64,000 bases of DNA. Origin: Desulfobacterales bacterium. Lineage in GTDB: Bacteria; Desulfobacterota; Desulfobacteria; Desulfobacterales; Desulfosalsimonadaceae. Each line of letters starts with the position of its first letter. Position 1 is the first letter of the stretch. The notes beneath the pieces were generated by a model. That model did no database searches. It saw nothing but the letters and a program-made list of their open reading frames with translations, and was not told the DNA's origin. The translations under genes and the position numbers were made by a program. The stretch is taken from positions 1-64,000 of the forward strand of contig JAGXKN010000012.1 of NCBI GenBank assembly GCA_018335195.1, given 5' to 3'. Of this stretch, positions 1 through 64,000 are shown piece after piece.

Positions 1-1560
1 CTGATCTGCGGCGACGTGGGCTACGGCAAAACCGAGGTGGCCCTGCGGGCCGCGTTCAAGGCCGTCAACGACGGCAAGCAGGTGGCCGTGCTGGTGCCCA
101 CCACGCTTCTGGCAGAACAGCATTTCCGCACTTTTACCGAGCGCTTCGAGCGTTACCCGGTGGTAATTGAAAGCCTGAGCCGCTTTCGCAGCCGTAAAAA
201 ACAGAAGCAGATCGTATCGGAAATGCAAAACGGCCGGGTGGACATTGTGATCGGCACCCACCGGCTGCTTCAAAAGGATATTGCCTTTAAGGAACTCGGC
301 CTGATCATTATCGACGAGGAGCAGCGTTTCGGGGTGCGGCACAAGGAAAAATTAAAGAGCATGCGAACCATGGTGGACGTGCTTTCAATGACCGCCACGC
401 CGATTCCGCGCACGCTTCACCTGTCCATGCTCGGGGTGCGCGATATCAGCGTGATTACCACGCCCCCGGAACTGCGCCAGCCGATTATTTCCTATATCAG
501 CGAGTTTGACCCGGCAGTGCTCGCAGAGTCGGTCCGCAATGAAATTTCCCGGGGCGGTCAGATTTTCTTCGTGCACAACAACATCAACACCATCTGGAAC
601 ATCTCCCGGCGATTAAAGGAAATGGTGCCGGAGGTCCGGCTCGGCGTGGCCCACGGCCGGCTTGCAGAAGATGAACTCGAAGAGGTCATGTACCAGTTTA
701 TCAACCGGGAAATCGACTTGCTGGTATCCACCACGATCGTGGAGTCCGGCCTGGATATTCCCAATGCCAATACCATGATCATAAACCGGGCCGACCGCAT
801 GGGCCTGGCCCAGCTTTACCAGCTGCGGGGACGGGTGGGGCGCGCAGATACCCAGGCTTATGCATACCTGATCGTTCCCAAGGAAGCCGCCCTGCCCAAG
901 GATGCCCAGAAACGCCTCAAGGTGGTCATGGAGCACAGCGATCTGGGCGCCGGGTTCCAGATCGCGTTAAACGACCTCAAGATCCGGGGCGGCGGGGCGG
1001 CTCTCGGGGTTTCCCAGTCCGGCCACATCGCTGCGGTGGGCTATGACATGTTTTTAAAACTCATGGAGGAAGCTGTCAGCCGCCTGAAAGGCGAACCCGT
1101 CGTCGAGCAGCTGGAGCCGGAAATCAATATCCCGGTTTCGGTATACATTCCGGAAGCCTATATCCCGGATATTGACCAGCGCCTTTCTGCCTACCGGAGA
1201 CTGGCAAGGATGCGGGAATTAAAGGAAGTGGCCGATTTCCGGGCGGAGCTGGCAGACCGCTACGGGGATCTGCCAGACGAGGCGGTCAACCTGTTGCTCA
1301 AGATCATGTTACGGATTCTGGCTGCCAAGGCCGGTGTCAAGCGCCTGGATTTGATCACCGAGATGATGTCTCTGGCGTTTTCGGAAATGCACCAGAAAAA
1401 CCCGCACGGGATTCTGGATTTAATCGAATCCGATCCGGAGCGCTTTCGATTCACCCCGGAGCAGACGCTTCAGGTGCGCATGACCAAAACCAGTATCAAT
1501 GCCTTGATGAATCAGGCGAAAAAGATCTTGATGGATGTTGCAACATATGTTAATAATTAA
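1..1560 (+). CDS. mfd: Transcription-repair coupling factor Mfd, C-terminal part (5' end outside window)
   Basis: Mfd is a DNA translocase that removes RNA polymerase stalled at lesions and recruits UvrA. The frame is open from base 1; the first visible residues form the Walker A motif (GDVGYGKTEVA). Then come the DEEQ box (DEEQRFGVRHKEK), motif III (TATPIPRTL), helicase motifs V-VI (STTIVESGLDIP, QLRGRVGR) and the C-terminal TRCF domain from about residue 380 of the visible part. About 519 residues are visible. Family members have roughly 1,150, so the UvrB-like, RNAP-interaction and early motor parts lie upstream. GTG at base 16 could initiate but sits inside Walker A and is not a real start. 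A peptidyl-prolyl isomerase gene follows in the same direction. Confidence 0.97.
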   Translation: MICGDVGYGKTEVALRAAFKAVNDGKQVAVLVPTTLLAEQHFRTFTERFERYPVVIESLSRFRSRKKQKQIVSEMQNGRVDIVIGTHRLLQKDIAFKELGLIIIDEEQRFGVRHKEKLKSMRTMVDVLSMTATPIPRTLHLSMLGVRDISVITTPPELRQPIISYISEFDPAVLAESVRNEISRGGQIFFVHNNINTIWNISRRLKEMVPEVRLGVAHGRLAEDELEEVMYQFINREIDLLVSTTIVESGLDIPNANTMIINRADRMGLAQLYQLRGRVGRADTQAYAYLIVPKEAALPKDAQKRLKVVMEHSDLGAGFQIALNDLKIRGGGAALGVSQSGHIAAVGYDMFLKLMEEAVSRLKGEPVVEQLEPEINIPVSVYIPEAYIPDIDQRLSAYRRLARMRELKEVADFRAELADRYGDLPDEAVNLLLKIMLRILAAKAGVKRLDLITEMMSLAFSEMHQKNPHGILDLIESDPERFRFTPEQTLQVRMTKTSINALMNQAKKILMDVATYVNN

Positions 1561-1699
1561 AAATTTTATTATAGATGCGTCTGTCAAGGATCACCGCTCA
1601 CCATGAAGGTTTTGATTTTTAAATTTTTTTCATCGTGGGCTTCGTGGTGACAAATATTGTTCGCGATTGTGGGAATAAATTCCGGAAAGCTGGAGATAT

Positions 1700-2707
1700 A
1701 TGGCAAAAATGAAGATTGGTGCGTTTTTGAAAAGCCGGATCGTTTGGATGATATGCATTGCCTGTTTGGTGAGTCTCTGCGTCCCGATGGCCGCAGGTGC
1801 CGCAGAGGTGGTCGACCGCGTGGTTGCGGTGGTAAATGACGATATAATCCGGTTGCGGGAGTTGAATCAGGCGCTTGAGCCGCTTGAAAAACGGATCCGC
1901 TCCGAGGGCCTGTCGGCAGAAGAAACGCAAAAACAGCTCTATGAAGCCAGAGAGCGCGTACTAGACGAGTTGATCAAGGAGACCCTGGCAGACCAGCAGA
2001 TTGCGGATACCGGTATCCAGGTGGATGAAAGCGATGTGGATGCCGCAATTGAGCGGATCAAGTCCAGGAACTATTACACCGACGAGGACCTGCGCCAGGC
2101 CCTGCAGGTGCAGGGAATGAGCATGGAGCAGTACCGCGGCGAGATCAAGAGCCAGATGCTTCGCAGTCGGCTGGTCAACCGGAAGATCAAGTCCAAAATC
2201 GTGATTACCGAGGAGGACATCCGTCGTTATTACGAAGCCCATCCTGAAAAATACGGCGGTACAGTGGAATACAGGCTGCGCAATATTCTGATGCAGTATC
2301 CGGAATTTGGTGGCCCGGAGGCAAAAGCCGAGGTCAAAGAAGAAATGAAGTCCGTGCTCGATGAGTTAGAGCAGGGTGCTTCGTTTGAAAAAATGGCCCG
2401 CAAGTATTCAGAAGCCGGAAATGCTTCTGATGGCGGGGAACTGGGAAAATTCGCCCTTGATGACCTGTCCAGGGATCTCAAACCCGTGATCCGGAATCTG
2501 GAAGCCGGAGCGTTTTCAGATATCGTGGAGACAGAGCAGGGCTTTCAGATCTTTTACCTGCAGGACATTGTCAAGACTGATCCGGCGCCGCTGGAAAAGG
2601 TTTCGGATAAAATCGAGAACACGCTCTATGAGCAGCGGGTGAATGAGAAATATGATGCCTGGATTCAATCACTCCGGGAAGATGCCCATATCCGCATCAT
2701 CCGGTAG
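1700..2707 (+). CDS. SurA-like periplasmic peptidyl-prolyl isomerase/chaperone
   Basis: A 335-residue protein with a signal peptide (hydrophobic stretch about residues 13-30, cleavage near AAGAAE), a SurA N-terminal domain (about 36-175) and one parvulin-type PPIase domain (about 195-300, including the conserved SDGGELGKF-like segment). SurA proteins escort outer-membrane proteins through the periplasm. E. coli SurA has two parvulin domains; this form has one, as is common outside the gammaproteobacteria. GGAG lies 4 bases before the chosen ATG; the in-frame ATG at 1709 is an alternative with more usual spacing. It may be co-transcribed with the RodZ-like gene downstream. Confidence 0.88.
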   Translation: MAKMKIGAFLKSRIVWMICIACLVSLCVPMAAGAAEVVDRVVAVVNDDIIRLRELNQALEPLEKRIRSEGLSAEETQKQLYEARERVLDELIKETLADQQIADTGIQVDESDVDAAIERIKSRNYYTDEDLRQALQVQGMSMEQYRGEIKSQMLRSRLVNRKIKSKIVITEEDIRRYYEAHPEKYGGTVEYRLRNILMQYPEFGGPEAKAEVKEEMKSVLDELEQGASFEKMARKYSEAGNASDGGELGKFALDDLSRDLKPVIRNLEAGAFSDIVETEQGFQIFYLQDIVKTDPAPLEKVSDKIENTLYEQRVNEKYDAWIQSLREDAHIRIIR

Positions 2708-2763
2708 GAAAAGCCGATTTCCGGATGCGGGGGGCGCCAAGCATACAGTGCGGGTGAAATGAG

Positions 2764-3570
2764 TTGGCAAAGCGATCATTTCAAGATCATTCCGGCATTT
2801 TGTCATTCGGCCGCTACCTGAAGGCCGTGCGCGAACACCAGGACATTTCCCTGGAATCGGTTGCTGCAGAAATCCGGATTTCGCCCCGGCAACTGACGTG
2901 GATCGAAGCCGAGGATCATGCCCGGATGCCGGCCGAAGTCTATACCCGTGGAATCCTGCGGGCTTACGCCGTGGCCATCGGCGTGGCCCCCGAGGATATT
3001 GTCGAGCGTTACCGGATCCATCGGGCAGTCCATGAACAGTCCGCCCGGCAGGAATCCGAAATCCTGACTTCCGGGCAGAAAACAGTTTCCCGGATGCTCC
3101 TGGCGCTCGGGGCGCTGGCCGTGATCATGGCTTTGACCTTGTTTGTCTACGATCCCGGGGAACATGGATCTGCAGATTCCCGGGCCTCGCAGGAGACCCG
3201 GGAAAAAGTGAGCGCCCAAGCCGGGGGAAAGGTGCGGGCAGATGGACCGCCCCTGTTGCCGACCAATTCGGCGCAGGCTGCAGGTGCCGGCGAGGTTTTT
3301 CCGGAAGATGATCAGGGCGCCCGGCAGCGGCTTTCCATTGATGCGGTTTCCGACGTAACGGTCAATATACGGGTCGATGAAGCGCCGTACACCAAATATC
3401 GGCTCGATCCCAGCGATCATATGGAACTGGCGGCACAGTCGCGCTTTCACATATTCATCAGTGATTCGGCCGGGATCCGGCTTCACTTCAACGGCCAGCC
3501 CGTTGAAATCGCTTCTGAGCCGGGGCATTCGGCGGAGCTCATGCTACCGCAACAGTCCGGGGAAAACTAA
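2764..3570 (+). CDS. RodZ-like membrane protein with HTH and DUF4115 domains
   Basis: 268 residues: a cytoplasmic helix-turn-helix of the HTH_25 type (about 12-75, with FGRYLKAVREHQDISLE at its start), one transmembrane helix (about 109-128), a low-complexity linker, and a C-terminal DUF4115 domain (about 195-268). This is the architecture of RodZ, which links the MreB cytoskeleton to the envelope. Whether this protein acts in cell shape or as a membrane-bound regulator cannot be read from sequence alone. The start is a TTG with no strong Shine-Dalgarno. The stop overlaps the mgtE start by one base (TAATG), implying translational coupling. Confidence 0.8.
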   Translation: MAKRSFQDHSGILSFGRYLKAVREHQDISLESVAAEIRISPRQLTWIEAEDHARMPAEVYTRGILRAYAVAIGVAPEDIVERYRIHRAVHEQSARQESEILTSGQKTVSRMLLALGALAVIMALTLFVYDPGEHGSADSRASQETREKVSAQAGGKVRADGPPLLPTNSAQAAGAGEVFPEDDQGARQRLSIDAVSDVTVNIRVDEAPYTKYRLDPSDHMELAAQSRFHIFISDSAGIRLHFNGQPVEIASEPGHSAELMLPQQSGEN

Positions 3571-4925
3571 TGACAAACCAACGGCACTACATACTCATCG
3601 AGACCGTCAAGCGCCTGCTGCGCCGCGGATCCCATGCCCGGCTGAAAAAGATCATCGGCCGGATCCATGCAGCGGATCTGTCCACCGTGTTTCCGTCCCT
3701 GTCTGTTTCCCACCAACGCCGGCTTTTCCGGCTTATCGAGGATCGCCAGGAACAGGGCGTGATCCTCACGGAGCTCGACAATGATATCGTACTGTCGATT
3801 ATTGAAGACCTGGATCTTCAGGAAATCGTCGAGATCCTTGAAAGCATGCCCTCTGACGATGCCGCTGCCTTTATCAAGCTGCTTCCCCAGGAGCAGGCAG
3901 ACGAGGTGCTTGAGCGAATCCGGAAAAAAGGCGGTGAGGATGTCGAAAGCCTGCTGAAATACCCGGATGATTCCGCCGGCGGGATCATGATTCCGGATTT
4001 CATCGCCCTGCCGGAAAACATGACCGCCGGGGAAGTGATCTCCACGCTGCAGTCCCAGGAATACAAAGACATTGAAATGCCATTTTACATCTACGTGGTC
4101 GATGAAATGGAGCGGCTGGTGGGGGTCTGCTCCCTTCGGCAGCTGGTGCTGGTCCGGCCGGACACGCCCCTGAAGGAATTCATGTCCACGGACGTGATTT
4201 CCGTGACCACGGATATGGACCAGGAAGAGGTGGCCAAGATCGTTGCCCGGTACAATTTTCTGGCCGTACCGGTGGTGGATGCCGAACACCGCATGGTCGG
4301 TCTGGTTACCGTGGATGATGTCATTGATATTTTCCGCGAAGAGGCCACAGAGGACATCCTGAAGATGGCGGGTGTGGGCGAGGAATTCGTTGAGACCAAG
4401 TCGGTTTTCCGCAGTACCCGCATCCGGCTGCCGTGGCTGTTTGCCAGCTGCGTGGGCGGTGTGATTGCCATTTTCGTCATCGGGCATTTTGAGGCAAGCT
4501 TGCAGGAGATTTCGTATCTTGCGGCATTTATTCCGGTTATCATGGGAATGGGCGGCAACGTGGGGATCCAGTCCTCCACGATTGTCGTGCGGGGGCTTGC
4601 CACAGGCCGGATACTCATCGGTGACCTGTGGCGGGTGATTGCCAAGGAACTGGCCGTGGGCGTGATCCTGGGGGTGGTTTACGGATTGTTGCTGGCCGGC
4701 CTGGCCCAGTATCAGTACAGTGTTTCCGGATTCAGCCTGGCGGTTTCCATGGGGGTTTTGTCGTCCATGTCGGTTGCCGCGCTCATCGGCTCGCTTTTGC
4801 CCATGCTCTTTGCTCGGGTCAACGTGGATCCCGCGGTTGCCACGGGTCCGTTTGTCACCTCGGCCATTGATATCGTCAGTGTTTTCTTTTATTTCCAGCT
4901 TGCCACGTTTCTCCTTGGAATATAG
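3570..4925 (+). CDS. mgtE: Magnesium transporter MgtE
   Basis: 451 residues with the MgtE layout: a cytoplasmic N domain of short helical repeats (about 1-130), a CBS-domain pair (about 135-255) and a five-helix membrane domain (about 285-450) containing the GGNVGIQSST segment conserved at the pore. In this family the N and CBS domains bind Mg2+ and close the channel when cytosolic magnesium is high. Translation is probably coupled to the RodZ-like gene, since the start codon shares a base with its stop. recO starts 3 bases after the stop, so the three genes are likely one transcript. Confidence 0.95.
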   Translation: MTNQRHYILIETVKRLLRRGSHARLKKIIGRIHAADLSTVFPSLSVSHQRRLFRLIEDRQEQGVILTELDNDIVLSIIEDLDLQEIVEILESMPSDDAAAFIKLLPQEQADEVLERIRKKGGEDVESLLKYPDDSAGGIMIPDFIALPENMTAGEVISTLQSQEYKDIEMPFYIYVVDEMERLVGVCSLRQLVLVRPDTPLKEFMSTDVISVTTDMDQEEVAKIVARYNFLAVPVVDAEHRMVGLVTVDDVIDIFREEATEDILKMAGVGEEFVETKSVFRSTRIRLPWLFASCVGGVIAIFVIGHFEASLQEISYLAAFIPVIMGMGGNVGIQSSTIVVRGLATGRILIGDLWRVIAKELAVGVILGVVYGLLLAGLAQYQYSVSGFSLAVSMGVLSSMSVAALIGSLLPMLFARVNVDPAVATGPFVTSAIDIVSVFFYFQLATFLLGI

Positions 4926-4928
4926 CAA

Positions 4929-5699
4929 ATGTCCGGGTTTTCCACGCCGGCGATCCTGCTACGCCGGATTGAGCACGGCGACTATGACCTGATCGTCACG
5001 TTTTTGACCCGGGACAGGGGCAAGGTCTCCGTGATGGCCAAGAACGCCAAGAAGAGCCGGAAACGTTTTACCGGTCTGCTGGAACCGTTTACCGCCCTGA
5101 ATGTGGTGTGCCGCAGCACTCGGGGCGGGTCCATGCCCATACTCCAGGAAGCTTCCATGCAGGAACCGTTTGCCAATATCCGTGCCGGTGCGGTCAAGAC
5201 CCTGTATGCCGCCTACTGGTCGGAATTGCTGCACGGGTGGATGGAGGAGGGCAAGCCCCAGCAACGGGTCTACCGCCTGCTGTATTATGCACTGGGCGCA
5301 CTGGATCAGGATCTGAGCGGACCGGCCGAGATGAGCATTATTTTTCAGATGCGTTTTTTAACGATTGCAGGTCTTGCCCCGGAGCTGGAGGCATGCGGTA
5401 TATGTCGCACGAAACTCGATGAAATACCGGCGCATTCGGTGATTTTTGATCTTGAAAAGGGCGGCATTGTATGCAATGGATGTGCGGCAGATACGGACCG
5501 CACCCGCCTGCGGATTTCAAAAGGCACGATAAAGCAGTTGTCCTGGATCCGGGAAAATGACATCCGGGCCGTCGGGCGGCTACGGTTTACCGGGAGTGCT
5601 GTCAAAGAGGGACTGGCGGCGATGGAGGCGTTTCTGCCTTATTACCTGGGAAGAAGACCGCGCAGCCTGCGGGTCATTGCCCAGATGCGCGGATGGTGA
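4929..5699 (+). CDS. recO: DNA repair protein RecO
   Basis: 256 residues. The N-terminal OB fold (about 1-80) opens with FSTPAILLRRIEHGDYDLIVTF, and the helical C-terminal domain carries a zinc-ribbon-like pair of CxxC motifs (CGIC and CNGC). RecO anneals SSB-coated strands and, with RecR, loads RecA during gap repair. The ATG follows the mgtE stop by 3 bases. Length and cysteine spacing are normal for the family. Confidence 0.93.
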   Translation: MSGFSTPAILLRRIEHGDYDLIVTFLTRDRGKVSVMAKNAKKSRKRFTGLLEPFTALNVVCRSTRGGSMPILQEASMQEPFANIRAGAVKTLYAAYWSELLHGWMEEGKPQQRVYRLLYYALGALDQDLSGPAEMSIIFQMRFLTIAGLAPELEACGICRTKLDEIPAHSVIFDLEKGGIVCNGCAADTDRTRLRISKGTIKQLSWIRENDIRAVGRLRFTGSAVKEGLAAMEAFLPYYLGRRPRSLRVIAQMRGW

Positions 5700-5725
5700 T
5701 GTAATTTCAGGAAAAACCCGAAGAC

Positions 5726-6784
5726 ATGACAAACCGGATTCGTCAGATTCTGGAGGAAAGACCGGTTGCGGCCTCGGCCCCCTGCCGGATTGATCTTGGC
5801 GGTACGCTGGATATCAGCAGCCTCTTTTATCCGCTGGCCTATCTGGGGCCGTGTACGTTTAATGCGGCCATCGACATGCGCACCCGTGTGCGGCTTGCCC
5901 CGGGCCGGGCGGGGCGGGTCCGGGTGGCCTCGGCGGGATTTGAGCCCGCGGAATACCGGATGGACGAGATGCCATTTGATCACCGGCTGGGCCTGATATT
6001 TGCCATTGCGGCTTATTTCCGGATTGACGGCATTGCCATTGAAATTGAGTCTGCTTCTCCGCCCAGAAGCGCCCTTGGCGGCTCATCGGCAGCCGCCGTG
6101 GCTCTGGTTGTTGCTTTTTACGGACTGATGAAGGACGCCGGGCATGCAACCCCCCGGGAGGCCGCGATCGCTGCTTTGGCCCATGCCATAGAGGAGAGTA
6201 TCGCCGGGGTGCCCTGCGGCATGCAGGACCAGCTGGCTGCGATCCACGGCGGTGTGAATGCCTGGCACTGGAAAGCGGTTGCCGGCCGGCCGGGATACCG
6301 CAGGCAGCAATTAATCAGTGCGGGGAAAACCGCAGGGATCGAAGAGCACATCCTGGTGGCCTATTGCGGGGTGCCCCATGAATCAAAGGATATCAACGGC
6401 ACCTGGATCCGGCGCTTCCTGGCGGGCCGCGACCGGCGGAAATGGTTGGAAATCGTCGATATTGCCCAACAGTTTGTTCAGGCTTTTGCCAGGGGCGATT
6501 TTATTGAGGCCGCCCGCTGTATGAACCATGAAACAGGGATCCGGCGGGAACTCACCCCGGAGGTTGTTGATGAGATCGGCGCGGAACTGGTGGCGGCAGC
6601 GGCCGCGAAAAATTGCGGGGCCCGGTTCACGGGTGCCGGCGGGGGCGGATGCCTTTGGGCCATCGGCCCTGCAGGCGCAATCTCCGAGCTCCGGTCCGAC
6701 TGGACCGATATTGTCAGCCGACGGCCGGATGGGAAGATACTGGACGTGGGGGTGGATATGGTTGGAGTTAGCAGAGAGTGTTAA
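5726..6784 (+). CDS. GHMP-family sugar kinase (galactokinase/heptose kinase-like)
   Basis: 352 residues with the three GHMP kinase motifs: the N-terminal substrate segment APCRIDLGGTLD, the ATP-binding glycine-rich loop PPRSALGGSSAAAVAL (about residues 110-126), and the C-terminal GARFTGAGGGGC. The APCR/GGT opening resembles D-glycero-D-manno-heptose 7-phosphate kinases and L-fucose/galactokinase-like proteins more than homoserine or mevalonate kinases. The substrate cannot be fixed from sequence, and no sugar-nucleotide genes are adjacent to help. It starts 26 bases after recO, in the same direction. Confidence 0.82.
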   Translation: MTNRIRQILEERPVAASAPCRIDLGGTLDISSLFYPLAYLGPCTFNAAIDMRTRVRLAPGRAGRVRVASAGFEPAEYRMDEMPFDHRLGLIFAIAAYFRIDGIAIEIESASPPRSALGGSSAAAVALVVAFYGLMKDAGHATPREAAIAALAHAIEESIAGVPCGMQDQLAAIHGGVNAWHWKAVAGRPGYRRQQLISAGKTAGIEEHILVAYCGVPHESKDINGTWIRRFLAGRDRRKWLEIVDIAQQFVQAFARGDFIEAARCMNHETGIRRELTPEVVDEIGAELVAAAAAKNCGARFTGAGGGGCLWAIGPAGAISELRSDWTDIVSRRPDGKILDVGVDMVGVSREC

Positions 6785-6787
6785 GTT

Positions 6788-6943
6788 TTGATGGCACCGT
6801 AAAAAGTCCAATATCTGCGTTACGCGCAATTTCTCAGAATTTCACGTACGGCTAAGTACGCTGCATTCTTCGAAATTGCGCAAGCCTTGATCTTGAACTT
6901 TTTTCGGCGCCATCTGAAATTAGACTTTTTACGAGAGCATCAA
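6788..6943. repeat. Palindromic intergenic element, MITE/REP-like
   Basis: Bases 6790-6914 form one long imperfect palindrome. GATGGCACCGTAAAAAGTC at the left end pairs with AACTTTTTTCGGCGCCATC at the right, and GCGCAATTTC pairs with GAAATTGCGC inside. A second right-end copy (GACTTTTTACGAGAGCATCAA, less its first base) closes the element at 6943. There is no open reading frame. It lies between the GHMP kinase and glyQ. It has the form of a non-autonomous element or structured-RNA repeat. Confidence 0.8.
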
Positions 6944-7221
6944 GTTTTAAGTGATTAAGTGTTTAAGTAAAATCAGAATTTTATCTTTTTGTTGCTTGGC
7001 GGGCATAACATTTCTAAGACTTTCAAGGAAATCCTTTTTTTGCGCTCTGTCGAAATTGCAATTTGTTGCCCTGACGTCGGTGCGGAAAAGCGGGTTTCCG
7101 AGCGGAAATTGAGGCTCCAGGAGGCTCCTGGAGAGAGGAAACGCCTTTTTCGCGCCGCCGATCAGCCAAGGTGCTCACGGGTTTCCTGTCTGCAAAAATA
7201 CCGCCCTGGCGGAATAAACAG

Positions 7222-7240
7222 CTTTTTACGAAGCCATCAA
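7222..7240. repeat. Extra copy of the palindromic element's right end
   Basis: CTTTTTACGAAGCCATCAA repeats the right terminus of the element at 6788-6943 in the same orientation, about 280 bases further on and 33 bases before glyQ. The gene-free stretch 6944-7221 between them has no recognisable gene. It may be the interior of a larger, decayed element bounded by the same ends. Confidence 0.6.
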
Positions 7241-7273
7241 TATTAATTGTACACGCAATCGGGATAAAAGCAA

Positions 7274-8185
7274 ATGTATGTTCAGGACGTGATTTTGGCA
7301 CTGCAGCGCTTCTGGGCGCGCAAGGGATGCGTGCTGGTTCAGCCCTATGACATGGAGGTGGGCGCGGGCACATTTCATCCCTCCACCCTGCTTCGCACTC
7401 TGGGCCCGGAGCCATGGCGGGTGGCCTATGCCCAGCCTTCGCGCCGGCCCACTGACGGCCGGTACGGAGACAACCCCTACCGGCTGCAGCACTACTACCA
7501 GTTCCAGGTCATTCTCAAGCCGTCTCCCAAGAATATCCAGGACCAGTTTATCCAGAGCTTGAAAGCCCTGGGCGTGGATCCACTGGATCATGACATCCGT
7601 TTTGTGGAAGATGACTGGGAATCGCCGACGCTTGGCGCTTCGGGTCTCGGCTGGGAGGTGTGGCTCGACGGCATGGAAATCACCCAGTTTACCTATTTCC
7701 AGATGGCCGGCAGCATCGAGGTGCACCCCGTGTCCGTGGAACTGACCTACGGGGTGGAACGCATCTGCATGTTCCTCCAGGGAGTGGAAAATGTCTTTCA
7801 CCTGCAGTGGAACCGCGAACTTACTTACGGGGATCTGCATCACCAGCTGGAAGTCGAGCAGTCCACGTACAATTTTGAATCCGCGGACATTGACATGCTC
7901 TTTGACTGCTTCGGCAAGTTCGAGGCCGAATCCAGGCGCACGGCCGGGCAGGAAATGGTGCTTCCGGCCTACGAGTATTGCCTGAAATGCTCCCATGTGT
8001 TTAACCTGCTCGAGGCCCGGGGCGCGATCAGTGTGACCGAGCGGACCAGTTACATTGCCCGGATCCGAAACCTGGCCCGCAAATGCGCCGAAGTGTATAT
8101 CCGGCAGCGCGAAAATCTTGGATACCCGATGCTGAAAACCGGCACGGAAACAAACAGGGATCAAAATGAACCGACTGCTCATTGA
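7274..8185 (+). CDS. glyQ: Glycyl-tRNA synthetase alpha subunit
   Basis: 303 residues of the class II catalytic alpha chain of the tetrameric bacterial enzyme that charges tRNA-Gly. It begins with the family hallmark [12 protein letters not shown]-like segment and contains [19 protein letters not shown], where the adenylate site lies. The 3' end overlaps glyS by 20 bases, with GGGA before the glyS start inside glyQ, so the subunits are translationally coupled. Length is standard. Confidence 0.97.
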
Positions 8186-10247
8186 AATCGGAACAGAGGA
8201 AATTCCGTCCGGCTATATCGTGCCCGCGCTTGAGGCCTTCCGGTCCCGGCTGACACAGCGGCTGGCGGACTTGCGGATCGAATGCGGGCCGGCCCAGGTT
8301 TACGGCACGCCCAGGCGCCTGGCGGTGGTTGTGGAGGATGTGGCAGAGCGCCAGAGCCCGGTCACCCACCAATTGATGGGGCCGCCGGAGCGGATGGCAT
8401 TTGACGATAACGGCCGGCCCACCAAGGCGGCCCGAAAATTTGCCGAAAAGGCCGGGGTTTCCGTAAACCGGCTGAAATTAAAGGAAACCGAAAAAGGCCG
8501 GTATGTCTGCATCCGGAAAACCGACCGGGGACGGGCTGCCGCGGGCGTGCTGCGGGAGGTGATCCCTGAGCTCATAGGGGCCATTCCGTTTCCCAAAATC
8601 ATGAGATGGGGCGATCTGCGCACCGCCTTTGCCCGTCCGGTTCATTCCATTGTCGCCCTGCTCGGGGACCGGGCGCTTTCTTTTGTCTTCGGGGATACCA
8701 GAAGCGGCCGCCACACTTTCGGTCACAGGTTCATGCGGCCGGGCAAAATCCGTCTGACCGATTCGGAGGGCTACCTGGATGCCCTGGCAGAAGCTTACGT
8801 GCTGGCTGACATGGAGCAGCGCCGGGCCGTGATGCAGGATCGCATGAAGCGGGCGGTCGGGCAGGCGGGCGGACATATCCTGGAAGATGCCGGGCTGGTG
8901 GAGACCAACACCAACCTGGTGGAATACCCGGAGGTGGTGCTGGGCCGTTTTGGGGAAAAATTCCTGGAACTGCCCAGGGAGGTCCTTGTTACCGCTATGC
9001 GGGAACATCAGCGCTATTTTGCGGTCGTGGACGGCCAGAATGAGATCATGCCGTATTTTATCGCCGTGAACAATACCCGGGCCCGGGATATGCGCGTGGT
9101 GGCCGCAGGCCATGAGCGGGTACTCAAGGCGCGTCTGGAAGATGCCCGGTTTTTTTACCATACAGACCTGAACGTTTCCCCGGATCAGCGCATTGAATCC
9201 CTGAAGTCCGTGGTGTTCCAGGCAGAGCTAGGTTCGGTTTATGACAAGGCCCTGCGCATCCGGAAGCAGGGGGCCATCCTGTGCCGCGATCTGGGTATCG
9301 GCAAGGATGTCCCGGCCCGGGTGGATCGGGCGGCAATGCTGTGCAAAACGGATCTGGTCAGTCATGTGGTAATTGAATTTCCCAAGCTCCAGGGCACCAT
9401 GGGTCGGATTTACGCCCAGACGGCAAATGAGCCCGAGGCGGTGGCCAATGCCATTGAACAACACTACCGGCCGGCTTATTCCGGCGGACCGCTGCCGGCC
9501 ACAATCACGGGTGCAATCCTTTCGATCGCGGACAAGATCGATACCATTTGCGGTTGTTATTACGTGGGCCTGGTACCCACCGGGGCGTCGGATCCCTATG
9601 CCCTGCGCCGGCAGGCAATAGGAATTATTCAGACCGCTCTTGACCGGGAGCTGGAGTTTTCGCTGGCCGGGATCATCCACGCCGGCATGGAAATGTTCGG
9701 CCTGTCCGGCCGGGACCTGGATGACAAGGCTGAGGCGGTTTTCGCGTTTATGCAGAGCCGGATGGCCTACTTGATCGAGGATTCGGGGATCCCCCGGGAC
9801 CTGGCCGCCGCGGCCATATCCGTTTCGGCAGACAATATTTGCGATGTCTGGCGGCGGGCCGGCGCCCTGCAACGCATGAAATCCGCCCTGGATTTTGACT
9901 CTCTGGCAGTGGGGTTCAAACGCGTGGTCAATATCATCCGCAAGGCGGACCCGGCAGACACGGCCGATTCAAAGGTGAATCCGGACTTGTTTGGGGATCC
10001 GGCCGAAACCGCGCTGCATGAAGCGGCCCTGCGGGCCCGGGAAGGCGTATTGCGCCATTTGAAACAGAAGGAAATTGATGCGGCCTTTACAGAGATCGGC
10101 GGATTGAAACCGCAGGTGGACGCATTTTTTGATACCGTGCTGGTCATGGCCGAGGATCCGGCGCTCCGGAAAAACCGGCTGGCCCTGTTAAAACAGATCT
10201 CGGATCTGTTTGACCGGTTGGCGGATTTTTCCAGGATTTCCACGTAA
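8166..10247 (+). CDS. glyS: Glycyl-tRNA synthetase beta subunit
   Basis: 693 residues. The beta chain binds tRNA and is needed for activity with GlyQ. The N-terminal segment [19 protein letters not shown] is diagnostic. The middle contains the HD-like helical domain (around [20 protein letters not shown]), and the C-terminal 110 residues are a DALR-type anticodon-binding domain. It starts within the last 20 bases of glyQ. Length is normal. Confidence 0.97.
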
Positions 10248-10276
10248 ATCGGCCCTGAACAATAAGATGTATTCAG

Positions 10277-10418
10277 GGAAATCCGAAATTCGAAACTCGA
10301 AAATCGCGCGAAGCATCCCGCGGGGATAAGCAAATTCGAAATTCAAACAGCCCAATGACCGAAACAAAGCGGGTGAAGGTTCTTCGTTTCTGTCGATGTT
10401 CCGGATTTCGAATTTATG
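10277..10418. repeat. Dispersed AATTCGAAATTC-type repeat, copy 1
   Basis: An AT-rich stretch with repeated TTCGAA cores. It contains AAGCAAATTCGAAATTC followed by CCAATGACCGAAACAAAG. The same order of blocks occurs in reverse orientation at 32525-32675. No coding potential is seen. It lies between glyS and the small gene at 10495. Confidence 0.7.
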
Positions 10419-10494
10419 ATTGAATTATATCAATCTCGGGATGCTACCTGAATGAAGGTTGCAATTTTTTTGTCGGCAGTTACAGGAGGCCCTT

Positions 10495-12802
<2,308 letters not shown>

Positions 12803-12848
12803 GTCGCTTGATATCTCCCCCTGCATGCATTATAATTGAAACGGAAAA

Positions 12849-12927
12849 CCACGAATTGCACGAAGATCACGAAGTAAATGATTGTATAAAATTTATTCTC
12901 CGTGCGCTTCGTGCTCTTTGTGGGTGG
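12849..12927. repeat. CACGAAG inverted repeat
   Basis: The left arm carries ACGAATTGCACGAAGATCAC and a following GAAG. The right arm carries CTTCGTGCTCTTTGTGGG. They can pair into an imperfect hairpin around an AT-rich loop. A related half-site (CATCGTGGGCTTCGTGGTGA) lies at about 1630-1649 between mfd and the SurA-like gene. It sits between ligA and the acylphosphatase gene. Confidence 0.6.
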
Positions 12928-12978
12928 TTTGGATTTTTTTTTCCGGATAATAACGCATTCAGAAAGGAGTGATTGCAT

Positions 12979-13260
12979 ATGGCGGAAAAAAGGGCTGTGC
13001 GTGCAAATATCAGCGGACGGGTCCAGGGGGTGAATTTTCGGATGGAAACCACCCGCGCGGCCGAGCGCTGCGGTGTCGGCGGCTGGGTAAGAAACCAGGC
13101 CGACGGTACGGTTGAGGCGTACTTCGAGGGCGATGCCGAAAATGTGGATGCGGTTCTCGATTGGTGCCGGAAGGGACCGCCTGCAGCCTCGGTAACGGAT
13201 GTGAAAGTGCAGGAGGAAACCTATACCGGTAAGTATCCGGATTTCAATGTCCGGTTTTAA
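12979..13260 (+). CDS. acyP: Acylphosphatase
   Basis: 93 residues. The signature GRVQGVNFR holds the phosphate-binding arginine, and GWVRNQADGTVEA holds the catalytic asparagine. Together they define acylphosphatases, which hydrolyse carboxyl-phosphate bonds such as acetyl phosphate. AAAGGAG lies 9 bases before the ATG at 12979; an in-frame TTG two codons upstream has no such support. A bidirectional terminator follows. Confidence 0.92.
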   Translation: MAEKRAVRANISGRVQGVNFRMETTRAAERCGVGGWVRNQADGTVEAYFEGDAENVDAVLDWCRKGPPAASVTDVKVQEETYTGKYPDFNVRF

Positions 13261-13297
13261 GCGCCCGGACGTTGAACGCAACCGGATTTGAATCAAA

Positions 13298-13331
13298 AAA
13301 AGGGGCGGTTGGCAAATGAACCGCCCCTTTT
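13298..13331. terminator. Bidirectional intrinsic terminator between acyP and the HU gene
   Basis: A 13-base perfect stem, AAAAGGGGCGGTT paired with AACCGCCCCTTTT, closes on an 8-base loop. A-runs on the left and T-runs on the right serve both convergent genes. Confidence 0.9.
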
Positions 13332-13363
13332 ACAACTGGCAATCGTTCAAAAACGCGAAGCGC

Positions 13364-13636
13364 TTAGATGGATTCGCGTAATTGCTTGCCGGGCTTGAAC
13401 TTGACGACGTTGCGTGCCTTGATCTTGATCGGAGCACCGGTCTGCGGATTTCTGCCGGTCCGCGCTTTACGGCGAACCTTCTGGAAAGTGCCAAAACCCA
13501 CCAGCGTGACTTTGCCGTCCTTTTTCTTCAAGGACTTGACCACGCCGTCCATAAAGGAATTGAGCGCTGCGGTGGCCGCAACCTTGGAAATACCGGCTTC
13601 CTTTGCCATTTTTTCGACCAATTCGGCTTTTGTCAT
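13364..13636 (-). CDS. hup: DNA-binding protein HU
   Basis: 90 residues, basic. It has the HU/IHF dimerisation helices at the N-terminus (MTKAELVEKMAKEAGISKVA), the conserved GFGTF, and the DNA-binding arm with RTGRNPQTG and the intercalating proline. HU bends and compacts DNA. GGAGGG lies about 8 bases upstream of the ATG. It is monocistronic, with its own promoter-like sequence and the terminator shared with acyP. It may be HU or an IHF-like paralogue; the sequence favours HU. Confidence 0.95.
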   Translation of the reverse strand: MTKAELVEKMAKEAGISKVAATAALNSFMDGVVKSLKKKDGKVTLVGFGTFQKVRRKARTGRNPQTGAPIKIKARNVVKFKPGKQLRESI

Positions 13637-13690
13637 GACTTTTCCCTCCCTTTGGTTTTAAGGTTCATTAAAAAGCCCTGATTTTATGAT

Positions 13691-13719
13691 AACTTAAAGT
13701 AGGTTTTCCGGCTTGTCAA
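13691..13719 (-). promoter_or_regulatory. Probable sigma-70 promoter of the HU gene
   Basis: On the minus strand a perfect TTGACA (-35) at 13714-13719 is followed after 17 bases by TAAGTT at 13691-13696. The -10 is weak (3 of 6), but the spacing is ideal and the position suits the HU start at 13636. Confidence 0.5.
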
Positions 13720-13906
13720 TACATAAAATGCGATTTTCCCAAATTTTTTTAAAAATTGTGTCCGTTAACCGTGATCTGGAGTGCGTTTGAAAGTGCTTTG
13801 AAGCTCAAGATCATGTATCATCATCGTGTGAACTCACTATAAAATGCATACGTTCATGGTGTGGGCAACAAGGGTGATCCGAACGGAAAACTGCCCGGGG
13901 CAGGGA

Positions 13907-15187
13907 TCAGAAAAGCGCGTCAACAAAGCGTTTCGGGTCAAATGGCTGAAGATCTTCGATGGCCTCCCCAACCCCTATGTATTGGAGCGGGAGCTTCATG
14001 GTATTGCAGATGCCCACGACAATGCCGCCCTTGGCGGTGCCGTCGAGTTTGGTCAAAATCAGGCCGGTCACCCCGATGCCCTCGTGAAATAATTTCGCCT
14101 GAGACAGGGCGTTCTGGCCGGTGGTGGCATCGAGTACGAGCAGGATCTCGTGCGGGGCGCCGGGCATTTTTTTATCAATGCTGCGCTTGATTTTTTTGAG
14201 TTGTTCCATGAGGTTGACCTTGGTGTGCAGCCGGCCGGCCGTGTCAATGATAACCCGGTCAATGCCGCGGGGCTCGGCAGCTTCCACCGCGTCATAGGCC
14301 ACTGCAGCCGGATCTGCGTTCTCCCGGTGCTTAACGATCTGCGCCCCGGCCCGTTCCCCCCAGATGGACAACTGCTCAACCGCTGCGGCCCGGAATGTGT
14401 CGGCTGCGCCCAAAAGTACGCTGCAGCCTTCGGCCCGGTACTTGAAAGCCAGCTTGCCGATGGTGGTGGTTTTGCCTACGCCGTTGACGCCGACCACCAT
14501 CACCACGTGGGGATTGTCCATTCGCTGCTCGGGCGCGCCGGTTTCAAAAACTTTCAGGATTTCTTCCTTTAAAAACGCCCGCAGCTCGTCGATGCTGGAA
14601 ATGCGGGAAGCATTTTCCTCGATTTTTCCGATCAGCGCGGTGGTGGTCTCAATGCCCACGTCCGCAGTGATGAGCGCCTCCTCGATGTCCTCGATTGTTT
14701 CCTTGTCAATGCCGCCCTTTTCGGTAAAAACCCGTTCCAGTTGATGGGTCAGGGATTTCCGCGTTTTTTCCAGCCCGCTTTTCAGCCGGTCCATCAGGGA
14801 GACCGGTTCGGCGGCAGGCGCCGGCGGGACTATTGCTTTTTCGGGCGCGGATCCCCCATCTTCTTCTTTTTCTTCCTCGACTTCGGCCGCTACTCCGGTT
14901 TCGGGCTCGGGGACAGGCTCTGCCCCGGTCGTCGCGATTTCAGGCTCAAGCCCGGCTTCGGCTGAGTCTGCCTTTGCGGCCGCTGTCTCAAGCACTGTTT
15001 CATCTCTTGCCTCAATATCTTCCGGATGGCCCGTATCAGCTAGGCGGGCCCTTCTGTGCCGGATCCGCCGTGTCAGCAGGATCAGAAGGAGGATGACGAG
15101 CAATGCCCCTGCAAATTCATCGATCCAGTCAGAGGCGGGCAGGGTCTGGCGGAGCTCGAGATACAACTCAAATAAGCGCTGAAGCAT
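13907..15187 (-). CDS. ftsY: Signal recognition particle receptor FtsY
   Basis: 426 residues: a short membrane-anchoring segment (about 27-40, LLVILLLILLTRR), an acidic A domain rich in Glu and Ala (about 50-125), and the NG GTPase domain with G1 GVNGVGKTTTIGKLA, DTAGR and TKLDG. FtsY docks SRP-ribosome complexes to the membrane for co-translational insertion. I chose the ATG at 15187 because AGGA lies 8 bases before it; a longer in-frame form would overlap smc by over 60 bases. It overlaps the smc 3' end by 20 bases, so the two are coupled. Confidence 0.95.
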   Translation of the reverse strand: MLQRLFELYLELRQTLPASDWIDEFAGALLVILLLILLTRRIRHRRARLADTGHPEDIEARDETVLETAAAKADSAEAGLEPEIATTGAEPVPEPETGVAAEVEEEKEEDGGSAPEKAIVPPAPAAEPVSLMDRLKSGLEKTRKSLTHQLERVFTEKGGIDKETIEDIEEALITADVGIETTTALIGKIEENASRISSIDELRAFLKEEILKVFETGAPEQRMDNPHVVMVVGVNGVGKTTTIGKLAFKYRAEGCSVLLGAADTFRAAAVEQLSIWGERAGAQIVKHRENADPAAVAYDAVEAAEPRGIDRVIIDTAGRLHTKVNLMEQLKKIKRSIDKKMPGAPHEILLVLDATTGQNALSQAKLFHEGIGVTGLILTKLDGTAKGGIVVGICNTMKLPLQYIGVGEAIEDLQPFDPKRFVDALF

Positions 15188-18100
15188 GGTCTGTTCCTTT
15201 ACCGGGATCCGCATCCGCATTCTGGGCATTGATTTTCATGGCTTCTTCAATATTGACCGATATGAGCCGGGAGACGCCGCTTCCGGCCATGGTGATCCCG
15301 AAGAGCATGTCCGAGAACTCCATGGTTTTCTTGTTGTGGGTGATCATGATGATCTGGGTGTTTTCCCCGATAATTTTCAGCAGCTCGTTGAAGCGTTCCA
15401 CGTTGATGTCATCGAGCGGAGCGTCAATTTCATCGAGCAGGCAGAAGGCGGCCGGGTTTAAAAGAAAAATGGCAAATATAAACGCAATGGCAGACAGGGC
15501 CTTTTCCCCGCCGGAAAGCAGGCTGAGCCGGCTGACCTTCTTGCCGGGCGGATGGATCATGAGTTCCACCCCGGTTTCCAGCGGCTTGTCCGGCTGGGTG
15601 AGTTCCAGCCAGGCCGCCCCCCCGTTGAACAGTTTCGGGAACAGCTCGGCAAATTTTTCGTTGATGGCATCAAATGTTTCAACAAACAGCTTGCGGGTAA
15701 TCCGGTTGATGCGGTGGATCACGTTTTCCAGGTCCCCCAGAGCCTCTTCCAGGTCATCGCGGTGGCCGGCAAGAAAATCGTACCGGTTCTTCTGGGTTTC
15801 ATGGGCCTCGATGGCCCCGAGATTGACCTCGCCCATGTGATCGATTTTCTGTTTCAGGGCGGCGCGCTCGCTTTCCTCCTTTTCAATGGAAAAATCCGCT
15901 GCGAAGACCTGGTCGCGGCAGGCGGCCCGGACCTGGTCGAATGAATCCGCGTATTTTTCCAGAAAACGGTTGACCAGGTTCTCCTGGTTGATGCGCAGTC
16001 CGGAGAGATCGAGCTCGATCTGGTGGATTTTTTCCCGGGTCTGTTCAAGTTCGCTCTGGGTGCTGGAAATGCTTTTATCCGTTTCCTGCTGCCGACTGGC
16101 CAGGGCCTGGTGATCGGATTGCTCGGACTTGAGTTTTTCGCGCAGGGACTGCAGCTCCCCTTTTTCCGCCTCAAGCCCTTTTTTCATCTCATCCATCCGG
16201 TGCCGGGCCTGATCGGCCTGTTTTTGTTTCCGGTCCATGTCCTTTTGGATCTGTTCAACCTTGCCTGCGCCTTCATCCCTATATTCCTTGAGCCGGTCCA
16301 CGGTTTGCCGGGCATTGTCGAGTTCTGCGGAGCGCTTTGTAAACTGGAGCTTCAGATCCATCTGCCGGTTTTCAAATGCCTTGATCTTTTCGTTTAATGT
16401 CTCGATCTGCTGATTGCGCGCCTCAATATCGGCTTCCAGGGATTCGATTTCTTCCGATATACCGGACAGCGCATTGTCATGTTCGGCGATTTCGTCGCTG
16501 ATATCCTCTTTTTCCCCCTGCAGCCTTTCCTGCTCCAGGGTTACGACTTCCAGGTGCCGCCGGGCCTGCTTGAGCTTTTCATCGGTCTTGTACAGGGTTT
16601 TTTCCGCCTCGAGAAGCTCGGCATCGTTTTTGTGTTTTTTCTCCGTGTGCGCGGCAAGTTCATTTTCATAATCCCGGACCGCGGATTCGAGTGCCTCCTG
16701 TTGCTGCCGGGCGGTTCTGAGGTTTTCATCAACCTCATTCAGGCTGTGTTGGACTTGGCGGATCTCCTGTTTTTTTTCCAGGATTCCCGCCAGCCGGTCT
16801 GCGCTGCCGCCGGTGGTGATGCCCGAGCAATCTGTCATGTCACCGTTTTGCGTGACCACGCGCGAAAAGGTATTTTCCGAATCCAGCGCGGACCTTGCGG
16901 TTTGCAGGTCTTCTGCCACGCCCACGTCTCCGATGAGCGCGTCAATAACTACCTCGAATCCTTCCCGGACCCGGATGTGGTTTCGGATGGGTGAGATCCG
17001 GCCGTTTCCCCCCGAATCCGCACGGGGGCGGGCTGACATGTTGATCGGAACAAATCCGCTTCTGCCGGCACTGTTCTTTTTCAGGTAATCGACCGCACCC
17101 ATGCCGGCCGTACAGTCGCTGACAACGATATACTGCAGGGTTTCGCCAAGGGCGGCTTCGGCGGCCTGCTCGTATCCGGGCTCCGGCTCGATGAGATCGG
17201 CAATGATCTCCATGCAGCCGGGACCGCCCGCCGCACCTGCCAGTTCCGGCTCCTTGCGCGCCTTCATCACGGCCCGGACGCCGTCCTTGTACCATTCAAA
17301 ATTGGACTGCATCCGGTTTAACACGCTTAACTTGGATTTATACTTGGCGCGTTCATTGGAAAGCTCGTTTACATGCTTGATTTGTGCGTTTAATTCCTGT
17401 CTTTCGGATTTTACGGCCTCCCGGCAGCGCTGGATTTCCTCTGCCAGCCAGTCATTGGTCTGCCGGAGTTTTTCCTGTTTGTCCTGCTGCGAGTGGCGGG
17501 TTTCCGTGAGTTCGGCGATATTGTTCTCGGTTTCCGCCTTGTCGGATTCCACCTGTTTGAGCCGTCGTTTGACGTGATCCTTGTTGGCTGCGGCATTCTG
17601 GTAGATGTTCTGGTATTTGGCCCGCTGGGCGGACAGTTCCATCTGGCGTTTTTTCTGTTGCTCAAGGGCTTCCTTGAGTTCTGCGAGCTGCTGCTGATCT
17701 TCCTCTGAAGCCGACTTCTGTTCCGCGAGCTGCGATTCGATATCATCGATCCCGGACTGCAGTTCCCGGGTTTTTTCCGTGCCCTCTTCAATCTCGGAGG
17801 CGATTTTTTTGTTTTTGGCCTCAACTTCTTCCAGTGACTGCTTGAGACCGGTGATTTCTTCCTCCAAGCGGCTTTGTTCATCAGCCAGGTGCTTGAGCTC
17901 GTTTTCGGCCTTGTCCGTGTTGCGCTGCTTTTCGGATTTCTGCGCCTGCAGCTTTGAGATTTCCGCTTCCTTTGCCCGCCGGCGCGAATCGATGTCGCTT
18001 AACGCGGCGTTGAGTTCCTCCAGAGCCTCGGCGCTGAAGGTGTCTTTTTCCCTGAGCCGTTCCAGGAGTTTTTCGTTTTCTTCAATCCGCCGGGCATAGT

Positions 18101-18815
18101 CCTCGTAATAGTAAACGGCAATGCGGATCTCCGCCTGTTTCAGCCGCTGCCTGCGGTCCTTGTAGCGCCGGGCTTTTTCAGCCTGCTCGGAAAGGGTTTC
18201 GAGCTGGCTCTCGATTTCCTCGAGCACGTCGTTGATGCGCGTGAGGTTTTCGCGCGTGGCATTGACCTTGGATATGGCTTCCTGCCGGCGGGTTTTGTAT
18301 CTGACCACCCCGGCGGCTTCCTCGATAAAGCTCCGGCGCTCCTCTGCGGTGGCATCGGTGATCGCGCCGATGTTGCCCTGCTGGATAATGGCGCATGAGC
18401 GTGTGCCCATGCCGTAGCGCAGGAAGATGTCGTGAATGTCCTTGAGCCGGCACGGCTGCTTGTTTATCAGGTAGGCGCTTTCCCCGGACCTGTAAAGTCT
18501 GCGTGTGATCATGATTTCGGAATAGGCGCTGACCGGGGAGGGCGCGTGCTCGGAAATGTCTGCCAGGGTCAGAGAGACCTCGGCCATGTTCACCGGCGCC
18601 TTTTTGTCGGTTCCGGAAAAAATTACATCGCCCATGGCTTTGCCGCGCAACTGCCGGACGCTCTGTTCTCCCATGACCCATTTGATGGCGTCAATCACGT
18701 TGCTTTTTCCGCAGCCGTTGGGCCCCACGACCGCAGAGACGCCGGGCGGGAAGTGGATTGTGCATTTGTCGGCAAAGGACTTGAATCCGTAGATTTCGAG
18801 TTTCTTCAATTGCAT
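15168..18815 (-). CDS. smc: Chromosome segregation protein SMC
   Basis: 1,215 residues in the SMC layout. The N-terminal head has Walker A (VVGPNGCGKSNVIDAIKW, about 26-43) and the QQGNIG loop. A long coiled coil (about 170-500) leads to a globular hinge (about 520-680) and a returning coiled coil. The C-terminal head carries the ABC signature LSGGEKALSA and Walker B FCLLDEIDAPLDD. The ATPase dimer organises and segregates the nucleoid with ScpAB. ftsY follows with overlap. No strong Shine-Dalgarno was seen before the ATG. Confidence 0.97.
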   Translation of the reverse strand: MQLKKLEIYGFKSFADKCTIHFPPGVSAVVGPNGCGKSNVIDAIKWVMGEQSVRQLRGKAMGDVIFSGTDKKAPVNMAEVSLTLADISEHAPSPVSAYSEIMITRRLYRSGESAYLINKQPCRLKDIHDIFLRYGMGTRSCAIIQQGNIGAITDATAEERRSFIEEAAGVVRYKTRRQEAISKVNATRENLTRINDVLEEIESQLETLSEQAEKARRYKDRRQRLKQAEIRIAVYYYEDYARRIEENEKLLERLREKDTFSAEALEELNAALSDIDSRRRAKEAEISKLQAQKSEKQRNTDKAENELKHLADEQSRLEEEITGLKQSLEEVEAKNKKIASEIEEGTEKTRELQSGIDDIESQLAEQKSASEEDQQQLAELKEALEQQKKRQMELSAQRAKYQNIYQNAAANKDHVKRRLKQVESDKAETENNIAELTETRHSQQDKQEKLRQTNDWLAEEIQRCREAVKSERQELNAQIKHVNELSNERAKYKSKLSVLNRMQSNFEWYKDGVRAVMKARKEPELAGAAGGPGCMEIIADLIEPEPGYEQAAEAALGETLQYIVVSDCTAGMGAVDYLKKNSAGRSGFVPINMSARPRADSGGNGRISPIRNHIRVREGFEVVIDALIGDVGVAEDLQTARSALDSENTFSRVVTQNGDMTDCSGITTGGSADRLAGILEKKQEIRQVQHSLNEVDENLRTARQQQEALESAVRDYENELAAHTEKKHKNDAELLEAEKTLYKTDEKLKQARRHLEVVTLEQERLQGEKEDISDEIAEHDNALSGISEEIESLEADIEARNQQIETLNEKIKAFENRQMDLKLQFTKRSAELDNARQTVDRLKEYRDEGAGKVEQIQKDMDRKQKQADQARHRMDEMKKGLEAEKGELQSLREKLKSEQSDHQALASRQQETDKSISSTQSELEQTREKIHQIELDLSGLRINQENLVNRFLEKYADSFDQVRAACRDQVFAADFSIEKEESERAALKQKIDHMGEVNLGAIEAHETQKNRYDFLAGHRDDLEEALGDLENVIHRINRITRKLFVETFDAINEKFAELFPKLFNGGAAWLELTQPDKPLETGVELMIHPPGKKVSRLSLLSGGEKALSAIAFIFAIFLLNPAAFCLLDEIDAPLDDINVERFNELLKIIGENTQIIMITHNKKTMEFSDMLFGITMAGSGVSRLISVNIEEAMKINAQNADADPGKGTDHASALI

Positions 18816-19026
18816 GGAAAACGCCTTGATTGCCGGTAAAGCAGCGGCGGGTCGATGACCGGGATGTGGCCGGTCAATCCGGATGTCCGGGTTTATTCTC
18901 TGGCATCGGGTATCGGAATTTGCTACATTTCAAAACTTATTTATCCTGAATTGGATTATCTAACCTGAAATCCGGCTTGCGTGCAATAGAAAAATCCGGC
19001 TGGACCCGGCCAAAAGCAGTGAAAAC

Positions 19027-19998
19027 ATGATTCAAATTGTTCGCAGATACTGGTTTTTAATCGGCCTGTTTGCAGTTTTTGCCCTGACCATTCTGGATCC
19101 CACAGACGGACTGGCCGAGATGGGGCAATGGCTCAAGTCCCGGCAAGGCCCGGATGCGGTGATATTCCTGGTTTTTCTGTTTTCCGGGATGCTCTTGAAC
19201 CCGCGCCTGATTCGCTCCGGCCTGTCAGATATATCCGGTACGCTGCTTTCCCTGGCACTGATATTTCTGGCTGCCCCCGCAATCGCCGCGCTCGCCGGTC
19301 TGGTCCCGCTGCAAACCGGCTTGGCCGTCGGTTTGTTCCTGGTGGCGGTTATGCCCACCACCATGAGTTCTGGGGTGGTGATGAGCGGGGCTGCGGGCGG
19401 CAATCCCGCCCATGCCCTTTTCATCACGATCCTGGCCAACATCCTGTGTATGTTCACCATCCCGCTGACTCTCCCCCTTCTGCTCAATTTAACCGGCGTT
19501 TCCACAGAGATCGTGTTTAACCGCCTGTCGGTGATGATCAAAATTGCCCTGTACGTGCTCGTTCCCCTGTGTATCGGCCTTTTGATCAAGTACCGGGGCG
19601 GTGCCCATGTCGAATCCGCCGGGCCGAAGCTGCAGGTGATCAATCAGTGTCTGATCCTGGTCATTGTCTGGATGGGGGTGGCCCAGGCCCGGGACGTGCT
19701 GGCAGGGGACTGGTTTGCGATGGTTTCGATTGCGGGGTTAACGGTGCTGTTTCACCTGGCACTGCTGGGATTTGCGTTTTTTGCAGTCTACCTGTTTTCC
19801 ATTCCTCGCGGGCGCATGGAAGCCGTGGTCTTCATGGGCAGCCAGAAGACCCTGCCGCTGTCGATTATCCTGCAGGTCACCCTTTTTCCCCAGTACGGAC
19901 ATGCCCTGATGGTGTGCGTGCTGCATCATCTTGTCTCACTGCTGATAGACGGCTTCCTAGTGGGGCGCCTGAGCCGTTTCGGCAGGGGGGAAAATTAA
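19027..19998 (+). CDS. Bile acid:sodium symporter-like (SBF-like) transporter
   Basis: 323 residues, nearly all membrane: about 9-10 hydrophobic helices, starting with RRYWFLIGLFAVFALTILDP. The segments AVMPTTMSSGVVMSGAAGGN and MGSQKTLPLSIILQ resemble the two crossing-helix motifs of the SLC10A7/YfeH branch of the bile-acid symporter fold. These proteins are probably sodium-coupled organic anion carriers, but substrates are mostly unknown. It stands alone; the upstream 18816-19026 has no recognised feature. Confidence 0.8.
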   Translation: MIQIVRRYWFLIGLFAVFALTILDPTDGLAEMGQWLKSRQGPDAVIFLVFLFSGMLLNPRLIRSGLSDISGTLLSLALIFLAAPAIAALAGLVPLQTGLAVGLFLVAVMPTTMSSGVVMSGAAGGNPAHALFITILANILCMFTIPLTLPLLLNLTGVSTEIVFNRLSVMIKIALYVLVPLCIGLLIKYRGGAHVESAGPKLQVINQCLILVIVWMGVAQARDVLAGDWFAMVSIAGLTVLFHLALLGFAFFAVYLFSIPRGRMEAVVFMGSQKTLPLSIILQVTLFPQYGHALMVCVLHHLVSLLIDGFLVGRLSRFGRGEN

Positions 19999-20037
19999 TT
20001 TTTGCAGAAGAATGCAGGCATTGACAATCGTATATCG

Positions 20038-20096
20038 GTAGGGGCGAACCTGCGTGTTCGCCCGGGGAGAGGGCGAACACGCAGGTTCACCCCTAC
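20038..20096. repeat. Near-perfect GTAGGGGCGAACCTGCG hairpin repeat
   Basis: Two 26-base arms with a single mismatch flank a 7-base loop. Each arm reads GTAGGGG(C/T)GAACCTGCGTG outward from the end. It lies between the SBF-type gene and the glpD 3' end. Sequences of this type recur as mobile hairpins in many unrelated bacterial genomes (from memory). It could also terminate the two convergent transcripts. Confidence 0.85.
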
Positions 20097-20147
20097 GGTG
20101 CCGTGCTGCCGGGCAATATATCCGGCATATGGAGGCGGAGGCGCAGA

Positions 20148-21707
20148 TTAGTCCAGCAGGTAGCCCCGGGCCAGGGTATGATAGTCATCCACCTGCTTTT
20201 GAATCCAGTCTTCATCGTGTCCGAGTTCTGCGGCCATCAGTTCGGCCACTTTGGGCGCGGCCTCCATGCTGGCGCGGGCATCGAGAAGCAGTGCCCGGGT
20301 GCGCCTGGCAAGAAAATCCTCCGGGGTGCGCGCCATTTCATGCCGCACCGCCCATACCGCTTCCGCGGCAATATTGCGCAGCCGGGGATGAATCGGTTCA
20401 TCTAATTCGGGTTTGTCGTTAAGCAGGTCCCGTATGCCGGCGGCATCTGCGCCGTATACGGCCAGGTCCCCGAATTTGTCGGCATGGTTGTGATATCCGT
20501 GGATATGCAGGTCATAGGTCACGCAGGGGCGGTCATCCAGGTAGGCCACGGTGGCGGCCTGGTCAATGGTGTCTTCTGCCATTTTCCGGTACGTGGTCCA
20601 TTTGCCGCCGGTGATGGTGACCAGTCCGGACCGGGAGATGTAAATGGTGTGATCCCGGGAAATCGATGAGGTGTCGCCGCTTTCGTCCTGGCTGACCAGC
20701 GGGCGCAGGCCGGCGAAAATACTGCGCACGTCCGAGGCGACCGGATCCTTTTCCAGGTATTTGGCCGCATGGGAAAGCAGGAACTCGATTTCGTAATCCA
20801 GGGCCCGGGGTTCGAGCAGGGCGTCTTCCACCATGGTATCAGTGGTGCCGACAATCACCTTGTCATGCCAGGGCGTGGCAAACAGTACCCTGCCGTCTGC
20901 AGTATGCGGAACCATGATGGCGGTGTCCCCGGGAAGAAAGGATTCGTCGAGCACGATATGCACGCCCTGGCTGGGCAGGATCATCTGGTTGGCCTTTGGA
21001 TCGTCCATGTGCAGGACCTGGTCGGTGAACACGCCGGTGGCGTTGATTACGCCCCTGGACCGGATTTCGTATTCCTCGCCGGTTTCCATGTCCTTTGCCT
21101 GCACCCCGGCGGTCATTTCGTTTTCCTTGATCATGCCGACGACCTTCATGTAGTTGATCACCGTGCCGGACTGTTCCACCACGGTTTGTGCCATGTTCAC
21201 CGCCAGGCGGGAATCGTCGAATTGGCCGTCGTAATAGATGATCCCGCCGCGAAGGCCTTCGGTTTCCACGGTGGGCAGGTACTGCCGGGTTTTTTCCCTG
21301 GAAAGAAACTTGGAATGGCCGAACCCGTGTTTTCCGGCCAGCATGTCGTAGAGTTTCAGGCCGATGCCGTAAAACGGGCCTTCCCACCAGTCGTAGCTGG
21401 GGACCACAAACGGCAGGTTGTGTACCAGGTGGGGCGCGTTTCTCCGCAGCCGCCCGCGTTCCTTTAGGGCCTCGAGCACCAGGGAGACGTTTCCTTGCTG
21501 GAGGTATCTGACCCCGCCGTGAATGAGCTTGGTGCTCCGGCTGGAAGTGCCCTTGGCAAAATCGTCCTGTTCCAGCAGCAGGACCTGGTATCCCCTGGAG
21601 GCGGCTTCAATGGCGCATCCCAGCCCTGTGGCGCCCCCGCCGACAATGATGAAGTCCCAGGGATCCCGGGTATGCCTGATCCGCGAGATCATTTCGTTTC
21701 GGTTCAT
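20148..21707 (-). CDS. glpD: FAD-dependent glycerol-3-phosphate dehydrogenase
   Basis: 519 residues. The N-terminal dinucleotide fold has DFIIVGGGATGLGCAIEAA, followed by the GlpD motif SSRSTKLIHGGVRYL. The substrate/FAD domain and a helical C-terminal DAO_C domain (about 390-519) follow. It oxidises glycerol 3-phosphate to dihydroxyacetone phosphate at the membrane and passes electrons to quinones. AGGAGG lies 5 bases before the ATG. No glycerol kinase or facilitator is adjacent, so lipid glycerol 3-phosphate is a likely source (inference). Confidence 0.94.
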   Translation of the reverse strand: MNRNEMISRIRHTRDPWDFIIVGGGATGLGCAIEAASRGYQVLLLEQDDFAKGTSSRSTKLIHGGVRYLQQGNVSLVLEALKERGRLRRNAPHLVHNLPFVVPSYDWWEGPFYGIGLKLYDMLAGKHGFGHSKFLSREKTRQYLPTVETEGLRGGIIYYDGQFDDSRLAVNMAQTVVEQSGTVINYMKVVGMIKENEMTAGVQAKDMETGEEYEIRSRGVINATGVFTDQVLHMDDPKANQMILPSQGVHIVLDESFLPGDTAIMVPHTADGRVLFATPWHDKVIVGTTDTMVEDALLEPRALDYEIEFLLSHAAKYLEKDPVASDVRSIFAGLRPLVSQDESGDTSSISRDHTIYISRSGLVTITGGKWTTYRKMAEDTIDQAATVAYLDDRPCVTYDLHIHGYHNHADKFGDLAVYGADAAGIRDLLNDKPELDEPIHPRLRNIAAEAVWAVRHEMARTPEDFLARRTRALLLDARASMEAAPKVAELMAAELGHDEDWIQKQVDDYHTLARGYLLD

Positions 21708-21810
21708 TTGATTCCTCCTGGCAAGGCATTGGTTTTAAAATCTGTAGAGATTTTAAAGCCCGTAAACCATATTGGCAAACAGAAACTTGGGCGCGTCCCT
21801 TGTCCTTGCC

Positions 21811-22150
21811 CCGATCGGTATCGGGATCGAAATCGAAATCGAAGGAAAAATACCGATTCCGATTCCGACCACAACGACGAATCATTGGTTCGTTACCAGT
21901 GCTGTTCAAATCCGTTGGGCCCTGCAAAAAAAGAATCGGGCTTCAAGGTTTTTCGCAGGGTCGGGCCGGCGGGCAAGTTTGCGCCTCTGCCGTCCGCTGG
22001 CGCGCCCGATGCATCTGCGCAAACCACCCCGCCGTTCCGCCGATCACCCTCCCGGTTCGCTTCCCCGGGGAATTCCCGGTGTTTTTCGAAACACTCCGGG
22101 TTTTGTTTGTAACGGGTTTTCCAGCCCCGGTGCGATCGATTATTCTTTGA
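21811..22150. repeat. Long diverged intergenic repeat, copy 1
   Basis: It starts with GATCGGTATCGG followed by GATCGAAATCGAAATCGAAG. It then has GGCCCTGCAAAAAAAG, a GC-rich middle, and ends with CCGGTGCGATCGATTATTCTTT. The same blocks in the same order and orientation occur at 25601-25842. It fills most of the 560-base gene-free interval between the glpD start and the AsmA-family gene. No intact reading frame was recognised on either strand. Confidence 0.7.
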
Positions 22151-22267
22151 CAAGCCCGGGCATCCGTCGGATAATAAAAAATATCGGGTAAGAACTGTGC
22201 GGCGGCTTTTTTGAGCTTTCGTGGCGTTAAGAGTTATCATCATACGCATTGAGGACAGGGTGCAGAC

Positions 22268-24565
22268 ATGATCAGGTTCCTGAAAATCTCCGGGGTTATT
22301 GTGGCCGGACTGGTGGTGCTGGCGGTGATTCTGCTGGTTGTGGCCAAGCTGTTTGTTACCCCGGAGCGGATCCGCAGGACCGTGTTGCCGCTGGCGGAAA
22401 AATCCCTGGATCGCAAGATCGAAATCGGCGATATCCGGATCCGTTTGTTTTCCGGGGTTTCCATTGAAAATCTGCAGGTGCGGATGCGCGAAGGAGACCA
22501 GCGCTTTGTTTCCGCAGACTCCCTGGTGCTTCGGTATCAATTGTTGCCGCTGCTGAAAAAACAGGTGGTCATTGACGCGGTGCGGCTGAAAAATCCGACC
22601 ATCCACGTGATCCGTAATGCAGACGGAAGCTTTAATTTCAGCGACCTGCTGAAGAACAAGGGAGAAAGCATGACCGCGGCAGGCAAGCCGGCCCTGGCGC
22701 AGGCCGGCAATGGGCCGGCAGTAAATTTGCTGGTCAGCACGGTGCAAATCAGTGACGGGCGACTGCGTTTTACAGACCGGGCACTCGGCGCGGAGCCGTT
22801 TGAATATCAGGCAACCGGGCTGGCGGGTTCCGCAAAAGACATCTCCCTGGAAAAGGCATTTCCGTTTAATTTGAGCGCCCGGCTAAACGAGGGGGATTTT
22901 TCCGCATCCGGCACATTCGATCCCGCAGGCGGGAAAATCCAGGCCAACACCGAGCTGAAGGAATTTAATGCCGTGGACTTTGCCCCGTATTTCAAAGATC
23001 GGTTCCCCGGCCGGCTTTCCTCGGCAGATTTTGACATGGATGCATCAATTACCGGGGATGCGCGGAAAATGGATATTGCAGGCGGCATCCGGGCCAGTCG
23101 GATTGACATGGAGCTCGAGGCGTTGCCGGACGCACCGGTGCGCAATGCGCAGTGCCGCCTGGATTATGACCTGTCTGTAAAACTTGCAGAAGAAGAGGTC
23201 CAAATCCGCCGGGCGGACATGGACATCAACGGCATCGCGGTTTCCGCCTCAGGCGGGGTAATGCAATACGCCTCCGTGCCGCGTCTCGATATCGCGCTGA
23301 CACTGCCGGAAACCGGATTGCAGGAGATTGTCTCCGCTGTTCCGGAAAACCTGGTCTCCGGGGTTGCGCGCATGGATCCGGCCGGCACCGTGGCGGCGGA
23401 CGTGCGGATTGCCGGACCTGCGGATCAGCCCAAAGCCCTGCTCAAAACCGGCAAAGTCCGGCTGGATCGGGTGCAGGCTGTTGTCGGTGAGCTTCGGCCC
23501 ATTGCCAGCGGAACCGTGAATCTCTCTGCTGAAAAGATTTTCGCAAACGGCCTGCAGGTAAAACTCGGCGAGGATACCGTATCCGTGGATATGGAGGTGA
23601 CGGAATTTTTTTCCGCACCCGTGCATATTACCCATCGCGCTCATGCCGGGCATCTGGACCTGGATGCACTGATTGCCGCAGCAGGGCAGGGCAAGAGGGC
23701 CGCACAGGACAAGGGGGCGGATAAGGCCGGCGGCCGGAAAAAAACGCCTGCCGCGAATAAGGTCGGGCCGTTTGACCTGCCCCTGCGGGTGGACGGCCGG
23801 ATCGAGGCGGACCGGGCCCGCTACAGGGACCTGCCGATAACGGACCTGCTGATTCACTACACGCTTGCAGACAACCTGCTGACCGTTGACCGGATGTCCG
23901 CAAAACTCGCCCAAGGCCAGGCAAAGGGCGACGCCCGCGTGGACCTGGCCGAAAAAGGCCTGGACTATGACGTCAACCTCGATCTTGCCGGTATTCAGTC
24001 CGGGCCGGTGGCCTCGGCTTTTTACCGGAAGGCCGCGGGCATGTTTTCGGGCACCGCGGATATCCAGGCCCGGATCCGGGGCAGGGGGGTCAGAATGGCA
24101 GATATCCGGAAAAACCTGAACGGGCGGACAGATTTCCGGATTTCCGACGGCAGAATCGACAGTCCGGCCCTGGCCGGCGGTCTTGCAGACAAGCTGGGTA
24201 TCCGGACCCTGAACACCCTTGATTTTGATGTATTCAAGGGAAATTTCCGCATTGAATCCGGAAAAATCCGGGTAAACGGGGATTATGACAGCAGTGACCT
24301 GAAAATGAAGCCCTCCGGCACCATCGGCCTGGACGGTTCTCTGGGGCTGGATTTGAACCTCAGGCTGGCCCCGGATCTGTCCTCCCGGCTGCCACAGGAC
24401 AGCCCGGTTGCCCGTCTGCTGGCGGACAAGCAGGGTTGGACGCAGGTTCCGGTTCGCGTGTCCGGCGATTTGTCCGGGCCCCGGTTTTCCCTTGACCGCT
24501 CCCGGCTCCGGGATCAGGTCAAGGAGAAGGTGCTTGAAAATGCCTTTCAAAAGTTATTCGACTGA
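22268..24565 (+). CDS. AsmA-family envelope protein
   Basis: 765 residues. One N-terminal transmembrane helix (about 7-30, VIVAGLVVLAVILLVVAKLF) is followed by a large beta-rich periplasmic region with repeated short strands. The C-terminal half contains the AsmA-like segment with IRGRGVRMADIRKNLNGRTD. AsmA-like proteins (AsmA, TamB, YhdP) form hydrophobic-groove bridges thought to carry lipids between the membranes. GGACAGGG lies upstream of the ATG. The 3' end overlaps the convergent alcohol dehydrogenase gene by 12 bases. Confidence 0.85.
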   Translation: MIRFLKISGVIVAGLVVLAVILLVVAKLFVTPERIRRTVLPLAEKSLDRKIEIGDIRIRLFSGVSIENLQVRMREGDQRFVSADSLVLRYQLLPLLKKQVVIDAVRLKNPTIHVIRNADGSFNFSDLLKNKGESMTAAGKPALAQAGNGPAVNLLVSTVQISDGRLRFTDRALGAEPFEYQATGLAGSAKDISLEKAFPFNLSARLNEGDFSASGTFDPAGGKIQANTELKEFNAVDFAPYFKDRFPGRLSSADFDMDASITGDARKMDIAGGIRASRIDMELEALPDAPVRNAQCRLDYDLSVKLAEEEVQIRRADMDINGIAVSASGGVMQYASVPRLDIALTLPETGLQEIVSAVPENLVSGVARMDPAGTVAADVRIAGPADQPKALLKTGKVRLDRVQAVVGELRPIASGTVNLSAEKIFANGLQVKLGEDTVSVDMEVTEFFSAPVHITHRAHAGHLDLDALIAAAGQGKRAAQDKGADKAGGRKKTPAANKVGPFDLPLRVDGRIEADRARYRDLPITDLLIHYTLADNLLTVDRMSAKLAQGQAKGDARVDLAEKGLDYDVNLDLAGIQSGPVASAFYRKAAGMFSGTADIQARIRGRGVRMADIRKNLNGRTDFRISDGRIDSPALAGGLADKLGIRTLNTLDFDVFKGNFRIESGKIRVNGDYDSSDLKMKPSGTIGLDGSLGLDLNLRLAPDLSSRLPQDSPVARLLADKQGWTQVPVRVSGDLSGPRFSLDRSRLRDQVKEKVLENAFQKLFD

Positions 24566-25567
24566 GAATGACGCGGATTCACCGGAATCCCTCGGATTGA
24601 TGAGCACCTTCAGGCTGCCCTTTGCCGCGGCATGGGCGAACGCCTCGGTAAACCGGGAAAGCGGGTAGATCTTTTCGGCAAGCGGCAGGACATCGATCCG
24701 GTTGTTTGCCAGAAACCGCAGGGCCATGTCAATGTCCCCGCACCGGGAACCGAGCAGGTGAATTTCATTGACCGCGACTGCTGAGAGATCGATTTCGGAA
24801 GGATTGCGGCTGGTGGTTTTGACGATAACGGTGCCCTCGGGTCGCACCTGTTCCAGGGCTTCCCGAATGCCCGTCGGGCTGCCCATGGCCTCCACGACCA
24901 TATCGAATTGTCCCGATCGGCGGAATGCGGATTGCCGGATGCCGTCTTCTGCTGCCTGCAGGGTATGAATTCCCTGATTTCCCGCTATGGCCAGTTTTTC
25001 AGGGTGCCGGCCGGCAATCGTCACGCTGCTGCTGAAGTGTTTTAGGCCCAGCGCGCACAGCAGGCCCAGCTTTCCGTCCCCGAGCACCAGGATGCGCATG
25101 TTGTTGGTGATATGCACCTGCTGGGTAATTTCCAGGGCTGCGGCAAGGGGTTCTGCAAAAACGGCCTGCAGCGTGTCCACGGTCTCCGGCACTACGTGCA
25201 GGTTTTGCACGGGCACCGCGATATACTCGGCAAACGCCCCGTTTCTTCCCCGGATGCCCAGGACCGTGCGGGCTTCGCAGTGCCGGGGATCGCCGCAGCG
25301 GCACCAGGCGCACTTCCCGCAGCCGCAGTTGATTTCCGCCACCACGCGCTTTCCGACCAGGTCCGTATCGGCCGGTGCTTCCCGGACCACCCCGACGAAC
25401 TCATGGCCGGCAATTCCGGAGAATTCGGCGTATCCCTGATATATCTCCGTGTCCGTGGCGCAGATGCCCGCCATTAAAACCTTTACAAGCGCTTCGTCTT
25501 CCCCGGGCTCCGGGACCGGCGCCTCTGTAAGGGTAATTTCCCGGTTTTCAAACCACGCGGCTTTCAT
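24554..25567 (-). CDS. Zinc-dependent alcohol dehydrogenase (MDR superfamily)
   Basis: 337 residues. Catalytic zinc ligands are visible in AGICATDTEIY (Cys) and GHEFVG (His-Glu). The structural zinc lobe is cysteine-rich (CGCGKCAWCRCGDPRHC). The Rossmann domain has VLGDGKLGLL. It is of the threonine/sorbitol dehydrogenase type; the substrate is unknown. The frame is open far upstream (to 25954), but that part runs through an intergenic repeat, so the ATG at 25567, preceded by GAGAG, is taken as the start. It is transcribed towards the AsmA-family gene. Confidence 0.85.
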   Translation of the reverse strand: MKAAWFENREITLTEAPVPEPGEDEALVKVLMAGICATDTEIYQGYAEFSGIAGHEFVGVVREAPADTDLVGKRVVAEINCGCGKCAWCRCGDPRHCEARTVLGIRGRNGAFAEYIAVPVQNLHVVPETVDTLQAVFAEPLAAALEITQQVHITNNMRILVLGDGKLGLLCALGLKHFSSSVTIAGRHPEKLAIAGNQGIHTLQAAEDGIRQSAFRRSGQFDMVVEAMGSPTGIREALEQVRPEGTVIVKTTSRNPSEIDLSAVAVNEIHLLGSRCGDIDMALRFLANNRIDVLPLAEKIYPLSRFTEAFAHAAAKGSLKVLINPRDSGESASFSVE

Positions 25568-25600
25568 GCGTTCTCTCTTTTTCTCCTTGCCGTCGAAATC

Positions 25601-25842
25601 TGGATCGGTATCGAAGTCGAAAAAAATCCGATCACGACCCCGGCAACCAGGCCTTGGTTTGTTTTTGGTGCTTCTGCTATATCCGCTGGCCCTGCAAAAA
25701 AAGGCTTTAAGTTTTTCCCCGCCGGTCCGCCGGCCAGCCATCCTCGGGGATGCACGCGGAAAGCATTTGAATTCCGGGTTTTTCCAGGCAGCCGCAATGC
25801 GCTTCTTGATCTGGCTTCCACCGGCAATCGTTGTTCTTTTTA
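25601..25842. repeat. Long diverged intergenic repeat, copy 2
   Basis: This shares with 21811-22150, in order: GGATCGGTATCG, a CCTTGGTTTGTT-like block, GGCCCTGCAAAAAAAGGCTT, CCGCCGGTCCGCCGGCC, TTCCGGGTTTTTCCAG and CCACCGGCAATCGTTGTTCTTT. It is shorter than copy 1 by internal deletions. It lies between the divergent alcohol dehydrogenase and FAH-family genes. Confidence 0.7.
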
Positions 25843-25850
25843 TACAGCCA

Positions 25851-25879
25851 ATGACAAACATCGTCAAATCTGATATGAT
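25851..25879 (+). promoter_or_regulatory. Probable sigma-70 promoter of the FAH-cyclase pair
   Basis: ATGACA (-35, 5 of 6) is separated by exactly 17 bases from TATGAT (-10, 5 of 6). The predicted start point lies about 35-40 bases before the ATG at 25922. Confidence 0.6.
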
Positions 25880-25921
25880 TATACACTTAATAAATCGAAA
25901 ACAAAAAGGCAGGCATCCGTC

Positions 25922-26950
25922 ATGAAAATCCGGAAAGTCATTCAAAAAGGGCAATCCGAACCCGAAGTGGCCATATACCGGCAGGACCGGTGGGTACCGA
26001 TCTCGCCGGCCATTGCGGGCAGCGGCCTGGCAGAGCGGATCGGCGATCCGGCCTTCACCGATGTGGTTTCACTGCTGGGGCTTCCCCCGGAAAATCGCCG
26101 GGAACTCGAAAGCCGGGTGGATGATTACCTGGCATCCGGGGCGGACCGGGCGGCTGAATATGAAGAAACGCCTGTAATGCCTTTTTTCCCGTTCTCTTAC
26201 CGGGATTTCATGCTGTTTGAACAGCATGTCACCGGCGCCGCCCGGGGGTTTGCCAGGCAGTTCATGCCCGGGGCCTACCGCCTGGCACGGGTTTACGAAA
26301 AGCTTTCCAAAAAGACCTTCCCCAAATTCCGGCCGCACCCCCTGTGGTATCAGAAGCCGATTTACTACATGGGCAACCATTTGAACTTTGTCACCGAAGG
26401 GCATCCGGTGATGTTCCCGTCATACAGCCGGGCCCTGGACTATGAGCTGGAAATCGGTGCCGTGGTCGCACATCCGGTCAAAAATGCCGCTCCGGAACAA
26501 GCACTGGAGGCCATCGGCGGATTCGTGGTGTTTAATGATTTCAGCGCCAGGGACGTGCAGCTGCCCGAGATGCGCAGCGGATTCGGCCCGGTCAAGGCAA
26601 AGCATTTTGCCAATGCCATTTCGCAGACGGTTGTCAGCGCCGACGAGATCCTGCCGCACCTGGATACCTTAAAGGGCCGGGTGATGATAAACGGACAACT
26701 CGTTGTGGAGACCTCGGCTGCGGGCATGTATCACTCCCTTGGCCAGGCCGTGGCCTATGCTTCCCTGGAAGAGCAGCTCCATGCAGGCGAACTCATCGGC
26801 AGCGGCACCCTGCCGGGCGGGTGCGCCATGGAAAACGGAAGATGGGTGAAACCCGGAGATACCATAACCCTGAAGCTTGACCACATTGGCACGCTGACCA
26901 ATCCGATCACGGCCGAAACAAGCCGGCCGGAAAGAAAGGAAAACATATGA
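25922..26950 (+). CDS. Fumarylacetoacetate hydrolase (FAH) family protein
   Basis: 342 residues with the FAH fold. Metal-binding acidic residues are visible in YELEIGAVV and in VFNDFSARDVQ, and the C-terminal segment has LIGSGTLPGGCAMENGRWVKPGD. The family includes hydrolases, hydratases, decarboxylases and isomerases acting on 1,3-diketo or 2-oxo acids, so the exact reaction is open. It overlaps the cyclase-family gene by ATGA, so the two work together; degradation of a cyclic or diketo compound would fit (inference). Confidence 0.85.
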   Translation: MKIRKVIQKGQSEPEVAIYRQDRWVPISPAIAGSGLAERIGDPAFTDVVSLLGLPPENRRELESRVDDYLASGADRAAEYEETPVMPFFPFSYRDFMLFEQHVTGAARGFARQFMPGAYRLARVYEKLSKKTFPKFRPHPLWYQKPIYYMGNHLNFVTEGHPVMFPSYSRALDYELEIGAVVAHPVKNAAPEQALEAIGGFVVFNDFSARDVQLPEMRSGFGPVKAKHFANAISQTVVSADEILPHLDTLKGRVMINGQLVVETSAAGMYHSLGQAVAYASLEEQLHAGELIGSGTLPGGCAMENGRWVKPGDTITLKLDHIGTLTNPITAETSRPERKENI

Positions 26951-27726
26951 CCACCATTATCGATCTGTCCAAGTCCATTCGGTACAATCCGGGAGACCCC
27001 GGATTCATGCGGATCAAGATCAAGCATAAGCTGCACCGGAAAGGCGGATGGCTGGTGCGCCTGCTGGGGCTTCCCTTTCGGATGTTTCCCAAAGGGTTCC
27101 GGGGGTGGGCTGATGATACCATCAAGCACATGGGTGTGCATTCCACCACCCATATTGACGCGCCCTGGCATTACGGACCAGAGACCGGGGGGCAGCCGGC
27201 CCGAACCATAGACCAGGTGCCCCTGGAATGGTGCTACGGTGACGGGGTCATGATCAACATGTCCCATAAGCCGGATTTCGAGCCCATCATGGCTGCGGAT
27301 TTGGAACAGGCCGTGGCCAAAACCGGTTCCAAGATCCGGCGCGGCACCATTGTTCTGATCCGCACGGACCGCGACAAGCTCATGGGAACCCCGGATTACT
27401 TCAAACGCGGCACCGGCATGAGCGCAGAGGCCACCCGATGGCTAATAGAGCGTGGGGTCCGGGTCATGGGCATTGATCAATGGGGATGGGATCTGCCCCT
27501 GCCATGGCAGATTTCCGAAGCCAAGCGGCAGCGAAACCCGGAAGTCTTCTGGGAGGCCCACAGAGTGGGTACCCGGGAGGAATACCTGCACATGGAGCAG
27601 CTCACCAACCTGAAATCCCTGCCGCCGCACGGCTTCAAGGTGGCGGTTTTTCCCCTGAAGATCACCGGCGGCTCGGCCGCCCCGGTGCGGGCAGTGGCGA
27701 TCATGGAAGACGAGAGCGCATCCTAG
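26947..27726 (+). CDS. Cyclase-family (kynurenine-formamidase-like) hydrolase
   Basis: 259 residues. The metal-binding motif HMGVHSTTHIDAPWHYG (about residues 59-75) is the cyclase-family form of HxGTHxDxPxH, and RTDRDKLMG follows. Members hydrolyse N-formylkynurenine, isatin or related amides and lactones with Mn or Zn. It starts inside the stop of the FAH gene (ATGA). The pair resembles small catabolic operons, but neither substrate is indicated. Confidence 0.83.
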   Translation: MTTIIDLSKSIRYNPGDPGFMRIKIKHKLHRKGGWLVRLLGLPFRMFPKGFRGWADDTIKHMGVHSTTHIDAPWHYGPETGGQPARTIDQVPLEWCYGDGVMINMSHKPDFEPIMAADLEQAVAKTGSKIRRGTIVLIRTDRDKLMGTPDYFKRGTGMSAEATRWLIERGVRVMGIDQWGWDLPLPWQISEAKRQRNPEVFWEAHRVGTREEYLHMEQLTNLKSLPPHGFKVAVFPLKITGGSAAPVRAVAIMEDESAS

Positions 27727-27754
27727 TCGTCTTTTACCTATACAAAATCCTGTT

Positions 27755-27782
27755 TTTAAAAATCTGAAACGCTCAATTTCGG
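27755..27782. repeat. TTTAAAAATCTGAAACGCTC repeat, single arm
   Basis: A 28-base match with one mismatch to the reverse complement of 37287-37314. It lies in the 58-base gap between the convergent cyclase and thyX genes. Confidence 0.65.
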
Positions 27783-27784
27783 TT

Positions 27785-28588
27785 TTATACCTTTGAATGA
27801 TCAGAAATCCAGGCCCCGCTTTGCGCATCCGGCTTCATGTCCTGGAACACGTTGGGAAATTCCTTTTTGCAGATCTCTGCGATCTGTGCGCCGACCAGCC
27901 GGATTTCCTCTTCTGCGTGCTCGGAGGTACGCATGGCAATGATGTGGCGCCAGGCCCGCAGGTTGCCCGTGACCATGATGGTGGTGCCGATGCCGATGGG
28001 CGCCAGGCGACGGAACATGGAAGTCAGCATTTTTTTCCGGGAGAATTCGCCGATTTCTCCGATCCCGAAAATCTCGGAAAGCTCCTTCTGGGCGTTTTCC
28101 AGAAAATCAATAACTTCCCGGAACTTCTGCTCGGCCTGTGGATTTTCCCGGGCGGAATCCGGAATCCACACCGGCAGGTCATCTAAGCGCACGTACCTGA
28201 GGCTTTCCTGGCTGTAGGCCATGCCCGCCCTGTGCCGGACCAGCTCGTGGGTAAAGACCCGGGAAACGTTGCGGCAGATAAAGGTCGCGTTGACGTGTTC
28301 CAGCACCGAGCCGTGCCCGCTTTTTAACACGTTGGCAATATAGCGCGCATTGCCCCGCCGCACGTTGGTGACATTCGGGTTGGAGGCTTCTGGCTTTTCC
28401 GGATCATACGGCTGCCAGCTCCGGTAGCACATGCGGCCCGCGGCCTCCACCAGGTTTTCCCCGTCTGATACGCTTGGGTCGATCTGCCAGTCCGGGCCGC
28501 CGATATCCTGCAGGTACGCGTTCAGGCCTTCGGGCACCAGCATGGTCTTGGCCACCAGGTAGACCCGGGGACTCTCGATTTCTCGCAT
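27785..28588 (-). CDS. thyX: Flavin-dependent thymidylate synthase ThyX
   Basis: 267 residues. ThyX makes dTMP from dUMP with FAD and methylene-tetrahydrofolate. The signature region reads RHRAGMAYSQESLRY, with eight residues between RHR and the serine rather than the usual seven. It is flanked by family-like segments (GHGSVLEHVNATFICRNVSR before, and HAEEEIRLVGAQIAEICKKE near the C-terminus). AGGAGG lies 6 bases before the ATG. The gene is 15 bases downstream of the AI-2E family permease gene on the same strand. No thyA was seen. Confidence 0.88.
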   Translation of the reverse strand: MREIESPRVYLVAKTMLVPEGLNAYLQDIGGPDWQIDPSVSDGENLVEAAGRMCYRSWQPYDPEKPEASNPNVTNVRRGNARYIANVLKSGHGSVLEHVNATFICRNVSRVFTHELVRHRAGMAYSQESLRYVRLDDLPVWIPDSARENPQAEQKFREVIDFLENAQKELSEIFGIGEIGEFSRKKMLTSMFRRLAPIGIGTTIMVTGNLRAWRHIIAMRTSEHAEEEIRLVGAQIAEICKKEFPNVFQDMKPDAQSGAWISDHSKV

Positions 28589-28603
28589 AATTGCCTCCTG
28601 TGT

Positions 28604-29674
28604 TTATTGATCCGGTTTTTTGATCGGTTTCATGGTGAACCAGGTTTTAATCACGGCATGAACCAGGGTGGCCAGCGGTATGGCCAGAAACAGCCCCCAG
28701 ATTCCCCACAGGCCGCCGAACACGAGTATGGCCACGATAATGGCTACCGGATGCAGATTGACCACGCCGGATAAAAGCAGGGGGACCAGGATGTTGCCGT
28801 CTATGAGCTGGATTATGCCGTAGGCGATGACCGTGTAGGTGAAATCCGGGCTGATGCCCCATTGAAAAAAAGCCAGCAGCACCACCGGGATGGTCATCAC
28901 CGTGGCCCCGATGTAGGGCACCAGCACGGACAGCCCGATAAACAGGGAAACCAGCATGGCAAAGTTCAGACCCAGAAACGCGAATGTCACGTAGCTGGCC
29001 AGCCAGACAATGAGAATTTCCCAGATTTTGCCGCGTACAAAATTGGCGACCTGGTCGTTGACCTCGTTCCAGACCTCCTCGGTCAGATCCAGGTTTGTGG
29101 GCAGAAAGTTCTTGAACCAGGAAAGGATGCGGTCTTTGTCCTTGAGAAAAAACAGCACCAGAAGGGGCACGAGCACCAGGTAGATCAGCAGGGTAATCAG
29201 GTTGCGCACCGAGGCCACGGAAAATACCACCACGTTCTGGCCCAGGTTGGTGAGCTCGGTTTTCAGAAATCCGATCACCTGCCGGATTTGATCTTCGGAT
29301 ACCAGTTCGGGATAGCGCTGGGGCAGTTCCATGAGCTGCTCCTGACCGTTTGCGATCAGGGCGGGCAGTTCCTGAACGAGCTGGGCGATCTGGCGCGACA
29401 GCAGCGGAAGCAGGCCCACGACCAGGGTGAGCAGACAGATCATGAAAGCGGTAAAGGTGACGGTCACACTGATCCATCTGGGGATATGAAGGCCTTCGAG
29501 ACGCGACACGACGCCCTCGAGCAGATAGGCAATGATCAGTCCCGCGAAAACCGGCTGCAGCATTTCGCCCAAAAGGACAATGCCCAGGAATCCGCCCAGA
29601 AGAATGGCCCAGAGGATCACCACCTGGGGATCGGAAAACCGCTCGTGAAACCAGTCCCGGATCATCCGGATCAT
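28604..29674 (-). CDS. AI-2E family transporter (PerM-like permease)
   Basis: 356 residues with about 8 transmembrane helices in the family pattern: three near the N-terminus, a cytoplasmic-helical segment (about 85-160) and five in the C-terminal half. It contains YLVLVPLLVLFFLKDKDRIL and the segment VPYIGATVMTIPV. Family members are variously proposed to export AI-2, sodium/protons or other small molecules; no substrate can be named. It precedes thyX on one strand. Confidence 0.88.
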   Translation of the reverse strand: MIRMIRDWFHERFSDPQVVILWAILLGGFLGIVLLGEMLQPVFAGLIIAYLLEGVVSRLEGLHIPRWISVTVTFTAFMICLLTLVVGLLPLLSRQIAQLVQELPALIANGQEQLMELPQRYPELVSEDQIRQVIGFLKTELTNLGQNVVVFSVASVRNLITLLIYLVLVPLLVLFFLKDKDRILSWFKNFLPTNLDLTEEVWNEVNDQVANFVRGKIWEILIVWLASYVTFAFLGLNFAMLVSLFIGLSVLVPYIGATVMTIPVVLLAFFQWGISPDFTYTVIAYGIIQLIDGNILVPLLLSGVVNLHPVAIIVAILVFGGLWGIWGLFLAIPLATLVHAVIKTWFTMKPIKKPDQ

Positions 29675-29687
29675 GTCGCGGGCCTCA

Positions 29688-30548
29688 TCAGATATGCGCC
29701 TGGAGCCAGGTTTCCAGGTCGCCGATCACCCATTCCCGCTGCTCCTGCTCTTCATTGTAAATTTCATGGTACAGGCCGGGGTATTCATGCAGGGTTTTGT
29801 CGGCAGCGGCGACCTGCTTGAAAAAATCGCGGCAGCGCTGCGGATCCACGAGCCGGTCTTCTTCTGCGATCTGCATGAGAAGCGGAACGGAAACGGCATC
29901 CGCGTTTCGGCGCGTGCGGGCCATGGCATCCATCATCTCGGTGAAAAGCCGGGCGGAGATCCGCCGGTGGACCAGGGGGTCCCGGATATAGGCGTCCACC
30001 ACGGCGCTGTCATGGCTCAGATACTCGGGTGCCAGTTCATTGTCAAATGTCAGGGAGGGCCAAGTGGCCGAGATGAACCGGGCTATTGCGGTTTTTGCAC
30101 GCGGCGGAGCAAATCCCGGGGCCAGGGCAGGACACGAAACGATCACCCCGCTTGCCTGATCCGAAAACTGCCGGATGTAATCGAGCACGATCAGGCCGCC
30201 CATGCTGTGTCCCAAAAGCAACAGGGGGGTGTTTGGCGCCAGTGCATTGCGGCATTTTTCCACGAACAGGTGCAGATCTTGTGTGTAATCGGCGAACTGT
30301 CGGATACACCCGCGCTTGCCCCCGCTCTGTCCATGGCCCCTGTGATCATGGGCGAAAACAAAAAGGCCTTTCTGCGCCAGTCGTTCAGCCAGGGCCGTGT
30401 ACCGTCCGGAATGCTCGCACAGGCCGTGGGCGATGACAAGACCGGCACGGTGCGGGGATGGGCCCGGAAACTGCCTGAAAAACAACTGTGTGCCGTCCCC
30501 GGCGCTCAGTGTCCCGGTGGATGGGGATGCAGCGTTTTGCATTGGCAA
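29688..30548 (-). CDS. Alpha/beta hydrolase, monoacylglycerol lipase-like
   Basis: 286 residues. The oxyanion region has HDHRGHGQSGG, and the nucleophile elbow is GHSMGG (about residues 108-113). The acidic residue (EEDRLVDP) and histidine (YPGLYHEIYNE) of the triad are in place near the C-terminus. This is the serine aminopeptidase S33/monoglyceride lipase branch, which hydrolyses monoacylglycerols or lysophospholipids. The stop is 14 bases upstream of the permease start on the same strand. Confidence 0.88.
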   Translation of the reverse strand: MPMQNAASPSTGTLSAGDGTQLFFRQFPGPSPHRAGLVIAHGLCEHSGRYTALAERLAQKGLFVFAHDHRGHGQSGGKRGCIRQFADYTQDLHLFVEKCRNALAPNTPLLLLGHSMGGLIVLDYIRQFSDQASGVIVSCPALAPGFAPPRAKTAIARFISATWPSLTFDNELAPEYLSHDSAVVDAYIRDPLVHRRISARLFTEMMDAMARTRRNADAVSVPLLMQIAEEDRLVDPQRCRDFFKQVAAADKTLHEYPGLYHEIYNEEQEQREWVIGDLETWLQAHI

Positions 30549-30604
30549 GCTCCCATATGGTTTTGTCTGTTTTTGCGGAAGATGCGGCGTTTACGCGGTT
30601 GCTG

Positions 30605-30937
30605 TCAGATGCCAAGCTTGGACAGAAAAATGCAGATTTCGTTGACCGTGTCAACGAGCCTGGGATGGGAGGTTCGAAACTCCCGTACCGATTCGTAAAG
30701 GCCCTCCAGCGAGGTTTCCAGCAGATTCGGATTGAGCTCCTCGCGGGTGGCCTCATGCGCCGTTGCCTTGGTGAACTTCTTGATACTTTCGGCCTTTTCC
30801 AGGTCGGTTTCGGCCAGGGTGTTGATTTCCTCGTTTAAGCGGCTGAGCAGGTCGTAGTATTCCTGCTTCTTATCCTCCGGGATGTTCTTGGAGGTCTTGA
30901 TTTTATCCTCGAGTTTTGACAGGGTGTTTTTCAGCAT
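30605..30937 (-). CDS. Small helical protein, DUF4404-like
   Basis: 110 residues, no cysteine-rich motif, signal peptide or membrane helix. It is almost entirely charged amphipathic helix (KIKTSKNIPEDKKQEYYDLL). The ending FRTSHPRLVDTVNEICIFL resembles the C-terminus of DUF4404 proteins (recalled, not searched). It is transcribed towards the lipase-like gene. The function is unknown. Confidence 0.7.
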   Translation of the reverse strand: MLKNTLSKLEDKIKTSKNIPEDKKQEYYDLLSRLNEEINTLAETDLEKAESIKKFTKATAHEATREELNPNLLETSLEGLYESVREFRTSHPRLVDTVNEICIFLSKLGI

Positions 30938-31015
30938 GGGGCATCCTTGTTTGCGGTTCAGAGTTTTCCAAACTCTACCGCAATCTGGGTCTCAAGACAA
31001 GATCGTTTTTACGGG

Positions 31016-31297
31016 ATGCAGAACACGGGGCTGAGACGACAAGGGCGGGCTTTGACAAATCCGTGTGAAAATTGCGACATCGAGGAAAAGGTGTATGTCT
31101 GCTGCGGCCGGCACCCGGAAACCGGCCGCCGGCAAGGACTTCAAATCGGTTCAAACCGGGTTGTCATGGCCTGCCCGTTTCTGGATGCCGACGGATGGTG
31201 CATGATTTACGCCCGGCGCCCCCAGGCCTGCCGCGATTTTTTCTGCGAGCGATTCAACAGTTCAAATTTATCTTTACCCTTTAGCCTTGAGCCTTAG
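31016..31297 (+). CDS. YkgJ-like cysteine-cluster protein
   Basis: About 93 residues with eight cysteines. The pattern NPCENCDIEEKVYVCCG, then ACPFLDADGWCMIYARRPQACRDFFC, split here only for description, matches the YkgJ/Fe-S-Zn cluster family, whose members may bind an iron-sulfur or zinc site. The last 12 residues look unrelated to the family and run into AT-rich sequence, so the 3' end may be altered. The start at ATG 31016 is preferred over a TTG at 30947; neither has a clear Shine-Dalgarno. It overlaps the convergent thiolase gene by 4 bases. Confidence 0.65.
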   Translation: MQNTGLRRQGRALTNPCENCDIEEKVYVCCGRHPETGRRQGLQIGSNRVVMACPFLDADGWCMIYARRPQACRDFFCERFNSSNLSLPFSLEP

Positions 31298-32502
31298 CCC
31301 TCGTATTTCCCCACAATGGCAATGCTGCAGATGTTCTGGAACGGAAATCCGCCCAGGTTGTGGGTCATTCCCAGGCGGGGATTTTCGAGCTGGCGCTCGC
31401 CGGCCCGGCCGTGGATCTGCAGATACATTTCATAAAGCATCCGCAGGCCGGAAGCGCCGATCGGGTGGCCGAAGCACTTCAGGCCGCCGTCGATCTGGCA
31501 GGGAATATGCCCGCCCCGGTCATAGAATCCGTCCATGATGTCGCTGACCGCCTTGCCGCGTTCCGAGATGTGCAGGTCTTCGTAGGTTACCAGCTCGGTG
31601 ATGGAAAAACAGTCGTGCAGCTCCATCATGCTGATTTCCTCCCTGGGGTTTTCGATCCGGGCTTCCTTGTAGGCCTGGGTGCTGCACTTGGACGTGGTGA
31701 TGAAATGATCGCCGTCCCAGTCGTTAAACCCCATCTCCTCGCCGCTGCTCAAGGCAAGCTGCAGCGCCTTGACCGAGACAAAATCCTTTTTCCCCATTTT
31801 CCGGGCAATTTCCGGGGTGGTGACAATCGCGCACGCCGAGCCGTCGCTGACGCCGCAGCAGTCAAACAGGCCCAGGGGATGGGCGACAATGGGCGCGGCC
31901 ATGACCTGATCATCCGTGACCTTTTTTCTCAGGTGCGCCTTGGGGTTCATGGCGCCGTTCTCATGACTTTTGGCAGACACGTGGGCCATGGCCCGCTTGA
32001 GGTCCTCATCCTTGATGCGGTACTTGGCGGCATAGGCGCTGGCCAGTTGGGCAAAGGAGCCCGGCGCGGTCAGATTGGGCCACCACTGCCATGCCAGAGA
32101 TCCGGTGTTTGAGCCGCCGGCCGGCAGCCCGCCGTAACCGGTGTCCTTGAGCTTTTCAACGCCAAGGGCCAGGCACACGTCGTAGGCGCCCGAAGCCACT
32201 GCATAGCATGCCCCGCGGAAGGCCTCGGTACCGGTGGCGCAGTAGTTTTCCACCCGGGTTACCGGAATCATGGGCAGCCGGAGCGTGGTGGCAAGCGGCA
32301 TGGCGGTTTTGCCCACGTTGATTTCATCCATGCATGTGCCGAACCAGGCGGCCTCGATGTCATTGGCCTCCACACCCGCGTCGCTGAGCCCTTCCTCAAA
32401 GGCTTCGAGCATGAGTTCCTCTGCGCCGACGTCCCATCGCTCGCCGAACCGGGTGCACCCCATGCCGATGATTGCCACCTTGTCCCTGATGCCTGTTGCC
32501 AT
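31294..32502 (-). CDS. Thiolase, SCP-x/DUF35-associated type
   Basis: 402 residues. The nucleophilic cysteine is in VENYCATGTEAFRGA (about residue 86). The C-terminal part has ELHDCFSITELV and the base histidine in CFGHPIGASG; the second cysteine of classical thiolases (CxG) is absent, as in SCP2-type enzymes. These catalyse thiolysis or Claisen condensation of acyl-CoAs. Such thiolases usually need a DUF35 partner, and one is fused into the next protein upstream. It is the last gene of the minus-strand cluster 37219 to 31294. Confidence 0.92.
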   Translation of the reverse strand: MATGIRDKVAIIGMGCTRFGERWDVGAEELMLEAFEEGLSDAGVEANDIEAAWFGTCMDEINVGKTAMPLATTLRLPMIPVTRVENYCATGTEAFRGACYAVASGAYDVCLALGVEKLKDTGYGGLPAGGSNTGSLAWQWWPNLTAPGSFAQLASAYAAKYRIKDEDLKRAMAHVSAKSHENGAMNPKAHLRKKVTDDQVMAAPIVAHPLGLFDCCGVSDGSACAIVTTPEIARKMGKKDFVSVKALQLALSSGEEMGFNDWDGDHFITTSKCSTQAYKEARIENPREEISMMELHDCFSITELVTYEDLHISERGKAVSDIMDGFYDRGGHIPCQIDGGLKCFGHPIGASGLRMLYEMYLQIHGRAGERQLENPRLGMTHNLGGFPFQNICSIAIVGKYEG

Positions 32503-32524
32503 ATCGTATCCTCCTTATATTGAT

Positions 32525-32675
32525 AAATCCGAAATCCGAATATCGAAATTCGAGACAATGACAGAAATATTAATGTTTAAATACCGAAACATTGGCCGAT
32601 CAACAGCTTTGTTTTGATCATTCGGTCATTTGGAAATTCGAATTTGCTTCGAATTTCGTGCTTCGAATTTCGAGT
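32525..32675. repeat. Dispersed AATTCGAAATTC-type repeat, copy 2 (inverted)
   Basis: On the minus strand it reads TTCGAAGCAAATTCGAATTT, then CAAATGACCGAATG and AAAACAAAG. These match the blocks at 10277-10418. It lies between the thiolase start and the stop of the large fusion gene, and ends at that stop codon. Confidence 0.7.
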
Positions 32676-35054
32676 TTATTCCTTACCCTCGTCCGGCGAT
32701 ACCAGTGCAAAAAGCGCCGCATTGGCATCCTCGAGGGACCTGGCATCGTCCATGCGGTTGATTTTTTCAAAATTTTCACTTACCTCTTCTGGCGAGGGCG
32801 GGTTTTGCCCGTCTCCGAGCCGGGCCCCCGGACCGGTGAGCACGGCGGCGCGGTTGAAATATCCCATGCCGGCATTAAATATCTGGCCGGTTTCCTCGCA
32901 TTGCTGGCTGGCCAGGTAGACCACCATGGGCGTGACTAGTTCCGGTTTCATCCGTTCCAGGATATCCGGCGGCATGATGTCTTCTGTCAACCTGGAGGCG
33001 GCCAGGGGCGCCACCGTGTTCACGTGGATGTTGTATTTCTTTCCTTCAAGCTTCAGGGTGTTCATCATCCCTACCTGGGCCATCTTTGCCGCCGAATAGT
33101 TGGTCTGGCCGAAGTTGCCGTAAAGGCCCGCGGCCGAGGCGGTCATGATCACCCGGCCGTATCCCTGCTCCCGCATGACCCTGAATGCCGGGCGGGTGAC
33201 GTTGTAGGCGCCGTTTAAGTGCACGGCCAGCACTGCGTTCCAGTTTTCCGGTTCCATTTTTGTAAAACTCTTATCGCGCAGGATGCCGGCATTGTTGATG
33301 ACGATGTCCACGCGCCCGTAGTTGTCCAGGGCGCACTGGATGATGCTTTCTCCGCCTTCGGTTGTGGCCACGTTGTCATAATTGGCAACCGCCTCTCCGC
33401 CGGCTGCCAGTATTTCATCCACCACTTTCTGGGCCGGGGTAGCTGATCCCTCGCCGGAACCGTCCCTTGCACTGCCCAGGTCGTTTACCACCACTTTTGC
33501 GCCGCGGGAGGCCAATTCCAGGGCGTAGGATTTTCCCAGGCCGCCGCCGGCACCGGTAATAACCGCCACCTGGCCGTCAAAGCGAATTTTCGCCATTTCC
33601 TCGGCCGCCCCGGGGATGGGCCGGGCTTTCCAGAAATAGTTGACAAACCCGCGCTCCTTGTCCTGGGTGCGCTTGCGGAAGACCATCTGCATGGGCAGTC
33701 CCACCTTCACACCGGACAGGTTGCAGTCGGTAAAATCGGCCATGAACCGGCCGCCGTGGTCAAACTGGATCATGCCGTAAATATGCGGCGGGTCATAGGA
33801 GACCGCCAGCATGTCGCCGGTAAAGGTCTTGACCCGGGCCGGCTTGTCTGCAAACTCGTAGTCCACCTGGGTGTGGCGGGCCGTGCATTCCGGGTTGACG
33901 CAAACATCGGTCTTGGGAAACTGCGGCGTGCCGCACTGGTTGCATTTTCCGCCCACAAGGCCCAGGATCATCTTTCTGCGCCGCCATAGCGTGGTTACGG
34001 CCGTCTGGGTGGGGGCTTCGGCCCGGATGCCCATTTCCGGATCAATCAGGTCCCTGAACACCAGCCACTTGGGATAGTTTTCCACGGCTTCCCGGTTTTC
34101 CAGGGTTGTCTTGACCCGCGGGGCGTTTTTAAATGCGCCGATGGCCTCGGTAACCGTAAAGCACAGGGCGTCGCTGCCCTGGCCGAATCCGGCCACCACG
34201 ATTTTTTCGCCCGGCTGGGCCGCATCCAGTGCGGCGGCCAGCATGAGCAGGGGATGGGCGCAACCCGTATCCCCGCAAACCTCGTGCATGTTGTCGATTA
34301 CGGATTCCGGATCTGCCCCGAGCTTCTTTGCGATTTTCTTGTGCTCCGCCTTGAAAAAGCAGGGATAGACCAGCTTGTCAACCTGGTCGATGGTGAGTTC
34401 CAGCTTTTGCAGCAGTCCGTTGACAGCTTCCGGGATGATCTGGGCGTACCCTTCGTCTCTGACCCAGCGTTCCTCCCATGTGTAGTCAAAGCGGTTTTGC
34501 GCGCCCCGGTAGTGATCCACGAAATCATAGGACAGGCTGTAGGCGCCGTTGAACTCGGCGATGACGTTTTGGCTGCCCACGGCAAAGGATGCCGCCCCGT
34601 CGCCGTACCACATCTCGTAAAAACCGCCGGGCTTGGTCTGGCGGCAGTCCCCGGCCGTGACCAGCAGGTTGCCGCCTCCGCCGGCCGCGGCCTCCAGGGC
34701 CGAGAGCAGGGCGCCGGTGCCGGCTTTCTGGGACGCGGTAAAATCCGCGGACCGGATATTCTCCCTTAAGTTTAAAGCCGTCGAAACGATGCCGGCATTC
34801 TGCCGGTCGGCAAAGGGAAAGGAGGTGGATGCCAGGTACAGCCCGCCGATTTCCTGTTTTTCGGGGTTTTCCAGGCAGTTCCGGGAAGCCTCCACGGACA
34901 TGGTGATGGCGTCCTCGTCCCAGTTGCACATGGAGCGTTCGCCCTGGGCCACCATGACAATGGCCGGGGCAAACCAGCCCATGGCCTGATAGATTGCCGA
35001 CCGCGAAAGCCGCAGCCGGGGAACATATGCGCCGTATGAAGTAATGCCGATCAT
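32676..35054 (-). CDS. Three-domain fusion: HMG-CoA synthase-like, DUF35 zinc-ribbon/OB, SDR dehydrogenase
   Basis: 792 residues. Residues 1-350 have the archaeal-type HMG-CoA synthase fold (MIGITSYGAYVPRLRLSRSA, WYGDGAASFAVG, GQGSDA). Residues about 365-480 are DUF35: a zinc ribbon with Cys371, Cys374, Cys385 and Cys390, then an OB fold. Residues about 490-750 are a short-chain dehydrogenase (TGAGGGLG; Ser640, Tyr653, Lys657). By ungapped comparison with remembered archaeal synthases, the catalytic Glu, Cys and His correspond to Thr77, Gln109 (TASQKAGTG) and Pro231, so ordinary synthase chemistry is doubtful. AAGGAG lies 8 bases before ATG 35054; a longer start lacks one. In archaea, DUF35 bridges thiolase to HMG-CoA synthase; here a thiolase gene is next. 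Confidence 0.85.
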   Translation of the reverse strand: MIGITSYGAYVPRLRLSRSAIYQAMGWFAPAIVMVAQGERSMCNWDEDAITMSVEASRNCLENPEKQEIGGLYLASTSFPFADRQNAGIVSTALNLRENIRSADFTASQKAGTGALLSALEAAAGGGGNLLVTAGDCRQTKPGGFYEMWYGDGAASFAVGSQNVIAEFNGAYSLSYDFVDHYRGAQNRFDYTWEERWVRDEGYAQIIPEAVNGLLQKLELTIDQVDKLVYPCFFKAEHKKIAKKLGADPESVIDNMHEVCGDTGCAHPLLMLAAALDAAQPGEKIVVAGFGQGSDALCFTVTEAIGAFKNAPRVKTTLENREAVENYPKWLVFRDLIDPEMGIRAEAPTQTAVTTLWRRRKMILGLVGGKCNQCGTPQFPKTDVCVNPECTARHTQVDYEFADKPARVKTFTGDMLAVSYDPPHIYGMIQFDHGGRFMADFTDCNLSGVKVGLPMQMVFRKRTQDKERGFVNYFWKARPIPGAAEEMAKIRFDGQVAVITGAGGGLGKSYALELASRGAKVVVNDLGSARDGSGEGSATPAQKVVDEILAAGGEAVANYDNVATTEGGESIIQCALDNYGRVDIVINNAGILRDKSFTKMEPENWNAVLAVHLNGAYNVTRPAFRVMREQGYGRVIMTASAAGLYGNFGQTNYSAAKMAQVGMMNTLKLEGKKYNIHVNTVAPLAASRLTEDIMPPDILERMKPELVTPMVVYLASQQCEETGQIFNAGMGYFNRAAVLTGPGARLGDGQNPPSPEEVSENFEKINRMDDARSLEDANAALFALVSPDEGKE

Positions 35055-35104
35055 ATTTGCACTCCTTTTATTCAAGGGTGGTTGAGTCATTAAATGCAAG
35101 GCGG

Positions 35105-37219
35105 TTACAGGCGAAACAGTTTCTCAATCAGCTGGGACTTCATCACGTCGCCGCCGATTTTGAGCTTGCCCGAGGTATATGCCTGCATGGCCGGCAGTTC
35201 GCCGTTGATCATGGCCAGAAAGTCCCGGTCTTCCATTTTCAGGGTGCAGGTGGGTTTTTCGTGGGTGCCCGGCTCCACCGTGCACGTGCCGTCGGCGACG
35301 ATGCAGTACCAGTCGCCGCCGCTCTCCCCGGAGATGTGATATTGGAACACCACGTCCACGCCCTTGGCCGCATCCGCGTTAAAAGCCCGGGGCATGGCGG
35401 CAAATACGGCCGCCGGATCGGTGTATCCGCCCGCGTCCTGTTCTTCGCCGCCTGCCTGGGGCTGGGCGGCAAACGCGTTCATCACGTCCATGACCTGTTC
35501 GTTTAATTCATTGTATTCCTTGCCGTTTTTAAGGGACTTGATTTTATCCAGATTGGCCGCGACCTGCTCGGCCCCAGGAAGGGCGTCTGCCTGGCCAAGT
35601 ACTGCGCCCGGGCCGGTAACTACGGCCGCGCGGTTAAAGCATCCCATGCCGGCATTGTAGATCCGGCCGGATACCGGGCACCGCTCGGAGCAGAGATAAA
35701 GCACCAGCGGGGAAACGAATTCGGGCTTGACCTTGTCGAGCAGTTCAGCGGGCAGCACGTCCTCGGTAAGCCGGGAGGCGGCCAGCGGCGCCACGGTATT
35801 GACGCGGATGTTGTATTTTTTGCCTTCGAGCTTCAGGGTGTTCATGAATCCCACCAGGCCCATCTTTGCCGCGGAGTAGTTCGCCTGGCCGAAATTGCCG
35901 TAGAGCCCGGCCGCGGAAGTGGTCATGATGATGCGGCCGTATCCTTTCTCCCGCATGACCCGGAAAGCCGGCCGGGTGACGTTGTAGGCACCGTTAAGAT
36001 GGACGTCAATTACGGCCTGCCAGGTTTCCGGCTCCATCTTGGCAAAGCTTTTGTCGCGCAAAATACCGGCATTGTTAATCAGGATGTCCACCGTGCCGTA
36101 ATTGTCCAGGGCGGTCTGGACAATGTTTTCACCGCCTTCCGGTGTGGCCACGTTGTCATAATTGGCCACTGCCTCGCCGCCGCCGGCCTTGATTTCGTCT
36201 ACCACTTTCTGTGCCGGGGTGGCCGAACCTTCGCCCGAGCCGTCCCGGGCGCCGCCCAGGTCGTTGACCACCACTTTGGCCCCCCGGGCGGCCAGATCCA
36301 GGGCATATGCCTTGCCCAGTCCGCCGCCGGCACCGGTAACAATGGCCACCTGGCCGTCAAAGCGGATTTCGTCCTTGGGAATCTCTCCGTATTCGAATAT
36401 GCCGTTGGTAATCACGGGCTCGCCGGTTTTCGCATTTACGGTCTGCCAGGCTGCTCTGCCGGCTTCGAGTTCCCAGATTTGGGTCTTGATTGGATCACCC
36501 GGGTAAAGCGCCTTTGAAAAACGACAGTCAAACCGGTGCATGCGTTCGGGTTCTCCCGGGATCAGCTTGCCGATCAGGGCGCGGCAGGCAAAGCCGTGGG
36601 TGCACAGGCCGTGCATGATCGGATGGTCAAAGCCGGCCATTTTGGCGAATTCCGGGTCCACGTGAAGCTGGAACACGTCTCCGGAAAGACGGTATAAAAG
36701 CGGCTGGTCCGGAGATGGCTGGTCTTCGACTTCGTAGTCGGGTTCCCTGTCCGGAATGGGACTTTCGGTCTTCGGTGCGGGTTCGCCGCCGAATCCGCCG
36801 TCAAGGCGGGAGAAAAGTTTGAGCACGCTGGTAAACAGGCGCTTGCCGTTTTCGTGATATGTCTGGCTTTTGCCCACGATGAGCGCGCCCTTGTCCGCGC
36901 CTATGTCGTAAATGTTGGTGATTTCGCCTTCGGTGATGAGCTTGCCCTCGGTGGGAATCGGGTTGTGAAATATCAGCTGCTGTTCTCCGTGCAGGATTCC
37001 CGCCAGGTTGACGTTTGCCTTGATTCCGAAGTGGGAGAGAAATTCGAAGATCGCGGCAATGCCGAAGCTGGGGATAACCTTGAGGTCCTTTTCATACACG
37101 TAGTTGAGCTCGTCAAAACCGGCGCCCACGCCCAGGGCGTATAATACCACGTCCTTCCATGAATACGCCGTGGTAACAGGTCCGATTTTCTCACCGACGG
37201 CATCCAGGTTCAGCGCCAT
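35105..37219 (-). CDS. Multifunctional enzyme: hydratase 2 (MaoC-like), SDR dehydrogenase, SCP2 domain
   Basis: 704 residues. Residues 1-280 are a double hot-dog enoyl-CoA hydratase 2; LYRLSGDVFQLHVDPEFA keeps the catalytic Asp181 and His186, but the usual Asn-Pro between them is Phe-Gln. Residues about 288-585 are an SDR (TGAGGGLG, YSAAK) very like the one in the neighbouring fusion. Residues about 600-704 are an SCP2 lipid-binding domain ending KLKIGGDVMKSQLIEKLFRL. Eukaryotic peroxisomal MFE-2 has the same three parts, but in the order SDR-hydratase-SCP2. AAGGAGG lies 7 bases before the ATG. It is the first gene of the cluster. A beta-oxidation-like hydration plus dehydrogenation is the likely role. 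Confidence 0.88.
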   Translation of the reverse strand: MALNLDAVGEKIGPVTTAYSWKDVVLYALGVGAGFDELNYVYEKDLKVIPSFGIAAIFEFLSHFGIKANVNLAGILHGEQQLIFHNPIPTEGKLITEGEITNIYDIGADKGALIVGKSQTYHENGKRLFTSVLKLFSRLDGGFGGEPAPKTESPIPDREPDYEVEDQPSPDQPLLYRLSGDVFQLHVDPEFAKMAGFDHPIMHGLCTHGFACRALIGKLIPGEPERMHRFDCRFSKALYPGDPIKTQIWELEAGRAAWQTVNAKTGEPVITNGIFEYGEIPKDEIRFDGQVAIVTGAGGGLGKAYALDLAARGAKVVVNDLGGARDGSGEGSATPAQKVVDEIKAGGGEAVANYDNVATPEGGENIVQTALDNYGTVDILINNAGILRDKSFAKMEPETWQAVIDVHLNGAYNVTRPAFRVMREKGYGRIIMTTSAAGLYGNFGQANYSAAKMGLVGFMNTLKLEGKKYNIRVNTVAPLAASRLTEDVLPAELLDKVKPEFVSPLVLYLCSERCPVSGRIYNAGMGCFNRAAVVTGPGAVLGQADALPGAEQVAANLDKIKSLKNGKEYNELNEQVMDVMNAFAAQPQAGGEEQDAGGYTDPAAVFAAMPRAFNADAAKGVDVVFQYHISGESGGDWYCIVADGTCTVEPGTHEKPTCTLKMEDRDFLAMINGELPAMQAYTSGKLKIGGDVMKSQLIEKLFRL

Positions 37220-37286
37220 GTGCCTGCCTCCTTATTTTGATGGGATTTGGGGATATATGCAGAAATTCAACCTGTGCTGGATAAAG

Positions 37287-37397
37287 CCTAAATTGAGCGT
37301 TTCAGATTTTTAAACTTTTTGTTTTCATATTATTTTAAAGGATTTAAATCAATTTTACCTTTAAAAACCTGAAACCCTCCGGGATTTTCAATTTAGG
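37287..37397. repeat. Long inverted repeat between the divergent fusion-enzyme and lactate operons
   Basis: The left arm 37287-37314 (CCTAAATTGAGCGTTTCAGA and on) pairs with the right arm 37360-37397, which has an 8-10 base insertion. The left arm recurs, inverted, at 27755-27782. The 400-base gene-free interval 37220-37619 holds only this and AT-rich sequence; no clear promoter could be fixed. Confidence 0.7.
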
Positions 37398-37619
37398 TAA
37401 AGGTTTAGCATGCATTGGAAACCGGGGGTCGAAAAATTAAAGCAATTTATTCCAGCAAATGATGGGGAGATCATAAAATGTTTTTTTCCGCCTTGTCAAA
37501 GCTTTTTTGCCTTTTCAATGCAGCGTTGCAGGAAGTTTTTGATATTTGCGCCGGTCGTATTATGTTTTAAAAAAACACCCCGTGCCTTGTGCAAATTCCT
37601 TTAACCAAGGAGGGCCGTT

Positions 37620-39317
37620 ATGCCCGTTGGACTGCTTGCCGTTTTTGCCTTTGCCCCGATTCTCGTGGCGCTTGTACTCATGGTGGGACTGCGCTGGCCT
37701 GCAACGCGGGCCATGCCGCTGGCCTGGCTGGCTGCTGCAGCAGCCGCGGTGTTTGTCTGGAAAATGGACCTGATTGCCGTGGCAGCCTCAACGCTCCAGG
37801 GATTTGCCAGTGCGGTGACCGTTCTGCTCATTGTATTCGGCGCGTTGATGATTCTCTATACCCTGTCGGAAAGCGGCGGTATGGAGACGATCAATCACGG
37901 GTTCCACGGAATTTCAACAGACCGCCGGGTTCAGGTCATTATCATCGCATTTCTCTTCGAGGCGTTCCTGGAAGGTGCGGCCGGATTCGGCACGCCTGCG
38001 GCAATCGCCGCCCCGCTGCTTTTGAGCCTGGGATTTCCGGCCCTGGCAGCCGTACTGGTCGCCCTGATTTTAAATACCGTTCCGGTGACCTTCGGGGCCG
38101 TAGGTACGCCCGTGTGGTTCGGGCTGAAGAACCTGGAAGGCAAAATCGAAGCCGCGGTGGCTGAACACGGCGCCAGCCTGCCTTTTTCCGATATGGACGG
38201 GTTTAACATGCTCGTGGGCCAGTGGGCTGCGGTATTTCATACCGTGATGGCCTTTGTGCTGCCCATTTTCGTGGTCTGCCTCATGACCCGGCTTTTCGGG
38301 CAGAACCGTTCCTTTAAAGAAGGCCTTGCCGTGTGGAAATTTTCCCTGTTTGCATCTGCGGCTTTTGTGATTCCTTTTCTGGCTTCGGCCTTTTTTATCG
38401 GCGAGGAATTTCCTGCGCTTATCGGCGGACTGGTGGGACTGCCGGTGGTGCTTTATGCAGCTAAAAGAAAATGGCTGCTTCCCGCACAGAGCTGGGATTT
38501 CGGGCCGCAGTCGACCTGGGAGGCAGAGTGGACCGGGGAAATCGCCACTGCGCAGAAAATCGAGTTTACCCCGCAAATGAGCCAGTTCCGGGCATGGCTG
38601 CCCTATGTTCTTATCGGCCTGATTCTCGTGCTGACCCGGGTGCAGTTTCTGCCCCTGGTGCAGTGGGTCAAGGCCTGGAGCATCGGGGTGTCGGATATTC
38701 TCGGCCAGGCGGGTATCGGTTACAGCCTCCAGCCCTTCTACAACCCGGGCATTATTCCTTTTATCCTGGTGGCCGTGCTGACCGTGGCGCTGCACCGCAT
38801 GCCGCCGCAAAAAGTAAAAAAGTCATGGAGCGAGGCTTTCCGCCGGATGAAAAATCCGACCATTGCATTGATTTTTGCCGTGGCCCTGGTACAGATATTT
38901 AAGAATTCGAGCATGAATCCTGCGGGCTATGCTTCCATGCCCCTTTCCATGGCCGAGGCCGTAGCTGCGGTGGCCGGAGGGACATGGCCGCTGTTTGCCC
39001 CGTTTATCGGTGCACTGGGCTCGTTTATCACCGGCAGCAACACGGTCTCGGATCTGCTGTTTGCCGAATTCCAGTACAACATTGCCGCCGCCCTTGATCT
39101 GCCCCGGCAGATTATCGTCGCCCTGCAGGCGGTGGGCGGGGCTATGGGCAACATGGTCTGCATCCACAACATTGTGGCAGCCTCTGCCACAGTGGGCCTG
39201 GTGGGCATGGAAGGCGTGATTTTGAAACGCAATGTCGTGCCCCTGCTGCTTTACGGGATCGTGGTCGGGGGCATGGGGCTGATTTTTGCCTATCTGCTGT
39301 TTCCGGGGGCATTTTGA
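37620..39317 (+). CDS. lctP: L-lactate permease
   Basis: 565 residues with about 13 hydrophobic helices. The conserved permease segments are EAFLEGAAGFGTPAAIAAPL near residue 120 and GSFITGSNTVSDLLFAEFQ near 470, followed by AVGGAMGNMVCIHNIVAA. Proteins of this family import lactate (and glycolate) with protons. AAGGAGG lies 6 bases before the ATG. It heads an operon with the D- and L-lactate dehydrogenase genes and so supplies their substrate. Confidence 0.95.
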   Translation: MPVGLLAVFAFAPILVALVLMVGLRWPATRAMPLAWLAAAAAAVFVWKMDLIAVAASTLQGFASAVTVLLIVFGALMILYTLSESGGMETINHGFHGISTDRRVQVIIIAFLFEAFLEGAAGFGTPAAIAAPLLLSLGFPALAAVLVALILNTVPVTFGAVGTPVWFGLKNLEGKIEAAVAEHGASLPFSDMDGFNMLVGQWAAVFHTVMAFVLPIFVVCLMTRLFGQNRSFKEGLAVWKFSLFASAAFVIPFLASAFFIGEEFPALIGGLVGLPVVLYAAKRKWLLPAQSWDFGPQSTWEAEWTGEIATAQKIEFTPQMSQFRAWLPYVLIGLILVLTRVQFLPLVQWVKAWSIGVSDILGQAGIGYSLQPFYNPGIIPFILVAVLTVALHRMPPQKVKKSWSEAFRRMKNPTIALIFAVALVQIFKNSSMNPAGYASMPLSMAEAVAAVAGGTWPLFAPFIGALGSFITGSNTVSDLLFAEFQYNIAAALDLPRQIIVALQAVGGAMGNMVCIHNIVAASATVGLVGMEGVILKRNVVPLLLYGIVVGGMGLIFAYLLFPGAF

Positions 39318-39354
39318 GCAAAGAAACCAAGATCCGGGAAATGATGGGGAGAAG

Positions 39355-40737
39355 ATGAATAAAAAACTGGTGTGCGAATTTGAAAACTTGGTGGGGCGGG
39401 AAAATGTCATGGCAGAGCAGGCCGACCGCCAGGCGTATTCATATGATTCGGCCGTGCTGGAACCGGTGGTGCCGGCCCTGGTGGTCCGGCCGGAAACATC
39501 GGCTCAGCTCGGCAAAACCGTGCGGCTGTGCAATGAAAACGGACTGCCCCTGACCGTGCGGGGTGCGGGCACGAACTTAAGCGGCGGCACCATTCCGGCT
39601 GCACCCAATGCCGTGGTGGTGACCACCAACGGGCTTTCCGGTATTATCGAAATCAATTCAGAGGACATGTATGCCGTTGTAGAACCCGGGGTGATCACTG
39701 CCCAATTTGCAGCCGCAGTAGCGGCAAAGGGGCTTTTTTATCCCCCGGATCCGGGCAGCCAGACCGTGTCCACGCTCGGCGGCAACGTGGCGGAAAACGC
39801 CGGCGGACTGCGCGGTCTCAAGTACGGGGTTACCAAGGACTATGTCATGGGCATCGAGTTTTTCGATGTCAACGGCGAGCTTGTCAAGTCCGGATCGAAA
39901 ACCGTCAAGTGCGCCACGGGATTTAATCTTTCCGATTTAATGGTGGGATCCGAAGGGCTGCTCGGGGTTTTCAGCCGGATCATATTCAAGCTGATTCCGC
40001 CGCCCAAGGATTCCCGGGCCATGATGGCCGTGTTCGACTCGGTGGAAAAGGCCTCGGAAACCGTTTCCGCCATTATTGCCGAGCAGATCGTGCCCTGTAC
40101 CCTGGAGTTTCTTGACAACTTTACCATCCGCACGGTCGAGGATTTTCGGCATGCCGGATTGCCGACAGACGCCGGGGCCCTGCTGCTCATCGAGGTTGAC
40201 GGGCACCCGGCAGGGGTCGAAGATGACGCGGAAAAGATCCGAAAAATCTGCGAGCAGAAAGGGGCCGGGAAAATCCAGCGCGCGGGATCGGCAGCAGAAA
40301 AGGACCTGATCTGGCAGGCCCGGCGCGATGCGTTGCCCGCCCTGGCGCGATTAAAGCCCACCACGGTGCTCGAGGACGCCACGGTGCCCAGAAGCCGGAT
40401 TCCGGAGATGGTCAAAAAAATCCGGGACATCGGGGAAAAATACCACATTGACATCGGCACATTCGGCCACGCCGGGGACGGCAATCTGCATCCCACTATT
40501 TTGACCGACAAGCGCGATAAAGACGAATTTGCGCGCGTGGAGCAGGCAATTGACGAAATTTTCGAGGCGGCCCTGGCCATGGGCGGCACCCTTTCCGGCG
40601 AGCACGGCATCGGGCTGGCCAAGCGAAAGTACCTGGAAGGCGAGACCAGCCGGGGCACGATCCGGTATTCCAGGCGGCTGAAGGAAACGTTTGATCCGGT
40701 CAATATTCTGAATCCCGGCAAAGTGATCGGAGACTAG
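39355..40737 (+). CDS. glcD: FAD-linked D-lactate/glycolate dehydrogenase (GlcD family)
   Basis: 460 residues. The PCMH-type FAD-binding domain (about 40-215) has GLPLTVRGAGTNLSGG and PPDPGSQTVSTLGGNVAENA; the C-terminal oxidase domain has FGHAGDGNLHPT. It oxidises D-lactate or glycolate to the 2-oxo acid and hands electrons to the iron-sulfur partner encoded next. ATG 39355 follows GGGGAG; it is 37 bases after lctP. The same gene order occurs in the Desulfovibrio organic-acid oxidation region, which favours lactate. Confidence 0.92.
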   Translation: MNKKLVCEFENLVGRENVMAEQADRQAYSYDSAVLEPVVPALVVRPETSAQLGKTVRLCNENGLPLTVRGAGTNLSGGTIPAAPNAVVVTTNGLSGIIEINSEDMYAVVEPGVITAQFAAAVAAKGLFYPPDPGSQTVSTLGGNVAENAGGLRGLKYGVTKDYVMGIEFFDVNGELVKSGSKTVKCATGFNLSDLMVGSEGLLGVFSRIIFKLIPPPKDSRAMMAVFDSVEKASETVSAIIAEQIVPCTLEFLDNFTIRTVEDFRHAGLPTDAGALLLIEVDGHPAGVEDDAEKIRKICEQKGAGKIQRAGSAAEKDLIWQARRDALPALARLKPTTVLEDATVPRSRIPEMVKKIRDIGEKYHIDIGTFGHAGDGNLHPTILTDKRDKDEFARVEQAIDEIFEAALAMGGTLSGEHGIGLAKRKYLEGETSRGTIRYSRRLKETFDPVNILNPGKVIGD

Positions 40738-40740
40738 TGC

Positions 40741-42129
40741 ATGGCGGATATCGAAGAACTGGTGCGGCTGTTAAAGGAGCTGGAAGAAGAACTGGTCCAC
40801 TGCACCCGCTGTGGCATGTGCCAGGCCGTATGCCCCCTGTATGGCGCAACCGGACGGGAAACCGACGTGGCGCGGGGTAAAATCGTACTCGTGGAAAACC
40901 TGAGCAAAGAGATCCTGGATGACCCGGAAGCGGTCAAACAGCGTCTGGACCGCTGTCTGTTGTGCGGATCGTGCGAGGCGGCATGCCCGGGGGGTGTGCC
41001 GATCATGGATATTTTTTTGAAGGCTCGTGCCATTATCACCGGGTACCTGGGCCTGTCCCCGGTGAAAAAAGCCATTTTCCGGGGATTGCTTTCCAACCCG
41101 GACCGCTTTGACAAACTGCTGAAATGGATGGCCCGGCTGCAGGGTCCGTTTTCCAGGCAGGTCAGTGAAACCCTGGGCTCCTCATGTGCGCGGTTCATGT
41201 CCCCGGTTATCGGGGACCGCCACTTCATGCCGATCGCCTCTGAGGCCTGGCATAAAAAGGGGCATCGGCAATTTTTGCGGCCCAGGGACCCGGGCCTGCG
41301 GGTGGTTTTTTACCCGGGATGCCTGGTGGACCGGATCTTCCCCCGGGTGGCAGAAGCGGTCATGAAGGTTCTCGATTTCCACGAAGTGGACGTTTTTGCC
41401 GCAGACCGGGTGCCGTGCTGCGGCATTCCGGCGCTTTCCGCGGGCGACCGCCAGAGCTTTGAAAAACTGGTCCGACAGAACATGGATATCCTGGATTCCC
41501 TGGATTTTGATTACCTGGTCACCCCCTGTGCCACCTGTACCGCCACCATCCGAAAGTTCTGGCCCGCCATGATCGAGGCCGGGGCCGGCGGGCTGACCGG
41601 CGAAATCCAGGAGAAGGTATTGGCCGCATCCGAGAAAACCCGGGATATCAACGAACTGCTCGTTGATGTGCTTGGCGTGCAGGCCCCGGCAGCGCCGGCA
41701 TCCGGCGCAAAAAGCCTCACTTACCACGACCCGTGCCATTTGAAAAAGTCCCTGGGGATTTCCCGGCAGCCGCGAACCGTGCTGGCGGCCGCAGGGGATG
41801 TAAATTTTGCGGAAATGCGCGAGCCGGACCGATGCTGTGGTATGGGCGGCAGCTTTAACCTGCAGCACTACGGGTTGTCAGATAAAATCGGGCAGAAAAA
41901 ACTGGCCGCAATTCTTGAAACCGGTGCGGATACCGTGGCCACCGGATGCCCCGCCTGCATGCTCCAGCTTACCGATCTGCTGTCCCGCGGCGGTCATGCC
42001 CTGGCGGTGAAACATCCGGTGGAAGTGTATGCCGAAGCCCTGCAGCAGCGTCCCGGCCTCCAAAAGCCGGTGGATGCGCAAAAACCTGGAAATACGGATT
42101 ATGACAAAGCAACAGAAACTTATCGATGA
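40741..42129 (+). CDS. Iron-sulfur (CCG-domain) subunit of the D-lactate dehydrogenase, GlcF-like
   Basis: 462 residues. Two [4Fe-4S] ferredoxin motifs (CTRCGMCQAVCP near 20, CLLCGSCEAACP near 75) are followed by two cysteine-rich CCG domains (VPCCGIPALS, PCATCTATI; HDPCHLKKSLG, DRCCGMGGSF, CPACMLQL). CCG domains bind noncubane [4Fe-4S] clusters in related proteins. It should carry electrons from the GlcD-like flavoprotein to the membrane pool. It starts 3 bases after glcD and overlaps lutC by 29 bases. Confidence 0.92.
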   Translation: MADIEELVRLLKELEEELVHCTRCGMCQAVCPLYGATGRETDVARGKIVLVENLSKEILDDPEAVKQRLDRCLLCGSCEAACPGGVPIMDIFLKARAIITGYLGLSPVKKAIFRGLLSNPDRFDKLLKWMARLQGPFSRQVSETLGSSCARFMSPVIGDRHFMPIASEAWHKKGHRQFLRPRDPGLRVVFYPGCLVDRIFPRVAEAVMKVLDFHEVDVFAADRVPCCGIPALSAGDRQSFEKLVRQNMDILDSLDFDYLVTPCATCTATIRKFWPAMIEAGAGGLTGEIQEKVLAASEKTRDINELLVDVLGVQAPAAPASGAKSLTYHDPCHLKKSLGISRQPRTVLAAAGDVNFAEMREPDRCCGMGGSFNLQHYGLSDKIGQKKLAAILETGADTVATGCPACMLQLTDLLSRGGHALAVKHPVEVYAEALQQRPGLQKPVDAQKPGNTDYDKATETYR

Positions 42130-42742
42130 ATTCGCGGAAAAGGCCCGGGCCGTATCAACCAAAGTGCGCGTTGTGGACGCCATGGCCGAAGCACTGGAAT
42201 ATGCCGTCACCCTGTGCCGGGACAAGGAGGCCTGCCAGGTGCTGGCCTCCGGGTGCGAGCATCCCCTGTCCGAGCCGGCAGAGGATCTCTGCGGTTTAAA
42301 GCAGTGGCAGAAATTGATCGCCGCCCCGGCAATGGATCAAAAAGTTTTGGATGCATTGATTCCGATGTGCCGCGAAGCCGGCATCGGTCTGATTCAAAAG
42401 GGGCTGGGCGGATATGCCGGGGGCATTGACGTGGGACTGACCGGGGCGGATTTGGGAATATCGAATACCGGCAGCATCGTATTGAATTGTCCGGACGAGG
42501 ACTTGCGCCTGGCCACCATGATCAGCGAAGTCCATATCGCCGTGCTCCGGGCCGAAGATATTTACGCGGATTCCCATGATATCGAAGCCGCGCTTTTGGC
42601 GCTTTTTACCGACGCCCCAGACTATACCGCATTTATTACAGGCCCCAGTCGAACTGCGGATATCGAGCGCGTGCTTTCGCTGGGGGTGCACGGCCCGCTT
42701 GAAATGCACGTGCTGATCCTGGGGCAATCCGAAAAAGGATAG
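42101..42742 (+). CDS. lutC: LUD-domain protein, LutC/LldG-like
   Basis: 213 residues: a helical N-terminal region, then the LUD domain with GGIDVGLTGADLGISNTGSI and LATMISEVHIAVLRAEDI. This is the small subunit of the flavin-free L-lactate dehydrogenase (LutABC/LldEFG). The ATG at 42101 lies within the 3' end of the Fe-S subunit gene. The large subunit gene follows after 6 bases. Confidence 0.9.
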   Translation: MTKQQKLIDEFAEKARAVSTKVRVVDAMAEALEYAVTLCRDKEACQVLASGCEHPLSEPAEDLCGLKQWQKLIAAPAMDQKVLDALIPMCREAGIGLIQKGLGGYAGGIDVGLTGADLGISNTGSIVLNCPDEDLRLATMISEVHIAVLRAEDIYADSHDIEAALLALFTDAPDYTAFITGPSRTADIERVLSLGVHGPLEMHVLILGQSEKG

Positions 42743-42748
42743 ATCCGT

Positions 42749-44902
42749 ATGCAGACCGCCGGAAACATGAAGGACTACCGGAAGCAGCTCGTGGCCCAGT
42801 TGAAAAACGGGTTCCAGCGAAAGGCGCTGGACAATTTTGCCGTGGCCTACAGGCAGGGGCGGGAGAAGAATTTTGCCGGCATGGATCGGCAGGCCCTGGT
42901 GCAGGGTATCCGGGCGGCCAAGGATGACGCCGCATCCCGGATGGACGAGCTCTATGCGCAGTTCTGCCGGCGTGCCGAAGCCGCAGGCGTGCATGTGCAT
43001 TTTGCCGCCTCGGATCACCAGGCAAACGAAATTATATCCCGGATTGCCGAAGAAAACGACTGCCACCGGATCGTGAAGTCCAAATCCATGACCGCAGAGG
43101 AGACCCTTCTCAACGATTTCCTGGAAAACCGCGGATACGAGGTTATTGAAACCGATCTGGGCGAGTGGATTATCCAGCTTCGCGGCGAAGGCCCTTCCCA
43201 CATGGTCATGCCGGCCATCCATCTTTCCAGAAACGAGGTAAGCCGGCTTTTTACCGAGGTGACCGGAAAACAGCAGGACACAGACATTGAAAAGCTTGTC
43301 AAGGTGGCCCGCCGCGAGCTGCGGCAGCGTTTTATCCGGGCGGACATGGGGATTTCGGGTGCCAACTTCGCCATTGCTGAAACCGGGACCCTGGGCATCG
43401 TGTCAAACGAGGGCAATGTCCGACTGGTCACCACCCTGCCGCGGGTGCATGTGGCCCTGGTGGGCATTGACAAGCTAGTTCCGGGCATCCGCGAGGCCCT
43501 GCAGACATTAAAGGGTCTGCCCCGAAACGCCACGGGCCAGGCCATTACCTCTTATCTGACCTGGATTACCGGCGCCAACCCGTCGGCGGCCTCGCATTCC
43601 GGCCGAAAGATTATGCACGTGGTGTTTCTGGACAATGGCAGGCGCGCATTGGCTCGGGACCCGGTATTTTCCGAGGCGCTGCGGTGTGTGCGCTGCGGTG
43701 CGTGCGCCAACGTGTGCCCCGTTTACCGACTGGTGGGCGGGCATGCATACGGTCATATTTATATCGGCGCCATCGGCCTGGTGCTGACCTATTTTTTCCA
43801 CGGCAGAAACCGGGACCGGCAACTGGTGCAGAACTGCCTGAACTGCCAGGCCTGCAAGGACGTTTGCATCGCGGGAATCGATCTGCCCCGACTGATCAAG
43901 GAAGTCCACGTGCTGAGCCAAGGCAGCGAAGACAAGCCGGTGTTAAATTCCATGGCCGCTTTTGTGCTCAAGCGGCGCCGGCTGTTTCACGGCCTGCTGC
44001 GTTCGGGCAGGTACATGCAGAAACCCGTGACCCGGGGAACTCCGTATATGCGGCATCTTCCGCAGGTGCTGTTCAGGGATCAAGATTTTAAGGCCCTGCC
44101 GGCGATTTCGGCAAAGCCCTTCCGGGATCGGTGGGATGCGGCCCGGCATTCGCCGCCGCATCCGGAGTACCGGGTGGCCCTGTTTTCCGGATGCCTGCAG
44201 GATTTCGTCTATCCGGAACAGCTGGAGGCCGGGATGGGCCTGCTGGCGGGCCGGCCCGTGGAGGTGACGTTCCAGTCCCGGCAAGGATGCTGCGGGCTGC
44301 CGCTGTATATGCTGGGCAAGCGCGAGGCCGCGGCAGATCTGGCCGCTTGGAATATCAGCCATATTGATCCTGCGGAATACGATTTTATCCTGACATTCTG
44401 CGCTTCCTGCGGCTCGCACATGCGGGAGAATTACCCGTTTCTGCTGGAAGGCGCCTCCGGCAGGCGCGTGAAGGCGGACCAGTTTGCCGCCAAGGTTATT
44501 GATTTCAGCTCCTTTATGCAGATGGTGATGCCGGATTCAGAGCCTGTCCCGGCCGCAACAGAAAAGCTCAAGGCGGCCTATCACGCGCCCTGTCATTTAT
44601 GCCGGGGCCTTGGGGTGAGCCGGGCGCCGCGGGCACTGCTGACAAAGTTCGGATATGAATATCTGCCCCATGGAGAAGAAGAAACCTGCTGCGGTCTGGG
44701 GGGTACGTATTCTTTCAAGTTCCCGGAAATCTCTGCAGAGATCCTTGACAAAAAGCTGGATGCGGTCAGCGGAACCGGGGCGGACCTTCTGGTCACGGAT
44801 TGTCCGGGATGCGTGATGCAGCTGCGCGGCGGGGCGGTCAGGCAGGGCCGGGCTTTTGCAGTGCGGCATATGGCTGAAGCTCTTGCGGGCAGGCAGACAT
44901 AG
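42749..44902 (+). CDS. L-lactate dehydrogenase large subunit, LutB-LutA fusion
   Basis: 717 residues. An N-terminal LUD domain (about 60-300; RIVKSKSMTAEE, ETDLGEWIIQL) and two [4Fe-4S] motifs (CVRCGACANVCP near 312, CLNCQACKDVC near 364) make up the LutB part. A C-terminal pair of CCG domains (GCCGLPLY, CASCGSHMRE; HAPCHLCRGLGV, EETCCGLGG, CPGCVMQL) makes up LutA. In Bacillus these are separate proteins; the fused form is known from sulfate reducers. With LutC it should oxidise L-lactate to pyruvate. It is the last gene of the operon. Confidence 0.92.
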   Translation: MQTAGNMKDYRKQLVAQLKNGFQRKALDNFAVAYRQGREKNFAGMDRQALVQGIRAAKDDAASRMDELYAQFCRRAEAAGVHVHFAASDHQANEIISRIAEENDCHRIVKSKSMTAEETLLNDFLENRGYEVIETDLGEWIIQLRGEGPSHMVMPAIHLSRNEVSRLFTEVTGKQQDTDIEKLVKVARRELRQRFIRADMGISGANFAIAETGTLGIVSNEGNVRLVTTLPRVHVALVGIDKLVPGIREALQTLKGLPRNATGQAITSYLTWITGANPSAASHSGRKIMHVVFLDNGRRALARDPVFSEALRCVRCGACANVCPVYRLVGGHAYGHIYIGAIGLVLTYFFHGRNRDRQLVQNCLNCQACKDVCIAGIDLPRLIKEVHVLSQGSEDKPVLNSMAAFVLKRRRLFHGLLRSGRYMQKPVTRGTPYMRHLPQVLFRDQDFKALPAISAKPFRDRWDAARHSPPHPEYRVALFSGCLQDFVYPEQLEAGMGLLAGRPVEVTFQSRQGCCGLPLYMLGKREAAADLAAWNISHIDPAEYDFILTFCASCGSHMRENYPFLLEGASGRRVKADQFAAKVIDFSSFMQMVMPDSEPVPAATEKLKAAYHAPCHLCRGLGVSRAPRALLTKFGYEYLPHGEEETCCGLGGTYSFKFPEISAEILDKKLDAVSGTGADLLVTDCPGCVMQLRGGAVRQGRAFAVRHMAEALAGRQT

Positions 44903-44922
44903 GGGTTTTCGGGCCGATGCGT

Positions 44923-46056
44923 TTATTGGGCGCGATGCCCGGCGGCGGCTTCATCTTCGGTTGCCACCCGGTTGCGCCCTTTATCCTTGGCCGCATACAG
45001 GGCTTGGTCGGCGCGCAGCAGGGTGTTGTCAATATGCTCATCCCGCCGGTATTCTGCAACGCCGATCGAGACGGTGATGCGCAGGTCCTTTGCGATGCCC
45101 GGGAAGGTGAGGGATTCAACCTGCTGCCGCACTTTTTTGGCCTTTGTTGCCGCCCCTTCAAGGGGCGTCTGCGGCAGCACAATCAAAAATTCCTCTCCCC
45201 CGTAACGGCCGAAAGTGTCAATGATTCTGCTGCTTTCAGACAGCGATGCGGCAATCCGGCAGAGAATTTTGTCCCCGGCCAGATGGCCGTAAGTGTCATT
45301 GATTCTCTTAAAGTTGTCGATATCCATCAGGAGGACGCTGAAGGCCATGTTGCCACGGCTGTAGCGGTTTATTTCCTCTGTCAGGACGTCAAAAAGATGC
45401 CGGCGGTTGTTTACACCCGTGAGCGAATCGATGTTGAGCAGTTCCTCGATTCTTTCAACGGCCTCGTGCAGTTCTGTGTTGCGTTTGCGCAGTTTTGTCC
45501 GCAGACTGCTGATAAATCCGCCGAGCATGGCTGTTGTGATCATGACCATGACAAAAGCAATTGCCTGGATCAGTTCCATGGAAAACTCCAGGGTATACGG
45601 CTTGCGCCACCACAGGAGCAGTACAAGGATCCCGTAGAGGCCGAGAATCCACAGGCAGACCATGAGAAAACGGCGGATATTGAGTTCAAGAATGCCGTAC
45701 AATGCAGCCACAACCAAAAACATCATAAATACGGCCCGGGCGTGGCCGGATTCCAGAAAATACATGACCCAGAGCATGGGTATTGCCGATGCCGACAGAT
45801 GTATAACCGTCATGCTCGGGTCCCGTAGTTTCAGGTTGAGATTGTTGTGGATCACAAAGAGGATGGACAGGTTTATGATCAGCACGAGTACGGCAAAATG
45901 ATATACCGCACGGATCGGGGCAAGGCCGTAATGCCAGCAGAGCAGGGCGACTGTAAGCGGGACCAGGTAGGTCGCCAGCGCCATGGTGTGGCGCTTTTTG
46001 CGCAGGGCCTGCTTTCTTTGAAGCTTGTTGTCGGAAATTTGCGTTTCCACGCGCAT
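44923..46056 (-). CDS. Membrane-bound diguanylate cyclase
   Basis: 377 residues. The N-terminal half has about six transmembrane helices. A short coiled coil (RTKLRKRNTELHEAVERIEE) leads to a GGDEF domain (about 210-370) with active-site YGGEEF and an upstream DIDNFKRIND metal-binding segment. It makes c-di-GMP. An allosteric RxxD site is not evident before GGEEF. ATG 46056, with GGGA upstream, is preferred over a TTG at 46101. It is convergent with the lactate operon and 20 bases from its end, so it is not part of it. Confidence 0.9.
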   Translation of the reverse strand: MRVETQISDNKLQRKQALRKKRHTMALATYLVPLTVALLCWHYGLAPIRAVYHFAVLVLIINLSILFVIHNNLNLKLRDPSMTVIHLSASAIPMLWVMYFLESGHARAVFMMFLVVAALYGILELNIRRFLMVCLWILGLYGILVLLLWWRKPYTLEFSMELIQAIAFVMVMITTAMLGGFISSLRTKLRKRNTELHEAVERIEELLNIDSLTGVNNRRHLFDVLTEEINRYSRGNMAFSVLLMDIDNFKRINDTYGHLAGDKILCRIAASLSESSRIIDTFGRYGGEEFLIVLPQTPLEGAATKAKKVRQQVESLTFPGIAKDLRITVSIGVAEYRRDEHIDNTLLRADQALYAAKDKGRNRVATEDEAAAGHRAQ

Positions 46057-46192
46057 TGTCCCTATTGTCTGTTTGGTTACAATGCGAAGGATGAAAAACA
46101 AGAAGAATTAGCAGGGATTATATTTCATATAATATTTAGATGTCAACGCAGAATCCAAAACCTTTATCGCAGTAACGTCCGGAGGGGATGAT

Positions 46193-46732
46193 ATGCTCAC
46201 TTCAGATCAGACGGCGCTTTTGATGATCGATGTCCAAGGAAAGCTGGCCCGAACCGTTTCCGATTCGGGGCGGGTACTGACCAACCTGGAAAAATTAGCC
46301 CGGGGCGCCCGGCTTTTTGGCTTGCCGGTGATTGTGACCGAACAGAACCCGAGGGGGCTGGGACCCACCATCCCGGAAATACAAAAGCTTCTGGGCGATT
46401 TTGCGCCGATTGAGAAAACCGCGTTCAATGCATGCGGCGATCCCTCCTTTGCCGGCAGAATCCGGGAAACCGGCCGGAAGCAAATTCTGGTTTGCGGCAT
46501 TGAGGCGCATGTCTGCGTTTATCAGACAGTGGCAGGACTGGTGGATCTGGGATACGAAGTGCAGGTTGCGGCGGATGCCGTATCCTCCCGTACTCCAGAG
46601 AATCGGCAGACGGCTCTGGATCGGATACGGGACATGGGTGCCGGTATCAGCACAACAGAAATGGCGCTTTTTGAGCTGATGCAGGCGGCCGAAGGCGACG
46701 TCTTCAGCGAATTTATCCGGATCGTGAAATAG
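46193..46732 (+). CDS. Isochorismatase-family cysteine hydrolase
   Basis: 179 residues. The catalytic triad is visible: Asp in LLMIDVQGKL, Lys in IEKTAFNA and Cys in GIEAHVCVYQT. The family includes isochorismatases, nicotinamidases and many hydrolases of unknown substrate; this one is closest to the YcaC-like group. GGAGGGG precedes the ATG by 5 bases. The upstream divergent neighbour is the diguanylate cyclase gene. Confidence 0.87.
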   Translation: MLTSDQTALLMIDVQGKLARTVSDSGRVLTNLEKLARGARLFGLPVIVTEQNPRGLGPTIPEIQKLLGDFAPIEKTAFNACGDPSFAGRIRETGRKQILVCGIEAHVCVYQTVAGLVDLGYEVQVAADAVSSRTPENRQTALDRIRDMGAGISTTEMALFELMQAAEGDVFSEFIRIVK

Positions 46733-46825
46733 CGAACGGACAATTCTGGCGTATCATCGCAGCGCTTGTCCGAGGCAAAAAAGGGTTGACACGAAAAGGC
46801 GAAACCATTGTCAGGTATAATATAT

Positions 46826-46839
46826 ACTGATAAGTCAGT
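46826..46839. promoter_or_regulatory. Operator-like palindrome ACTGATAAGTCAGT
   Basis: Inverted half-sites ACTGA and TCAGT are separated by 4 bases, just after a TATAAT-like hexamer (46816-46821) and 65 bases before the acyl-CoA ligase start. TetR-type regulators of fatty-acid genes bind sites of this general form (inference). Confidence 0.35.
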
Positions 46840-46903
46840 CTACAAACTTGCCTGAAAATTTCTGCCGGGTCCGGGCAACGGTCACCATAATTGCCTTTAT
46901 CAA

Positions 46904-48790
46904 ATGAGGCCTGCCGCATTGAAAAATCAAGTGAAAATGCCATGGGAAAAGGAGTACAAGGTTTTCGGCATTCCGGAATCGTTTGCCCCGTATCCGGATC
47001 GTCCGGTTTGGGAAACCCTGACCCGGGCTGCAAAAAGGTACAAAAGAAACGGCCTGATCCAGATGGGCTACAAGCTGCGCTACCCGGAGGTCAAGAACCG
47101 GGTGGACCGTCTGGCAGCCGCGCTGGCAGCCCTGGGACTGAAAAAAGGCGATCGGGTGGCAACGCTTCTGCCGACGTCCATCCAGTTTGTAATCTGTGAT
47201 TACGCCATCAGCCGGGCCGGGCTGGTGCATATCCCGTCAAGCTCCCTGGAGCCGCTGCACACCCTGGAACACAAGTTTACCGAAGGCGGTCCCAGGGGGC
47301 TGATTGCCCAGGACATGGCCGAGGTGGCCCGGGATGTCGTGGAAAACACGGATATCGAGCACCTGATATGGACCCGCCTTTCCGATTACTCGGACTCGCC
47401 TTCTACGGCGTCTCCGGCGGGAAACGGGGAATTCTGGTTGCCGGAGCTGATCCGGCAATATTCGCCCGAACCTCCGGAACTCACATATGACGTGGAAAAT
47501 GACCTGGAAACCCTGCTGTTTACAGGCGGCACCACCGGCCTGCCAAAGGGGTGCATGCTCACCCACCGCAACATCTACGCCAATGCCATTCAGAATTTCG
47601 GGGTTTTCGGTGCTGCGGGAAGGCTCATACAAGGGGCGGTGTCCGTGGTGCTGGCGCTTCCGTTCTTTCACTCCTACGGGCATATCGTAATGCACGCCAT
47701 GACGATTGTCGGGGCCAACCAGATCCTGATACCGGATGCCCGGGACACTGATTCCATGGCCGCCATGATCGAGGCCCACAACCCGGTGCTGCAGTTCGGC
47801 GTTCCCACCCAGTTTATGAAGATGAGCCAGTCCGGCCTGAAGAAAAAACGGGGAATACTGGGCATGTCGGGCTCTGCCCCGCTTCCGGAAAGCACCCAGC
47901 AGGAATTTGAAAAATCCGCAGGCGGCGGCATCATGGAGGGATACGGACTTTCGGAGATGTCTCCGGTCACCCATGTGAACACCTCGTTTCTGCTGCGCAT
48001 TTTCGGCGGCCGGATTCCGGTTCGCATCAATAACATGTTCCTTGGAATTCCTGGCGTGACCCCGACATTGAACTTCTTCCTGCGGCTTGCGGGAAGCCGC
48101 TTCGTGGGATGGGTGCTGGGAAACGCCATTTCCCTGCTGGTGTGGCTCACAAAGAAGAGTCCTTCCAAGGGAAAGACCGAAAAGCGCGGCACCGCAGGAA
48201 TCCCGTATCCGGACACGGAGATCAGGCTGGTGGATGTCAATACGGACCAGGCGCTGACCACCGAAGAAATGCTGGCCGGCCATCCGGGCGAGCTGTGCAT
48301 GAAAGGCCCCCAGCGCATGCTCGGCTACTGGCCCGAGCCCGGATCCGGACTGGATCATGAGGGATATGTGCGCACCAGCGACGTGGTCAAAATCGACGAG
48401 CGGGGATACTTCTACATTGTTGACCGCACCAAGGACATGATCATTGTCAGCGGCTACAAGGTCTACTCCCGCGAAGTCGAGGATATTCTTTACGGGCATC
48501 CCAAGGTTGCCATGGCTGCCACACTAGGCGTACCCGATCCGCAGCGGGAGGGCAGCGAGCGCGTGGTGGTCTACCTGCAGCCCTTCGAGCAGTATCAGGA
48601 CGAGCTTACCGAAAAAGAAGTCGTGGATTACCTCAAAGAACGGGTGGCCAAGTATGCCGTGCCCCGGGTGGTCCGCATTGTCAATGAAATCCCGCTCACC
48701 GAGGTGCAGAAGGTGGACAAGAAACGGCTGCGTGAACTGGCAAAAACGGATTTCAGCGAAAACCGGTCTTCTGCGGCCGCCGGTTCCTGA
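46904..48790 (+). CDS. AMP-forming acyl-CoA synthetase
   Basis: 628 residues of the ANL superfamily. The phosphate-binding loop is LLFTGGTTGLPKGCMLTH (about 205-222), followed by GYGLSEMSPVTH. The hinge region has TSDVVKIDERGYFYIVDRTKDM and the C-terminal catalytic lysine lies in EVQKVDKKRLRE. It activates a fatty or other carboxylic acid as acyl-CoA. An insert of about 70 residues around 365-425 includes a hydrophobic stretch (FVGWVLGNAISLLVWL) that may touch the membrane. The start is uncertain: in-frame ATGs at 46904 and 46937, neither with a clear Shine-Dalgarno. Confidence 0.88.
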   Translation: MRPAALKNQVKMPWEKEYKVFGIPESFAPYPDRPVWETLTRAAKRYKRNGLIQMGYKLRYPEVKNRVDRLAAALAALGLKKGDRVATLLPTSIQFVICDYAISRAGLVHIPSSSLEPLHTLEHKFTEGGPRGLIAQDMAEVARDVVENTDIEHLIWTRLSDYSDSPSTASPAGNGEFWLPELIRQYSPEPPELTYDVENDLETLLFTGGTTGLPKGCMLTHRNIYANAIQNFGVFGAAGRLIQGAVSVVLALPFFHSYGHIVMHAMTIVGANQILIPDARDTDSMAAMIEAHNPVLQFGVPTQFMKMSQSGLKKKRGILGMSGSAPLPESTQQEFEKSAGGGIMEGYGLSEMSPVTHVNTSFLLRIFGGRIPVRINNMFLGIPGVTPTLNFFLRLAGSRFVGWVLGNAISLLVWLTKKSPSKGKTEKRGTAGIPYPDTEIRLVDVNTDQALTTEEMLAGHPGELCMKGPQRMLGYWPEPGSGLDHEGYVRTSDVVKIDERGYFYIVDRTKDMIIVSGYKVYSREVEDILYGHPKVAMAATLGVPDPQREGSERVVVYLQPFEQYQDELTEKEVVDYLKERVAKYAVPRVVRIVNEIPLTEVQKVDKKRLRELAKTDFSENRSSAAAGS

Positions 48791-48871
48791 GTTCAGTGCA
48801 TAAAAAGTAAAGATGCAGCGGGTGTCTTATCTGAGACCCGAAGCACACCGCGGAATCGTGCTGATTACCGG

Positions 48872-49738
48872 TCAGCCGTTTTTCAGACTCTGGCGGATAT
48901 AATCGGCAAACACGGTAACCGCCTCGTTGGCCGGAGAAGCTGATACGTGCAGGGAGATCTCCACCCCGGGTAGGGGCGGCAGCCCCTCTGCAGTCCTTAT
49001 GATCCGCATGTTCGGAGAAATGGTATTTTTAGTTACCACAGTAATGGCCATTGCCGATGCAACAACCGCGCGAATGCCCGCAAGGCCACGGCTGGAGCAC
49101 ACCAGGCGCCACCTTCGTCCGGCGGCCTGCAGGGCCTGGATCGCAGATTCTCGAAATACGCACAGGCCGTCTGGAAACAGCGCCAGGGGCAGGGGATCTT
49201 CATCATGAAGCCGGCACCCGTCTGCCTCTGCCCACACCAATTGTTCCCGTCTGATGACCTCGCCGCCCGGGGATTGGGGCTGCCGGGTGGTCACCGCCAT
49301 GTCCACCTCCCCGTCGCTTAAAAGCCGCAGCAGATCCACGCTTAACTCGCAACACACCTCCAGGGAGATCCGCGGGTAAAGCGAGCCGAACCCGGATAAC
49401 ACCATCGGCAGCAAGTAGGCCGCATAATCGTCCGGGATGCCCAGGCGGACCCGGCCCTTGACTTCCGGGTCCCCGATTTCGGCCATGACCGTGTCGTTTA
49501 TTTTCAGGATCTGCCTGGCATAGTCCAGCATGATCCGCCCGCTGTCTGTAAGTCCCACCCCGCCCTTATTCCGGGTCAGCAACAGTTTGCCAAGGTTCTG
49601 CTCAAGGCGCCGGACCTGCATGCTTACGGCAGACTGGGTGCGGTTGAGCCGGGATGCGGCCCGGGTGAAGCTTCTTGATTCCGCCACCGCCACAAAAGCC
49701 CTGAGCAGATGAATTTCCAGGTCCGGGTTGTATATCAT
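48872..49738 (-). CDS. LysR-family transcriptional regulator
   Basis: 288 residues: a winged helix-turn-helix (about 5-64; LHLLRAFVAVAESRSFTRAASRLNRTQSAVS) quoted only to mark its place, then a LysR substrate-binding domain (about 90-285). It is divergent from the DMT permease gene across 232 bases. In this arrangement LysR proteins usually control the neighbour in response to its substrate (inference). The effector is unknown. Confidence 0.9.
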   Translation of the reverse strand: MIYNPDLEIHLLRAFVAVAESRSFTRAASRLNRTQSAVSMQVRRLEQNLGKLLLTRNKGGVGLTDSGRIMLDYARQILKINDTVMAEIGDPEVKGRVRLGIPDDYAAYLLPMVLSGFGSLYPRISLEVCCELSVDLLRLLSDGEVDMAVTTRQPQSPGGEVIRREQLVWAEADGCRLHDEDPLPLALFPDGLCVFRESAIQALQAAGRRWRLVCSSRGLAGIRAVVASAMAITVVTKNTISPNMRIIRTAEGLPPLPGVEISLHVSASPANEAVTVFADYIRQSLKNG

Positions 49739-49970
49739 GGGATCAGTCGCCTTGCATTTTTTATCAGGCCGGTAGCCCGGGTCTTCCAGTTATGTTCCGC
49801 GTTTAGTGTAGGCCGGGATGCCTTTCTGATGCAAGCCTAAAGCGCGGGCGCCGGTTTCTGTGATTCATCAATTTCCGTGATAGGTCCATCACAACAATTC
49901 GTTAGCCAGCGGGATTTCGGTGCATTACATCGTCCACAGGAAAAATTTTTAAGGAATAAGGAGGCGATAT

Positions 49971-50906
49971 ATGCACAAGCAGCAGGGCAATGCGGGGATC
50001 CCGGCAAATGATGCGCGGATGCTTCTGGTCATCCATTTCTGGGGCCTGACGTTTCTTTTTACCAAGCTGGGACTGGAAAGCCTGGATCCGCTTTCTTTTG
50101 CTCATCTGCGCGTTGCCAGTGCGGTCCTGGCGCTTGTTCTCATGGCTGCGGTCAATGCCCGGCAGCACGGACCGGTGCAACTCGATTTCAATGATCATTT
50201 GCTTGCAGCAGGACTCGGGCTCCTGGGCATGGCCTGCTTTCCGTTCTGCTTTAGCCTGGCCATGAACCATACCTCTGCGGCAAATGCCGGCCTGATATTC
50301 GGCACCACGCCGGTGGCCGTGGCTTTTATCAGCAGCCTGCTCGGACTGGAGCGTCTGGAGGCAAGGCAATGGCAGGGACTTGTTCTTTCCTTTGCCGGCA
50401 TTGCCGTAATCCTGGTGCCCCGGGAAATCGATTTCTCCCTGGAAACGATTCGCGGCGACTTGCTGATGGTCGGGGCCATGCTGAACTGGGCCCTGTATAC
50501 CGTAATCAATCGGTTTGTCCGAAGCGATCGATCCGGGCTGCAGTTTACGGCTTACGGCTCTTTGTGGGGGATTGCCGGGCTGACGCTGCTGAGCTTAAAC
50601 GACTTGGCCGTCCTGCCGGTGGCCCGGATCAGTTTCGTGTCCTGGATGGGCGGGTTGTGCGCCGGCATTCTGGGCACGGCCATATCCTATGTGATCTGGA
50701 ACAACACGGTGCAAACCATCGGTCCGGCCCGGACGGCCGTGTACCTGAACCTGGTGCCGCTGATCGCCGCAATCAGCGGATTTATCATTTTGCATGAATC
50801 TTTGGGATGGCCGCATTTGCTGGCTGCCGGCATGATCATCCCGGGGGTTTTCATGACGCGCCGTAGTGCCCCGGGCACGGGCCGGCCGGAAGGGGTGGAT
50901 GAGTAA
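49971..50906 (+). CDS. EamA/DMT-family permease
   Basis: 311 residues with about ten transmembrane helices formed by two EamA repeats (about 15-150 and 165-300). LGIFGTA-like loops appear as GILGTAISYVIWNNTVQTIG in the second repeat. Family members export amino acids, nucleosides or other small metabolites. AAGGAGG lies 7 bases before the ATG. The divergent LysR gene is the likely regulator. Confidence 0.88.
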   Translation: MHKQQGNAGIPANDARMLLVIHFWGLTFLFTKLGLESLDPLSFAHLRVASAVLALVLMAAVNARQHGPVQLDFNDHLLAAGLGLLGMACFPFCFSLAMNHTSAANAGLIFGTTPVAVAFISSLLGLERLEARQWQGLVLSFAGIAVILVPREIDFSLETIRGDLLMVGAMLNWALYTVINRFVRSDRSGLQFTAYGSLWGIAGLTLLSLNDLAVLPVARISFVSWMGGLCAGILGTAISYVIWNNTVQTIGPARTAVYLNLVPLIAAISGFIILHESLGWPHLLAAGMIIPGVFMTRRSAPGTGRPEGVDE

Positions 50907-50907
50907 A

Positions 50908-51639
50908 TCAGGTATGCGAGAGGTCCCGGCCATTGCCCGGATCCGGCAGCCCGTCAATAATGGTTTTTGCCCGGGCAGCCGCCCGGTCCATGGGATCCGG
51001 GGAGCGGAGCAGATCGGTATCCGGCAGGGGGCGGGACCGGAGAAAGTCATGGATCTCGCGGGAAACCCGCGCCAGGTGCCGGGTCTTTTTTTCCGGGGTG
51101 ATGGCTTTTTCCCCTTGGAGTTTTCTGCCGCCTTCCATGAACCCTTCCGGGAAGTACCAGTCCTTAAACCAAGTCGCCCCGTGCTGAAACAGGATGTAGC
51201 CCAGTCGGGTGGCCGCCGCCGGGGCGTCGCGTTCAAGGGCCTTTGCGGTTTCCGGATCGCCTTCATAGGCCACAAAAATCCGGCCGCCGGCCGGGACAGC
51301 CCCCAGCAGCATTTGGATCAGGCGGCATTCCAACTCAGAGTCAAAAAATGCAAAGGATTGATCGCCCATCACAAGTGGGTTTTGAATGTTGTATAATTCC
51401 GCCCACGGCAGAAATGTGTCCCCGTGTCCCGGGAAAAGCGTGGCATGCATCAGCCGGCAGTCATCCCGGCCGGCCTGAAAATGCAGCGTCATGTTGCGCT
51501 CCGCCTCGAACCGCCCCTTGCGGATGCCATGGGCATACAGCGTTCCCCCCGCTAATTCGACACCTGCTGAAATCCGGTCAAGGAGGCCGGACAGGGTCGC
51601 GACGGTTTGGTTTGGGCTGTTGGGGGCTTTTGTCGACAT
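50908..51639 (-). CDS. Conserved hypothetical protein
   Basis: 243 residues, soluble, with no signal peptide. It has a conserved-looking core: PGHGDTFLPWAELYNIQNPL, GDQSFAFFDSELECRLIQML and GRIFVAYEGDPETAKAL. This alternating strand-helix pattern with an acidic cluster could be an alpha/beta nucleotide- or acyl-binding fold. It resembles DUF1122 proteins in memory, but I cannot confirm that. ATG 51639, with AAGGA upstream, is preferred to one 20 codons earlier. It is convergent with the DMT permease gene, 1 base apart. Confidence 0.7.
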   Translation of the reverse strand: MSTKAPNSPNQTVATLSGLLDRISAGVELAGGTLYAHGIRKGRFEAERNMTLHFQAGRDDCRLMHATLFPGHGDTFLPWAELYNIQNPLVMGDQSFAFFDSELECRLIQMLLGAVPAGGRIFVAYEGDPETAKALERDAPAAATRLGYILFQHGATWFKDWYFPEGFMEGGRKLQGEKAITPEKKTRHLARVSREIHDFLRSRPLPDTDLLRSPDPMDRAAARAKTIIDGLPDPGNGRDLSHT

Positions 51640-51841
51640 TTCGTCAATCCTTCCATGATTGGCTCTCTGTATCCATAATAATTCCCGGAAACGGGCCAAT
51701 CAAAGAATCATTTCCGATTCCGGGCGGGTACCCGGGCATTGCGCAATTCCGGGAAATCCAGTGGCGTCTGCCCGGTTGATGCCTGTGCGGCGATATTTTA
51801 CGATAAATTGCCGGGGCGGATGATTACCAAGAGGGGCCGCA

Positions 51842-52351
51842 TTATTCAAGCAGAATCCGGGCGCCCTTGTAATGCGCTTTCCAGTATTTACTATCCAGGT
51901 CATCGATTCTCACGGCGCCCCCTGGAGACGGGGAATGGATGAATCGGTTTTGACCGATGTATATGCCCACGTGACTCGGGGACAAAATGGTGCCCAGCCA
52001 TTTCCATTTTTTGAAAAATACCAGGTCCCCTTTTTTCAGGTTTGACCGGGAGACCTCGTATCCCGAACGGAATTGCTGCGTGGAAGTCCTTGGAACCGCA
52101 AAACCCGCCTGCCTGTAGACGAATTGAACAAAGCCCGAGCAGTCGAAACCGCCCGGGGACTCTTCTTTCCATTGATACGGGGTGTTTCTATGCTGCAGCG
52201 CGATATTGACGATATCCTTTCTTACCACAGGGCTGACATGGATTCCGGGTTGGGGTCGAAAAGCGGTGCATCCGCCGGAAAAAAGCAGACAAATCATCAA
52301 AAGTGCGGCCAAAATACCGATCCGGACGGATTCGGAAAAAGGGGTCGTCAC
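51842..52351 (-). CDS. NlpC/P60-family cell-wall hydrolase, lipoprotein
   Basis: 169 residues from a GTG start. The signal sequence IGILAALLMICLLFSGGC ends in a lipobox (SGGC). The NlpC/P60 domain has the catalytic cysteine in GGFDCSGFVQFVYR, the histidine in SPSHVGIYIG and a third polar residue (FIHSPSP). These peptidases cut peptidoglycan stem peptides. The frame is open to ATG 52456, which would put about 50 residues before the signal peptide. AAGGGA before the GTG and the shorter n-region favour the GTG. Confidence 0.85.
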   Translation of the reverse strand: MTTPFSESVRIGILAALLMICLLFSGGCTAFRPQPGIHVSPVVRKDIVNIALQHRNTPYQWKEESPGGFDCSGFVQFVYRQAGFAVPRTSTQQFRSGYEVSRSNLKKGDLVFFKKWKWLGTILSPSHVGIYIGQNRFIHSPSPGGAVRIDDLDSKYWKAHYKGARILLE

Positions 52352-52489
52352 TGTCCCTTGCCTGCTGCGGGTTCCTGCGGATACAGACCGCCGGTCCGGG
52401 TTTTTTTTAAACACCGTATAGACCCGTATTCCGCTCTTGGTCTTGAAGTGCGCCATTGTTCAATTGGTCCTGGGCGGCCGGTTCAAGGG

Positions 52490-53080
52490 TCAACAGGGCT
52501 CCTCCCGGCCGGTTTTTATCAGCGTGATCAGATTGTTTAGAATCCGTGCGGTCAAGCCCCAGATAATATCGTTTCCGTATCTGTACAGATCGCTTTCGAA
52601 CGCCAGGCCTTTCCAGTTGTAAGTGCCGTAGGCGTGCGTATCCGGGTCGAGCAGACGGGAAAACGGAATGATGATCAGGCGTTCCACCTCCCTGGGGTCG
52701 GGCCGGAATTCATACGGGTAGGGGATACTGCCGATAAAAGGGGTAATTTGGTAGCTCGATGACACGGTCTGCTGGGTGCTCAATGCGCCCCACACCTCAA
52801 CGTGTTCCGGTTTTACGCCGATTTCCTCCCGGGTCTCTCTTAACGCGGTCTCCAAGTCGTCGCTGTCCGCTTCCTCTTTTCCGCCCCCGGGAAATGAAAT
52901 CTGGTCGCCATGAACCCCCGGATAATCAGGTCGCTTCATAAAAACCAAAGACAGCCCCTCCGGGACCGGGTAAAACGGAATCAGCACCGATGCCGGTTTC
53001 CGTCCGGGCGCCGGCTGGTGCCGCGGCTGATGCTTTGCCAGTACATCTCTGATTTCCGTCTTGCGATATTCCGTTTTCAA
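52490..53080 (-). CDS. Nudix hydrolase, CoA pyrophosphatase-like
   Basis: 196 residues. The CoA-type lead-in HGDQISFPGG is followed by the Nudix box GGKEEADSDDLETALRETRE with EEIG after it. Such enzymes cut coenzyme A or its esters to phosphopantetheine and adenosine 3',5'-bisphosphate. A TTG at 53080 with GGAGGGG about 9 bases upstream is the best start; in-frame ATGs at 53122 and 53146 have weaker sites. It is upstream of, and co-directional with, the NlpC/P60 gene. Confidence 0.85.
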   Translation of the reverse strand: MKTEYRKTEIRDVLAKHQPRHQPAPGRKPASVLIPFYPVPEGLSLVFMKRPDYPGVHGDQISFPGGGKEEADSDDLETALRETREEIGVKPEHVEVWGALSTQQTVSSSYQITPFIGSIPYPYEFRPDPREVERLIIIPFSRLLDPDTHAYGTYNWKGLAFESDLYRYGNDIIWGLTARILNNLITLIKTGREEPC

Positions 53081-53335
53081 TCTCTTGTCCCCTCCGGTTT
53101 CGTGAACTGTCGCACAGAGCATAAAACACAACCGGACCACAATCAAGACTTCTCAATTGGCACCTGCTGCCCGGTATAGGCCATTTACGGGCAACAGCCC
53201 CGAATCATGTTTGATCCCGCTGCCAGGGATATACGGCGAAAACGAAAATCTTCTGCCGGAACAACCCGGCTCATCCGGTTTATCCGGGCTGGGGGCATAA
53301 TCGCGGCCGGAAATGAAAAAGAGGCGACAACTTCC

Positions 53336-53365
53336 TTGACATGGATTCGGCCGGCGGCATACATT
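53336..53365 (+). promoter_or_regulatory. Sigma-70-like promoter in front of the truncated AOR gene
   Basis: A perfect TTGACA is followed after 18 bases by TACATT (4 of 6). The predicted start point near 53372 coincides with the place where AOR-like coding sequence begins. Confidence 0.45.
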
Positions 53366-53417
53366 AACTAGACGTGGAATCCAAGCAGCCGGAGTCCGGG
53401 GCGAACTGGGAGCTGTC

Positions 53418-54560
53418 ATGGGCGCCAAGGGCCTCAAGGCGGTACTAGTCAACACCGAGGGCAAATCACCGGATGCCGTGGCAGATCCCGAAGCTTTCCA
53501 GAAAGCGGCCAAAACCCTGGCCCGGGCCATACAGAAAAATTCCTTCACCGGCCAGACGCTGCCGGAGCTGGGCACGGCCGGGTTGGTTTCGGCAATGAAC
53601 TCCCTGGGGGCGTTTCCCAGCTTCAATGCCACCCAGGGCGTGTTTACGGGATGGGAAAAAATCAGCGGCGAAACCATGGCCGAGGTGATCCGGAAGCGGG
53701 GCGGCAAGAACAAGCACCGGGGCTGTTCCCAGTGCATTATCCAGTGTTCCAATGAATACGTGGACGACAAGGGCGATTACATGAACGCCTCGCTGGAATA
53801 CGAAACCATCTGGTCCATGGGCGGCATGACCGGGATTGATGATCTGGACACCATCGCCCGGCTTGATTTTCTCTGCGACGACATCGGCCTGGATACCATG
53901 AACACCGGCATCGCCATGGCTGTTGCCATGGATGCCGGCTACAAGTCCTTTGGCGACGCCCGGGCCGCTATTGACATGCTCGAGGAAATCGCAGCCGGCA
54001 CCGAGATGGGCGTGATTCTGGGCAACGGTCCGGCGGCGGTGGGAAGGCACTTCAGCCATCACCGCATTCCCGCAGTCAAGGGCCAGGGGATTGCGGCCTA
54101 TGATCCCCGGGGCATGCAGGGAAACGGGGTTACCTATGCCACCTCCACCATGGGGGCGGACCACACAGCCGGCAACCTCATCGGCCAATACCTGGGCAAA
54201 CAGCTTGATCCCCTGTCAGCCGAAGGCCAGGTCGAGGCCTCCCGTTCGGCCCAGATTGCCATGGCGGCTCTGGATTGCACGGGTCTGTGCATGCTGGCTG
54301 CCAGTGCGCTGAACTCGCCGGATGCGGCCGAGGCCATGGTCAGCCTGCTCAGCGCAAAAACCGGCACATCCCTGGGCAAAGATGTCATGACCGAGATGGG
54401 CAAACGGATGCTGAAAACCGAGCGGGAGTTTAACAGGCGAGCGGGCATCACCCGCGAGGACGACCGTTTGCCCCGTTTTTTCCGGGAAGAGCCGCTGCCG
54501 CCGCACAACAGGGTGTTTCTGGAGGAAGACGAAGACCTGGATCATGTTTATAATTTTTAG
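53418..54560 (+). pseudogene. Aldehyde:ferredoxin oxidoreductase, N-terminal domain missing
   Basis: 380 residues matching domains 2 and 3 of the tungsten enzyme AOR. Iron-sulfur ligands CSQCIIQC and the fourth cysteine in LDCTGLCML are present. The same frame is AOR-like from about 53376 (GIQAAGVRGELGAVMGAKGL), but upstream of that I see no trace of the roughly 200-residue domain 1 that holds the tungstopterin. Full enzymes have about 600 residues. The in-frame ATG at 53418, with GGGAG 5 bases before it, could still yield a truncated protein. Without domain 1 an active oxidoreductase is very unlikely. A MoaD-like gene follows. Confidence 0.75.
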
Positions 54561-54601
54561 GCGAGGGATAAAATGTTTGTCAGTGCTCTTATTGAATCCG
54601 G

Positions 54602-54841
54602 ATGATCACTGTCACCGTTTACTTCTATGGAACGCTGCCGCGGCGGTTTGCAGGCTACGATCCGCAGCAGGGATACACAGTGGCGCTTCGGCAGGGAGCC
54701 GATATTTCAAACCTGCTCGGGCATTTAGGGCTTGCCCGTGAGAAGGTCGCACCTGTCATAAACGGCATAACCGCGGATCATTGCCGAAAGCTGGCAGACG
54801 GAGACCGGGTGCGCCTGTTTCAGCCGGTCCAGGGGGGATAG
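54602..54841 (+). CDS. MoaD/ThiS-family small sulfur carrier-like protein
   Basis: 79 residues with a ubiquitin-like beta-grasp pattern and the C-terminal Gly-Gly (QPVQGG) that is thiocarboxylated in MoaD/ThiS. It may supply sulfur for the pyranopterin of tungsten or molybdenum enzymes. Genes of this type often accompany AOR genes, and a truncated one lies 41 bases upstream. The Shine-Dalgarno is poor. Confidence 0.8.
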   Translation: MITVTVYFYGTLPRRFAGYDPQQGYTVALRQGADISNLLGHLGLAREKVAPVINGITADHCRKLADGDRVRLFQPVQGG

Positions 54842-54877
54842 CCCGGGCATAGACCAATACATCGCAGGCAGGTTCCA

Positions 54878-55570
54878 ATGGATCGCAACAACCATTATGT
54901 GATTCGGTATGAATTTTCTTTCCACAGCGGAAATCAACAGGAATTCGAAGTGGTGCTCGATAAGGCCACCTTGTCGCTGGTGAATTTCAGCTGCAAGTCC
55001 AAACCCGACTGGACGAAACTCCTGCATAAACAATGCAGCTGCTGTTCTTTAAGTGAAGATCGACATCCCTACTGCCCCATTGCCGTGAATATCGCAGAGC
55101 TTGTGGATAACTTTAAGGGGCGGCTTTCCACTGAAAAATGCCGGGTCAAGTGCGTAACCCCGGAACGCACTTACAGCAAGGACACCCGGGTTCAGGAGGG
55201 CCTTTATTCGATCCTGGGCATTGTGATGGCCACCAGCGACTGCCCGGTCATGAACTTTTATAAACCCATGGCCCGGTTTCACCTGCCGTTTTCCACCGCC
55301 GAGGAGACGCTTTTCCGCTCCGCGTCCGTCTATCTCCTGCAACAGTACTTTGAACACAAGCGCGGCGGTCAGCCGGATCTTGAAATGGCGCACTTGAGCA
55401 GCCGGCTGCAGATGGTGCAGGATGTCAACACCGGTATTATCGCCCGGATCCGGAGTGTTAGCGTAAAGGATGCGGATGCCAATGCGGTTATCATCCTCGA
55501 TTCCTTTTCCAAACTTTTGGAGATGGCAATTGAGGACAGGCTTTCCTCCCTGGAATACCTGTTCCCGTAG
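54878..55570 (+). CDS. Conserved hypothetical protein with a cysteine cluster (DUF6901-like)
   Basis: 230 residues, soluble. The N-terminal beta-rich part (YVIRYEFSFHSGNQQEFEVV) leads to a CSCCSLSEDRHPYCP cluster (about residues 48-62) that could bind a metal. The C-terminal half is helical and ends MAIEDRLSSLEYLF. I recall similar proteins labelled DUF6901 in Desulfobacterota but could not check. It is co-directional with the MoaD-like gene, 36 bases after it. The function is unknown. Confidence 0.7.
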   Translation: MDRNNHYVIRYEFSFHSGNQQEFEVVLDKATLSLVNFSCKSKPDWTKLLHKQCSCCSLSEDRHPYCPIAVNIAELVDNFKGRLSTEKCRVKCVTPERTYSKDTRVQEGLYSILGIVMATSDCPVMNFYKPMARFHLPFSTAEETLFRSASVYLLQQYFEHKRGGQPDLEMAHLSSRLQMVQDVNTGIIARIRSVSVKDADANAVIILDSFSKLLEMAIEDRLSSLEYLFP

Positions 55571-55593
55571 GGGTCAAGAGCAGACTTGACCCC
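55570..55593. other. Hairpin GGGGTCAAG / CTTGACCCC
   Basis: A perfect 9-base stem with a 6-base loop begins at the last base of the stop codon of the preceding gene and ends 9 bases before the stop of the convergent porin pseudogene. There is no T-run, so termination by it is uncertain. A diverged relative of the same sequence is at about 60773-60793. Confidence 0.5.
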
Positions 55594-55601
55594 CGGCTCA
55601 T

Positions 55602-56330
55602 TTAAAAATTTACTGAAACGCCAACGCCTCCGAAGAGGTCTGCGTCCTGATCCGGCAGCACATCCTTGTCAAAGTTATCAGCCCAGGCCAGAAAAGCGCT
55701 CATCTCTACCGCCCCGGTGACTGGATAGGAACAATCAACGGAAAGCAGGTATTCATGAAAACCACCGTCTTTTCCGGCGCTGGCATCCTCGCCGGCAAAG
55801 TCCGCTTATGCCCCGCGCCCAAGGCGAATCCTGTTGTCAAAATTATAGTCATAGCCGAGAGACGCATTGATATAATAATCTTCTACTTCATCAAAATCAT
55901 AATATCCGGTAATACCGGCGGAAAAACCGGCCATCAATTCCATGGACATTCCCAGAAATCCTTCCCGGGTTCCGTCTGCCCCGGCGGGAAACAGGTATTC
56001 GATGTATCCAAGACGCACATCAACCGGATCCAGGGAAAATCCATATGACAAGGTCAAATCAAGCTCGGAAAACTCCCCGCTATCGAGCGTATTATCATAA
56101 TCGTCTATATCCATGTTGCCCCAGATATTTATGCCGAAACCGTCCGATGCCACGTCTATGTAGGGCTGGGCCACCATTCCGTCATTGAAGGTAATTCACC
56201 GCCACACGTAGGCAGAATCAAAATCAACGCCCCCGGTGACATCTGCGGTATAAGCAGTTTTTGAAATCCCGCCCGAGGCTGTCAACACCAGCATCAATCC
56301 TGTTAAAATCAACAGCACGCTTTTTTTCAT
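55602..56330 (-). pseudogene. Outer-membrane porin-like protein (TorF/TIGR02001-like) with two in-frame stops
   Basis: A 243-codon frame with good AGGAGG and ATG (56330) and a signal peptide (MKKSVLLILTGLMLVLTASG). Beta-barrel strands begin VTGGVDFDSAYVWR. The frame is broken by TGA at 56196-56198 (where GGA would give the family-like YVWRGITFNDG) and by TAA at 55806-55808. It continues in the same frame to a natural end, GGVGVSVNF then stop. No frameshift is needed. Such porins are often near amtB-glnK in proteobacteria (recalled), as here. Either a recent pseudogene or sequence errors. Confidence 0.75.
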
Positions 56331-56720
56331 TTCCTGTTCCTCCTGATAATGTTGTGTAAGAAAATTCGAAGAGTCCGATGTCTTTTTCCAGAGCCAGAAG
56401 CGTGTCATTAACGATGAAATTGCCGAATTAAATTTATTGCTTTTATCCTCGGACCGTTATAAAGATTTTCGTTAAAGGGATGATAAAAGACAATATAAAT
56501 TTTTTACATTTTTGCACCGCCGCAACACACAGCTTTGTTATCCGCAAACCAAAAAAATTCGACCGCCATCCTTTTTCGCACAAATATGGATCCCTGTTTT
56601 ACGAGCAGCATAGGCTTGCCTGCAGCCGACTCTTCTTCCGCTCATTTTTCAAATTCAGCCGGCAACGAATAGACCGCTTTGTTAAATGCATATAATTTCA
56701 AAGCGGAAAAATGTAACTTA

Positions 56721-56749
56721 CAAAAATGTAAATAAAATTTACATTTTTG
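56721..56749. promoter_or_regulatory. Perfect palindrome CAAAAATGTAAAT-3-ATTTACATTTTTG
   Basis: 13-base arms are identical and inverted around a 3-base spacer. An overlapping shorter palindrome, TGTAACTTACA, is at 56712-56722. It lies 80 bases upstream of the sigma-54 promoter of amtB, a place suited to an activator or repressor site. Confidence 0.6.
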
Positions 56750-56828
56750 TTTTCTGTGTCCACGGTCTGAAAAATTCCCAAAATAATAACCTTTTTATTT
56801 TATAGGAAGAATCAGGTTGTGTAAAAAA

Positions 56829-56844
56829 TGGCATGCAAGTTGCT
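56829..56844 (+). promoter_or_regulatory. Sigma-54 promoter of amtB
   Basis: TGGCATGCAAGTTGCT fits the -24/-12 consensus TGGCAYRNNNNTTGCW at every fixed position. The start point would be near 56856, about 80 bases before the amtB ATG. Nitrogen-limitation control through an NtrC-type activator is expected. Confidence 0.85.
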
Positions 56845-56934
56845 TTTCAAGACCAGACGAGGGAAAGGATTGTGAAGGTACCGACAACAAAAAATCAGTC
56901 TAATGTCAAAACTTGATGTAAAAGGAGCCGGAAA

Positions 56935-58230
56935 ATGATTAAAAAATTGCTGGGCGTACTGTTTGCATTTTTATTATTACCTGCTGCGGCCTTTGCCGGC
57001 CAGGGCCTGGATACCGGGAATACGGCCTGGATCATCGTGGCCACCGCCCTGGTAATGATGATGACCCCTGCCGGGCTTGCGCTGTTTTACGGCGGCATGT
57101 CCAGGTACAAGAACCTGCTCAACACCCTGGCCATGACTTTCGTGGCCTACTGCCTGGCCAGCGTGATCTGGGTGATGTGGGGCTATACCCTGGCCTTCGG
57201 GCCGGATGCCGGCGGCCTTATAGGCGGCCTGGATCATCTGTTTTTAGCCGGCATCGGACCGCAAAGCCTGTCTGGTTCCATTCCCACCTTGGTGTTCGTG
57301 GTTTTCCAGATGACCTTTGCCGCCATTACCGTGGCCCTGGTTCTCGGGGCGATCGTGGACCGGATGAAGTTTTCCGCATGGATTATCTTCACTGTGCTAT
57401 GGCTGACCGTGGTTTACAGCCCTGTGGCCCATTGGGTGTGGGGCGGCGGCTGGATGCATGCCATGGGCGCCCTGGATTTCGCCGGGGGCAACGTGGTGCA
57501 TATCAACGCGGGCGTGGCCGGTCTGGTGCTTTCCCTGATGGTAGGCAAGCGGCTCGGCTATGGCAAGGAGGCGATGTTTCCCTCCAGTGTTACCCTGACC
57601 GCGCTGGGGGCGGCCCTGCTGTGGTTCGGCTGGTTCGGGTTCAATGCCGGCAGTCAGTTGGCGGCAGACGGCGTGGCCGCTTCGGCCTTCCTGGTTACCA
57701 ACACTTCGGCAGCGGTGGGGGCATTGGCGTGGATGTTTGCCGAATGGTACTTTGAGCAGCGGCCCACGGTGCTGGGCATTGCCTCGGGTATCGTGGCGGG
57801 CCTGGTTGCCATTACACCGGCCGCCGGTTTTGTGAACATGCCCGCGGCGCTGATAATCGGTGCGGTGGCCGGGGTGCTGGGATTTTACAGCGTGGCCAAG
57901 CTCAAGCAGAAGATCGGCTACGACGACTCTCTGGATGCCTTTGGGGTACACGGCGTATGCGGCATCTGGGGCGCACTTGCAACCGGGATATTCGCCAATC
58001 CGGCAATTACCGAAGGCGCTGCCGGTCTGATTTACGGAAATCCAAAACAGGTGGTTATTCAGCTGATTTCCATTGTTGCTACCGTAGCCTTTACGGCCGC
58101 GGCCACCTTCGTGGTGGTGTTGATCACACGGCTGGTTGCAGGCGGCCTGCGCGTGGGGTCAGACAATGAAATCACGGGCCTGGACAGCTCGATCCATGGA
58201 GAAAGGGCATTTGAGATAACAACAGGGTGA
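56935..58230 (+). CDS. amtB: Ammonium transporter AmtB
   Basis: 431 residues with a cleavable signal peptide (LLGVLFAFLLLPAAAFAG) and eleven membrane helices. The twin pore histidines are in NVVHINAGVAGLV and FGVHGVCGIWGAL, and the external site has the usual aromatic residues. The trimeric channel conducts ammonium. AAGGAG lies 7 bases before the ATG. The PII gene follows, as in most bacteria; PII blocks the pore when nitrogen is sufficient. A sigma-54 promoter lies upstream. Confidence 0.97.
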   Translation: MIKKLLGVLFAFLLLPAAAFAGQGLDTGNTAWIIVATALVMMMTPAGLALFYGGMSRYKNLLNTLAMTFVAYCLASVIWVMWGYTLAFGPDAGGLIGGLDHLFLAGIGPQSLSGSIPTLVFVVFQMTFAAITVALVLGAIVDRMKFSAWIIFTVLWLTVVYSPVAHWVWGGGWMHAMGALDFAGGNVVHINAGVAGLVLSLMVGKRLGYGKEAMFPSSVTLTALGAALLWFGWFGFNAGSQLAADGVAASAFLVTNTSAAVGALAWMFAEWYFEQRPTVLGIASGIVAGLVAITPAAGFVNMPAALIIGAVAGVLGFYSVAKLKQKIGYDDSLDAFGVHGVCGIWGALATGIFANPAITEGAAGLIYGNPKQVVIQLISIVATVAFTAAATFVVVLITRLVAGGLRVGSDNEITGLDSSIHGERAFEITTG

Positions 58231-58260
58231 CAGGTTCCCATGGAACGCGGAATGATATGA

Positions 58261-58656
<396 letters not shown>

Positions 58657-58732
58657 TATGCCTGTATGCGGGGAGGTTAAAATTTCCGTTTGCTGGAATT
58701 TCTAAACGCTTTTGGTAATAACGGATTACTTG

Positions 58733-58769
58733 AAAAAAAGGGGGCTTCCGGGTGAAGCCCCCTTTTTTT
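58733..58769 (+). terminator. Intrinsic terminator of the amtB-PII operon
   Basis: A 16-base perfect stem (AAAAAAAGGGGGCTTC with GAAGCCCCCTTTTTTT) on a 5-base loop, with the T-run at its end. Confidence 0.95.
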
Positions 58770-58797
58770 CGGTTTAAATTGACTTCCGGAGAGATTC

Positions 58798-60753
58798 ATG
58801 GCAACCTGCCGCTTTTTTCAACAAACCCGCCCCACAAGCGGGAGTCAAAAAGCCACGCCGCGCACCGTGCCTGAAGCGGAGCTCGGCGAACAGAAAAGGG
58901 ATAAAGCCATGCAAAATGATTTCTCCGGTATTCCTCTTAACGAGGAATTCCAGGCTTTTATGGAAAACGAAAAATCCATGGGGCGCATGATTCTGCAGCG
59001 GGCAGAACAGCGCGGCGCAAAAACGGCCATGCGCTGGTTCAGAAACGGCAACTGGCAGAGCTGGGATTGGGGTCAGTTCCGGCAGCAGGCCCGGGCAGTG
59101 GGCAAGTCGCTGATCCACATCGGCATCGGCGAAGGGGACATGGTCGGGATTTTCAGCCACAATCGGCCGCAATGGCATATCGTGGATATCGGCATCTGCA
59201 GCACCCGGGCGGCGGCGGTGCCGATCTATGCCACCAATTCCGCCCACGAGGCCGGATACATCGTCGATGATGCCGATTTAAAGGCCGTATTTGTCGGCAA
59301 CCAGGAGCAGTACGACCGGGTGATGCAGTTTTTCAACCAGTCCGGCCTCAAAAAGGTGATCGCGCTTGATCCGGCGATACAAATAAGCGGAGATCACAGT
59401 ACATACCTGGATGATTTTATTGAAACTGGTGGACAGCTTGCTCTGGACGACAAACTGGATGCCGCCCTGGAATCCGCCAGACCGGATGACATCTTTACCT
59501 TGATCTACACCTCCGGCACAACCGGCGCGCCCAAGGGCGCCATTCATACCAACGAGTCCTTCATGGCCGGAATCTTTGCCACAAGCTGCCGGTTCCAGGA
59601 TGTAACCCCGGACATGGTCTCGCTCTGCTTTCTTCCCTTGAGCCATGTTTTTGAAAGGATGTGGTCCTACGGCGCGTTTACCTTCAACATGGAGAATCAT
59701 TACTGCGAGGACCCCAGGGCGGTGGCCGAGGTGCTTCCCGTGTCCCGGCCCCATTTCATGTGCAGTGTTCCGCGCATATGGGAAAAATTCTATGCCGCCA
59801 TTTATGAAAAAATGGAAAACGCCTCGCCTGTAAAGAAAACGCTTTTTAACCGTGCGCTCAAGACCGCCCGGGAAAGCTACCAGGCAACAGCCGAAGGCCG
59901 CAGGCCCGGTTTTTTCTTAAAAAGCCGGCGGGCCCTGGCCGAGGCGCTCGTATTAAAGAAGCTGCGCACCATGCTCACAGGCGGCAGGGCGCGGACCTTT
60001 CACGTCGGCGGCGCGGTCTGCCCGCACGAACTCAAGGTTTTTTTCAACAGCATCGGCATTCCCCTGTGCGAGGGATTCGGGTTGACGGAGTTTTTCCCCG
60101 TGGCCGTGGGCCGGCCGGAACTGGCAAAGGATGCATACTGCGGGCCGGTGCTGCCCATGGTGGAGGTTCGGTCCTCTGGGGAAGGGGAGCTGCTTTTGCG
60201 CGGCAGAAACGTGATGAAAGGCTACTATAACCGGCCGGAGGCCACTGCCGAGTGCTTTACTTCCGGGAACTGGTATCGAACCGGCGATGTGGCCGAAATC
60301 CGCCAGGAGGGCAACTACACCTACATCCGCATCACCGACCGGATCAAGGACATCATCATCACCGCAGGCGGCAAAAACATTCTGCCCCAGCAGATCGAGG
60401 GCCTGTTCGGCGGAGACCGGTTCGTGGAGCAGATTGCCGTGATCGGGGAAAAGCGCAAATATCTCTCCGCCCTGATCGTCCCGGCCTTTGAGGTGCTGGC
60501 CGACTACGCAAAAGCCAATGACATTCCCTTTAACTCCAGGCAGGAATTGGTCGAGCGCCCGGAGATCCGGGAGCTTTATGCCAGGCGCATCGAGGAATGC
60601 ACCCGGGATCTGGGCCAGGTGGAGAAAATCAAGAATTTCACCCTGCTGACAAAGGAGTTTACCCAGGAGGACGGGGAAATCACCCCGACCTTCAAGGTCA
60701 AGCGAAAAGTGATCGACGAAAAGTACAAGGATTTGATTGACCGGATGTATTAA
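58798..60753 (+). CDS. Long-chain fatty acid-CoA ligase (FadD15-like AMP-binding enzyme)
   Basis: 651 residues from the first ATG (GGAGAG upstream), or 614 from the ATG at 58910 (GGGA upstream). The first 37 residues look unlike the family, so the shorter form is quite possible. Motifs: FTLIYTSGTTGAPKGAIHT (P-loop), SVPRIWEKFYAAIYEKM, GFGLTEFFPV, NWYRTGDVAEI and TDRIKDIIITAGGKNILPQQ, with the C-terminal lysine in TPTFKVKRKVI. It converts fatty acids to acyl-CoA at the membrane. It is 45 bases after the PII terminator, so it has its own promoter. Confidence 0.92.
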   Translation: MATCRFFQQTRPTSGSQKATPRTVPEAELGEQKRDKAMQNDFSGIPLNEEFQAFMENEKSMGRMILQRAEQRGAKTAMRWFRNGNWQSWDWGQFRQQARAVGKSLIHIGIGEGDMVGIFSHNRPQWHIVDIGICSTRAAAVPIYATNSAHEAGYIVDDADLKAVFVGNQEQYDRVMQFFNQSGLKKVIALDPAIQISGDHSTYLDDFIETGGQLALDDKLDAALESARPDDIFTLIYTSGTTGAPKGAIHTNESFMAGIFATSCRFQDVTPDMVSLCFLPLSHVFERMWSYGAFTFNMENHYCEDPRAVAEVLPVSRPHFMCSVPRIWEKFYAAIYEKMENASPVKKTLFNRALKTARESYQATAEGRRPGFFLKSRRALAEALVLKKLRTMLTGGRARTFHVGGAVCPHELKVFFNSIGIPLCEGFGLTEFFPVAVGRPELAKDAYCGPVLPMVEVRSSGEGELLLRGRNVMKGYYNRPEATAECFTSGNWYRTGDVAEIRQEGNYTYIRITDRIKDIIITAGGKNILPQQIEGLFGGDRFVEQIAVIGEKRKYLSALIVPAFEVLADYAKANDIPFNSRQELVERPEIRELYARRIEECTRDLGQVEKIKNFTLLTKEFTQEDGEITPTFKVKRKVIDEKYKDLIDRMY

Positions 60754-60972
60754 GTAAGGAGTCGAGCCGGGGGGGTCAGTCTGCTGTTGACTCTTTCGGC
60801 TCTCTCTGTACCCCCCCAATGCCGATTAAACGGATAGTTCTACCTGTATTGCTTGCACAAAAGAGCCAATGACAGAAGTGACCACTCTCCCTTACTTCCA
60901 ATAGAGGAATATCAGAATAAAGGTGCAGGTTACAGCGGGCCGAAAACTACTGTATCCCATGGCAAGGATGGT
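60754..60972. other. Gene-free interval after the acyl-CoA ligase
   Basis: It contains GAGCCG...CGGCTC (60764-60801) enclosing a diverged copy of the GGGTCA-type hairpin at 55570. No gene is recognised. With the attC-like palindrome it makes a 303-base gene-free stretch up to 61056. Confidence 0.5.
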
Positions 60973-61053
60973 GCACATAACATCCAAAATCAGCGGCACG
61001 AGCGCAGCCCGCAGGGCTGCTGCGGTTGGGTCCGCTGGTTTGCTTTGATAGTC
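60973..61053 (-). repeat. attC-like imperfect palindrome
   Basis: Read on the minus strand it has an L''-like AAAGCAAACCAGCGG, a central stem GCAGCCC/GGGCTGC with 3-base loop (61004-61020), an L'-like CCGCTGATTTTGG and an R'-like end GTTATGTGC. The outer arms pair except for bulges. It begins 4 bases after the stop of the minus-strand gene at 61057, where an integron cassette would have its attC. The R'' box (GACTATC) is degenerate. Confidence 0.4.
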
Positions 61054-61056
61054 ATT

Positions 61057-61603
61057 TTATTGCACCAGTGCCTTGAGATCGGATATGACATCTTCCGGTT
61101 TCTTCCATTCCAAAGCACCCAGTATCGACAAACAATTATTCTTGCCAACTTCAATTGTAATATTGAGATCAGTTTCTAATACATTGAGCATATTGCTGAC
61201 AGGTTCTCTTGGGGAACCTTCATCCCAATGCATAGCGTGATTGCGCCCCTCCCAAACCACCTCGACAATATTTTGTGTGCCAATCTTTCTTGCCGCAGGG
61301 AGATTCGGTTTTCCTGTGTGGCGTATGGAGAGTGCTTGTTTGCCGATTTGTAACACGGCACCGGCCAGACCGGACATAGATTCAACTGTCGAGCCTATAT
61401 TGAAAAGCGCTTTTTCCAATTTTATAGCATCGTTTTCTTGGGCCGCTGTCTTTTGCTTTTCTAACTCTTCCATACGTATCATGTACTGTGCGTAGTGGTG
61501 ATTGGCATTTGGGAGACCATTGATCACGGTACATAAACAGATCAGACAAAATCTGTTTTGAACTCTCAATTTCCTCAACTGTAATCTGCGCCTGTTCGAC
61601 CAC
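61057..61603 (-). pseudogene. Hypothetical gene with an apparent frameshift
   Basis: The frame from GTG 61603 encodes VEQAQITVEEIESSKQILSD and on to FMYRDQW. It then loses sense, while a different frame from about 61520 reads PNANHHYAQYMIRMEELEKQ and continues to the stop at 61057 with a coherent helical protein (GRNHAMHWDEGSPREP, LGALEWKKPEDVISDLKALV). One inserted or deleted base near 61515-61525 would join them into about 181 residues. The family is not recognised. Base composition is more AT-rich than the neighbouring core genes. It may be a broken cassette gene or a sequencing error. Confidence 0.55.
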
Positions 61604-61621
61604 TTTGTTAGGTGATGATGA

Positions 61622-62461
61622 TCAGAAGTGATAGAGCATAGCCAGTTCCACCTCTGCCGCGAAGTCTTCGCGGGCAATAGGACTGTCTCGCACATCGCTG
61701 CTATAGTACTCGAATTCCAGGCCTGAAACGATTTGAATATGCTCGCTTAGATACCGTCGATCGACAAGGCGCAGGCCGGTAGAGCGGTAGCCACCATCGA
61801 GATCGGTCTCTGCAAGTCCGGATGATGTAGCTTCTGATGGGCTAACTCCAAACTCTCTATTCAGGTTGTCACTGTCACCAAATCTGGCATAGAGAATAGC
61901 TTCTGTTCCACCGCCATCCTGCCGGGAACCGAACCGGTGCCCGGCCAAGAGGAAGCCCAGTGCACCGAAATCGCTATCCCCCACAGATATCCGAGTCCCG
62001 ATATAGTTTCGCCATTCGCCATCAAGGGCATACCTGATCTCTCCACTGCCTATAAACTCGTCATCCCTCTCATCAAGACCGTCCAGCCTGCCGTCATCAG
62101 AATCACCTTCTTCGCGTTCACCATCTAAACCCAAATCGACTTGGATGTACCATTGATCCTTCTGGCGAGTGGTCCATGACAGTTCCAGCCCTTCCCAAGA
62201 AAAGAGGTGGTTTCCCGTTCTCCACTGGATGGCCCCGGCTGGATCCAGTTCAAATTCATACTCGTCTGAACCCGCGTAGGCCGTTTCGTATTCAACCCCC
62301 AAGCCAAGCGCAATGCCCCAGCCAGAGCCTCGGGTGAAGTCCGGGGTAAACGGCAGGGGAAACAGGGGTGCCTCTTCCTGAGCCTGCGCCGACGTGAGTC
62401 CGATGGCAATGATGGCAATCATTGCCACTATGAGAGAAAAAGCCAGTTTGCGACCCATCAT
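61622..62461 (-). CDS. Outer-membrane beta-barrel protein, MipA/OmpV-like
   Basis: 279 residues with a signal peptide (LAFSLIVAMIAIIAIGLTSAQAQ, cleavage after AQA). Many alternating strands follow (GWGIALGLGVEYETAY, SGEIRYALDGEWRNYIGTRI) and a C-terminal phenylalanine (AMLYHF), the usual outer-membrane sorting signal. MipA-type proteins scaffold murein enzymes, but many relatives have no known role. AAGGAGG lies 5 bases before the ATG at 62461. It is flanked by inverted ACCTAAC/GTTAGGT boxes at 61607 and 62583. Confidence 0.75.
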   Translation of the reverse strand: MMGRKLAFSLIVAMIAIIAIGLTSAQAQEEAPLFPLPFTPDFTRGSGWGIALGLGVEYETAYAGSDEYEFELDPAGAIQWRTGNHLFSWEGLELSWTTRQKDQWYIQVDLGLDGEREEGDSDDGRLDGLDERDDEFIGSGEIRYALDGEWRNYIGTRISVGDSDFGALGFLLAGHRFGSRQDGGGTEAILYARFGDSDNLNREFGVSPSEATSSGLAETDLDGGYRSTGLRLVDRRYLSEHIQIVSGLEFEYYSSDVRDSPIAREDFAAEVELAMLYHF

Positions 62462-62901
62462 TACTTCCTCCTTTTCAATGGAACTTCTAAAGCGTACCGC
62501 ACCCCCCGGCATCTTGCGCGGTACGCGTGCCTCGGTGATACCTTACAAAATGGCGCACTTCTTGTTTCTCTTTATTGTAAGCACCTAACAATGTATATGC
62601 AATTCTGTATAAAACCGTAAACACAGCAGTTTTCTGTCTGTATAAACCAAAGATTGCAAGATATCGAAAAATCAAAGTATTATTTTCATTTTGCGAGTTC
62701 TATACGCTGGTTTATACAGTCTGTATATACCGAAATTTTAATAAGGCAGGACTTCGGCTATTCCCCGTCAGTAATGCGAATCCAGGGCCAGAGAGGACTA
62801 TTTAGAACCAAGGTACAAATTTCAGAAAGTTCAGAAATATTGTATTCCAAGGCAAGAAGAGTTCAACGACGATCTGTCCAGGGGCAAACCCCAGTTTATT
62901 T
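62462..62901. other. AT-rich gene-free interval with inverted TGTATA-type sequences
   Basis: About 440 bases. CTGTATAAACCA (62638-62649) is inverted at 62708-62719, and further TGTATA motifs lie around it. GCACCTAAC at 62581-62589 reads GTTAGGTGC on the minus strand, like an integron core site. An open frame 62654-62944 on the plus strand shows no family features and is not accepted. Confidence 0.5.
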
Positions 62902-63552
62902 TCAGCTAACAGTCATCCTGGCCACATATTTTACCCAACGGTAGCCGTAGTGGTCCTCGGCTACCAACCTTAACGGAAAACCATGTTTCTGTGGCAATTC
63001 CCGGCCATTTACACCATAGGCCACAAAAACTCGGCCAGTATCGATTTCCTCTATTGGGAACTGTTCGCTTTTGCTTAATTTCCCGGGCGGCCCTGAGAAG
63101 CTCACCCGGGAGGCCTTTGCCCGGCACTCTGCTCTTTTAAGCAGGTGGTGCATGTCAACCCCTTGCCATCTGCCATGAAGTGCAAAATATCCGGGACAAA
63201 TCAACAAGACTTCACGCTCAACGGAAGGCAGGGACATGACATCACGATATGTCAACTCCAATGGATTGTCCACTTCACCTTCCACACGTAGGCGCCAGTT
63301 GCCGGGATCGATTTCGAAATCACTGAGTCCCATTGTATCGAATTCTGCAAGTGGAGTTATTTCCAGATTACGCGTATCGAGATTGGCCGGGTCTTTGTTA
63401 AGCAACGATTCCATGCGCGTATTTTTTGGCAAAACGATTTTTTTTGCCCCGGCATAACCCTTTTGCACCAGGGTATATAAAGGGCTGAAAAAAAATGCAA
63501 CTCCAGTCAGCCCTTTAAATGCAATTTTGAAAAAGCCTCTTCGAGTTTTCAT
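62902..63552 (-). CDS. Tat-exported molybdopterin-dependent oxidoreductase (sulfite oxidase-like fold)
   Basis: 216 residues. The N-terminus is Tat-like (MKTRRGFFKIAFKGLTGVAFFF), so export as a folded protein is likely. The body resembles the oxidoreductase molybdopterin-binding domain (YedY/MsrP and SUOX): WRLRVEGEVDNPLELTYRDV, then the presumed molybdenum-ligating cysteine in EREVLLICPGYFALHGRWQG, and VAYGVNGRELPQKHGFPLRL near the end. It is shorter than YedY (about 330). The substrate is unknown. A GGGGG sequence precedes the ATG. Confidence 0.8.
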   Translation of the reverse strand: MKTRRGFFKIAFKGLTGVAFFFSPLYTLVQKGYAGAKKIVLPKNTRMESLLNKDPANLDTRNLEITPLAEFDTMGLSDFEIDPGNWRLRVEGEVDNPLELTYRDVMSLPSVEREVLLICPGYFALHGRWQGVDMHHLLKRAECRAKASRVSFSGPPGKLSKSEQFPIEEIDTGRVFVAYGVNGRELPQKHGFPLRLVAEDHYGYRWVKYVARMTVS

Positions 63553-63660
63553 TGAGTACCCCCGTCCTTGAATATTCCATTGCTGTATAGTTTGTAGAAC
63601 TCATTAAAGCGATTCCGGTTTTTTGTGTTATAAAAAATATATTGGTTTTTTAGGGTCTCA

Positions 63661-63840
63661 ATGTCAAAAATCGGATTTGGCAAATCCGAGGAATGGCAGA
63701 TTCACGGTGCAACTTTGTGGATGTCCGAGAATCCCGATATCGCTGGCAAGCATGTTGTATTTTTGAATCCAACATATCAAATTGACGGGATTCTGCTGGA
63801 AGAGGGACCATTTCATCAACTTGTTAAGTTTAAAGGAGCA
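63661..63840 (+). other. Short open frame, possible gene remnant
   Basis: From ATG 63661 (AGGG upstream) 60 codons read as a plausible soluble peptide (SKIGFGKSEEWQIHGATLWM, FLNPTYQIDGILLEEGPF). The frame stays open to the window edge, but beyond 63841 it is antisense to the enoyl-CoA hydratase gene. It matches no family I know. Confidence 0.25.
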
Positions 63841-64000
63841 TTATTTGCCCTTGAACACCGGCGCACGCTTTTCGATCCTTGCCGTGATGGCTTCCATGAA
63901 ATCCGCGCTTTGCAGGCTCCGGCCAAGTGCTATGTTCTCCTCGTCCAGGGCCCGTTGGACCTTTGGCTCAAGCTGGCGGTGAAGAATTTGTTTGGTCAGC
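63841..64000 (-). CDS. Enoyl-CoA hydratase/isomerase family protein, C-terminal end (start outside window)
   Basis: The last 52 codons are visible, ending ADFMEAITARIEKRAPVFKG then K and stop. The pattern of SxDFxEgxxAxxEKRxPxFKG is typical of crotonase-family C-termini. The enzyme would hydrate or isomerise enoyl-CoA in beta-oxidation. Most of the gene, including the oxyanion-hole region, lies beyond the right edge. Confidence 0.8.
   Translation of the reverse strand, partial: LTKQILHRQLEPKVQRALDEENIALGRSLQSADFMEAITARIEKRAPVFKGK

Follow-up and report, generated by a model that had tools for sequence, protein, structure and literature searches.

Fusions of DUF35 proteins to domains of the thiolase-superfamily, SDR, SCP2 and hot-dog kinds were reported in 2010, in a paper that also calls PhlA inactive (PMC2954200); DUF35 has also been called a molecular staple (PMC10398937). 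The synthase of the archaeal thiolase/HMG-CoA synthase complex (PDB 6esq) and PhlA of the Pseudomonas PhlABC acyltransferase (PDB 5m3k, 5mg5 and 9skh) each have a thiolase-fold subunit and a DUF35 protein as working partners (PMC6392133, PMC12329534). PhlA is described as being without the key Cys and Glu, with only residues of PhlC acting in acyl transfer (PMC6392133). In Shy-Sal and ChsH1-ChsH2-Ltp2, which belong to steroid side-chain breakdown, DUF35 joins a hydratase to a thiolase-fold aldolase, and ChsH1-ChsH2-Ltp2 reportedly requires the aldolase to drive a hydration that is unfavourable (PMC11321319, PMC12329534). The linkers of Shy-Sal are long and flexible, so that direct channelling is doubted, and BbsA, of the BbsAB benzoylsuccinyl-CoA thiolase (PDB 7pxp), has been aligned as a DUF35 domain (PMC12329534). 

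The window analysed here, a stretch of 64,000 nucleotides from a Desulfobacterales contig (JAGXKN010000012.1), carries a gene that joins an HMG-CoA-synthase-like domain, DUF35 and an SDR in a single protein (Table 1). As in PhlABC, a synthase-like domain without the catalytic Cys, Glu and His, a DUF35 domain with a four-cysteine zinc ribbon and a thiolase that keeps its active-site residues are encoded together; unlike the fused protein, PhlABC consists of three separate proteins, has no SDR or SCP2 and carries out C-acylation in antibiotic biosynthesis. The archaeal complex offers a synthase-like subunit of the same fold, and its thiolase, chain 6esq_A, is the best solved-chain sequence match of the window thiolase, but its triad is present, it serves the mevalonate pathway, its DUF35 protein is separate and it has no SDR. 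Shy-Sal and ChsH1-ChsH2-Ltp2 share with the fused protein a DUF35 domain fused to the preceding beta-oxidation enzyme, which it docks on a thiolase-fold enzyme; there, however, the preceding enzyme is a MaoC hydratase and not an SDR, the thiolase-fold partner is an aldolase, and no synthase-like domain takes part. Peroxisomal MFE-2 (17beta-HSD type 4, yeast Fox2p) combines hot-dog hydratase, SDR and SCP2 parts and supplies the nearest solved SDRs, but it is not known to be joined to a synthase-like domain or to DUF35, and its domain order differs. BbsAB pairs a thiolase with a DUF35-type subunit in anaerobic beta-oxidation; it is not known to have a synthase-like domain, and its dehydrogenase, BbsCD, is separate.

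The pieces of the fused protein are thus already known, since DUF35 fusions of this kind and an inactive PhlA appear in PMC2954200. What appears to be new is the MFE-2/thiolase operon context, the family-wide loss of the triad and the exchange between SDRs. In titles and abstracts of the open-licence literature we found no description of the fused protein in an MFE-2/thiolase operon, of a family-wide triad loss or of SDR exchange, and the accessible parts of PMC5109826, PMC6776118 and PMC13101534 hold nothing on the fused operon.

The fused gene and its synthase-like domain

The open frame of the fused gene runs on the minus strand from an ATG at 35054 to a stop at 32678-32676. By eye, AAAGGAG lies ahead of this ATG; a TTG at 35099 is the other possible start, and the ATG is preferred. 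Three Pfam families score above their cut-offs in the protein (ACP_syn_III_C, OB_ChsH2_C and adh_short), and zf-ChsH2 falls marginally under (22.8 vs 23.2 bits). The zinc-ribbon residues Cys371, Cys374, Cys385 and Cys390 are kept in all 115 distinct rows of the homologue alignment described below. Pfam, NCBIfam and the structural model together confirm the domain order that the sequence-only reading had proposed for this protein: HMG-CoA-synthase-like, DUF35, SDR.

Table 1. Features of the fused gene and of its two neighbours; positions refer to the window.
Feature	Positions	Strand	Basis or placement
Fused gene, HMG-CoA-synthase-like + DUF35 + SDR, 792 aa	32676..35054	minus	ORF, Pfam, NCBIfam
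HMG-CoA-synthase-like domain, residues 1-338, without catalytic Glu/Cys/His	34041..35054	minus	alignment, model, homologue counts
Thr77 codon, catalytic Glu position	34824..34826	minus	alignment to solved chains
Gln109 codon, nucleophilic Cys position	34728..34730	minus	alignment to solved chains
Pro231 codon, catalytic His position; followed by Cys232	34362..34364	minus	alignment to solved chains
DUF35, zinc ribbon + OB fold, residues about 366-479	33618..33959	minus	Pfam, model, alignment
SDR, MFE-2 dehydrogenase type, residues about 491-735	32850..33584	minus	Pfam, alignment, solved relatives
C-terminal tail, residues 736-792; position of SCP2 in most fused relatives	32679..32849	minus	loci compared
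Downstream thiolase, 402 aa; Cys88, His296, His346	31294..32502	minus	173 bases past the fused gene
Upstream MFE-2-like gene, 704 aa; hot-dog (R)-hydratase, SDR, SCP2	35105..37219	minus	50 bases before the fused gene

The N-terminal domain falls below the cut-offs of both NCBIfam models for archaeal HMG-CoA synthase, with 204 of the 244 bits set for PRK04262 and 156 of the 353 set for TIGR00748. Residues 1-486 were modelled with AlphaFold, the input being the window protein and 50 homologues (pLDDT 85.8, pTM 0.89). This model superimposes on the archaeal HMG-CoA synthase chain 6esq_I with Z 44.6 (2.1 Å over 333 residues, 28% identity) and on PhlA with Z 42.9 to 43.7 (32-33% identity), which amounts to a tie; a chain of MucABC, known here by its entry and molecule titles, gives Z 40.5 at 23% identity. 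The top Foldseek match is PhlA. A model of the full-length protein (pLDDT 72.0, pTM 0.58, with residues 1-45 below 50) was too poor to be read for domain packing. The claim that the domain is of archaeal HMG-CoA synthase type therefore stands for the fold; by sequence PhlA lies at least as close. As to membership in the HMG-CoA synthase family, the domain has the synthase-type thiolase-superfamily fold, and it has neither the catalytic Glu, Cys and His nor a score that reaches the curated models.

In the alignment to solved chains the Glu, Cys and His of 6esq fall on Thr77, Gln109 and Pro231, the same placement that had been made beforehand by ungapped comparison with archaeal sequences; the corresponding residues of PhlA are Cys, Gly and Gln. 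To this we added an alignment of 131 homologues (89 fused, 37 unfused and 5 cut by contig ends), of which 115 are distinct (74, 36 and 5, respectively). Glu at column 77, Cys at column 109 and His at column 231 are found in none of the 115 distinct rows (there are two gaps at column 77, and one gap and one X at column 109). Thr stands at column 77 in 111 rows and Pro at column 231 in 109. The commonest residue at column 109 is Gln (62 rows), followed by Leu (39), Ile (6) and Met (3), with single rows of Val, Glu and Ala. At column 262, which is Asn in 6esq, 110 of the 115 rows have Asp or Glu. A triad that is intact but misaligned was rejected on counts within five columns to either side of each site, where at most 10 of the 115 rows have Cys (at -1), 2 have Glu and 5 have His. 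The catalytic residues are likewise absent from the three columns in all 20 more distant rows, from loci picked by hand among the matches listed in the survey of the phylum, one fused gene among them. Homologues with ordinary synthase residues, which would have spoken against the loss, thus appear in neither set, and in the rows sampled the loss appears to be general, a property of the whole family and not of one protein. Mevalonate HMG-CoA synthase was rejected as an identity for the domain, which scores below the family cut-off and has lost the triad; no gene in the window's genome scores above the PRK04262 cut-off.

The operon and its two SDRs

The window thiolase also has the BbsB chain of 7pxp among its solved matches (140 bits). 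Its Cys88 is present in all 68 aligned thiolases, and His296 and His346 in 65 and 64 of them, the remainder being gaps. We surveyed gene order around the 80 best-ranking of 572 confirmed relatives from named genomes, a set of loci that holds 81 genes of the family. For 67 of these 81 genes a thiolase is encoded on the same strand no more than 1 kb away. Among the other 14, the frames of 11 run off the contig, two stop within about 300 bases of its end, and at one locus, L073, where the gene is truncated after residue 527, the thiolase is truly absent. In one set of 20 compared loci every locus has a thiolase, and among 20 distant loci 19 have one; L158 has no thiolase nearby.

Of the fused loci, 37 have 2 kb or more of sequence on the upstream side, and in 34 of these an MFE-2-like gene comes directly before the fused gene; at the exceptions, L104, L122 and L132, the upstream gene is an SDR in which the hydratase part was not detected. 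A hydratase motif of our own choosing occurs in 41 of 42 upstream MFE-2-like proteins. Of 34 loci, 22 have an acyl-CoA dehydrogenase no more than 1 kb after the thiolase, a number that rises to 26 when the distance is widened to 6 kb; directly after the window thiolase none was seen when the ORF list was inspected by eye. In 21 of 30 loci a gene precedes that we label TetR-like, with no NCBIfam match at the threshold used, and some loci have acyl-CoA ligase and crotonase-like genes. The module of MFE-2, fused protein and thiolase, often with an acyl-CoA dehydrogenase and TetR, recurs across the Desulfobacterota.

The pair of HMG-CoA-synthase-like (HMGCS-like) and DUF35 domains was matched in 42 of 60 near relatives and, at E values up to 1e-60, in at least 100 of 394 genomes sampled from the window's phylum. 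Among the matches listed, all 20 with at least 60% identity lie in open frames of 811-985 aa, and those with 57% identity or less lie in frames of 407-629 aa, except for the longer frames of G164 and G140, whose ORFs are 494 and 469 aa once a start codon is required. Named records with the fused form, among the best 80 of the 572 relatives, include Desulfosarcina alkanivorans, Desulfatibacillum, Desulfomonile and Smithella. In a 100-row tree of the HMGCS-like/DUF35 part, built by a quick method, the fused genes fall together in a 70-row clade (64 fused, 3 unfused and 3 cut) with 3 changes; the clade support, 93, is under the level that the tool stars. Of the unfused rows, L128 sits on a long branch beside the long-branched fused L115, and L100 and L101, inside the fused clade, have no SDR and keep the rest of the operon. 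Because this tree gives essentially one fused clade, a single fusion event is likely, after which L100 and L101 would have lost the SDR; many separate origins of the fusion are disfavoured by the same topology.

Several lines of evidence bear on the type of the fused SDR. The cofactor glycines and the residues Ser640, Tyr653 and Lys657 are intact in 51 of 51 fused genes and in 43 of 43 MFE-2 genes, which supports the suggestion, made from the letters, that the SDR would add a redox step. The nearest solved SDRs are those of yeast MFE-2 (444 bits, the sum of two SDR stretches), followed by rat/human MFE-2 (306 bits for 1gz6, 297 for 1zbq) and fly MFE-2 (264). The top-scoring SDR that does not carry the name MFE-2 reaches 179 bits and the top FabG 143.5. 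By closeness and by motif the fused SDR is predicted to be an MFE-2-type (3R)-hydroxyacyl-CoA dehydrogenase. An SCP2 end is found in 39 of the 46 fused genes that are complete at the 3' end. It is missing from the window protein and from the protein of one genus member, and the complete frames of three more genus members (791-819 aa) are too short for it.

Within an operon, the fused gene and the MFE-2 gene have related SDR-SCP2 halves, so by sequence the fused SDR and the upstream MFE-2-like SDR share an origin. In a tree of SDRs the fused and MFE-2 copies are mixed (17 changes, or 15 without the long rows L115 and L117), and a single clade of fused SDRs, a group set before the tree was made, is rejected with p-AU 0.0032 when L115 and L117 are left out. 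Across 35 operons with both SDRs, mean identity is 78.9% within operons and 73.5% between them; not one of 10000 permutations reached the within-operon value, and the partner from the same operon is the best MFE-2 SDR match in 14 of the 35, where one would be expected. The natural reading is that the two SDRs have been homogenised by gene conversion within the operon, and for the mixed tree gene conversion fits better than repeated fusion, although repeated capture is a less likely possibility. Counting against it, the partner is not the best match in 21 of the 35 operons and ranks 33rd in L088. Identical stretches between the two SDRs reach 466 bases in L097, a metagenome assembly in which misassembly is possible, 96 bases in L092 and 24 bases in the window pair; a 208-base stretch in L102 and first-base matches in L103 and L109 were left out as overlapping reading frames.

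A candidate role in beta-oxidation

What the sequences show is a synthase-like domain stripped of its catalytic residues beside a thiolase and an SDR whose own are intact, all in genes that stay together from locus to locus. The explanation that we regard as reasonably probable is that the fused protein is a scaffold and a dehydrogenase in a beta-oxidation module; the complex, its substrate and the coupling described here would follow from comparison. A scaffold is suggested because the triad is lost in all rows, because the best structural matches are synthase-like subunits of thiolase/DUF35 complexes, and because the adjoining thiolase keeps Cys88 and both His. Beta-oxidation is suggested because the SDR motifs are kept, the nearest solved SDRs are those of MFE-2 and an MFE-2-like gene lies upstream. 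In such an assembly DUF35 would clamp the dead synthase domain onto the thiolase, as in the archaeal complex and PhlABC, and the synthase domain would be a structural partner and a pocket wall. The MFE-2-like hydratase would make (3R)-3-hydroxyacyl-CoA, the SDR tethered directly behind DUF35 would oxidise it, and the thiolase of the same assembly would cleave the 3-ketoacyl-CoA and so pull the unfavourable oxidation forward. By analogy with the steroid systems, the coupling logic would have been carried from the hydratase step to that of the dehydrogenase, and this should count for anaerobes that live close to their energetic limit. We write coupling and not channelling because PMC12329534 doubts direct channelling in Shy-Sal.

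Two suggestions made from the sequence fare well by the same analogies: that DUF35 holds the neighbouring thiolase, for which the published DUF35 complexes argue, and that the synthase domain may be a scaffold, for which PhlA provides a solved precedent. The MFE-2 type of the SDR, its kinship with the SDR next door and the conserved three-gene module go beyond what the sequence-only reading had noticed. Several observations count against the proposed module. The MFE-2-like protein has an SDR of its own, so that a second is not needed for the pathway as such, and the unfused relatives manage without one; L073 and L158 have no thiolase, L104, L122 and L132 have no detected hydratase upstream, and the window itself shows no acyl-CoA dehydrogenase directly after its thiolase. 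PhlABC, moreover, indicates that such complexes are also able to work in biosynthesis. The two SDR domains of one chain pair in yeast MFE-2. By extension, the fused SDR might pair with the MFE-2-like SDR in a metabolon, of a type that we did not find described, that gathers hydratase, dehydrogenases, SCP2 carriers and thiolase around the dead synthase domain, with gene conversion keeping the pair matching; we hold this to be doubtful.

A biosynthetic or acyltransferase complex on the lines of PhlABC or its archaeal mevalonate counterpart, in which the SDR would reduce a condensation product, is in our judgement quite unlikely. DUF35 is tied to lipid and polyketide synthesis in PMC2954200, but the SDR is of MFE-2 type, the (R)-hydratase comes with SCP2, an acyl-CoA dehydrogenase lies directly downstream in many loci, some have acyl-CoA ligase and crotonase-like genes, and the genome is without any gene over the PRK04262 cut-off. 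The chance is slimmer again that the fused SDR is a redundant copy that plays no part in coupling and has persisted through chance and through gene conversion with the SDR next door. Gene conversion of near repeats needs no function, as the long identical stretch of L097 may illustrate, and L100 and L101 do without the SDR in an otherwise intact operon; against this stand the catalytic residues kept in all 51 fused SDRs aligned and the 64 of 67 rows of known state in the 70-row clade that are still fused.

Altered but real chemistry in the synthase-like domain, either KSQ-like through Gln109 or at a site made up of Cys232, His267, His238 and Thr77, we consider very improbable. Gln is found at column 109 in 53 of the 74 fused rows, and a FabH C112Q structure is in the PDB, but the column is Leu in 15 of the 74 fused and 20 of the 36 unfused rows. 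A KSQ-type decarboxylase would combine a conserved Gln with an otherwise retained active site, and the analogy drawn from Gln109 lost its support because this Gln varies among homologues and because Pro and Asp/Glu now stand at the columns of the catalytic His and Asn. Of the 115 distinct rows, 110 keep Cys232, 110 keep His267 and 102 keep His238. Conserved Thr77, Cys232 and His267 could mean a residual pocket function, which counts against a dead scaffold; in the 20 distant rows, however, Cys232 is kept in 5 and His267 in 10. Cys232 and His238 had been singled out beforehand as residues that might belong to the active site after all, and the alignment puts both off the catalytic columns, conserved though they are among near relatives. 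PhlA has the same fold and, according to PMC6392133, stands outside catalysis.

If the fused protein is indeed a scaffold and dehydrogenase in beta-oxidation, the known rule for DUF35, by which it couples a thiolase-fold enzyme to the enzyme of the step before, would extend from hydratases to dehydrogenases. A large HMG-CoA-synthase-like family would be given a probably non-catalytic role, and such genes should not be taken as evidence of a mevalonate pathway. The module would also provide a concrete assembly for testing coupling in anaerobic fatty-acid or hydrocarbon breakdown, and the history of the gene would be one in which a domain was captured and sequence went on being exchanged with the gene next door.

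Our guess is that the substrates are branched or bulky acyl-CoAs, because peroxisomes handle branched chains and bile acids with the set of racemase, MFE-2 and SCP2-type thiolase. Of the same 34 loci that were scored for acyl-CoA dehydrogenase, 13 have a class III CoA-transferase-family gene at any position in the locus. When one representative was compared with solved chains, alpha-methylacyl-CoA racemase scored 199 bits and formyl-CoA transferase 158. The racemase label was set aside for this gene, as the comparison covers a single representative and NCBIfam does not back the label, its best models being CoA-transferases, all far below cut-off. The window's genome carries one relative of this representative elsewhere, 55% identical to it.

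Conserved residues and the C-terminal end of the fused protein

Four residues of the dead synthase domain, Thr77, Cys232, His238 and His267, are strongly conserved among the near relatives of the fused gene (115 distinct aligned homologues). Among the distant relatives (20 further rows) the conservation of Cys232, His238 and His267 drops, the exception being Thr77, which is kept in 18 of the 20. At the other end of the protein, an SCP2 domain forms the C-terminus of 39 of the 46 complete fused relatives. The fused gene of the window has a tail without this domain, and the fused genes of six other loci (L069, L072, L077, L088, L115 and L119) likewise lack it.

Coordinates of features in the window, in its genome and at the loci of homologues
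Feature	Position	Record
Codons of Thr77, Cys232, His238 and His267	34257-34826	window
Fused gene tail without SCP2 domain	32679-32849	window
Racemase/CoA-transferase-family gene (L166)	G000:C87:453-1571	window's genome
L097 fused gene	6087-8858	
L097 MFE-2 gene	3824-5953	
L073 fused gene	10001-11824	labelled chromosome
L106 gene	2388-3919	contig filed under Phycisphaerales

Variant operon layouts

Directly upstream of the fused gene, at the usual place of the MFE-2-like gene (hot-dog (R)-hydratase, SDR and SCP2), three loci (L104, L122 and L132) carry an SDR gene in which the hot-dog hydratase part was not detected. At L126, L127, L130, L133 and L135 the HMGCS-like/DUF35 genes are unfused, and an SDR of about 302 amino acids, 67-68% identical to the MFE-2 SDR of the window, is encoded separately about 2.1 kb downstream. 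One racemase/CoA-transferase-family gene in the window's genome shares 55% identity with the gene of this family that adjoins other fused operons.

Atypical loci and other genes of the window

At L097, a 466-base identical stretch is common to the SDR domains of the fused and MFE-2 genes, which indicates either recent gene conversion or misassembly of the metagenome contig. The L073 fused gene ends abruptly past residue 527, and no thiolase was found within 9.6 kb downstream of it; the broken gene and missing thiolase reflect either a deletion or a fault of assembly. In the HMGCS-like/DUF35 tree the L106 gene is nearly identical to that of the Syntrophaceae record L122, and its contig is probably misplaced in a metagenome bin.

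Elsewhere in the window, inspection of the ORF list by eye suggested a putative lactate permease followed by an FAD-linked oxidase and iron-sulphur proteins of putative lactate-utilisation type (37620-44902), and a putative fumarylacetoacetate-hydrolase-like gene and a putative cyclase-like gene that overlap by a few bases (25922-27726).
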